Translations under genes and position numbers: made by a program
IMG/VR virus record: IMGVR_UViG_3300012919_000020
Span: 1 to 34,019 of that record
Reading direction: 5' to 3' (one strand)
From: a virus
DNA length: 34,019 nt
Part shown: piece by piece, positions 1-34,019 of the stretch
Position numbering within the stretch: position 1 is the first letter of the stretch
Layout: each line of letters opens with the position of its first letter
The notes under the pieces: model-generated
What the model was told of the DNA's origin: nothing
Databases searched by the model: none
The model's input: the letters and a program-made list of their open reading frames with translations, nothing else

Positions 1-972
1 AAAGAGTATGACGCAAACGTATGGGTGATAGGTAATTACGTACTAAAAGCAGTATTAAATTATGACCCATTAGGAGAAAAACCATATGCTAAAACATCGT
101 TTATTAAATCCCCTGGGGCGTTTTGGGGTAAAGGTATACCAGAAATTATTGAAGATGTCCAAAATGTTTGTAACGCAGCTACAAGAGCGCTTGTTAATAA
201 CATGGGCATATCTAGTGGGCCTCAAGTCGAAGTTAACCTCGAAAGGATCCCGCCGAACGAAGACATCACGCAGCTCCACCCGTGGAAAATCTGGCAAGTA
301 ACAAACGATCCTCTCGGTTCTAATTCCCCTGCCGTCAGGTTTACGCAGCCTGAAGATAACGCTAATACTCTAGCGGCTATCTATGATAAGTTTGCTAAAC
401 TGGCAGATGACCATAGTGGCATTCCTTCCTATGTCACTGGAGACTTGAATGTTCAGGGTGCAGGTCGAACTGCCTCTGGACTTTCAATGTTAATGGGATC
501 AGCAGGTAAAGGTATCCGTCAAGTTGTTATGCATATTGACAATGATATTATTAAACCAGTTATCCACAGAATCTTTTTATATAACATGCGTTATAACGAA
601 GATGAAAGTATAAAAGGTGATCTAGCTATTGTGCCTAAAGGTGCAGTTAACCTAGCTGTTAAAGAAACTGTTAATATCAGACGTATTGAGTTTCTTAACG
701 CTACAGGTAATGAAATTGATTCCCAGATTCTTGGTAAAGATGGTAGAGCTGCTATTCTTAGGGAAGTTGCTAAAGGACTTCAGATGCCAGTTGATGACAT
801 CATACCATCGAAAGAAAAAGAAGCATTTCAGGCTAGGCTATTAAAAGCACAGCAAGAAAAACAACAAGCACAGCAGCCACAGCAAGGACAAGTAGTTGAT
901 CCAGCTGGTAATCCAGCAGGTGGTATGGCTGCAAACACAGTTCAGAACAGGTCTACAGGTGCTAGCCAATGA
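1..972 (+). CDS. Portal protein, C-terminal part (5' end outside window)
   Basis: The reading frame is open from base 1 (K-E-Y-D-A-N-V-W...), so the gene starts upstream and 323 residues are visible. The stretch with GAFWGKGIPEIIEDVQ, followed by a helical NVCNAATRALVNNMG segment, is typical of podoviral portal (head-tail connector) proteins, which form the dodecameric ring for DNA packaging and ejection. The extreme C-terminus is Gln-rich and low in complexity, as in many portal tails. A GTG at base 25 could be mistaken for a start, but in-frame coding continues before it. The position directly before scaffold and coat genes fits. The portal call is from family resemblance; the exact phage group is not determined. 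Confidence 0.88.
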   Translation, partial: KEYDANVWVIGNYVLKAVLNYDPLGEKPYAKTSFIKSPGAFWGKGIPEIIEDVQNVCNAATRALVNNMGISSGPQVEVNLERIPPNEDITQLHPWKIWQVTNDPLGSNSPAVRFTQPEDNANTLAAIYDKFAKLADDHSGIPSYVTGDLNVQGAGRTASGLSMLMGSAGKGIRQVVMHIDNDIIKPVIHRIFLYNMRYNEDESIKGDLAIVPKGAVNLAVKETVNIRRIEFLNATGNEIDSQILGKDGRAAILREVAKGLQMPVDDIIPSKEKEAFQARLLKAQQEKQQAQQPQQGQVVDPAGNPAGGMAANTVQNRSTGASQ

Positions 973-1184
973 TTAGACCTGATGCAAAAACATTACAAAG
1001 TATGGCAGCTGTAGCTAAACAGTTTCCAGAAGTTTTAGAATTTATTGACACTTGGAGGTTGCACGAATTAGAAACCTTACCTAGTGTTATAAATAACGTG
1101 ACACTTCAACAGGGGCGGTGTCAAGTTCTTGGTGAAATAACCAAGTTGATTAAGGATGCCCCTTCAACAGCGGCAAAGGTTTAG
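969..1184 (+). CDS. Small hypothetical protein between portal and scaffold
   Basis: This encodes 71 residues and overlaps the portal stop by ATGA, which indicates translational coupling. It looks mainly helical (LQSMAAVAKQFPEVLEFIDTWR and later IKDAPSTAAKV), with no signal peptide or membrane segment. I do not recognise a family. Its place between portal and scaffold suggests a head-assembly accessory, but that is inference from position only. Confidence 0.7.
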   Translation: MIRPDAKTLQSMAAVAKQFPEVLEFIDTWRLHELETLPSVINNVTLQQGRCQVLGEITKLIKDAPSTAAKV

Positions 1185-1225
1185 TATGACCAGCCGACTA
1201 ACACGCACACCGTAAGGAGCGAGAA

Positions 1226-2227
1226 ATGGCAATACCAAAGCAAGTTCAGAAACAGTCTGAGGCAGTACAAGAATTGTATAAAGAGTTAAAAGAAGAAGAA
1301 GTGAATGAGAATCAGGAGGCCCCTCAACAAGAGGCGGAAGCCCCTGAGACCGTTCCCGCTGCCGACAGTGTAGAAGAAGTTGCAGTCGAGTCCTCTGGAG
1401 AGCACTCAGGGGGCAACCAAGAGAAAGATGCTAACTGGCAACAGAAGTATAAGACTCTTCAAGGAATGTATAACGCAGAAGTTCCGCAACTAAAACAACA
1501 AGTTCAGGAACAAAGTGCCAAGATAAGCCAGTTTGAGAAGTTGATTGCAAGTATTAACGAACAGAAGCAACAGCCTCAAGCTCCGCAACAACCCGTTAGT
1601 TTGCTATCGGAAAAAGAAGTTGATGAGTATGGTGAGTCTATAGACATTATGCGTAAAGTTACCAAAGAAGAGACGGGTAATCTACTTGGAGAGGTAGCCT
1701 CTCTAAAACAACAGATTGCTCAAATGGCACAGAATACTGTACCGCAAGTACAACAACTAGCTAATCAAGTTGGAAGTACTCAGGAACAGCTTTTCTGGTC
1801 AAAGCTATCTTCTATTGTTCCTAATTGGCAAGAGATTAACGAGAATGCAGATTTTCAAACATGGTTGCTAGAAACTGACCCGTTATCGGGGCAGCCAAGG
1901 CAAGCACATTTGGAAGACGCTCAGCAACGTTATGATGTCGAGAGAATAGCAAACATCTTTTCTACTTGGTCTGGCTTAAATGGTGCAGGATCTGCTCAAC
2001 AGGTAAAGTCCACAAATCAAGCCGAGCTACAGCAACAGGTTGCTCCTAAAAAGAGCAGAAGCGCTGGAGCAGCACCTTCTAGTAATAAAGCGCCATCGTA
2101 TACTGCAGCTGACATAGCTGCGTTTTATGATGACATACGAAAAGGTAAGTTCAAAGGTCGGGATGATGAGAGGGCTAAAATTGAACGTGACATCTTTGCT
2201 GCTCAGGCAGAGGGTCGCATAACTTAA
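1226..2227 (+). CDS. Capsid scaffolding protein
   Basis: This encodes 333 residues. The start is preceded by AAGGAG at a good distance. The N-terminal 60 residues are strongly acidic (runs of Glu), residues about 70-115 form a likely coiled coil (KTLQGMYNAEVPQLKQQVQE), the middle is Gln-rich, and the C-terminus is a charged helix containing FYDDIRKGKFKGRDDE and ending EGRIT. That architecture and the location directly before the coat gene are typical of podoviral scaffolds, which template procapsid assembly and bind coat through a basic C-terminal helix. No protease motif is visible, so it may be released intact rather than cleaved. Confidence 0.82.
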   Translation: MAIPKQVQKQSEAVQELYKELKEEEVNENQEAPQQEAEAPETVPAADSVEEVAVESSGEHSGGNQEKDANWQQKYKTLQGMYNAEVPQLKQQVQEQSAKISQFEKLIASINEQKQQPQAPQQPVSLLSEKEVDEYGESIDIMRKVTKEETGNLLGEVASLKQQIAQMAQNTVPQVQQLANQVGSTQEQLFWSKLSSIVPNWQEINENADFQTWLLETDPLSGQPRQAHLEDAQQRYDVERIANIFSTWSGLNGAGSAQQVKSTNQAELQQQVAPKKSRSAGAAPSSNKAPSYTAADIAAFYDDIRKGKFKGRDDERAKIERDIFAAQAEGRIT

Positions 2228-2247
2228 ATTTGTGTTAGGAGGCCAAA

Positions 2248-3153
2248 ATGGCATACGCAACATCCCCTGGGCATCCGCAGTATACTGGGAATTTTATTCC
2301 TGAGATATGGTCGGGTAAGCTCATTGAGAATTTCTACGATGCAACAGTGCTCGCAGCAATCTCTAACACCAACTACGAAGGTGAGATTCGTAGCATGGGT
2401 GATACGGTCAATATCCGTACTACCCCTGAAATCAACATCCAGACCTATGTTAAGGGTCAGACTCTTAACGTAGAGCAGCCTGACAAGCCAAAGCTACAGC
2501 TGCTTATTGACAAAGGTGAATACTTTGCATGTATCGAAGACGATGTAGACGAAGTACAAGCTGATGTTAATATGATGGATCAGTGGTCGAAAGATGCTTC
2601 AGAAAGAATGAAAATCAAGATTGATCAAAGAGTCTTGACTGATATTCTCCCTGATGTATCTGCACTAAACAAAGGTGCAACAGCTGGACGAATTTCTGGC
2701 GACATTGACCTTGGTGCAGCAGGTAACCCAGAAGCAATTACATCTACTAATGTTATTAGTAAGATCATTGATATGGGTACTGTGCTTGACGAAGCTAACT
2801 GTCCTGAAGGAGATCGCTTCCTAGTGATTCCTGCTAAGATGGCTGGTATGATCAAGCAATCTGATCTGAAGGATGCGTCTATCACTGGAGACGGTAATAC
2901 ACCTCTCCGTAACGGACGTTTGGGCATGATTGACAGGTTTACTGTTTATGTAAGCCACAATCTTTACAAGAACGGTTCTGAGTTCAGCGTTATCGGTGGA
3001 CACAATATGGGCTTCACATTTGCATCTCAGATGACAAATATGGAAACCATCCGTTCTGAAACAACTTTTGGTAACATCATTCGTGGTCTTCAAGTTTACG
3101 GCTATAAAGTCGTTAAGCCTGAAGCTCTTGCCACGATGGTTGTTACTCTTTAA
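2248..3153 (+). CDS. Major capsid protein (HK97-fold type)
   Basis: This encodes 301 residues with a strong AGGAGG at 2237-2242 just before the ATG, as expected for a very highly expressed gene. The N-terminal part FIPEIWSGKLIENFYDATVLA and the following GDTVNIRTTPEINIQTY stretch are characteristic of podoviral coat proteins in the HK97-like fold, as is the block around DKGEYFACIEDDVDEVQADV (E-loop and spine helix region). The C-terminal part (IIRGLQVYGYKVVKPEALATMVV) is the usual P-domain ending. It follows the scaffold gene, the conventional order. No large insertion domain is evident at this length. The functional class is confident; the exact subfamily is not. Confidence 0.92.
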   Translation: MAYATSPGHPQYTGNFIPEIWSGKLIENFYDATVLAAISNTNYEGEIRSMGDTVNIRTTPEINIQTYVKGQTLNVEQPDKPKLQLLIDKGEYFACIEDDVDEVQADVNMMDQWSKDASERMKIKIDQRVLTDILPDVSALNKGATAGRISGDIDLGAAGNPEAITSTNVISKIIDMGTVLDEANCPEGDRFLVIPAKMAGMIKQSDLKDASITGDGNTPLRNGRLGMIDRFTVYVSHNLYKNGSEFSVIGGHNMGFTFASQMTNMETIRSETTFGNIIRGLQVYGYKVVKPEALATMVVTL

Positions 3154-3165
3154 TAGGAGGATCAG

Positions 3166-3642
3166 ATGGCTGCTTATACAGACTCACACGGCTTTGACAA
3201 AGGTTCTGCTGGACATCCAGCTAAGGGCTTGACCAGAGTCGGGTACATGGAAGTCGATTTGGACTTTGCTAAGATTACTGCCGCTAGGGCTGCAGCAGGC
3301 GCTACAGCTCTTGCCGCTGGTGATTCTATCGAAGTGCTTTCGATCCCAGCTAACACACTAGTGTTGGCAGTTGGTGCAACTACTATTACTGCTGAAGGTG
3401 CAGCGTCAACATTTGACATCGGTTTGACTGGTGGCGATGTAGACGGTTTTGTTGATGGAGGCGATGCTAATGCAGCGGGTACTACTCAATCAAACGGTGC
3501 GCTTTTAATTGCAAACAATAATGGTCACTATTTCGCAACTGCAGATACCATTGATATGCTTATCGGTGTTTCTGGAGCTGTGACTGATGCGGCTAGAATT
3601 AAAGTTTGGGCAGTGGTTGTTGATTGTTCAACAGTCGCCTAA
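3166..3642 (+). CDS. Ala/Gly-rich capsid-associated protein, possible decoration protein
   Basis: This encodes 158 residues with an AGGAGG just upstream, so it is likely expressed at a high level like the coat gene 12 bases before it. The sequence is rich in Ala, Gly, Asp and Thr and alternates short beta-like stretches (DSIEVLSIPANTLVLAVGAT, RIKVWAVVVDCSTVA) with small-residue loops. This is what is seen in phage decoration or head-fibre-like proteins encoded next to coat genes. There is no signal peptide or membrane segment. The beta-rich composition and location support a virion role; decoration is inference. Confidence 0.6.
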   Translation: MAAYTDSHGFDKGSAGHPAKGLTRVGYMEVDLDFAKITAARAAAGATALAAGDSIEVLSIPANTLVLAVGATTITAEGAASTFDIGLTGGDVDGFVDGGDANAAGTTQSNGALLIANNNGHYFATADTIDMLIGVSGAVTDAARIKVWAVVVDCSTVA

Positions 3643-3648
3643 AGGATT

Positions 3649-3686
3649 AGGGGGGCGGGTTAGGATTCGCACTGCGATGCCCCCCT
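3649..3686 (+). terminator. GC-rich hairpin after the head genes, possible terminator or RNA structure
   Basis: A perfect 8-bp stem pairs AGGGGGGC (3649-3656) with GCCCCCCT (3679-3686). The 22-base loop contains an inner TCGC/GCGA stem. It sits in the largest intergenic gap in the window (3643-3704), after the highly expressed coat pair. No U-tract follows, so this is not a textbook intrinsic terminator. It could attenuate transcription to lower expression of downstream genes, or protect the 3' end of the coat mRNA. Confidence 0.5.
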
Positions 3687-3704
3687 ACTCTAAAAGGACG
3701 TAGT

Positions 3705-3950
3705 ATGGCCAAAATTAATAAAGCAAAAATGGCATGTAACAAACCGAAACGTCAGGTATCTGGCGGTAAGAAGTTTGTTGTTAAAGCGTGTCAGGGTGGT
3801 AAAGAAAAGATCATCCGATTTGGCGATGCTAAAATGAAGATTAAAAAGAACCAGCCAGGTCGCAGAAAGAACTTTCGTGCTAGACATGGTTGTGACAGCA
3901 GGCCACCGTCTAAGATGACAGCTAGATATTGGTCGTGCAAGAAATGGTAA
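3705..3950 (+). CDS. Short basic Cys-containing phage protein
   Basis: This encodes 81 residues and is strongly basic. Key parts are KFVVKACQGGKEKIIRFGD, then KIKKNQPGRRKNFRARHGCD, and the end ARYWSCKKW. The VKACQGGKEKIIRFGDAKM...RARHGCD pattern is one I recognise as recurring in structural modules of marine and other podoviruses, but it has no established function. Cys11, Cys29, Cys63 and Cys78 with His61 could bind a metal, but this is only a possibility. It starts the cluster of small basic genes after the hairpin; AAGGA lies upstream of the ATG. Confidence 0.75.
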   Translation: MAKINKAKMACNKPKRQVSGGKKFVVKACQGGKEKIIRFGDAKMKIKKNQPGRRKNFRARHGCDSRPPSKMTARYWSCKKW

Positions 3951-3953
3951 GTT

Positions 3954-4109
3954 ATGGGTAAGAAAGACGCATGTTATCATAAGGTGAAGAGCCGTTACAA
4001 AGTTTGGCCTTCAGCATATGCATCAGGAGCCTTGGCTAAATGTAGGAAAGTAGGCGCTTCTAATTGGGGCAACTCTAAAGTTAGAAAGACTACCAGAAAG
4101 AAAAAATGA
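3954..4109 (+). CDS. Very short basic phage protein (51 residues)
   Basis: The frame runs from ATG at 3954 to TGA at 4107-4109. The translation begins MGKKDACYHKVKSRYKVW, followed by PSAYASGALAKCRKVGA and NWGNSK, and ends in a Lys/Arg-rich tail. The KDACYHKVKSRYKVWPSAYASG signature recurs as a small standalone protein in many phages and in some large DNA viruses, which makes this a real gene despite its size. Its function is unknown; the basic charge suggests nucleic-acid or capsid-interior binding. It lies 3 bases after the preceding gene and 1 base before the next, suggesting coupled translation. Confidence 0.8.
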   Translation: MGKKDACYHKVKSRYKVWPSAYASGALAKCRKVGASNWGNSKVRKTTRKKK

Positions 4110-4110
4110 T

Positions 4111-4386
4111 ATGGCGGTCAGAAAAACAAAGAAGGGAGCAGACTTAAAACGATGGTTCAAGGAGAAATGGGTTGACGTTCGTACGGGGAAGCCGTGTGGC
4201 CGTAGCGGTAAAGAAAAACGGGGTACTCCATATTGTCGCCCCTCTAGACGAGTTAGCTCTAAAACGCCTAAAACAGCCAGTGAACTTAGTGTATCCGAAA
4301 AGAAAAGTAGGATCGCACAGAAAAAACGACTTGGACAACCAGCAGGAAAGCCAAGGCGAGTTAAATCAGTAAGGAGAAAAAAATGA
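4111..4386 (+). CDS. Short basic Cys-containing phage protein
   Basis: This encodes 91 residues. The core LKRWFKEKWVDVRTGKPCGR, then GKEKRGTPYCRPSRRV, is a recurring small viral module often found next to genes like the two just upstream. The C-terminus is very Lys/Arg-rich (RVKSVRRKK). No catalytic motif is visible. Together with its neighbours it forms a trio of tiny, highly basic proteins in the head-tail region; DNA condensation or a packaged role is inferred from charge and place only. It begins one base after the preceding stop and overlaps the next gene by ATGA. Confidence 0.75.
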   Translation: MAVRKTKKGADLKRWFKEKWVDVRTGKPCGRSGKEKRGTPYCRPSRRVSSKTPKTASELSVSEKKSRIAQKKRLGQPAGKPRRVKSVRRKK

Positions 4387-4700
4387 GTGGAAGATGGTTA
4401 AAAAATATACAGGATGGTGAGATTTATGGATGGAATGAAATCCTAGCCGCTAATCCTTTAACTAAAGAAGTTACTGAGGAAGAAGCATTTCCAGAAAAGT
4501 TTATGACTAAAAAACAAAAAGGGCGTAAAGCTAAGGTAAACATGGAAACAGAAGTTGTGGACGACACACCTAAAGTTTCTGAAGAGCTTGAAGAAGAAGC
4601 TACAAAAGGTTTAACCAGAGCTAGAAACGATAAAGGACATTATATAGCTGATGACCCTAATACGCCTGAAAATGAGGCTTGGGTAGATGATTCTAAATGA
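4383..4700 (+). CDS. Acidic hypothetical protein
   Basis: This encodes 105 residues. The N-terminus MSGRWLKNIQDGEIYGWNEILAAN is ordered-looking, followed by a Lys-rich patch (MTKKQKGRKAK) and a long acidic tail (SEELEEEATKG...ENEAWVDDSK). The YGWNEILAANP pattern is seen in small head-completion-region proteins of other phages, but I cannot assign a function. It overlaps the previous gene by ATGA and the next gene by 14 bases, so it is embedded in a coupled operon. Confidence 0.68.
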   Translation: MSGRWLKNIQDGEIYGWNEILAANPLTKEVTEEEAFPEKFMTKKQKGRKAKVNMETEVVDDTPKVSEELEEEATKGLTRARNDKGHYIADDPNTPENEAWVDDSK

Positions 4701-5334
4701 TGTTATAGCAGAAGTCCGAGATCTAATACAGGACACAGATTCTAACGGGTATCGTTATAGCGATGCTGTGTTGTTGAAGTTTGCAAATCAGGTGCTGAGA
4801 AGAACAGCTATATTTAGACCTGATTTGTTTTCTTTGCAGGCAGATCTTACATGTACTGCTGATACAGTGGTACAGTCAGCTCCTGCTGATTCTATTAGAT
4901 TGATGGAAGTTTACTATAACACTAGTGGTAACGGTATTATAGAGACCACAAGAGAAGTGTTAGATCAAGCATATCCTACATGGATGACAGATAATCCTGG
5001 GCCTACAATTAACTGGATTAGAAATATACGTAACCCAAATAAATTTTTTATCTATCCTAAAGCTCCCGCAGCTCATCAGATAGTAATTGAGTATGCACAA
5101 ACACCTCCTATTTATACAGGTGCTCAGGCAGTAGCGTTGCTACCCGATGCGTATTTTCCTGCTATTGTAGATGGAACAGTGTTTTTAGCGGAGTCTATAG
5201 ATAATGAGCATGTTAACTCAAATAGAGCTGCACTTTTCCAGCAGTCCTTCTCGCAAGCACTTGGTATCTCATCTCAGACTAGACAGATCACCGATACAGA
5301 GGGTGGTGGAATACCTGAAGAGGAGGTTGTCTAA
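4687..5334 (+). CDS. Head-tail adaptor protein
   Basis: This encodes 215 residues. The start IAEVRDLIQDTDSNGYRYSD, followed by VLLKFANQVLRRTAIFRPDLF, is the hallmark of a phage adaptor family that binds beneath the portal. The middle has alternating beta segments (NPNKFFIYPKAPAAHQIVIEYAQ) and the C-terminal part is helical (FLAESIDNEHVNSNRAALFQQ). This matches the T7 gp11-type or podoviral adaptor architecture of a helical bundle plus a beta domain. It follows the head genes and precedes a second adaptor-like gene. Its stop and the next start share a TAATG. Confidence 0.78.
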   Translation: MILNDVIAEVRDLIQDTDSNGYRYSDAVLLKFANQVLRRTAIFRPDLFSLQADLTCTADTVVQSAPADSIRLMEVYYNTSGNGIIETTREVLDQAYPTWMTDNPGPTINWIRNIRNPNKFFIYPKAPAAHQIVIEYAQTPPIYTGAQAVALLPDAYFPAIVDGTVFLAESIDNEHVNSNRAALFQQSFSQALGISSQTRQITDTEGGGIPEEEVV

Positions 5335-5987
5335 TGCCAAGGAGATTCGACAGTTTAGTATCCAGACTTTCACCAAGTGTCCCAGGTTGTCCTCAGCCTG
5401 TTATAGAACAGTATGTTCGAGATGCTGCTATAGAAGCATGTGAAAAAACTCTGGCTTACAGACATATACAGACTAAGATACCATTAACAACAGGGGTGTA
5501 TGATTATCCCTATGACCCCCCGACTAACACTGAGGTTCATGCATTTTTGAGTGCTTCTATTGATGGCACTCACATGACACCATTACCGTTAGAAGAGTTT
5601 CAAGATAGATTTCCTAAGTGGCCTGACTTTGTAGCAGCTGATTACGGGATTCCAAGATACATCTCACAACTTGATGCTGATACATTTATTGTAACGCCAA
5701 CGCCTGATAACGCTAAAGTATACGAGTTACGTATGGTTATTGCAGTTAAACCTTTGCGTACTGCATATGAAATGGACACTACAGCGTTTGATGAATTAGA
5801 AAATATTATAATGCACGGAGCACTTCAAAACTTATTGGTCTTACCTGAACGCACATGGTCAGACAGAGAGTTAGCTGCGTATCACGCTAAACAGTTTTTA
5901 TATAAAACAGCAGAGCGTAGAGCTAGGGCTAACCTTGGTGCGGCTAGAAACTCGCTACGTGTTAAACCAGTAGCTTTTGGATGTTGA
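5334..5987 (+). CDS. Second adaptor / head-completion-like structural protein
   Basis: This encodes 217 residues. Features are an N-terminal helix region (SPSVPGCPQPVIEQYVRDAA), then IQTKIPLTTGVYDYPYDPPT, a beta-rich centre ending in a YELRMVIAVKP strand, and helical NIIMHGALQNLLVLPERTWS followed by AAYHAKQFLYKTAERRARA. The layout (helices, beta domain, helical end with ERRARAN) parallels the previous gene and other podoviral tail-connector proteins. It could be the second ring of the connector or a tail-tube component. Identification rests on pattern and place; no enzyme motif is seen. Confidence 0.68.
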   Translation: MPRRFDSLVSRLSPSVPGCPQPVIEQYVRDAAIEACEKTLAYRHIQTKIPLTTGVYDYPYDPPTNTEVHAFLSASIDGTHMTPLPLEEFQDRFPKWPDFVAADYGIPRYISQLDADTFIVTPTPDNAKVYELRMVIAVKPLRTAYEMDTTAFDELENIIMHGALQNLLVLPERTWSDRELAAYHAKQFLYKTAERRARANLGAARNSLRVKPVAFGC

Positions 5988-5995
5988 GGTGATGT

Positions 5996-6328
5996 ATGGC
6001 TGATGTAATTAGATTAGTAAAAGGTAACTCAAAGCCTGATATTATACTTACCTTAACAGATGATTCTACAGGTGGTGCTATTGATCTTAGCGCTGGTACT
6101 ACTTCTGTTAGTGTAAAGTTTCGTAAACAAAACACAACTACTGTGCTATCTACAATTAACTGCTCAAAAGTTAGTGGTGGGGCTACAGGACAAGTACAGT
6201 TTGATTTTTCTAATGGTGTGCTTAACGTAGACCCTGGAATGTATGAAGGTGAAGTAACCATAAGTTTTAATGGTAGTCTTCAAACTGTTTACGATGTAAT
6301 TAAATTTAGAGTACGGGACGACTTCTAA
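5996..6328 (+). CDS. BppU-N-like beta-sandwich baseplate/fibre-attachment protein
   Basis: This encodes 110 residues. The sequence starts ADVIRLVKGNSKPDIILTLTD and continues with alternating strands (SVSVKFRKQ, GQVQFDFSNG, VDPGMYEGEVTISFNGSLQT) ending VIKFRVRDDF. This resembles the N-terminal domain of baseplate upper proteins, which attach adhesins to the virion. It sits directly before the adhesin genes and shares a TAATG overlap with the first. A role as a fibre-docking protein is a reasonable inference; the exact family needs a profile search. Confidence 0.62.
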   Translation: MADVIRLVKGNSKPDIILTLTDDSTGGAIDLSAGTTSVSVKFRKQNTTTVLSTINCSKVSGGATGQVQFDFSNGVLNVDPGMYEGEVTISFNGSLQTVYDVIKFRVRDDF

Positions 6329-8196
6329 TGCCCAACATACGTCTTAAAGCCGCTACTCAAGGTGGTCTGGCTTTGGATGTATCCGCCAGAACTGTTTCTA
6401 GTAGTCATTTAGATGCTGGTGTTTCACTTGTAGTAGAGCCTCAAGATAGTGAAATATTTCTAGCTGCTGATCCAGTTATAACTGAAGTTATATACAGAGC
6501 TTCTGCTCGTGCGTTGCAGCATGAGATATTTATGACGTATGAAGCTATACCAGTTATCAACTTACCAGCAGAAACTATAGTTACCTCAGATACTATTGGG
6601 CCGTTTATTATAGGGTTTAATCCTAGTGATACACCTATCATTACAGATCTTCCTGCGTTTACTATAGGTTTTAACTCTTTAGCTGACTCAGCTACTATCA
6701 CAGATCTACCAGCGTTTGAGCTAGGGCGACCTTTAGCTGATAGCTTTTCTATGTCTGACTCTATAGGGCCGTTTACAGTAGGACTTAATCCTAGTGATAA
6801 TATTAATACATCCGATTCTATTGGGCCATTTACTATAGGTTTTAATCCTAGCGATACACCTGTTGTTACTGATGATCCTACGTTTAGTGTAGGGTTTAAT
6901 TCTTTAGCTGACTCAGCTACCATGTCTGATTCCATAGGGCCGTTTACTATAGGGTTTAATCCTAGCGATACGGCTACCATGTCAGATCTATTTGAACCTA
7001 CTATGTTGTTCAATAGGACATTTGCTGACAGTGCTGCAGCTACTGAAGCTGACGCAAAGACAACCACCAAGGTGTTGCCTTTAGATAAAGAGGACGAAGT
7101 AGCACTTACATATACACAAGCATATGCTTCTGGTGGCGCACAAATTATATTTAACAATAATAATGTAGTGCCAGGTAGAGATCAGAATTGTGCGTGGGCA
7201 GCAGATATACAGCTTAAATCATCTTACTCAGGTGCTGAGTGTATATGGGATGTAGGCGGAGCTTTTCATGGATCTTACCTAGGTATAACTAGCACAGGAA
7301 AACTACGATTCAGAGGTGGGGAAGGTAGAAGTACATTTCAAACTACATCTACAAATGGGTTTGTAGTTGAGATAGATATAGCTGACTACCCACAGTTTTT
7401 TGACAATCAGACGCATACCTTAGCTTGGGATATATCTATGACGGATAAACGAGGTAGGCTATGGATTGATAATCAGCTTGTCATGGAAGAATCTTGTTCT
7501 GGTAATTTAGGTGCTAACGGAGCTGGTCTTTGGGCTGGGGGTAATTTTAGCGGGTTTGGTGTTGGTAAAGGAGGTAGTGTAGCTGGTGGAGGTGATGACG
7601 TAAACCAAACGCTAAATGCTTACACAGGTACTATAACGGGTAATTTACGATTCTATCAAAATCAACTTTACACGGATGTAATAGGAGATTTTGCAACTGC
7701 GTCTGATGCTGCACCTATACATACAATAGGCAAGAATCCGTCTGATAGTGTGTCAGCTTCTGATGTACCAGTGCTTAATGTACTTACAGGGTTTGATGAC
7801 AGTGTTAGTTTAGGCGATGCTTTTTCTCCACAGGTAGCATACAACAGGTCGTTTGCAGATATTGTAACGTTATCTGATGCATCGCCTACCTTTACAGCCA
7901 CTAAACCGATTGACACTAACACATCTACTGCTCAAGTAGACCCTGATCCAGTAGTCATGTTAGACGCACCAGCTATGGCTTTTACTAGAGCACCGTTTAC
8001 AGACAGTGTGTCAGTTTCTCAAAATATAGTTTTACAGCCTATTAAAAGCGTGGTAGATTCAATTAGTGCATCTGACAACACGTATGAGATAGGTGCATCT
8101 TTTGAAGGTGATGGAGGTTTGTTTAATAGCGCCACACTTATTGGCTCATCTCCACCATTTAATGAGGAGTTTGCGTTGCAGACTTTTAGTAACTAG
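6328..8196 (+). CDS. Tail appendage protein with SD-rich repeats and a lectin-like domain
   Basis: This encodes 622 residues. Residues 1-80 form an N-terminal domain. Residues about 83-234 hold imperfect repeats built around SDSIGPFTIGFNPSD and LADSATMSD. Residues about 273-449 look like a concanavalin A/LamG-type jelly roll (CAWAADIQLKSSYSGAECIW, GKLRFRGGEG, HTLAWDISMTDKRGRLWIDN, GTITGNLRFYQ). The C-terminus returns to looser SDSVSASD-type repeats. Such repeats are often extended spacers and the jelly roll a carbohydrate-binding head, which suggests a surface adhesin. The last block, FEGDGGLFNSATLIGSSPPF, may be a small trimerising or capping module. Function is inferred from architecture. 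Confidence 0.68.
   Translation: MPNIRLKAATQGGLALDVSARTVSSSHLDAGVSLVVEPQDSEIFLAADPVITEVIYRASARALQHEIFMTYEAIPVINLPAETIVTSDTIGPFIIGFNPSDTPIITDLPAFTIGFNSLADSATITDLPAFELGRPLADSFSMSDSIGPFTVGLNPSDNINTSDSIGPFTIGFNPSDTPVVTDDPTFSVGFNSLADSATMSDSIGPFTIGFNPSDTATMSDLFEPTMLFNRTFADSAAATEADAKTTTKVLPLDKEDEVALTYTQAYASGGAQIIFNNNNVVPGRDQNCAWAADIQLKSSYSGAECIWDVGGAFHGSYLGITSTGKLRFRGGEGRSTFQTTSTNGFVVEIDIADYPQFFDNQTHTLAWDISMTDKRGRLWIDNQLVMEESCSGNLGANGAGLWAGGNFSGFGVGKGGSVAGGGDDVNQTLNAYTGTITGNLRFYQNQLYTDVIGDFATASDAAPIHTIGKNPSDSVSASDVPVLNVLTGFDDSVSLGDAFSPQVAYNRSFADIVTLSDASPTFTATKPIDTNTSTAQVDPDPVVMLDAPAMAFTRAPFTDSVSVSQNIVLQPIKSVVDSISASDNTYEIGASFEGDGGLFNSATLIGSSPPFNEEFALQTFSN
6574..7030 (+). repeat. Imperfect tandem coding repeats in the appendage gene
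   Basis: The DNA repeats units built around GGGCCGTTTACTATAGGGTT followed by TAATCCTAGYGATAC (for example near 6598, 6768, 6824 and 6939), separated by shorter TTTAACTCTTTAGCTGACTC units (near 6670 and 6897). At protein level they encode GPF[TI][IV]G[FL]NPSD and GFNSLADSAT. The near-identity of some copies points to recent duplication or recombination, so copy number could vary between relatives. Confidence 0.8.
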
Positions 8197-8204
8197 GAGG
8201 TAAT

Positions 8205-8645
8205 ATGTTTAAAGATGAAATCACGGTAACAGGTAAACTAAACGTTATACTTGTTGACCAAATGGGGCTTGTCAAAGAAGAACACGAGTTTGACAACCTA
8301 GTAGTAACTGCAGGTAAAGGTTACATAGCATCACGTATGAAAGATGCTACAGCTACAGCTATGTCGCACATGGCAATTGGCACAGGAACTACAGCAGCTG
8401 CTGCAAACCAAACGACACTAGTTACAGAAGCAAACAGGCAAGCACTCACTAGCACTAACGTGTCAGGTGCTGCTGTTACTTACTCAGCTACATTTGGAGC
8501 AGGTAACGGAACAGGCGCTATTACAGAGGCTGGACTGTTTAACGCTAGTAGTGGCGGCACTATGCTTTGCCGTACAGTTTTTAGCGTAATTAACAAAGGT
8601 GCAGCAGATACGCTAACAGTTTCATGGACAGTAACGGTATCGTAG
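8205..8645 (+). CDS. Phage tail fibre-type beta protein
   Basis: This encodes 146 residues with AGGAGG just before the start. The N-terminal strand VTGKLNVILVDQMGLVKEEH leads into NLVVTAGKGYIASRMKDA, then MSHMAIGTGTTAAA, and finally AITEAGLFN...GGTMLCRTVFS and DTLTVSWTVTVS. The AIGTGTTA and AITEAGLFN pattern is common in small tail-associated or fibre proteins of many phages. It lies between the repeat-rich appendage and the fibre paralogue series, so a structural role in the tail fibre complex is likely. The exact assembly position is unknown. Confidence 0.65.
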   Translation: MFKDEITVTGKLNVILVDQMGLVKEEHEFDNLVVTAGKGYIASRMKDATATAMSHMAIGTGTTAAAANQTTLVTEANRQALTSTNVSGAAVTYSATFGAGNGTGAITEAGLFNASSGGTMLCRTVFSVINKGAADTLTVSWTVTVS

Positions 8646-10724
8646 ATGACAAACTATTCAGAGGTAAAGGTAGCCAACAGTGCTAAAGGTACTTTAGCAG
8701 GGGGCATCTCTGCTAATCAGGGCACTTTATCTTTGTTAGGTGGTGAAGGCGCAAAATTTCCTACATTAAATACAGGTGAATATTTTTATATAACTGTTAC
8801 CTCCGCAGCACTTGCTACTAATACGGAGATTATGCGTGTCACTAGTAGATCTGCCGATACCCTTACTATTAAACAAGCAGATGGATCTGCTAGAAATCTT
8901 AATAATACATTTTCAGCTGGTGATTCTGTAGAACTACGAACTACAGCTAATGCTATTTACGATCTGTTTGATCTAGAAAATATACTACCTGACACACCTG
9001 CACAGCCAGATAAGTTTGGCTTTCGTGTACCATCTGGAGGTATTGGTTCTAGATATATAGGCCCAAACGGTGTAGTTGATGGATCGTCAGAAGACGAAGA
9101 TAGGAAGTTCGCAATCAAATCCGATGGGACGAACGCCACCTACGAAGCTCTCAACCCTAATGATATATCTGATGATAATAATACTTCTACTGGCTTTGTC
9201 AGTATTCCTGTAAGAGGACATCCTTATATACCCCACGAACGTGGGAATTATTTTGTAAAAACTTTAGTAAATAGCTCTACAAATGGTGGTCTCATAGATG
9301 ATTATGAAGGTACTTTGACTGAGCAAACTACGGCTACGATGAATTTATATGCACTTGCTGAAGATCATGATGTGCCTATACAAGAAGGATCTCTAGTACA
9401 GCTGGCTAATATATCTGAAAACAATAGGCTTTATGCTGGGTTTGGTGAACACTTTACAGCATATACTACAACAAATGCAGCTCCGTCTAACATAGTTGTA
9501 ATTAACGATATACGCAGATCTTTGAATATGAATGGTGCGGGCAGTTATAATACAATCAATAATTGGCAAGCAAATGTATTTGTGGGTAGCTTTTTGTTTC
9601 CTCCTGCCGACCTTGCAGGTTTAGTAGACATACCACCTGGGACGTATATAACAAGAGCAGTGACTGCTAATCATGGTACAAATACATATCAGGTTACCCT
9701 CTACTTAAATAATAGTGTAACTCTTCCTGCTACTAAAAGAGTGCAGTTTTATAAGTCAAGACATATGCAGTTAGGGCGAGCTTACAGTGCTTCTCGTCAA
9801 GGTACAGTTTATTACAAGCGTGAAAACACAGCGCCTGCAGCACAAACTATAAACGGTGAGTCAGGCATAAAGAATGTAAAAGAAGATGCATACATGCCTG
9901 TCCCAGGACAGATTGCAAATGTATATACTTGTGTAGTTACTAATAAACGAACATCTACACAATTTAATTTTGATTACGCAACAAATGAAACAAACGGTGC
10001 TTTTGAAACAACTGCAGGTGGTCATTTTGGCGTAACTGTTAAACCACTAAGCGTAAACTCTGTGTTTACTATTAAAGTTTATGCTGGACTGTATTCAAGT
10101 AGTTCATATGCGGGTATGGCGTTCTATTGTGACTATATTGAGGCTGATCCCCAACCAAATAACACAAGAATTTTTAAAAACCCTAGTGATAACACTGCAG
10201 CTAAAGCAGTGTTTTTAATAGGTCGGCATATGTTTATAGATAGGTTTAAACAACCTGAGTTTAACTCAAGCGTGTATAACCCTGGTGGATCTGATAATGG
10301 TACTAGTTATGGGTTTTCTAACGGGCAGATTGTCCCAGGAACATGGCCTGATAACGCTACAGGTATGACTCAGCAGCCTCAAACATTTAATGGATTAAAC
10401 GATTACGTTACTCATAACAATGGTGATGATGTTAATGGTACTGCAGATGACAATCAGTATTTTGCTGCTTCGTGGCATAACCGTACTCATGTTTTTAATG
10501 GCTTAACTGGAACTCATTTTTTTAGACCTGGAGTTACTGATAAAGTAAGGTTTCGATTACAGTTTTATAGAGAAGCTAATAGCGGCACAATGTCTATAAA
10601 CCACGCAGGTGGTCAGGCCACTCTTATGGTTGTGGAAGAATATGTGCAGCCTTATGGTTCGTTTGGATTTGATATACCAGGTGGGCTTGACACTACTGCA
10701 CATTGGCAAGGAAATTTAATATGA
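8646..10724 (+). CDS. Large tail fibre protein, first of three related genes
   Basis: This encodes 692 residues and starts directly after the previous stop. Residues 1-107 form an N-terminal domain (MTNYSEVKVANSAKGTL, NTEIMRVTSRSADTLTIKQADG, AGDSVELRTTANAIYDLFD) that recurs in the next two genes and probably docks to the tail. The middle includes SDDNNTSTGFVSIP, matched in the next gene. A C-terminal beta domain starts near residue 460 (KPLSVNSVFTIKV) and ends in ATLMVVEEYV, also matched there. About 300 residues in the middle are unique and may form the receptor-binding shaft. No enzyme motif is evident. The fibre call is based on this modular pattern and neighbours. Confidence 0.7.
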   Translation: MTNYSEVKVANSAKGTLAGGISANQGTLSLLGGEGAKFPTLNTGEYFYITVTSAALATNTEIMRVTSRSADTLTIKQADGSARNLNNTFSAGDSVELRTTANAIYDLFDLENILPDTPAQPDKFGFRVPSGGIGSRYIGPNGVVDGSSEDEDRKFAIKSDGTNATYEALNPNDISDDNNTSTGFVSIPVRGHPYIPHERGNYFVKTLVNSSTNGGLIDDYEGTLTEQTTATMNLYALAEDHDVPIQEGSLVQLANISENNRLYAGFGEHFTAYTTTNAAPSNIVVINDIRRSLNMNGAGSYNTINNWQANVFVGSFLFPPADLAGLVDIPPGTYITRAVTANHGTNTYQVTLYLNNSVTLPATKRVQFYKSRHMQLGRAYSASRQGTVYYKRENTAPAAQTINGESGIKNVKEDAYMPVPGQIANVYTCVVTNKRTSTQFNFDYATNETNGAFETTAGGHFGVTVKPLSVNSVFTIKVYAGLYSSSSYAGMAFYCDYIEADPQPNNTRIFKNPSDNTAAKAVFLIGRHMFIDRFKQPEFNSSVYNPGGSDNGTSYGFSNGQIVPGTWPDNATGMTQQPQTFNGLNDYVTHNNGDDVNGTADDNQYFAASWHNRTHVFNGLTGTHFFRPGVTDKVRFRLQFYREANSGTMSINHAGGQATLMVVEEYVQPYGSFGFDIPGGLDTTAHWQGNLI

Positions 10725-11908
10725 CAAATTACCATGATATAAAATTTGGAAATAATGCTTATGGTACGTTGTCACAAGCGTACGCTACTACAGCAACATC
10801 TATTGTTTTAACTACAGGAAACGGGGCAAGATTTCCTACACTAACAGGTAGTCAGTATTTTTTTGCTACGTTACTAGATACATCTAATAATTTAGAAATA
10901 ATAAAAGTTACTGCTAGAACTGGCGATACGTTGACAGTTGTTAGAGCACAAGAAGGAACTACAGCTAGAGCGTTTAATACTAACGATAGAATTGAGTTAC
11001 GAGTTACAGCTGGAGGGCTTGCTGTACTAGGTGATCTAGATGAGATACTACCAGATCAATCGGCAGCTAACGGTCAGGTGCTAACAAGTTCAAGTGGTAC
11101 TGCAGGATTTACAGCATTAGATATTACTGATTTCAGTAGTACTAATAATACTAATACAGGGTTTTTTAGTCTACCAAGAGGTACTACAGCACAACGACCA
11201 GGGTCTTCTAACCCTGGATATTTACGATATAACACCGATCATTACGGTGGTGCTAGACCCGAATATTATGCACAGAATAGCGAATGGCTTCCATTAAACT
11301 CGCCTATACTAAATAAATATGTAGTGTGTGCTACAGCAGCAGCCTCAGGAGATCCAGCTCAGGATAATGGTAGATTTCCTACTGCAGGAGGAGCTTGGCA
11401 AGCTGCAGGATTTACTGCAAATCAATTTCCGTTAACTCCTATAAATAACGGAACACATAACATACTATCAATAATTCTTAAGCCAATGTCTGCTAATAGT
11501 GTATTTCTTATAGAAGTGCAGGGGTCTTTTTATAAAAATGGTGGTAGCACTTATGGTTACGCTACAATAGGAAGAACTATAGCTACCACTGCAGCAGGTA
11601 CTACAGCTGCGGCTTCAACAGTAAATGTTGGTCATCTTAGACGAGGCGGAGACGGCACAAGCAATGCTGTAGCTGATGGTGTAGCTGCATGGAATCAGCT
11701 GGCCGATTATCATTGTGGCGGGTTTGCTACTTACGATCAGCCCAACACAACAGATTTTGTAAGGTATTGTATACACTTTAGTAGTAATAGTAATTCCCAC
11801 TATATATATTTTCCTATTTTAGGTATAGGCACTATGACTGTAACAGAGTTAGATGGTACAGGCACAACTAAAGTGGCTACTGATGCCCCATTGGAGGTAA
11901 ATAGCTAA
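10721..11908 (+). CDS. Medium tail fibre protein, second of three related genes
   Basis: I choose ATG at 10721 (395 residues, starting MTNYHDIKFGNNAYGTL) over an upstream TTG at 10703, because it aligns with the start of the preceding paralogue and overlaps its stop as ATGA. The N-terminal domain (NLEIIKVTARTGDTLTVVRA, NTNDRIELRVTA) matches the flanking genes. SSTNNTNTGFFSLPRG resembles the equivalent section upstream. The C-terminal domain begins near residue 250 (KPMSANSVFLIEV) and ends GIGTMTVTELDG, paralleling the larger protein. It appears to be a shortened version with the same ends and a different middle. Confidence 0.7.
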   Translation: MTNYHDIKFGNNAYGTLSQAYATTATSIVLTTGNGARFPTLTGSQYFFATLLDTSNNLEIIKVTARTGDTLTVVRAQEGTTARAFNTNDRIELRVTAGGLAVLGDLDEILPDQSAANGQVLTSSSGTAGFTALDITDFSSTNNTNTGFFSLPRGTTAQRPGSSNPGYLRYNTDHYGGARPEYYAQNSEWLPLNSPILNKYVVCATAAASGDPAQDNGRFPTAGGAWQAAGFTANQFPLTPINNGTHNILSIILKPMSANSVFLIEVQGSFYKNGGSTYGYATIGRTIATTAAGTTAAASTVNVGHLRRGGDGTSNAVADGVAAWNQLADYHCGGFATYDQPNTTDFVRYCIHFSSNSNSHYIYFPILGIGTMTVTELDGTGTTKVATDAPLEVNS

Positions 11909-12414
11909 TGGTTGCTGTAGCTTCAAATAATGTTAAAAGCCAAATAACAGGGGCTATAAATACTTCTGCTACCACAATAAATGTGACTAGTGGTCAAGGT
12001 GCATTGTTTCCTAATGTGTCAAGTTCAGGCACTGATTACTTTTATGCAACACTTATTGATGCAACAGGTAACAATGAAATAGTCAAATGCACTAACAGGT
12101 CTACAGATACGCTAACTGTAGTTAGAGCACAGGATGGTACTACAGCTAGGTCATTTAGTGCAGGTGACAGAATAGAGATGAGAGTTGTAGCTGCACTTGT
12201 AAATGATTTGTTTGTGCAAGCATCAGGTGGCGGTGGACAACGATCAGAGTATTACGGCTTTTATGTAAGTGGCGATGATTTAAAAATAGATTACACAGCT
12301 TCTGGTAGTACTGATAATTATATAGATTCAGATTATCCAGAAACTTTGTTTGTCCCGTCCGATATACAGGTAAGTATAAACGCTAGTGGGCATTTAATAT
12401 TAACAACGAGTTAG
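11908..12414 (+). CDS. Short tail fibre protein, third of three related genes
   Basis: This encodes 168 residues and starts at a TAATG overlap. Residues 1-105 are the shared N-terminal domain (SSGTDYFYATLIDATGNNEI, STDTLTVVRAQDGTTARSF, AGDRIEMRVVAALVNDLF), very close to the preceding gene. It then ends in a compact module, YYGFYVSGDDLKIDYTASG followed by FVPSDIQVSINASGHLILTT, a pattern I have seen in phage fibre proteins. It lacks the long C-terminal domain of its two paralogues. It could be an adaptor that shares the docking site, or a remnant of fibre-gene rearrangement; the intact stop and spacing argue against a pseudogene. Confidence 0.68.
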   Translation: MVAVASNNVKSQITGAINTSATTINVTSGQGALFPNVSSSGTDYFYATLIDATGNNEIVKCTNRSTDTLTVVRAQDGTTARSFSAGDRIEMRVVAALVNDLFVQASGGGGQRSEYYGFYVSGDDLKIDYTASGSTDNYIDSDYPETLFVPSDIQVSINASGHLILTTS

Positions 12415-12423
12415 GATGAAGTT

Positions 12424-14505
12424 ATGGCAACAATAGATGTAGGAAAAATTAAGTTTACTTGGAGGAGTGCTTTTTCCACAAGTAACACTTATGAAAAAGA
12501 TGATGTTGTCAGTTACCAAGGATCCTCATGGGTTTATGTAAACGCTACAAACAAAACAGGATCTGCAGCGGGCGCACCCTCATCAAGTAACTCAAGCCAT
12601 TGGAATTTAATGGCAGATGGAACTAATCCGCTTACTAGCGCTGGCGATATTATGACACATAATGGTAGCGCAGCAACAAGGCTACCTATAGGAAATCAAG
12701 GTCAGTACCTAAAAGTAACATCTAGTAACGCATTAAGTTATGCTAATCAAACTGGATGGGATGATGCAGATATACTAGGTTCTAATGTCCCGTTATATGC
12801 TAAAACGCATGCTACAACACATTATGGTACAGATGGTAAGTATCCTTGGCTTGCACAATATAATGGTAAGTCAGGTGCTAGCGCAGACTGGATACCCTAT
12901 GATGGTTTTGTAAACCCTCCTTGTGGCCCAGTAAGACATGATAAAACGCATCTTGTATCTACGCATACCTGTTTTCCTTTTTTAAATAGTAATCACGAAA
13001 TTTTGATATCAGGATATGCTCACTATGGTTTTACAGGGTATAGCAATGGTAGTTATCACGATCATCTGATGCATATAATGAACTTTGGTATGGAGTTTGG
13101 CAGCATGGATCCAGGGGAGTATTTTGTACGAATCTGGTTTAATCAGCACAGCTTAATGGCTCTAACTAATAAAGGAAATGTATTCTGCCAAGGTGAAAAT
13201 GGCAGTGGTCAGTTAGGACTTGGAGATACTACAGATAGATACCAGTTAGTTAAAAACCCTTACATTGGTGCTCATGCAACTAATAACGGTATCAGTATGG
13301 AAGTAGCAGCAATGTGTACTAACGATGCTGGTGGTTACCAAGGTATGGGTAACACATGTTATTACGCTATTACACATGATGGGCGTTTGTTCCACTGGGG
13401 TTATAACGGAAATGGTATGGGTGGACATGGCGATTCGACTAACAGAAATAAACCTACGTTGGTACAAGGTGTTTCAAACGTAAAACATGTATCTCCAGGG
13501 TATAGAAACTGTTGGATTATTGATGGCAGTGGCAATGCTTTCTTTACAGGAAATAATGATCACGGTGTATCAGGTGCTCTTAATGGAACTAGAAATACTT
13601 TTGGGCAAGACACTTCTATAACTAACGTAGCCCAAATAGCTAACGCCAGCAGCTATTACTACAATGGTGGGGTTATAGGTGGTGCGTATCTAATCAGAGA
13701 TAACGGAGATTTACACCACGCTGGATATAATGGTAATGCACAGGGTGCTACAGGTAATACGACTAACAATACTAACATATGGCGGCAGATGGATACTGGC
13801 AATAATTATGCTGCTGTACATGTAGTTGGTCATGGCAGTACTTATGCTATGATGGCTATGCTGGGTAACTCTTCAGGACAAGATGGCCCAGGTGATGCTT
13901 ATACTTACTGTGTTGCTGCGAATACAGGGTTGCCTATACGTACCGCTGGGTACAATGGTCACGGATTCCGTATGCAAGGTAATACTTCATCTACTACTTC
14001 TGTAACACAGCCAGAAGCTGACAGTTATCCTAGCTATAATCATAGAGATGTTTCTTCTGCAGATGGCACTCTTTCAGAAACTACCGAACCATTCCCTAGA
14101 GATAACATAGTAGCTATCTTCCCGTGTAAAACAAGCGGGTATCAGGTGAATATGGTTTGGATGTTAGATTCCCAACATAGATTATGGATGTCTGGTGTGA
14201 TGGGTGGCAGTGCTTATGAGTACCAAGCTGCTACAGGTACTTCAGCTACTTTTAATAGAGCGTTTTTATGGCCTGCACGTTGGAATCATACCAATGACTC
14301 GCAAGATGGTTTTGATCCAGTTAAAGCTTCTGAGTTAAAAATAATAGATATAAAAAGTGCTGGGCATTATTACAGTGGTTATTGGACTCACTGGGCACGT
14401 ATGGAAGATGGTCAATTATGGATGATAGGAAATAATTACTATTACCAACATGGCACACGGGCCAACCATGCCCACCATCATTGGCATAGGAGGAACCCAG
14501 GATGA
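12424..14505 (+). CDS. RCC1-like beta-propeller adhesin / tail fibre
   Basis: This encodes 693 residues. Residues about 11-62 (FTWRSAFSTSNTYEKDDVVS, then YQGSSWVYV and HWNLMADGT) resemble a small carbohydrate-binding module of the type found in chitinases and many tail fibres. From about residue 240, several segments match RCC1/BLIP-II-type propeller blades: LMALTNKGNVFCQGENGSGQ then LGLGDTTDR; YAITHDGRLFHWGYNGNGMG; CWIIDGSGNAFFTGNNDHGV; YLIRDNGDLHHAGYNGNAQG; MVWMLDSQHRLWMSGV; and ARMEDGQLWMIGNNYYYQHG. Such propellers bind proteins or glycans at the virion surface. It is probably the main host-recognition protein. The C-terminus is His-rich. The next gene overlaps by ATGA. Confidence 0.75.
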   Translation: MATIDVGKIKFTWRSAFSTSNTYEKDDVVSYQGSSWVYVNATNKTGSAAGAPSSSNSSHWNLMADGTNPLTSAGDIMTHNGSAATRLPIGNQGQYLKVTSSNALSYANQTGWDDADILGSNVPLYAKTHATTHYGTDGKYPWLAQYNGKSGASADWIPYDGFVNPPCGPVRHDKTHLVSTHTCFPFLNSNHEILISGYAHYGFTGYSNGSYHDHLMHIMNFGMEFGSMDPGEYFVRIWFNQHSLMALTNKGNVFCQGENGSGQLGLGDTTDRYQLVKNPYIGAHATNNGISMEVAAMCTNDAGGYQGMGNTCYYAITHDGRLFHWGYNGNGMGGHGDSTNRNKPTLVQGVSNVKHVSPGYRNCWIIDGSGNAFFTGNNDHGVSGALNGTRNTFGQDTSITNVAQIANASSYYYNGGVIGGAYLIRDNGDLHHAGYNGNAQGATGNTTNNTNIWRQMDTGNNYAAVHVVGHGSTYAMMAMLGNSSGQDGPGDAYTYCVAANTGLPIRTAGYNGHGFRMQGNTSSTTSVTQPEADSYPSYNHRDVSSADGTLSETTEPFPRDNIVAIFPCKTSGYQVNMVWMLDSQHRLWMSGVMGGSAYEYQAATGTSATFNRAFLWPARWNHTNDSQDGFDPVKASELKIIDIKSAGHYYSGYWTHWARMEDGQLWMIGNNYYYQHGTRANHAHHHWHRRNPG

Positions 14506-14921
14506 GTTTTAAACCTAATTTAACTCGTAAGTTATACGAGACTACATTGTCCTTAGACAAGATAGTACACCCTGAGAAACTTAAAGCTCAGACTGATCCA
14601 GGGGAGGACGAATCTAATGTAAGCCCAATCAAATGGCATCCTCTTTTAAGTGACACTAAGCTATACGTCACTATGTGGGAAGACTGGTTAAGTGATTTTA
14701 ATGCTTTAAATGGTAACACGCTCAAAAAAACTGATGCAGATGGTGTAAACCTAGTAAAAGCTAAATACGCTGATGAGATGCGTTCGGTAGTAAATCTTGA
14801 GGTAACAAACAAATATACAGAAGCTGAGCTTGCTGTTCCTACTGATGCTATAAAAGCAGACATAGCTGCTATAAATGCTAAGGTGCAAGCAGAATATGAT
14901 ACGTTATGGGATATTAGTTAA
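14502..14921 (+). CDS. Hypothetical protein, possible fibre assembly partner
   Basis: This encodes 139 residues. An AGGAGG lies inside the end of the propeller gene, before an ATGA overlap. Visible features are WHPLLSDTKLYVTMWEDWLS and a helical C-terminus (AIKADIAAINAKVQAEYDTLWDI). No TM segment or signal peptide is seen. Small acidic helical proteins directly after adhesin genes often act as assembly chaperones; that is inference from place only. I do not recognise the family. Confidence 0.65.
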   Translation: MSFKPNLTRKLYETTLSLDKIVHPEKLKAQTDPGEDESNVSPIKWHPLLSDTKLYVTMWEDWLSDFNALNGNTLKKTDADGVNLVKAKYADEMRSVVNLEVTNKYTEAELAVPTDAIKADIAAINAKVQAEYDTLWDIS

Positions 14922-15103
14922 TGGCTAGAGTTGGCGAAGTAGAAAAAGATTTAGCAACGCATGAAGCAGTATGTGCAGAGCGTTACGAAATGATTTTATT
15001 CAGAATCAACCGATTAGAGCGTCTTCTAATCGCTTGTGCAGGGATCTTGATCGTGGGATCGGGGTCGGTAATAACAGCCGTACTTTTCAGATTAGGAGGT
15101 TAA
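14921..15103 (+). CDS. XhlA-like small membrane protein, lysis-associated
   Basis: This encodes 60 residues starting at a TAATG. The N-terminal helix (EVEKDLATHEAVCAERYEMI) leads into RINRLERLL and one TM segment at about residues 34-56 (LLIACAGILIVGSGSVITAV). The short amphipathic N-helix plus one TM resembles the hemolysin XhlA-type proteins that accompany holins. It opens the lysis cassette. It could be a second holin or an antiholin; sequence alone does not decide. Confidence 0.68.
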   Translation: MARVGEVEKDLATHEAVCAERYEMILFRINRLERLLIACAGILIVGSGSVITAVLFRLGG

Positions 15104-15104
15104 A

Positions 15105-15239
15105 GTGGCATATACAGTAAAAAAGAAAAATGGGAAAAAGAATGGTAATGGAAGTGGTTTAACAGCCGCTCAAAAAACGTTACCAAAGCAGTTACAAGCT
15201 AAAATAATGAAGAAAAACAAAAACAAGAAGGTGTCATAA
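15105..15239 (+). CDS. Lys-rich mini-protein (44 residues), GTG start
   Basis: GTG at 15105 follows AGGAGG at a suitable distance; the stop is TAA at 15237-15239. The translation starts MAYTVKKKNGKKNGNGSG, followed by LTAAQKTLPKQLQAKI and a Lys/Asn tail. The LTAAQKTLPKQLQAKI section looks like a helix seen in other very small phage structural-region proteins. The GTG start depends on the strong Shine-Dalgarno. Function is unknown; high positive charge suggests interaction with nucleic acid or membrane. Confidence 0.62.
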   Translation: MAYTVKKKNGKKNGNGSGLTAAQKTLPKQLQAKIMKKNKNKKVS

Positions 15240-15240
15240 A

Positions 15241-15354
15241 ATGCCAAATGTAGCAGGAAAAAAGTATGCCTATACTAAAAAAGGTAAAGCGGCTGCAGCA
15301 AAAGCTAAAGCTGAACTAAAGAAAAAGAAAAAGAAAAAGAAGAAAGGTAAGTAG
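15241..15354 (+). CDS. Poly-Lys mini-protein (37 residues)
   Basis: The frame runs from ATG at 15241 to TAG at 15352-15354. The translation starts MPNVAGKKYAYTKKGKAAAA, then KAKAEL, and ends in nine consecutive lysines plus GK. The GKKYAYTKKGKAA start recurs in marine phage mini-proteins. GAAGGTG lies 7-13 bases upstream. It lies one base after the previous gene. The very high charge makes non-specific nucleic-acid binding likely, but its role is not known. Confidence 0.62.
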   Translation: MPNVAGKKYAYTKKGKAAAAKAKAELKKKKKKKKKGK

Positions 15355-15375
15355 TAACGGTATGAGGGTTGTAAC

Positions 15376-15846
15376 ATGGTTGTAGCAGAAGCGCTTGCAG
15401 GTATAGCCCTCGTTAAATCTGCTGTAGAAGGTATTAAAAGTACTATTGCTACAGCAAATGATGTGGGAGATATAGCAAAGCATGTAGACAAATTATTGCA
15501 AGGTCGAGACGAAGCGCAGAAAGCTAAGCGTGAAGCTAGCAGTGATCCTTTTAGTATCAAGAGTATTGCAGAAGAGACTATAAACGCAAAGCTAGCCGAA
15601 GAACATCTTGATGATATGCGACAGCTTATTGACCACAGATTTGGATTTGGAACGTGGCAAGGTATTATAGCAGAAAGGGCTAGAAGAATACATGAAGCCA
15701 AAGAAGCAGAGAAAGAATTAAAACGGAGAAAGATGAAAGAACGAGAAGAACTTAGAGAGACCGTCACTATTGGCGGCACTGTGATTATCGGTCTTGTAAC
15801 TTTAGCTGTTGCAATAGTTTTTCTGTTTAGGAGTATGTTTAGATGA
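15376..15846 (+). CDS. Coiled-coil protein with C-terminal membrane anchor
   Basis: This encodes 156 residues. A helical N-terminal region (ALAGIALVKSAVEGIKSTIA) is followed by a charged coiled coil (LLQGRDEAQKAKREAS; later RARRIHEAKEAEKELKRRKM) and one strong TM segment at about residues 129-150 (TVIIGLVTLAVAIVFLF). The centre has DMRQLIDHRFGFGTWQGI. The topology places most of the protein in the cytoplasm. Its position in the lysis cassette suggests a spanin-like, antiholin or membrane-organising role, but there is no lipobox or signal peptide to support spanin specifically. It overlaps the next gene by ATGA. Confidence 0.65.
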   Translation: MVVAEALAGIALVKSAVEGIKSTIATANDVGDIAKHVDKLLQGRDEAQKAKREASSDPFSIKSIAEETINAKLAEEHLDDMRQLIDHRFGFGTWQGIIAERARRIHEAKEAEKELKRRKMKEREELRETVTIGGTVIIGLVTLAVAIVFLFRSMFR

Positions 15847-16157
15847 CGCAAAAGAAGTTACAAAAGCAAAGTAAATTTGCTGAGTACGATGAAGACGGAG
15901 ATGGCATTGTGAGTGATAAAGAATTATCTCACATAAAAGCTATCAAAGAAACTGAGACAGCATTACGAAGAAACTTAGCGCAGTTGCGTATGGCAAGATA
16001 TACTCTTGTTGCTATGGGCGTATTTACTGCAGCCATGTTTTTCGTACCTCTGGAGAGAGTACAAGCTCTCGCAGATATTAGTAATCTTTTCTATATATCA
16101 GGCGCTGGTATCGTAGGCGCATATATGGGAACTACAGCATGGATGGCTAGAAAATGA
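15843..16157 (+). CDS. EF-hand membrane protein in the lysis cassette
   Basis: This encodes 104 residues. Residues 16-27 (D-E-D-G-D-G-I-V-S-D-K-E) match the canonical calcium-binding EF-hand loop at positions 1, 3, 5, 6 (Gly), 8 (aliphatic) and 12 (Glu). Two hydrophobic segments follow, at about 54-72 (TLVAMGVFTAAMFFVPL) and 81-100 (LFYISGAGIVGAYMGTTAW). The combination suggests a small membrane protein with a cytoplasmic calcium-sensing loop. It lies directly before the holin with an ATGA overlap. Whether it binds Ca2+ in reality, and whether it regulates lysis, is untested. Confidence 0.68.
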   Translation: MTQKKLQKQSKFAEYDEDGDGIVSDKELSHIKAIKETETALRRNLAQLRMARYTLVAMGVFTAAMFFVPLERVQALADISNLFYISGAGIVGAYMGTTAWMARK

Positions 16158-16531
16158 TACAAGCATTGATTGGCCCAGTAACAGGGCTATTAGACAAATT
16201 TATACCTGACGCAGATCAAAAAGCTAAGTTGGCACACGACATAGCTACTATGTCAGAGAAACACGCTCAAGAATTAGCACTTGCTCAAATAGAAGTTTTG
16301 AAGGCAGACGCCCAGGGCAACTGGTTTCAAAGCTCGTGGCGACCCCTCATTGGCTGGATCTCAGGTCTCAGCCTCGGAATAAACTATATGGTAGCCCCAA
16401 TTTGTGCAGGGTTTGGGATAACAATACCACAAGCAGATATGTCTGTGATGATGCCTCTAATGTTCGGCATGCTCGGAATCGGAGGGATGAGATCATATGA
16501 CAAGATGAAAAAAACGGACAGTAAAAAATGA
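16154..16531 (+). CDS. Holin, three-TM superfamily
   Basis: This encodes 125 residues. The N-terminal helix (GLLDKFIPDADQKAKLAHDI), the EVLKADAQGNWFQSSWRPLI stretch, GWISGLSLGINYMVAP, then a second and third hydrophobic segment (CAGFGITIPQ; MMPLMFGMLGIGGMRSYDK) match the family of phage 3TM holins that carry a WRPLIGW motif. It would accumulate in the inner membrane and trigger endolysin access. It overlaps genes on both sides by ATGA and sits two genes before the M15 endolysin, the expected order. Confidence 0.82.
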   Translation: MIQALIGPVTGLLDKFIPDADQKAKLAHDIATMSEKHAQELALAQIEVLKADAQGNWFQSSWRPLIGWISGLSLGINYMVAPICAGFGITIPQADMSVMMPLMFGMLGIGGMRSYDKMKKTDSKK

Positions 16532-16713
16532 ATACTAAAGAAAGACAAAACGAAATAGGTAGTCTGTATCAGCAAGCTATGAAAGCTTGGGCCAGCGGTA
16601 ATAGGCTATCAAACAATAAACAGATCCATATGATGCGTTGGAGAATGCGTAATGATTCCAAAGTAAAAAAGCAACAGATGGATAATGACTCAAAATTTAA
16701 GGATACCCAATGA
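16528..16713 (+). CDS. Small hydrophilic protein between holin and endolysin
   Basis: This encodes 61 residues, overlapping both neighbours by ATGA. The sequence is a charged helix rich in Gln, Met and Lys (SLYQQAMKAWASGNRLSNNK, then MRWRMRNDSKVKKQQM). No TM segment, lipobox or signal peptide is present, so it is not an obvious spanin. Position suggests a lysis-related partner, but no function can be assigned. Confidence 0.6.
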   Translation: MNTKERQNEIGSLYQQAMKAWASGNRLSNNKQIHMMRWRMRNDSKVKKQQMDNDSKFKDTQ

Positions 16714-17162
16714 GTTTTGTATTATCAGAGAGAAGCCTTAGTAGGCTAGAAGGTGTAAATGATAGGCTAAGTAAAGTTGTTAAATCAGCTATTGATTATA
16801 CAAAGATTGACTTTGGTGTTACCTGTGGACTTAGAACTGTAGAAGAACAAAAAGAATTAGTAGAGTCAGGCGCATCACAGACAATGAATAGTAAACATCT
16901 TGATGGTAATGCTGTAGATCTTGTTGCGTACATAGGCCCCAAAATAAGTTGGGAGTTGAATGTCTATGATGACGTTGCCGAAGCTATCAAAACAGCAGCT
17001 ATGGAACATGATCTGTCAATACGTTGGGGTGCAGCATGGCATGTTGAAGACATAAGAGAATGGAACGGAACTATGGAGGAGCTTATGCTTGCATACATTG
17101 ATTTGCGTAGGCGGCAAGGTAAACGTCCATTTATAGATGCTCCACATTTTGAGGTGACATAA
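16710..17162 (+). CDS. M15-family peptidase endolysin (L-Ala-D-Glu type)
   Basis: This encodes 150 residues, typical length for the stand-alone VanY/Ply500-like M15 endolysins. Residues 37-45 (VTCGLRTVEEQ) and the SKHLDGNAVDLVAY block give His63 and Asp70 as zinc ligands; DAPHFE near the end gives His146 with Asp143 as likely catalytic acid/base. These are the conserved SxHxxGxAxD and (E/D)xxH signatures of the family. It would cut the peptide side chain of peptidoglycan. No signal peptide is present, so release depends on the holin encoded two genes upstream. It overlaps the next gene by TAATG. Confidence 0.88.
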   Translation: MSFVLSERSLSRLEGVNDRLSKVVKSAIDYTKIDFGVTCGLRTVEEQKELVESGASQTMNSKHLDGNAVDLVAYIGPKISWELNVYDDVAEAIKTAAMEHDLSIRWGAAWHVEDIREWNGTMEELMLAYIDLRRRQGKRPFIDAPHFEVT

Positions 17163-19552
17163 TGGCGTCAGTTAAGTTATTAAAATTCCTAGGTGAAGCA
17201 CCACGTATTACCACAGAGTTGCTACCTGATGGTGCAGCTCAAATAGCTTATAATGCTAAACTATACTCTGGAGATTTAATACCTTATCGAAAGCCTGTGT
17301 TTGACAGGAACATAGGACGTACAGGTATTGTAAAAACAATATATCCACTTACTAGTCCAACAGGTGCAATTAACTGGCTAGCATGGAATACTAGTGTTGA
17401 TATTGTTAAAGCGTCACAAGGTGATGCGTTTGAGGATGATGAACAAAGATTTTATTATACAGGTGATGGCCCACCTAAAGTATCTACCTATGACTTAGCT
17501 ACTTCTGGAGCTGGCCCGTATCCTGCTGCAGGAGGTTTTTATCAATTAGGACTTCCTTTACCAGACGTTAAACCTATTACATCAGTAACAGCATTTACTG
17601 CTTTAGACTCAGTATCATTTGCTAGAGATTCAGCTAACCAAGCAACGGTTGTAACAAATGGTAACCATAATATTAAAACAGGTAATATCATAACTGTTCG
17701 TGATTTTACAGGTACTACTCCAGAAACATTTAATGCTACAAACGTTACTGCTACAGTGCTTAGTGACACTAGTATTCAGTATTTTAATACAGGTGATAAT
17801 ACTTCAACGACAGCTGACACAAACGGTAAAGTTGATCTTGCTGGTACTACACAAGCTCGTAATTACATATATAGCTGGATTACACCTTGGGATGAAGAAT
17901 CAATTCCTTCAGCACCTTCAGAGACAGATTTTTTAAAAGAAGGTCAAGTTGTAACTCTTACTAACTTACCTACAGCTCCACCTACCGAACCTACATATAA
18001 TTTTATACGTGGGATTAGGTTGTATCGTACAATACCTACAGCATCAGGAACAGCTTACTATAAACTTACTGACGCTTGGTATCCTGTAGCAGTAGCTACA
18101 GTAGCTAGAGCAACTAACGTAGCAACAGTTGAGTTTGCTGATTATCATAACTTAGCTGAAGGTGACAGGTTTAAAATTTCTGGTTGTACAGACACATCAT
18201 TTAATGTGACAGACGGCATAGTTGTTTCTGTTACTGGTAATAAGACTATTACTTATGCAAGCTCTGGAGCAGACAAGAACACTACAGCAGATACTACTGG
18301 TAAAAAATACCATGATGTAGCTGAGACTCCTGATGATTCAGCTAGATATTTTGGTGATCCTGTACTTAGCAATCCATTTCATTTTGTAGATGACTTTCTA
18401 TTTAGTAACCTTACTACAATACTAGGTAGTGCTGATAACGATGCACCACCTGAAAATCTACAAGGTTTAGCTCTTGCTGCCAACGGTATATTTGTAGGTT
18501 TCTTTGGAAATCAAATATGCTTCTCTTTACCTTATCAGCCCTATGCATGGCCTATTAAATTTAGACTAACTACTGAATATAACATTGTTGCCTTAGGTGT
18601 GTCGTCTGGTTTTATCGTAGCTTTGACAGAAGAAAATGCGTACCAAGTCACAGGTAGTACACCACAAAACATGGACATTGCTAAGATAGATGTACCCTAT
18701 CCATGCTTATCTAAAGATTCAGTAGTAAACATGGGATTTGGTATAATGTTTGCCACATATGGTGGTATGGCTGTGTACACTCCAGCTACAGGTGTAGATC
18801 TTATTACTAAATTTGTTCATGACTGGGATACGTGGAATGCCACGGTCGATCCTAGAACTGTTGTAGGAGCTTACTACAATGGTAAGTATTTTGGATCTCA
18901 TTCATCTGGTTCGTTTATATTTGAACAAGATCAACGGATTGGTGGATATTTTGTATCTGTAGATTACACGTTTACTGCAGCTTACGCAGATCCTGATACT
19001 AACAATTTTTATTTTGTATCTGGACAGCAAGGTGATTTGTTTGAGTGGGATAAAGGTACAGAACCACTTGCTCCACTAGAGTGGAAATCAAAAACAATTA
19101 CAACAAAAGATTATCTTAATCTTGGAGCTGCTAGAGTTATTGCTGATTACGCAACACCAGACTCTCAAACTAATGCTTTAATTGCTGCAAACGCATTAGT
19201 CCCTACAACTAACGCTACTGTGTGGGCAAACAATGCACAAATAGGAACTGTTAATGGGCCTACTGCAAACGCTAACAATAGTACTATAACAGAACTTGGC
19301 ACACTAAATTCAGCACCTATACATGAAGATAACTTGACATCATATCTACAAGATGTCCCAGGTGCATTACCTGTTACATTTAGATTTTGGGTTAACAAAG
19401 TGTTAGTTTACGAAAACACAATATCATCTGACAACATATTTAGATTGCCTACAGGTTACAGAAGTGATACATTTGAAGTGGGAGTGGCTGGCTCTGCTAG
19501 GATAAGAAGTATACACTTAGGTGAGACGCCATTCGGATTGAGGGCATCATAA
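17162..19552 (+). CDS. Tail nozzle / tubular protein B-like (T7 gp12 / P22 gp10 analogue)
   Basis: This encodes 796 residues, close to the length of T7 gp12. The start LLKFLGEAPRITTELLPDGA, followed by AQIAYNAKLYSGDLIPYRKP, is a strong signature of podoviral nozzle or stabilisation proteins. The body is beta-rich with many Thr/Ser strands, including a repeated motif (ATVVTNGNHNIKTGNIITVR; ATVEFADYHNLAEGDRFKIS) that looks like a duplicated Ig-like or OB-like insert at about residues 160-215 and 315-370. The C-terminal part (FRLPTGYRSDTFEVGVAGSA, then RIRSIHLGETPFGL) is typical of the tail-hub end. It would form the distal tail tube. Its place after lysis and before internal proteins is reasonable. 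Confidence 0.7.
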   Translation: MASVKLLKFLGEAPRITTELLPDGAAQIAYNAKLYSGDLIPYRKPVFDRNIGRTGIVKTIYPLTSPTGAINWLAWNTSVDIVKASQGDAFEDDEQRFYYTGDGPPKVSTYDLATSGAGPYPAAGGFYQLGLPLPDVKPITSVTAFTALDSVSFARDSANQATVVTNGNHNIKTGNIITVRDFTGTTPETFNATNVTATVLSDTSIQYFNTGDNTSTTADTNGKVDLAGTTQARNYIYSWITPWDEESIPSAPSETDFLKEGQVVTLTNLPTAPPTEPTYNFIRGIRLYRTIPTASGTAYYKLTDAWYPVAVATVARATNVATVEFADYHNLAEGDRFKISGCTDTSFNVTDGIVVSVTGNKTITYASSGADKNTTADTTGKKYHDVAETPDDSARYFGDPVLSNPFHFVDDFLFSNLTTILGSADNDAPPENLQGLALAANGIFVGFFGNQICFSLPYQPYAWPIKFRLTTEYNIVALGVSSGFIVALTEENAYQVTGSTPQNMDIAKIDVPYPCLSKDSVVNMGFGIMFATYGGMAVYTPATGVDLITKFVHDWDTWNATVDPRTVVGAYYNGKYFGSHSSGSFIFEQDQRIGGYFVSVDYTFTAAYADPDTNNFYFVSGQQGDLFEWDKGTEPLAPLEWKSKTITTKDYLNLGAARVIADYATPDSQTNALIAANALVPTTNATVWANNAQIGTVNGPTANANNSTITELGTLNSAPIHEDNLTSYLQDVPGALPVTFRFWVNKVLVYENTISSDNIFRLPTGYRSDTFEVGVAGSARIRSIHLGETPFGLRAS

Positions 19553-19911
19553 TGGCAACAAGATACGCAGCAATACCAGCAATACCGCAAGGGAACCTTA
19601 CAGGGGCATCTACAATAGTATTGATAACAGCACTAAAAGAAAATGTAGAGCTACTTACAGGTACTCGTGGAGAAGACGATTTAGCTAGTAAAGCTGTAGC
19701 TATAGATCAAATTAAGCAAACTGCACTTGGCAGACAAGATGCTGTAGCAGTAAATGCAAAAGGGTTAGGTGTTACCATATCTGGTACAAACGTCCCAAAC
19801 TATGATGATTATGTAAAGTTAGTTAACGATGTGCAAACATTAATGAATGATTTGTTTGCAACAAGAGAGGCAATAGATACATTACTAGCACAATTAAAAG
19901 GACAGGCTTAG
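19552..19911 (+). CDS. Small structural protein, hypothetical
   Basis: This encodes 119 residues starting at a TAATG. It has an N-terminal extended part (RYAAIPAIPQGNLTGASTIV), then ALKENVELLTGTRGEDDLAS, and a C-terminal helix (VKLVNDVQTLMNDLFATREA, then IDTLLAQLKGQA) with coiled-coil character. Similar small proteins occur beside nozzle genes in marine podoviruses. It may be a tail accessory or trimerising protein; the function is unknown. Confidence 0.65.
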   Translation: MATRYAAIPAIPQGNLTGASTIVLITALKENVELLTGTRGEDDLASKAVAIDQIKQTALGRQDAVAVNAKGLGVTISGTNVPNYDDYVKLVNDVQTLMNDLFATREAIDTLLAQLKGQA

Positions 19912-19920
19912 GAGGTAAAT

Positions 19921-20922
19921 ATGGTAGGTCTAAGAAAACGGCTTAGTCGCAGGCGAAGGCAGCAAAGAGCACAGCGCCAATCAGGACTATCGCCTAGTAG
20001 CTTTAATGCACAGAGTACAACTCCTGGGGGTACTAAAGTTAACCTAGGTCGTGGGGGTACACTGACAGCAGCCCCTGCTAGTTTGCAAGCACCAACGGGT
20101 ACTACGGCAGCTACTGCTAAGATTGCATCTCCAGCTGCACAAGGCAGACCTTTAGGTGCACAAGCACCAAATCTTGGCCCTTCTCTTGATGTACCACCAG
20201 CGTTACAAACTCTTATTAAAGGTGGTAACCTGCCTATGATTAACATGGCAGCTGTTAATAGACCTATTCCTACAGGTACAGCTACTACTAATAAAAATGT
20301 TCCAGCTTTAGATTATCGTTTTCAGCCTTACGCTTTTGAAGAAGGTGGCATGGTTGGCCCTGGAGGTATGCCAGTACAACAAGGTATGCCACAGCCTATG
20401 AATAAAGCACCTTTAAGTCCTGAGCAAATGGATGGAGAAATGGCACGTACTGTCCAGAACAATCCACAAGCCATCCAGCGTTTAGCTGCTGAGTTACAGA
20501 ATGCTATTCAAACTGGTGAGCTTCAATCAGATCAGGTAAACATGGGACTACAGTTAGCACAGTCTGCTGTACAAGATCCTAGTCTTTACCCACAGCTACG
20601 TGAGTTTGCTCTTAACAATGGTTTGGCAGAACAAGATGATCTGCCTATGGAGTACGATGAAGGACTTGCGTTTATAATTATACTTGCGTGTAAACTTGCA
20701 TTAGGTATGCCAGTTCCTGGAATGGGGCAGCCTATGGAGCAAGGTATGCCTAGCATGAGATCTGGTGGGGCATTACCAAAAGAAAGCCCTAACCCAGGTG
20801 GCGGTATTCCTATTATGGCTCATGAAGGTGAATACGTAATACCTAAAGAAGTTGTGGCAAGAAAAGGTACAGAATTTTTTGATAAACTAATACAGGCAAA
20901 TAATGGTTCAAAAGTCAGCTAA
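19921..20922 (+). CDS. Virion-associated protein with basic N-terminus and HEGEYVIP motif
   Basis: This encodes 333 residues with AGGAGG before the ATG. Residues 5-20 are Arg-rich (RKRLSRRRRQQRAQR), followed by a Pro/Ala/Thr-rich disordered part, a Gly/Met/Pro-rich linker (EEGGMVGPGGMPVQQGMPQP), helices with LSPEQMDGEMARTVQNNPQA, a hydrophobic stretch at about 242-258 (LAFIIILACKLALGM), and a C-terminal GGIPIMAHEGEYVIPKEVV at about 295-313. The HEGEYVIP motif recurs in phage tail and internal proteins as a short C-terminal module of unknown role. It may be an internal or tail-tip protein. The Arg-rich start may bind DNA. The end overlaps the next gene by 20 bases. Confidence 0.62.
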   Translation: MVGLRKRLSRRRRQQRAQRQSGLSPSSFNAQSTTPGGTKVNLGRGGTLTAAPASLQAPTGTTAATAKIASPAAQGRPLGAQAPNLGPSLDVPPALQTLIKGGNLPMINMAAVNRPIPTGTATTNKNVPALDYRFQPYAFEEGGMVGPGGMPVQQGMPQPMNKAPLSPEQMDGEMARTVQNNPQAIQRLAAELQNAIQTGELQSDQVNMGLQLAQSAVQDPSLYPQLREFALNNGLAEQDDLPMEYDEGLAFIIILACKLALGMPVPGMGQPMEQGMPSMRSGGALPKESPNPGGGIPIMAHEGEYVIPKEVVARKGTEFFDKLIQANNGSKVS

Positions 20923-21403
20923 CGTAGTAGAGTTTCCAGCAAACTCATTTGACCCTTTGCTTCTTAGTACTAAGGAGCATTTCGATAAGTATTGGGCGTA
21001 TGCAGAACCGCATATCAAAAAGTGTCTTGATGAAACAACACATGGTGAAATAGAGACCCGTCATATATATGAACGAGGATTGGCTGCACAGAATTACATT
21101 ATAGTGGTTAAATCAGATGCAGGGCCAGAGCCAGAAGTAAAACTAGTTTTAGTGTTTGAACCACGTATATATCCTAATTTACCTGCTCTTAATTTATTAG
21201 CCATAGGTGGTTCTGATTTAAAGTCTTTGTCAGATAAATACTGGGAAAAACTTTTAGGTTGGGCTTATATGAATGGCGTTAGAGCTATAGAAGGTTTAGT
21301 TGGTAATCCAGCTATGGAACGTGTCATAAAACGATTAGGGTTTAAACCAGTATACACTCAAATGAGATTAGATTTAACGGAGGCTCCAGATGAAACACAT
21401 TGA
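20903..21403 (+). CDS. GNAT-fold internal virion protein A-like (T7 gp13-type)
   Basis: This encodes 166 residues. The C-terminal half (YWEKLLGWAYMNGVRAIEGL, then VGNPAMERVIKRLGFKPVYT) matches the acetyl-CoA-fold signature of GNAT proteins, in the version seen in podoviral 'internal virion protein A' genes. The N-terminal half has PLLLSTKEHFDKYWAYAEPH. The canonical Q/RxxGxG/A pyrophosphate-binding loop is not clear, so catalytic activity is doubtful; it may be a structural reuse of the fold. Its position before the Gly/Ala-rich protein and the transglycosylase parallels T7 13-14-15-16. Confidence 0.66.
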   Translation: MVQKSANVVEFPANSFDPLLLSTKEHFDKYWAYAEPHIKKCLDETTHGEIETRHIYERGLAAQNYIIVVKSDAGPEPEVKLVLVFEPRIYPNLPALNLLAIGGSDLKSLSDKYWEKLLGWAYMNGVRAIEGLVGNPAMERVIKRLGFKPVYTQMRLDLTEAPDETH

Positions 21404-22772
21404 TTATGTAACAAATACGGGGCTAACCCCGATAAATTTAGAACCATACACCGAACATGGTGGTGGCGGAGGGTTTAAAAAGATTGTAGCCGTTGCAGCT
21501 GCAGTTGCTATACCTTTTGCAGCACCTACGATTGCAGGAGCTATTGGGCTATCTGGGACTATTGGGTCAGTCATGGCTTCAGGTTTGGTAGGTGCAGGAC
21601 TAGGAGCAGTAGCTGGACAGATTACTGGGCAAGGTGCAACTAGAGGTGCACTCCTTGGTGCTTTATCAGGTGGTGCTGCAGGTTACTTTAATCCAGGAGT
21701 AGATCAAGCAACAGGTCAGGCCTATCAACCGTTTGCTGGTACTAAATTTAGACCAGACGCTTACAATGCAGCAGTAGATGCTCAGCTTGCTAACACCATG
21801 CCTGGCACTGCTGTTGAGTTTGGTAGTGATGTAGCAGATGCTACACAGATAAACACAACGCCTACGTTAACTGAAGGTGCTTCCACATCTAGCACTACAC
21901 TAAATACTCAGCCAGTTGTAGAGGGCGGAACAGCACCGATCAGTGTTCAGCCTGATGGTGGCGTTACACAATTTACACCACCTAGCGTAGATAGTGCATC
22001 TGCTGGTTTAAATACTGGTAGTACAGCAGTTAATAATGCTGGAGTTAGTGCTGCAAAAGGTGCAGGCGCAGGTACAAATCCATATGAAATTAAGTTAACA
22101 GGTGACAGATTTGCTGATTTTACAAATGTATTAAAAGGTAGATTTACTGATCCTACAGCATTAGCTGATCTTACTGTCCAAGCTAGTATTAATGTGCTTG
22201 GTGCTACATTGCTGAAGCCAGAGTTATCCGATGAAGAACAAGAACTAATAAACTTACAAAAGCAACAGTTAGCAGAACTAAAAGCAAAAGATGAAAAAGC
22301 TTATAATTTTGCTATGCAGCGAGCACAGGCGTTTCTTGATAAAGCTGAAAACTTTGATGTTCAGCAGTATGCTAGACAAACATATGGTAGAACACTAAAC
22401 AGGTTGTCACAAGCTAAACGAGAAGCACTACGTAAAATTAACCCTAACAGACCTGGACTAAGAGCTGCAGAAGCAAGACGTTTTGACCTTGGCATAGGTT
22501 CGCAAGGTGCTACTGCTTATGATAGGGGTATGATTACAGGGCTAAAACAACAAGGCGATTTCTATAACAAAGCAGCTAGCACATTCCCAAGTGGTGGTGG
22601 CAACTATAGTGCAGCTTTAACAGGGCTAGAACAAACATATGCTAACCTAGCAAAGAAACAATCAGATGCTCAAAAAGGTATAAACCAGATGTTTGGCCCG
22701 CTACTAGTTGATGGTGGCGATGGTAATGAGGATTACCAATCATTTAAGCTAGTTCCAAGTAGTATTTCATAG
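21390..22772 (+). CDS. Internal virion protein B-like (T7 gp14 analogue), Gly/Ala-rich
   Basis: This encodes 460 residues; GGAGG lies just before the ATG, which overlaps the preceding stop by 14 bases. Residues about 28-95 form a hydrophobic Gly/Ala-rich segment (IVAVAAAVAIPFAAPTIAGA, VMASGLVGAGLGAVAGQITG, ALLGALSGGAAGYF), resembling membrane-inserting glycine-zipper regions. Residues about 100-240 are Thr/Ser-rich and probably disordered. The C-terminal third is a long charged helical region (QELINLQKQQLAELKAKDEK, FDVQQYARQTYGRTLNRLSQ). That arrangement fits an ejected protein that forms a pore in the outer membrane, like T7 gp14. The role is inferred from architecture and position. Confidence 0.62.
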   Translation: MKHIDYVTNTGLTPINLEPYTEHGGGGGFKKIVAVAAAVAIPFAAPTIAGAIGLSGTIGSVMASGLVGAGLGAVAGQITGQGATRGALLGALSGGAAGYFNPGVDQATGQAYQPFAGTKFRPDAYNAAVDAQLANTMPGTAVEFGSDVADATQINTTPTLTEGASTSSTTLNTQPVVEGGTAPISVQPDGGVTQFTPPSVDSASAGLNTGSTAVNNAGVSAAKGAGAGTNPYEIKLTGDRFADFTNVLKGRFTDPTALADLTVQASINVLGATLLKPELSDEEQELINLQKQQLAELKAKDEKAYNFAMQRAQAFLDKAENFDVQQYARQTYGRTLNRLSQAKREALRKINPNRPGLRAAEARRFDLGIGSQGATAYDRGMITGLKQQGDFYNKAASTFPSGGGNYSAALTGLEQTYANLAKKQSDAQKGINQMFGPLLVDGGDGNEDYQSFKLVPSSIS

Positions 22773-22780
22773 GTGTACAG

Positions 22781-25123
22781 ATGGCTTTACTAGATTTCTT
22801 ACGATCAACAGTACCTGTAGACGCTAACGCTCAAAGCGGTTTTACTCAAGGTGCTGAAGATTATATGAGGCGCAGGAGAGCTGGCCTAGAAAATCAACGC
22901 CTGAGACGAGAAGAAAATTTCCGTAAGATGGAAATGAATAGACCTCCTGCTCAGTTTGATGTGGGTGAGTTATCAGGGCAGATAAATACTGGTCTACGAA
23001 ATATACCTACAGTAATTGCTCCTGAAGAAGAGGGAGCAGGTGGTGTTGATGCTAACGAAGAGTTTGGATATCCAAGTGGTACTACGCCTAAACCTGCACC
23101 AGAAATCCCACCTGCTATAACAGACGAAACTCCTTTCCCAGGTCAGATTACTTTTCCTGAGTATGAGCAACCTGATCTTTCAGGTTTGTTTCCAGAAGGC
23201 ACTACAGAAAAAACTGATGCACAAGCTGAAGAAAAAGAAGCACTGCATGTACAAGGGATGCCTTGGAAAGTAGTACCTAAAGGTAATGGACAGGTACTAG
23301 TACATAATGGTGTTGAGTATGATATCAAAGATGTATTTGGCGATGGTAGTAGTCTTCAGATTGTAGATAGAAACGGGCGTCCTAACTTTCCTTTAACAGA
23401 TGCATTTACCAAAGGTCGTATTCAAGGAATTGTAAACACAGAACTAAACCCAGGAGATGTGGATACAAATGTACCTACACCTCAAGCACCTACTCAAAAC
23501 AAATTTATAGATAGCGCAGTCGCATCTGTAAAAAACGACAGATTTAGAAACATACAATCGCAGTTAACTATTGAGCAAGCTAGGTTGATTGGTATACCTG
23601 AGGGTGAAGCTCTCGCATTGCTAGCTATAGAATCTAACTTTGGTAACGTGCCATTTACAGGTGGTCAAGCTAAAGGTGCTTTGCAGATAGAAGCTCCTGC
23701 ATTTACAGATGTAAAACAATTTTACGCTGGTAAGATGCCAGCGGGTGCAGATCCAGGAGAATGGGCAAAACTAAAAAATATTGCTGCTGGTTTACCAAAG
23801 AATTTTTCTGGGTTGACTGATAACAGAGATCAGATCACAGCTTCATTGCTATATTTTAAACTAATTAAGTACAAAGGTGTAGATCCTAAATTCCAAGGTG
23901 CTGCATATAACGATGGTTATGGTAAATTTATAGGTATTAACTCTCTACGAGATGTAAAGAAGTTTGCTAAGAACCACGACTATAATTCAGTAAACACATA
24001 CAATAGAGCATTTGTAAGTTTGCAAGGTTATCTAGGGCAAGTAGGTAATTATTTCTATCCTGTATCTGGCGGACAAACAGTAGCAGCTAATGTTCCTACT
24101 GTTGGCCCAGTACCATCAGGGGCAAGTACTACAACTCAAGGTAATACAGTTGGGATGCCAGGACTCACTAGCCAGACAACTGCTAATACTGGTGGTGTTC
24201 CGTCCCAAACAAATATAGATAGCACTAATAGAACAGCGACAGTTGATCAGTCAAAAACAGATGTTACTGATGAAGTTGGGATTGATACAAAAAGCACATC
24301 AGAAAAAATAATTGATAACCCTAAGAAAACTGTCGAGTTAGTTACTAAGCTATCTGAGAATCCAAATAGATTTGGTTTTGAGTTTAGCAAAGCTTTGGAA
24401 AACAGAAACTTAATAGCTGGGCGTATTGAGAATATGCGAAGGGCAGGACTCACTGGTATAAACAGACCAGAGTATGCTAAGGGCATAGCTGATTTAATGG
24501 TTCTTGATTCTGCATTGTACGTAATGCAAGCTATGGATGCACTGCAACAGTTTAAAAATACAAGAAATCCAAGTAGGTTAAACGCTGTGCTAGATGCATT
24601 TACAGGGGGCACTGCTTTAATTCAAGCTAGGTCTGATGGTAAGTTTGATTTTATAAAGCCTGATGGCACTATCATAGATAAAAGTTTGTCAGGTCTTACT
24701 GACGAAAATGTTACTAGAGTATATCGTACTGTAGTTGATTCTAAATTTAGAAGTACAATAGAAGCAACAGAAGCTGCAAATGCTAAAGCAAGAGTTGCAT
24801 CTCAACTTAAGATGTTAGAAGAAGCAAATAAAATTAGCCTACAAGCTATTGCTAATATTCTAGAGAAGAACGCAGAAACTAAATTAGAACAGGGTGATGA
24901 CGGAAATATAATTACAATTACTCAAGGTGGCATTCCAATGAGAAGCTATCAGAAAACAACTGTAACACAAGAGATAGATGGTAAATCAAAAGACGTAGAA
25001 TCATGGGTTCCTATAGTTATACCTGAAATTAGCTTTGGCACAGGAACTACAGCTCAAGACCCATATTCAATAGCGTTAAAACAAATTGGCTTACTTGGTC
25101 AGTTAGGTAGCGGATCTCTGTAA
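22781..25123 (+). CDS. Ejected internal virion protein with SLT-type lytic transglycosylase domain
   Basis: This encodes 780 residues. Residues about 265-430 form a lysozyme-like transglycosylase: LALLAIESNFGNVPFTGG with catalytic Glu284 followed by Ser285, then AKGALQIEAPAF (Gln302), and AYNDGYGKF (Ala375-Tyr376-Asn377), the classical ES, GxxQ and AYN signatures of soluble lytic transglycosylases. Residues 1-230 look disordered and Pro/Glu-rich, and the C-terminal 280 residues are helical. In T7-like phages this enzyme is part of the internal gp16 and locally opens peptidoglycan for DNA entry. Here it is on a smaller protein while the giant protein is a separate gene that starts one base after this stop. 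Confidence 0.78.
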   Translation: MALLDFLRSTVPVDANAQSGFTQGAEDYMRRRRAGLENQRLRREENFRKMEMNRPPAQFDVGELSGQINTGLRNIPTVIAPEEEGAGGVDANEEFGYPSGTTPKPAPEIPPAITDETPFPGQITFPEYEQPDLSGLFPEGTTEKTDAQAEEKEALHVQGMPWKVVPKGNGQVLVHNGVEYDIKDVFGDGSSLQIVDRNGRPNFPLTDAFTKGRIQGIVNTELNPGDVDTNVPTPQAPTQNKFIDSAVASVKNDRFRNIQSQLTIEQARLIGIPEGEALALLAIESNFGNVPFTGGQAKGALQIEAPAFTDVKQFYAGKMPAGADPGEWAKLKNIAAGLPKNFSGLTDNRDQITASLLYFKLIKYKGVDPKFQGAAYNDGYGKFIGINSLRDVKKFAKNHDYNSVNTYNRAFVSLQGYLGQVGNYFYPVSGGQTVAANVPTVGPVPSGASTTTQGNTVGMPGLTSQTTANTGGVPSQTNIDSTNRTATVDQSKTDVTDEVGIDTKSTSEKIIDNPKKTVELVTKLSENPNRFGFEFSKALENRNLIAGRIENMRRAGLTGINRPEYAKGIADLMVLDSALYVMQAMDALQQFKNTRNPSRLNAVLDAFTGGTALIQARSDGKFDFIKPDGTIIDKSLSGLTDENVTRVYRTVVDSKFRSTIEATEAANAKARVASQLKMLEEANKISLQAIANILEKNAETKLEQGDDGNIITITQGGIPMRSYQKTTVTQEIDGKSKDVESWVPIVIPEISFGTGTTAQDPYSIALKQIGLLGQLGSGSL

Positions 25124-25124
25124 C

Positions 25125-28100
25125 ATGGCGCTTGAAGACTTGAATCCATATGGTAAAGCAGGACTACAATCTTTCCAATCAAGAACCCTAAACTCTATGG
25201 ACTCTAATCCTGATGTGCCAAGGGTTACTGACTTCTATTCTAACTATGGAGCTATGGGAACTGATCAGTTAGTAGCACCAGATCTAAGTGGTTTTGCTAG
25301 AGGTATCGCTTCTGCAGCTCAAGTAAATAGAATTGCTGATATACAAGAACCTAGTGTCGGGTTCAATGAGCTTACCAATCAAGTATTTGTAAATGGTCTT
25401 ACGTTTGATGCTGATGATTACCAAACAGCAGACCGATCAGCTACCCCTGAGTATCTAGGTAGAACACCCACAGGTTTGCCTGAAGGCTTTAGCAGGTTAG
25501 ATCCTGAGTTATATGCTCAATACATAAAAGATATTAGAGATCCAGGTCTAGGTCGCTTTTTTGCAAAGAATATTGGTATTGGTGCTGATAACCTACAAAA
25601 CTTTTACTACTCAGGCGCTGCTTTTCTTGGTGATTCTATTGGTTCTGAAACTATAAGTGAGTACGGGCGTGAAGGTATAAAACAACAGACAGAAGATCTA
25701 AGACGTAAAGAGCCATTCAACTATGTATTGACTGAAGATGTAGATGATGTTGAGTCAGGTATTAAATGGTTTGTAGGACAGCTAGGACAACAAGGGCCAA
25801 ACCTTCTTGAGTCAATGGCTGCGTTCTTAGTTGGTGCAGGTGCAGCTACAGTTGCAACAGGTAATCCTCTAGCTGGTGTTGTAAGTGGCGTTGGTGCAGC
25901 TCTTGGTAAAGGGCAGTTCAGAAAAAGAATTATGGATATTGTAGCCAAGAAAAGGCGTGGAGAAAGATTAGATCAAGGAGACTATGCATTAATAAAAGGT
26001 ATGTCTGGTATAGCTGCTGCTATTGGAAACAGTTATAGAACAGGTGTCAGCGATACATATCTACAACTTCTTGAGTCTGCAGAGATGAAAGACCCAGGAG
26101 CAGGTCAACGGCTTTTTGCATTAGCCGCAGGTGTACCGTATGCCCTAGCTGAGACAGCGTCAGAAGCATTTGTTGTAAGTAAGTTCTTAAATCCAGTTGG
26201 TGCTAAGAGTGCATTTAGGCGGATTTTAACTGGGTTTGGAGCTGGTGCTGCAGCAGAGGGTGCAGCAGAGGGCGTACAAGAATCTATTGTTATGGGTTCA
26301 GATGCATTTTTAAATGATAAAGAATTTTTAACAGAACAAAACGGTATACAACTTATCAACGCTATAGCTGCAGGTGCAGCTGTTGGTGGCCCAATCACAG
26401 GACTTAGTGGACTACGCAGAGGTGATACAAACGAAGTTAACTTACTAGATAGTAGGGGGGTAACTGATGAAGGTGGGGGTACAGCTACTGTACAAGAAGA
26501 ATCTCCACAAGGTGAGTTGTTCCCTGATGCCGATTTAGGTACGGCTCCTGTACCTGAAGGCCCACTTCAAGGCGAACTATTTCCTCCAGAAACAAACCTT
26601 GGAGTGGGTGTACAATTAGATCGTCCGATTGAAGAACAAGGTAATCTTATTAGCCCTGAGCAAGCACAGTTTGATATGTTTGACCCAGAGCAGTTACAAA
26701 ATAGAATACCATCCCAGCAACCTGGGTTTGCAGGTTTACAAATACCTATACAACAAGAGCTACCTCTTGGTTATCCTGATCCAGTTCAGTTAGATTTACC
26801 ACTACCACCCCCAGCTGAGCCTGAGACAATTACACAGTCTCCTCCTCAAGAGGCGCAGTTATCATTGCCTTTTGATGATGCACCTAGAATGCGCCGCCCT
26901 AATGACATATTTGTTCCAGACGAACCTGTGCTAACACCCGCTGTTGAGGAGGATACAACACAGAAAGCATCAAAGCAGAAGCAACTGACTGATAACATAA
27001 AGCAGTCAGAGACAGAATTTAATCCGTCCACCGTGCCGCAACTTGTTGACAGACGAGATAAAAAAGACTTGCCTGCTACTGCCAAAGGTGAAAACCAAAT
27101 ATCTGGTGGTAAGCAAGAAGGTAAAATATCAGATCCTGTATCAAGAAAAGCTGAGTTTGATAAAATAGACTATGTAAGTCCCGACCTGGGTATTATACCT
27201 CCGCAGGTAATGCAGGATAAATATGCTGCAGCGATGAGGAAAATTAAACTAGTAGACGCTAAGTTTAAAAATAGAAAAAAGAAAGGTACAGAACCTACAA
27301 GATGGAAAGGTGCTCATCATAATGGTGGCATTGCTCTTAGAACAGACCTTCCATTCTCTCAACCTATAACTGCTGATCTTATTGCACATGAGTTGGGTCA
27401 TGCATCCCATTCATTGTTAGGTGATCAAATCAATAACAACCCTGAGGTACTAGCAGAGCTACAAGCTATTGAGCAGACTTTGTATCCTGGGCTACGGGCT
27501 ATAATAGAGCAGGCTATAAACGATGGTAAAAAACTAGACAACGAGTTCTTTAACTATCTGTTGTCACCAGAAGAACTTATTGCTGAGTTTAATGTGTTTA
27601 GGTTAAAGCAGCCAGAGCAAGCAGCTCAAATAGCTCCTGTTTTAAGCCAACTACTAGAGTCAGTAGAGCAAGCTCCTAATCTGGTTGTTGATCGTAAGAC
27701 ATTTCCTACAGGGTTTGGGACTATTGTAACTAAGACTACAGGTAATTTTAACGGTGATCTTAACCTTAGTATCAATCAACAAGATCAAAAAATAGGACGT
27801 AAAAACGCACGACTGAAGAAGGGAGTTAAAAAAGAGGAGGTCAAAGATGCCATTCAAGAGTCAGAAACAACGCAGGTGGATGCACAAGAACAAGCCGAAG
27901 ATGGCAAAGGAGTGGGAGAAAAAGTACAAGAAACCACCAGGGTACGTCCTAAAGAAAAAAGCCTCAAAAAAGGCAAAGGCAAAAAGCAGAGTGTTCAGGC
28001 TAACACGGAACGAGACACTACCGTCAATGCCGAGAAGACGGAGCCGAAGACCGAGAAGCGCATAAGAGCTTTCAAAAAATCTGATTTATTTAATGAGGAT

Positions 28101-31100
28101 GTAGTAGAAAGAACTTTCACAGACGATGATGGTGTTACACGAACTCAACTCATAGCAGGTGGTAGGATTGTTAGCGATGTTGCAGGGCCAACTAAAGCAT
28201 CCTCTCTTAAACGTGGCAAACGAAAGGTTGCCCCTGATGTCACGAAGAGTGAAACAAAAACGACAAAGAAATCACAACAAGTTGACTCAAGAAATCGTAA
28301 ACCTGTTGAAACGCTAAACGTAAAAGAACAATGGGATGCAAACAGACCAGCTGAAGACGCACCCAAGAGAGAAGATTTCCCAGTAAATCTACGGGGTGAG
28401 CTAGATAAACTGACTCCACAGCAAGCTCGTGATGTATGGACTAACAGACAACAACCTGATGGAAGTGGTGCTTTAGAACTACTGTCTGATTCAGTCGCTA
28501 CTAAGGTAATTATATATACTCTAGACAATATGAAGCTAGCAAGCCGAGGTGTTAAATCATTTGACACTCAACAGATGGAGTCTTTGTTCCAGTATCTGTT
28601 AGATGTTTCTCTGTTTAACGAAAACAATAAAGAAGGCAGAGACTACCTAGCTAACTTTAAACTAAAACGACCAGAGTTTGTAAGTGCTGTAACTAGGGTA
28701 GTTCCTTTTGCGCTGGCCCAAGGTAATCTAAACGCAGAGACAAACACGTTGTGGTTTGATGTTGCTGTAAACGTAGGTGCACTACCATCACTTAAGCGAC
28801 TACTAAAAACAGACGCATCTTATGCTACTTATAATCAGATAGAATCAGCAACGTTTAGCTCAGAACAAATAATTGAAAACAATATAGAAACCAATGAGGT
28901 AGAACTTACTAGCTTTGGTGGTATGTCTGCTGCCATATATTCAGACAAAACAAAAGGGCCAGTTGCATTAGCACGAAAGATGGCTGTGCTTATTGGTACT
29001 ATTAAGACTGATATAATTAAGAGCGAAAACTCTCCAGCAGTGCAACAATTAAACAGGTTGTACCAAGGTACATCAAAGATAAAACCAGATCTAACTTATG
29101 AAATAGATGGTAAACCGTTGAGCATGTACTTTGATGCTAGTGGTAAGCTAAAGCTGAGACCACACAATACATACGGTATCAACAGACTTGGTAAAGAATA
29201 TCCTATAAATGGATTCAAGTTGTCTCCTGTTACTATGGAAGAGAACAGGGTTTTAAATCTAATGGCGTCAAATATTACGCAAGAAGATAAAGTCAAAGCC
29301 CGTAAAGAAATGGAAGCTAAACAATTATCAGTTGAAGAAAGAGAGACCTTTGAGTCTATGCTTAGTGGTTACATGGGAGAAAAGAACCAAGCCCTAGCAC
29401 GAGACATGGTAAACACAGGACAGGTAAAACTTTTTAACCCTAGATCTAAAGGTACTAAACTAAAAAGAGGTGAGGTATCCACGCTTGATACTGATCTAGT
29501 TCAAGATACTGACCTTGATGATATTTTTGCTGACATGGGTCTAACTGAAAAAGGTAACACACTTTTATTTGATGACGACAAGCCAGTAAAAGTTATGACA
29601 GTTGGCAAAGCTAAACTTCTAGCTAGGAATATGCTTAGCAAGTTTACTAACAAGCCCAACCTTACAGTGGCTAAAGACTTAGCAGATCTGCAACAAGTAA
29701 ACCCAGAGTTGTATAATCGTATTATAGCTGCACGACCTGATGTAGAAAATAAAATGCTTTCAGGTATGTCTATTGGTAAAGAGATAGCTATCTTCAGTGA
29801 TTACATTCATGGTGAGCAGCATCTAAAATTTACTTTAGTTCACGAAGCTATGGGTCACTTTGGGCTACGTTCGTTGGTAAAAGAGAGCCAGCTCAAAGCA
29901 TTCTTAGATAACATTTATACTACTAGCCCATTCCTAAAAGACTCTGCTGACTTATACATGCAGAACCATAAAGTCGATAAGTATGTAGCTATTGAAGAAG
30001 CTATGGCTAACTACGTTGGTGCTTTAGAAACTAGCACTGTAGCAAAGATAGCTAACTTCATACAAAAAATACTAAACAAGTTAGGCCTTAAGAATTGGAT
30101 GGACAGCGCTCCATATTGGGCCAACCAGTTGAGACGTTATGTACGTGACGGAGAGATCCCAGGTGGTGTAAGTCCAAAACAAGTAGCATTAAACGTAGAA
30201 GCTCTCGCTACTTCTAATGTTGGTATGTTCTCTGCAGCAAACATTAACTTAGCTTCTGACAGTTTCAGTCAACTGTATCAGTCTGTTGGCGAGTCCAACA
30301 TGAGCAGCATAGTAAAAACAATTGGCAGCCGTAAGCTAACTGAAAATTTAGGTAGGGCTGCAGAACAAGTACAAACATTAGACAATATGGCAAACAAAAG
30401 TCTAGGTCTAAGTTTGATGTTTGACATCTTTAGACGACAAGCACAAACAGCTAAGTCAATCCTGTCTGAAGTAGACCATATGACTAGATCAGCAACGAGA
30501 GCTAGATGGCTTGGACTAAACAGTAAAGCCTTAACCTCAGATGAAGAAGTAGCAGTAGGTAGGATACTTGCCTTTGGTCATGAATATTTTAAAACCATAG
30601 CAACAGAATCAAAGCTAAAAGAATATGGTGATATAGTTATACAAGATCCGTTGACCAAAAGACCAATCCTCAATCAACCAGTATTAGCTCAAGCATTAGC
30701 AGAAACTCAGCTGACAGATGACCAGATTAAAAACGGATTTGAGTATGAGCAAGGTGGTGTTAATCAACCAACAGGGCCGCTAGTACCAGACTGGGATCCA
30801 GAAAACAATGAACGCCATGCACTAATGAGGGAAGTGTATCTGGCACAACGTGAAGGTTTAAACTACATCCAAGCCAGAGTGGCTCTTGGTAAATATCTAG
30901 GTGCTATAAGACAGTACGAAGCAAACAGAGATAAAATACAAGGACTAAGTAGTCAGTTTACTGCGGCTGATATGGGCGTGTTTGCAGAGATACAAGAAGT
31001 ATTTTCCAAGTTGTATCAGGCAAATGCAAGACAGTCCGATGGTAAAATGCGTCCGACAGCAAAAGGTGTAAGAGATTCAGAGGCTTTCCTTAACGGAATG

Positions 31101-33950
31101 ACAAGAGCTTTATGGCAGTCAGAAGCTGTAAATGATCTTAAAGCTATGAAGAGTGACGACTCAGCTAACGAAAGCAGACCAACTCAACTAGCTATTAACA
31201 TAATAAACGAATGGAATCAAAAGAATCCAGATGACCAGATAGATATGACTAACATGGTATCTGGTCTAGAGCGTATGAATAAGTATGACTTGGTTGATCC
31301 TAACAAAGAAGGCAAACCTCGTGATCAAGTTGTAATGGATCTAATTCAAAAGCCTATAAAGAATCAAATAATTACAGAGACTCAGCTGATGAACGCTAAT
31401 GTGTTTGCCAAGCAGGGTATCTTTGCTGGGTATACACCTATTAAAAGACGGGGTAAGAAACAGTTACGTTTCCAAATGTATGATGAGAATGGTAATCCAA
31501 CAAAGATAGATCCTAGATTCTCTAGTGCATTCCCATACTACCAAGACGATAACCCAGACAAGCTTGCTGTTATGGCTAAAGATTATAACGAAGCTATAAA
31601 AGACACTGTGTTTGAAGTTCCAATTAGTGGTAAGCCAAACGAAAAAGCAACTCAGAAAGTAAAAGCAGTAGCCATAGTAGAAGACACATCAGGTGGTACA
31701 AACAGTGTTACATCTTTTAATTACGATGAGTTTGCTAATGTATTAAATACTTTAGGTATTGATATAGATCCAATAGAGCGTGAACGTATTGTTGTAGCTT
31801 TAACAAGACAACATGAGAAAGCAAGAAACACTCTCATGAAAGACTTTGTTCCAGGGTTTGATAAAGATGTGTTCAGATCTATAGCTGAATCAATAGAGTC
31901 GCAAGCTGCAATCGCTGCCAAGAACGAACATAGAACTGACATAGACATAGTTATGGCAGACACGAATAACTGGCAGTTACCTAAGAAGTATGTTGATAAC
32001 GTATACCAAGAGTTACTAGCTGCTAGAAAAGGTGACAACAAAGAAGCAACTATGATAGCGCAAGAAAAATTCGACAGAATGTTGCGTATGTACATAGAAA
32101 CAGCAGGTGAATCTCCTGGGTCTCCAGCTGCTGAATATAAATATGTGGATAAATATAATAGAGAACAGGTAGCAAAACCAAAAGGTAAAGCTAACAGGTA
32201 CAAAGACAAAGCTGCTGAACTACTAGAGTTTTATTCACAGCAGAGTGATATAGCTGTGTCTGCTGAAGATGCATTTTCTAAATCAGATACGTTGTCACAG
32301 TTTAAATCACTGGCTGTCTTGTTCCAGTTGGGTGGTAGTATAGCCGCAGGTCTTATCAACCTAGTGTCTCAGCCTTTGATGGCGCTTCCGTTGATGGCAA
32401 CCTACAATACCAAGACAGGTATTGGTGGAGGTTATGGTTGGGCAAATACAAGTGCGGCTTTGACACGAGCTAACATGAATTTAAAACGACCTGGATGGGG
32501 AGACCCAGCTTGGATTAAGAAAAACGTAATAGATAATAGTAACTATGGTACATACGGACTGAGTGAAGATGAAGCTCAGTTTATATACCGACAGACTAAA
32601 CGTGGTATTCTTGACGCTGCCCTGGTTAACTCGCTAGCAGGTCGTGCTCGTGGCAACTTCTTTCAGAATGGTACAGCCACGGCTGTAAGCCGAGGTTATA
32701 TGTCTGTGTTTGCTACAGCTGAGCAGTTAAATAGAAGAGCAGTTGCGTTAGCTACATACAGGCTAGAAAAGAAAAGACGTATGGCAGCTAATCCAGCTCT
32801 AAAAGATGGCGACTTCTTAGTTGATGACCAGCTATCGGATGTTGTTATACCTGCTGATAACCCTGACTTGTATTACATAGAAGATAAAGTCAATGAGATG
32901 GTTACCAAATCTCAAGGTGACTACGCTATGTACAATCGCCCCCCGATTGCTAGAGGTGGATGGGCACAATATCTATATATGTATAAACAATTTCAAGTCA
33001 TTGCTACACAGATTGTCAGAGTATTGCCTCCGCAAGGTAGAGTGTATTACTTGACTGCATTGTTTTTAGCAGCAGGGTTGAAAGGTCTACCAGGGGCAGA
33101 AGATCTACTAGACATTATAGATACGCTACGTGCTAAGTTCGGTGGTTTAGTTGGGGCAAAAGGTTCTGTACCTACAGAGGTACAAATAGCAAACTTCTTA
33201 AGTAGTTTCGTAGGGACTCCAGAATTTTACTTACGTGGTGCAGGTGATTATCTTAGCGCTGGTGGTACAATAGGTAGCAGATTATCTCTAGGTGATTTGT
33301 TTCCATTGACAGGTGTATTTTTGCCAGGATCGAGCACCGTCCAAGAACTGAAAAACTTTGCAGGGCCATTGTTCGCAGCAGGATATGGTGGTGCTACAAT
33401 GGCATATGATCTAGCAATGTTACCAACTAAAAGTAATAAGGGTAACGAGTTGATGCGTATAGCACAGAACTCACCCATTGCAGGACTGCGTAACATTGCA
33501 GATACAGCAATATACTTGGACACTGGTGATGTCATAAACGCAAGAGGATATACAGTAGTTAAAGATGTAGGCACAGGTGCTACAGTTATGAGGTTCTTAG
33601 GTTTCTATCCTAAAGAAGCATCAAGGGTTAATGATGCAATACGAATAACAAAAAGGATAGTAGACAATCAGAAAGAGATTACTAAAAGTTTTAGAGATGA
33701 GTGGGTAAGAGCTTTCCTAATGAAAGATAGGAGAGCTATGAGAGATATAGAAAGAGCAGTTAAAGAACATAACAGTGTACATGGTAAGAAGTCTCCGTTC
33801 TTTATAGATGACTTCAGAGGTAAAGCTAAGAGAGCCGCTAAGTCTGCATCGGAAGGCGCAGGTGCAAGGTTCTTAAAGACTACGCCTAAGAGTACTAGAG
33901 ATAATGTCAGTGACCTAATAGAAAACTTCTACGGTGTATCGCTAAACTAA
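25125..33950 (+). CDS. Giant polyvalent internal virion protein (2941 residues) with two HExxH zincin motifs
   Basis: Visible parts in order: an N-terminal domain; Gly/Ala-rich hydrophobic segments at about 225-262 and 365-430; a Pro-rich linker with six Q-x-x-[LM]-F or Q-x-x-L-P-[LF] motifs (462-583); a first zincin with HELGH at 755-759 and possible third ligand Glu816, Glu817 or Glu821; a charged low-complexity linker (about 870-1060) that also encodes a nested gene; a helical domain (about 1070-1440); a second zincin with HEAMGH at 1573-1578 and EEAMANYV at 1624-1631; a long helical region; a hydrophobic part at about 2399-2428 (LFQLGGSIAAGLINLVSQPL); and a C-terminal region (from Tyr2603, RPPIARGGWAQYLYMYKQF) resembling the large polyvalent protein-associated domain found at the end of such proteins (LPD38-like, by memory). 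No RNA polymerase motif is seen. Likely ejected into the cell. It starts one base after the transglycosylase gene without a good Shine-Dalgarno, suggesting coupled translation. Confidence 0.75.
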   Translation: MALEDLNPYGKAGLQSFQSRTLNSMDSNPDVPRVTDFYSNYGAMGTDQLVAPDLSGFARGIASAAQVNRIADIQEPSVGFNELTNQVFVNGLTFDADDYQTADRSATPEYLGRTPTGLPEGFSRLDPELYAQYIKDIRDPGLGRFFAKNIGIGADNLQNFYYSGAAFLGDSIGSETISEYGREGIKQQTEDLRRKEPFNYVLTEDVDDVESGIKWFVGQLGQQGPNLLESMAAFLVGAGAATVATGNPLAGVVSGVGAALGKGQFRKRIMDIVAKKRRGERLDQGDYALIKGMSGIAAAIGNSYRTGVSDTYLQLLESAEMKDPGAGQRLFALAAGVPYALAETASEAFVVSKFLNPVGAKSAFRRILTGFGAGAAAEGAAEGVQESIVMGSDAFLNDKEFLTEQNGIQLINAIAAGAAVGGPITGLSGLRRGDTNEVNLLDSRGVTDEGGGTATVQEESPQGELFPDADLGTAPVPEGPLQGELFPPETNLGVGVQLDRPIEEQGNLISPEQAQFDMFDPEQLQNRIPSQQPGFAGLQIPIQQELPLGYPDPVQLDLPLPPPAEPETITQSPPQEAQLSLPFDDAPRMRRPNDIFVPDEPVLTPAVEEDTTQKASKQKQLTDNIKQSETEFNPSTVPQLVDRRDKKDLPATAKGENQISGGKQEGKISDPVSRKAEFDKIDYVSPDLGIIPPQVMQDKYAAAMRKIKLVDAKFKNRKKKGTEPTRWKGAHHNGGIALRTDLPFSQPITADLIAHELGHASHSLLGDQINNNPEVLAELQAIEQTLYPGLRAIIEQAINDGKKLDNEFFNYLLSPEELIAEFNVFRLKQPEQAAQIAPVLSQLLESVEQAPNLVVDRKTFPTGFGTIVTKTTGNFNGDLNLSINQQDQKIGRKNARLKKGVKKEEVKDAIQESETTQVDAQEQAEDGKGVGEKVQETTRVRPKEKSLKKGKGKKQSVQANTERDTTVNAEKTEPKTEKRIRAFKKSDLFNEDVVERTFTDDDGVTRTQLIAGGRIVSDVAGPTKASSLKRGKRKVAPDVTKSETKTTKKSQQVDSRNRKPVETLNVKEQWDANRPAEDAPKREDFPVNLRGELDKLTPQQARDVWTNRQQPDGSGALELLSDSVATKVIIYTLDNMKLASRGVKSFDTQQMESLFQYLLDVSLFNENNKEGRDYLANFKLKRPEFVSAVTRVVPFALAQGNLNAETNTLWFDVAVNVGALPSLKRLLKTDASYATYNQIESATFSSEQIIENNIETNEVELTSFGGMSAAIYSDKTKGPVALARKMAVLIGTIKTDIIKSENSPAVQQLNRLYQGTSKIKPDLTYEIDGKPLSMYFDASGKLKLRPHNTYGINRLGKEYPINGFKLSPVTMEENRVLNLMASNITQEDKVKARKEMEAKQLSVEERETFESMLSGYMGEKNQALARDMVNTGQVKLFNPRSKGTKLKRGEVSTLDTDLVQDTDLDDIFADMGLTEKGNTLLFDDDKPVKVMTVGKAKLLARNMLSKFTNKPNLTVAKDLADLQQVNPELYNRIIAARPDVENKMLSGMSIGKEIAIFSDYIHGEQHLKFTLVHEAMGHFGLRSLVKESQLKAFLDNIYTTSPFLKDSADLYMQNHKVDKYVAIEEAMANYVGALETSTVAKIANFIQKILNKLGLKNWMDSAPYWANQLRRYVRDGEIPGGVSPKQVALNVEALATSNVGMFSAANINLASDSFSQLYQSVGESNMSSIVKTIGSRKLTENLGRAAEQVQTLDNMANKSLGLSLMFDIFRRQAQTAKSILSEVDHMTRSATRARWLGLNSKALTSDEEVAVGRILAFGHEYFKTIATESKLKEYGDIVIQDPLTKRPILNQPVLAQALAETQLTDDQIKNGFEYEQGGVNQPTGPLVPDWDPENNERHALMREVYLAQREGLNYIQARVALGKYLGAIRQYEANRDKIQGLSSQFTAADMGVFAEIQEVFSKLYQANARQSDGKMRPTAKGVRDSEAFLNGMTRALWQSEAVNDLKAMKSDDSANESRPTQLAINIINEWNQKNPDDQIDMTNMVSGLERMNKYDLVDPNKEGKPRDQVVMDLIQKPIKNQIITETQLMNANVFAKQGIFAGYTPIKRRGKKQLRFQMYDENGNPTKIDPRFSSAFPYYQDDNPDKLAVMAKDYNEAIKDTVFEVPISGKPNEKATQKVKAVAIVEDTSGGTNSVTSFNYDEFANVLNTLGIDIDPIERERIVVALTRQHEKARNTLMKDFVPGFDKDVFRSIAESIESQAAIAAKNEHRTDIDIVMADTNNWQLPKKYVDNVYQELLAARKGDNKEATMIAQEKFDRMLRMYIETAGESPGSPAAEYKYVDKYNREQVAKPKGKANRYKDKAAELLEFYSQQSDIAVSAEDAFSKSDTLSQFKSLAVLFQLGGSIAAGLINLVSQPLMALPLMATYNTKTGIGGGYGWANTSAALTRANMNLKRPGWGDPAWIKKNVIDNSNYGTYGLSEDEAQFIYRQTKRGILDAALVNSLAGRARGNFFQNGTATAVSRGYMSVFATAEQLNRRAVALATYRLEKKRRMAANPALKDGDFLVDDQLSDVVIPADNPDLYYIEDKVNEMVTKSQGDYAMYNRPPIARGGWAQYLYMYKQFQVIATQIVRVLPPQGRVYYLTALFLAAGLKGLPGAEDLLDIIDTLRAKFGGLVGAKGSVPTEVQIANFLSSFVGTPEFYLRGAGDYLSAGGTIGSRLSLGDLFPLTGVFLPGSSTVQELKNFAGPLFAAGYGGATMAYDLAMLPTKSNKGNELMRIAQNSPIAGLRNIADTAIYLDTGDVINARGYTVVKDVGTGATVMRFLGFYPKEASRVNDAIRITKRIVDNQKEITKSFRDEWVRAFLMKDRRAMRDIERAVKEHNSVHGKKSPFFIDDFRGKAKRAAKSASEGAGARFLKTTPKSTRDNVSDLIENFYGVSLN
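27835..27840 (+). promoter_or_regulatory. Strong Shine-Dalgarno for the nested small gene
   Basis: AGGAGG lies 6 bases before the ATG at 27847, near-optimal spacing. It is inside the coding sequence of the giant protein, whose own start has no comparable site. It supports internal initiation. Confidence 0.72.
27847..28065 (+). CDS. Nested small basic phage protein inside the giant gene (different frame)
   Basis: This encodes 72 residues in a different frame from the giant gene (offset +1 relative to its codons). The translation begins MPFKSQKQRRWMHKNKPKMA, followed by KEWEKKYKKPPGYVLKKK. The MPFKS-x-x-QRRWM...AKEWEKKY pattern belongs to a recurrent family of small phage proteins that normally occur as independent genes. 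A complete AGGAGG at 27835-27840 precedes the ATG. Over the same bases the giant protein reads as charged low-complexity linker (residues about 908-980), which would tolerate such overlap. The C-terminal part (SMPRRRSRRPRSA) is Arg-rich and may be less conserved. I consider it a real gene; function unknown. Confidence 0.72.
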   Translation: MPFKSQKQRRWMHKNKPKMAKEWEKKYKKPPGYVLKKKASKKAKAKSRVFRLTRNETLPSMPRRRSRRPRSA

Positions 33951-34019
33951 TTTAAACTTACCTTGAGTAAGGTCTTCAATCTCTGACTCAACAGCATCCA
34001 GTATACCCATCAACCTTGG
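33942..34019 (-). CDS. C-terminal end of a convergent minus-strand gene (partial)
   Basis: On the minus strand the 78 bases from the window end are open for 25 codons and then stop at TAG (complement of 33942-33944). The visible residues are PRLMGILDAVESEIEDLTQG followed by KFKLV, which look like an ordinary amphipathic protein C-terminus, whereas the + strand there is not coding. The stop lies inside the last codons of the giant gene, giving a 9-base tail-to-tail overlap. The family is not identifiable from so little. No hairpin terminator was seen at this junction. Confidence 0.5.
   Translation of the reverse strand, partial: PRLMGILDAVESEIEDLTQGKFKLV

Follow-up and report, generated by a model that had tools for sequence, protein, structure and literature searches.

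Three fibre genes lie in succession on the forward strand of the window (the whole stretch of viral DNA analyzed, 34,019 nucleotides). Fibre gene 1 (8646..10724, 692 aa) and fibre gene 2 (10721..11908, 395 aa counted from an ATG, or 401 aa if an alternative TTG start at 10703 is used) have 4 bases (ATGA) in common; gene 2 in turn overlaps fibre gene 3 (11908..12414, 168 aa) by 1 base (TAATG). Re-reading of the open reading frames confirmed the coordinates and lengths in the initial annotation of this locus. All three products begin with an N-terminal docking domain (N-domain) of approximately 100 aa, encoded at 8646..8969, 10721..11032, and 11908..12210 and referred to below as the slot-1, slot-2, and slot-3 types. 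In gene 1, the N-domain (residues ∼1–108) is followed by a linker to residue ∼190, a middle of its own (∼195–455), and a C-terminal domain (∼460–665). Gene 2 combines its N-domain (∼7–104) with a linker and generic fibre module (∼130–185) and a C-terminal domain (∼240–380). Gene 3, as originally described, consists of the N-domain (1–101) and a short, 67-aa end module.

The array is placed after adaptor genes, a position resembling that in Lessievirus. Two adjacent adaptor-type genes precede it on the same strand: a phrog_399 gene (4687..5334), predicted to encode an adaptor-type structural protein, and an SU10-type adaptor gene (5334..5987; PF24175 above cut-off, phrog_437), whose product is a candidate part of a fibre-carrying tail hub. 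At the equivalent position, BcepIL02 and DC1 encode a "structural protein" followed by a "virion structural protein," the second of which was matched by tblastn. The gene directly upstream of the array (8205–8645) matched PF23140 (Gp80) below cut-off and 8jou chain a with an E-value of 0.42. Sequence searches found no solved relative for the repetitive protein encoded at 6328–8196 or for the product of 5996–6328. These three genes were considered as parts of fibre I of phage GP4 and remain leads. Downstream of the array, a 2941-aa ORF, inspected as a possible giant DarB-like protein, matched only phrog_11358, a family of unknown function. No tRNA, including the serine tRNA that along with a recombinase and a repressor is a Lessievirus trait, was found in the window; the record is a genome fragment. 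A promoter scan of 8000–15500 was uninformative, since it yielded fewer sites (20) than shuffled sequences (24.2).

BLASTP alignments demonstrated that the N-domain is common to all three genes, as had been proposed from inspection of the sequence. Genes 1 and 2 shared 35% identity over 190 columns of N-domain and linker (E 8e-24), while N-domain identities were 52% over 98 columns for genes 2 and 3 (E 8e-28) and 40% over 103 columns for genes 1 and 3 (E 1e-16). The SxDTLT motif by which the domain had been recognized is shared in a slightly different form, gene 2 having T-x-D-T-L-T instead of S-x-D-T-L-T. When all six reading frames of the window were scanned with an N-domain HMM, the only hits were the three fibre ORFs, and of the reversed ORFs used as controls none matched at E ≤ 10; because the three sequences had been included in the HMM, this result speaks to uniqueness, the evidence for homology being the pairwise E-values. 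All three products matched phrog_8469, "tail fiber protein" (E 9e-22, 2e-28, and 3e-30 for genes 1–3), and Pfam recognized no domain in any of them.

Genes 1 and 2 also proved to share their C-terminal domain and the section ending in TGF[VF]S[IL]P, with unrelated middles, in agreement with the earlier description. Comparison of the C-terminal domains by hhalign gave a probability of 97.6% (E 4.7e-12; best of 30 column shuffles 0.84%), the strand containing KP[LM]S..SVF reached 94.2% (best of 30 shuffles 4.1%), and the linker reached 96.4%. The middles scored only 0.76%, so that no relation between them was seen. Genes 1 and 2 have linker and C-terminal domain in one and the same order; gene 3 shares neither. 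Since the shared parts of genes 1 and 2 are collinear, similarity confined to low-complexity strands in no consistent order did not occur; BLASTP E-values, hhalign shuffles, and the reversed-ORF control together excluded chance or low-complexity similarity. The tip of gene 1 gave no Pfam match and no PHROG match outside the N-domain, and a Pfam scan of two relatives was likewise negative. A structural model of the gene-2 C-terminal domain resembled Pgp3, BC2L-C, and PLTL (VIA-align Z 10.2–10.9; Z 10.2 to both the BC2L-C N-terminal domain and PLTL, which are TNF-like lectins). Because this model was poor (mean pLDDT 47.5), the domain is only tentatively assigned as a TNF/C1q-like jelly roll.

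A profile search of solved structures returned a single significant match to the N-domain, PDB 8jov (E 2.2e-31; next best 0.093), entitled "Portal-tail complex of phage GP4." The individual E-values for genes 1–3 were 1.4e-08, 4.9e-22, and 2.7e-19. Fold comparison, done on gene 3 alone, agreed with this result: the AlphaFold2 model of the slot-3 N-domain (block means 86–97) matched chain 1 of 8jov with a Foldseek E-value of 1.7e-08 and a VIA-align Z of 16.2 over 116 residues (rmsd 3.0). The 8jov entry contains 18 copies of the tail fibre of GP4, a Ralstonia phage of the genus Gervaisevirus, whose N-domain is thus alike in both sequence and fold. The structural match covers only residues 4–119 of this 439-aa fibre. 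In the GP4 structure paper, such fibres are said to be arranged as six trimers on the nozzle. A homologue of the same length in Ralstonia phage Gamede is named Peptidase S74, whereas the tips encoded in the window differ. Because they share this N-domain with a fibre seen in the solved portal-tail complex of GP4, the three genes are predicted to encode tail-attached fibres, and these results support the N-domain as a tail-attachment domain, the docking role assigned to it initially. Pairs of N-domain genes also occur in phages that carry baseplate J-like genes; the domain is therefore not tied to one tail type.

All three slots were present in 12 contigs, including the window, some of them near-identical. 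Among relatives, the slot-1 product ranged from 679 to 1071 aa and the slot-3 product from 168 to 464 aa. Given this wide variation, the series of 692, 395, and 168 residues, which had been read as a shrinking set of fibres, carries no meaning. Related phages were also sampled by anchoring on the capsid gene. All 15 contigs that extended 9 kb or more downstream carried two or three N-domain genes; several contigs were near-identical. One contig with a capsid protein of 75% identity belongs to a Paraglaciecola MAG. Ten loci with 6–9 kb downstream contained one (seven loci) or two (three loci) such genes, and the remaining 55 of the 80 loci, with less than 6 kb downstream, were left uncounted.

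N-domains clustered by slot rather than by genome in 30/30 rows (10 slot-1, 11 slot-2, and 9 slot-3). Between slots they averaged 35–48% identity, with slot-specific residues in 22 of the 43 columns that are strongly conserved. Sequence comparison thus identifies the copies as old, position-specific paralogues. The view of the fibre genes as paralogues in the initial annotation is supported, but the slot-wise clades ruled out recent duplication within this genome. The copies may or may not have a single origin inside this lineage (AU p 0.105, in a test that left out two long rows, slot 1 of L121 and one row of Itty13, L027).

Behind the slot-3 N-domain, different tips were found among relatives, in line with the proposal of different tips on a shared domain. 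The third gene encoded 168 aa in 11 of 13 copies (relatives and window) and 459 and 464 aa in the other two, which carried Peptidase_S74 or glycine-rich tips; Gly_rich_2 was recognized above cut-off in one contig (L003) and Peptidase_S74 in another (L120). These data support modular tips: the occupant of slot 3 differs among relatives, some having the short 67-aa module and others a Peptidase_S74 chaperone or a glycine-rich domain. The shortness of gene 3, and the occupation of its slot by much longer versions in two relatives, might suggest a truncated fibre in decay. Such decay is very improbable: besides the constant length, other 168-aa third genes were 79–90% identical to that of the window (6 rows aligned), median omega was 0.13 for the N-domain and 0.12 for the rest (30 pairs each), and comparable short forms of 166–174 aa occurred in five other contigs (L018, L073, L082, L125, and L144). 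Gene 3 is under purifying selection, which together with its constant length led to rejection of decay. Still shorter genes of 106–117 aa, encoding the docking domain only, were found in 21 of 63 N-domain groups (merged at >93% N-domain identity, the window itself being skipped), a count that is biased because the scan query was itself such a gene. Outside that scan, a docking-only gene was seen only in L018 and its near-copy L019, whose gene had served as the query. In an open-access library searched for paralogous fibre arrays, no listed title or abstract opening mentioned stand-alone docking-domain genes.

The slot-specific N-domains also bear on the idea that several tips share one docking site, and make separate sites at least as likely as a single one. 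Competition of the fibres for equivalent sites, which would give mixed or single-type virions, a heterogeneous population, and a broad host range, has been put forward in print for Lessievirus; the CSP3 paper does so with reference to Gill et al. (PMC10269572). It would fit the virion mass-spectrometry list of the Lessievirus phage JC1, which includes one of three array fibres (gp56); gp57 and gp59 are named once each in the JC1 text, both in the gene list. However, each slot is set apart from the others by a branch of the tree, and 22 of the 43 strongly conserved columns differ between slots. This speaks against competition, since copies in free competition would rather be expected to swap or become homogenized, although old duplicates that never underwent gene conversion would yield the same tree; we regard this alternative as possible but doubtful. 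The same observations favor an own place for each slot's N-domain, for example on different adaptor or nozzle rings or sub-sites, with all three fibres on one virion. The two adjacent adaptor genes upstream are consistent with such an arrangement, and the PhiGT1 paper (PMC10386132) asks whether the dual tubeA of PhiGT1 is linked to the excess of fibre genes in that phage, noting a dual tubeA in Bcep22-like phages as well. Against it stand the JC1 list, because of which co-assembly is unproven, and the N-domain pairs beside baseplate J-like genes, so that we consider separate positions a tentative reading with somewhat less than even odds. By analogy with JC1, some array members may be absent from virions or scarce. 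It is conceivable, though unlikely, that the docking domains are specialized to the extent that each paralogue has its own hub position and that short members (168 aa, or the docking-only products of 106–117 aa elsewhere) are not failed fibres but ring parts that fill or space positions and thereby set the number of long fibres.

The preferred interpretation, to which we assign a probability of about 0.8 as a whole, is that the fibre genes are a tightly packed array of a marine, short-tailed podophage related to Lessievirus and GP4. In the proposed mechanism, the genes would be co-transcribed, and the beta-barrel N-domain of each protein would attach a fibre (trimeric by analogy) to the short tail, around portal, adaptor, and nozzle. 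Behind this common docking type, the distal part would be particular to each protein: gene 2 may end in a trimeric TNF/C1q-like knob contacting a cell-surface receptor, as may gene 1 given its homologous C-terminal domain, and gene 3 would be a complete mini-fibre of docking domain and short end module. Tips would be exchanged behind old, position-specific docking domains. The array offers a clean case for a question from the literature, whether podophages with several fibre genes mount the fibres together or on different virions, and whether this goes with an unusual tail hub that contains two adaptor genes. Slot-specific N-domains allow direct predictions, of three separable hub sites as against one shared site, and the stand-alone docking-domain genes elsewhere point to a possible control of fibre number.

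Several receptor-binding proteins per phage are likewise found in the branched tailspike complexes of Ackermannviridae. In CBA120, one spike (TSP4) anchors the complex to the baseplate, whereas in the window every member has an anchor domain. The long tail fibre collar of Pseudomonas phage DEV, a further comparable system, is formed by one fibre protein (gp53). The closest parallel is provided by Lessievirus (the Bcep22-like phages BcepIL02, DC1, CSP3, JC1, and BcepMigl), for which arrays of three to four fibre genes have been published; as in the window, these are neighboring N-domain genes located after adaptor genes. Their fibres measure 292–424 aa, and the 168-aa mini-fibre is not seen there. 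In BcepIL02, DC1, CSP3, and JC1, a gene of 166–172 aa, in which the N-domain was not found, divides the first two fibres from the rest. Lessievirus N-domains form their own clade, outside which those of the window fall. With at least three neighboring fibre genes that have a common N-domain, as in Lessievirus, the array is an ordinary though tidy example of an arrangement already known in related phages.

Fibre genes 1 (8646-10724, 692 aa), 2 (10721-11908, 395 aa) and 3 (11908-12414, 168 aa) follow one another on the plus strand, with overlaps of four bases between genes 1 and 2 and one base between genes 2 and 3. Pairwise comparison made the homology of their N-terminal docking domain (N-domain) certain, and this domain was found in exactly three ORFs of the window, genes 1-3. 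Genes 1 and 2 also share, in conserved order, a linker (hhalign, 96.4%), a KP[LM]S..SVF strand (94.2%, against at most 4.1% in 30 shuffles) and the final domain (97.6%, E = 4.7e-12, against at most 0.84% in 30 shuffles), with unrelated middles that gave no hhalign match (0.76%). Gene 3 consists of the N-domain and 67 further residues and retains nothing else.

All three proteins matched phrog_8469 ('tail fiber protein'), and the sole solved relative with a significant match to the N-domain was a 439-aa tail fibre in PDB entry 8jov, entitled 'Portal-tail complex of phage GP4'. Gene 3 was modelled with AlphaFold2 from 72 sequences; the model showed block means of 86-97 across residues 1-100 and matched 8jov chain 1 (Foldseek E = 1.7e-08; VIA-align Z 16.2, 116 residues), the match being confined to residues 4-119 of that chain. 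Genes 1-3 thus have in common a docking domain of the type seen in a tail-complex fibre. The 8jov entry contains 18 fibre copies, which reportedly form six trimers on the nozzle. Fibres encoded by genes 1-3 would be trimers attached to the tail hub, and their distal parts would contact the cell surface. For the DEV fibre, a published account describes 15 N-terminal blocks that form a GP4-like collar (PMC10925440).

In a tree of 88 N-domains (including 10 rows for slot 1, 11 for slot 2 and 9 for slot 3, slots being array positions in the window and its relatives), whose deeper forks were limited by the small number of columns, a single branch set each slot apart from the other rows (support 100/99 for slot 1, 100/98 for slot 2 and 94/67 for slot 3). 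Eight of the nine slot-3 rows grouped at support 100/97, and Lessievirus N-domains formed a separate clade. Mean N-domain identity was 71-81% within slots and 35-48% between slots; 43 columns reached at least 80% fixation in every slot, of which 21 carried the same residue and 22 differed. An AU test on 29 rows did not reject a single origin of the family's N-domains (p-AU 0.105). These slot-wise N-domains favour separate docking sites for the paralogues, a reading that we hold tentatively (probability about 40%), although old duplicates without gene conversion would give the same pattern and the virion list of phage JC1, which includes gp56 and lacks gp57 and gp59, speaks against co-assembly. 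Slot-wise divergence counts against a single common site, for which the fibres would compete or which would differ in its fibre from virion to virion, a somewhat doubtful arrangement that the CSP3 authors suggested (PMC10269572). The initial annotation's observation of three fibre genes with shared ends stands, and its interpretation, intra-genome duplication with one docking site, holds only in part.

Median omega values for the N-domain and the rest were 0.13 and 0.12 in gene 3 (30 pairs each), 0.08 and 0.20 in gene 2, and 0.17 and 0.36 in gene 1. All three array genes are conserved. Low omega in both parts ruled out gene 3 as a relic; though short, it is functional.

Complete three-gene arrays were present on 12 contigs, the window included, some of them near-identical; other contigs carried one or two array genes, truncated by contig ends. 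Slot 1 ranged from 679 to 1071 aa in relatives, slot 2 from about 392 to 395 aa (complete copies), and 11 of 13 third genes encoded 168 aa. The remaining two, of 459 and 464 aa, contained Peptidase_S74 and Gly_rich_2, respectively, above the Pfam cut-off; in slot 3 the tip has therefore been swapped behind a conserved docking domain. Slot-1 fibres on related contigs included those of L004 (2786-6001, 1071 aa), whose middle part contains large insertions, and L120 (4873-7992, 1039 aa). Distal parts differ among genes 1-3. The gene 2 model was poor overall (mean pLDDT 47.5), and its C-terminal domain aligned with Pgp3 and TNF-like lectins (VIA-align Z 10-11). The modelled gene 2 tip is tentatively taken as a likely TNF/C1q-like knob, and the gene 1 tip would be a related knob via last-domain homology. 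Residues 132-211 of gene 2 matched several families of phage proteins whose function is unknown.

Other contigs also encode the docking domain alone, in genes of 106-117 aa that mostly adjoin a longer N-domain gene. Such stand-alone genes (21 of 63 groups, in a sample biased by the query) form a real class despite this bias. Examples in the 108-117 aa range lie on contigs L131 (6001-6330) and, adjoining a second N-domain gene, L157 (6001-6327), L175 (7712-8065) and L018 (5986-6312). These genes are the basis of a rather unlikely reading, in which short docking proteins would act as spacers that set fibre number.

The gene content of the window (34,019 bases, about 40% G+C) reads as a podophage late module, comprising a portal end, major head protein, two adjacent adaptor-type proteins, fibre genes, RCC1-like protein, holin, endolysin, internal virion protein and a 2941-aa protein; with its portal-type ORF truncated at the start, the record is possibly incomplete. 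At 6328-8196 (+), a 622-aa protein consists largely of S-D-S-I-G-P-F-x-x-G-x-N repeats at spacings of 57, 114 and 168 nt, with counterparts of 622, 416 and 277 aa on contigs L002, L003 and L004. Sequence search found no solved relative of this protein, which may be the equivalent of the elongated rope protein in fibre I of GP4. The 146-aa protein at 8205-8645 (+) matched Phage_tail_fib (PF12571) above cut-off and, weakly and below cut-off, PF23140, the family of the fibre I protein of GP4; its relatives occur in Achromobacter and other phages. Directly 3' of the array, 12424-14505 (+) encodes an RCC1-like propeller protein (693 aa) that has a CBM_5_12-like section at its start, matched a phage tail-fibre family and is likely a fourth fibre with an odd propeller. 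Terminator-like sites in 8000-15500 numbered 13, versus 4.4 ± 2.4 in shuffles, and lay mostly within genes. The 2941-aa ORF (25125-33950, +), whose sole match was phrog_11358 (function unknown) near the C-terminus, is positioned where Lessievirus has a DarB-like giant. Contig L193 (NZ_CAKZKO010000094.1), with one N-domain ORF and a head protein 75% identical to that of the window, sits in an uncultured Paraglaciecola MAG and thus provides a weak hint to the host group.

A sample anchored on the major head protein, without selection by fibre, contained 15 loci with at least 9 kb downstream among the top 80 out of at least 599 matches; 13 of these 15 carried two N-domain genes and two carried three. 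The PhiGT1 authors noted that Bcep22-like phages have an adjacent pair of tubeA genes, and asked whether the unusual tail hub of PhiGT1 is connected with the excess of fibre genes in that phage (PMC10386132). The window has two adjacent adaptor-type genes (4687-5987, +; phrog_399, then phrog_437/SU10 adaptor), which resemble this dual tubeA arrangement, and therefore fits their question; N-domain pairs are present also in phages with baseplate J-like genes, which argues against a strict link between hub and fibre excess. The multi-gene fibre arrangement itself is already known: the Lessievirus isolates BcepIL02, DC1 and CSP3 each have four N-domain genes, and JC1 and BcepMigl each have three.
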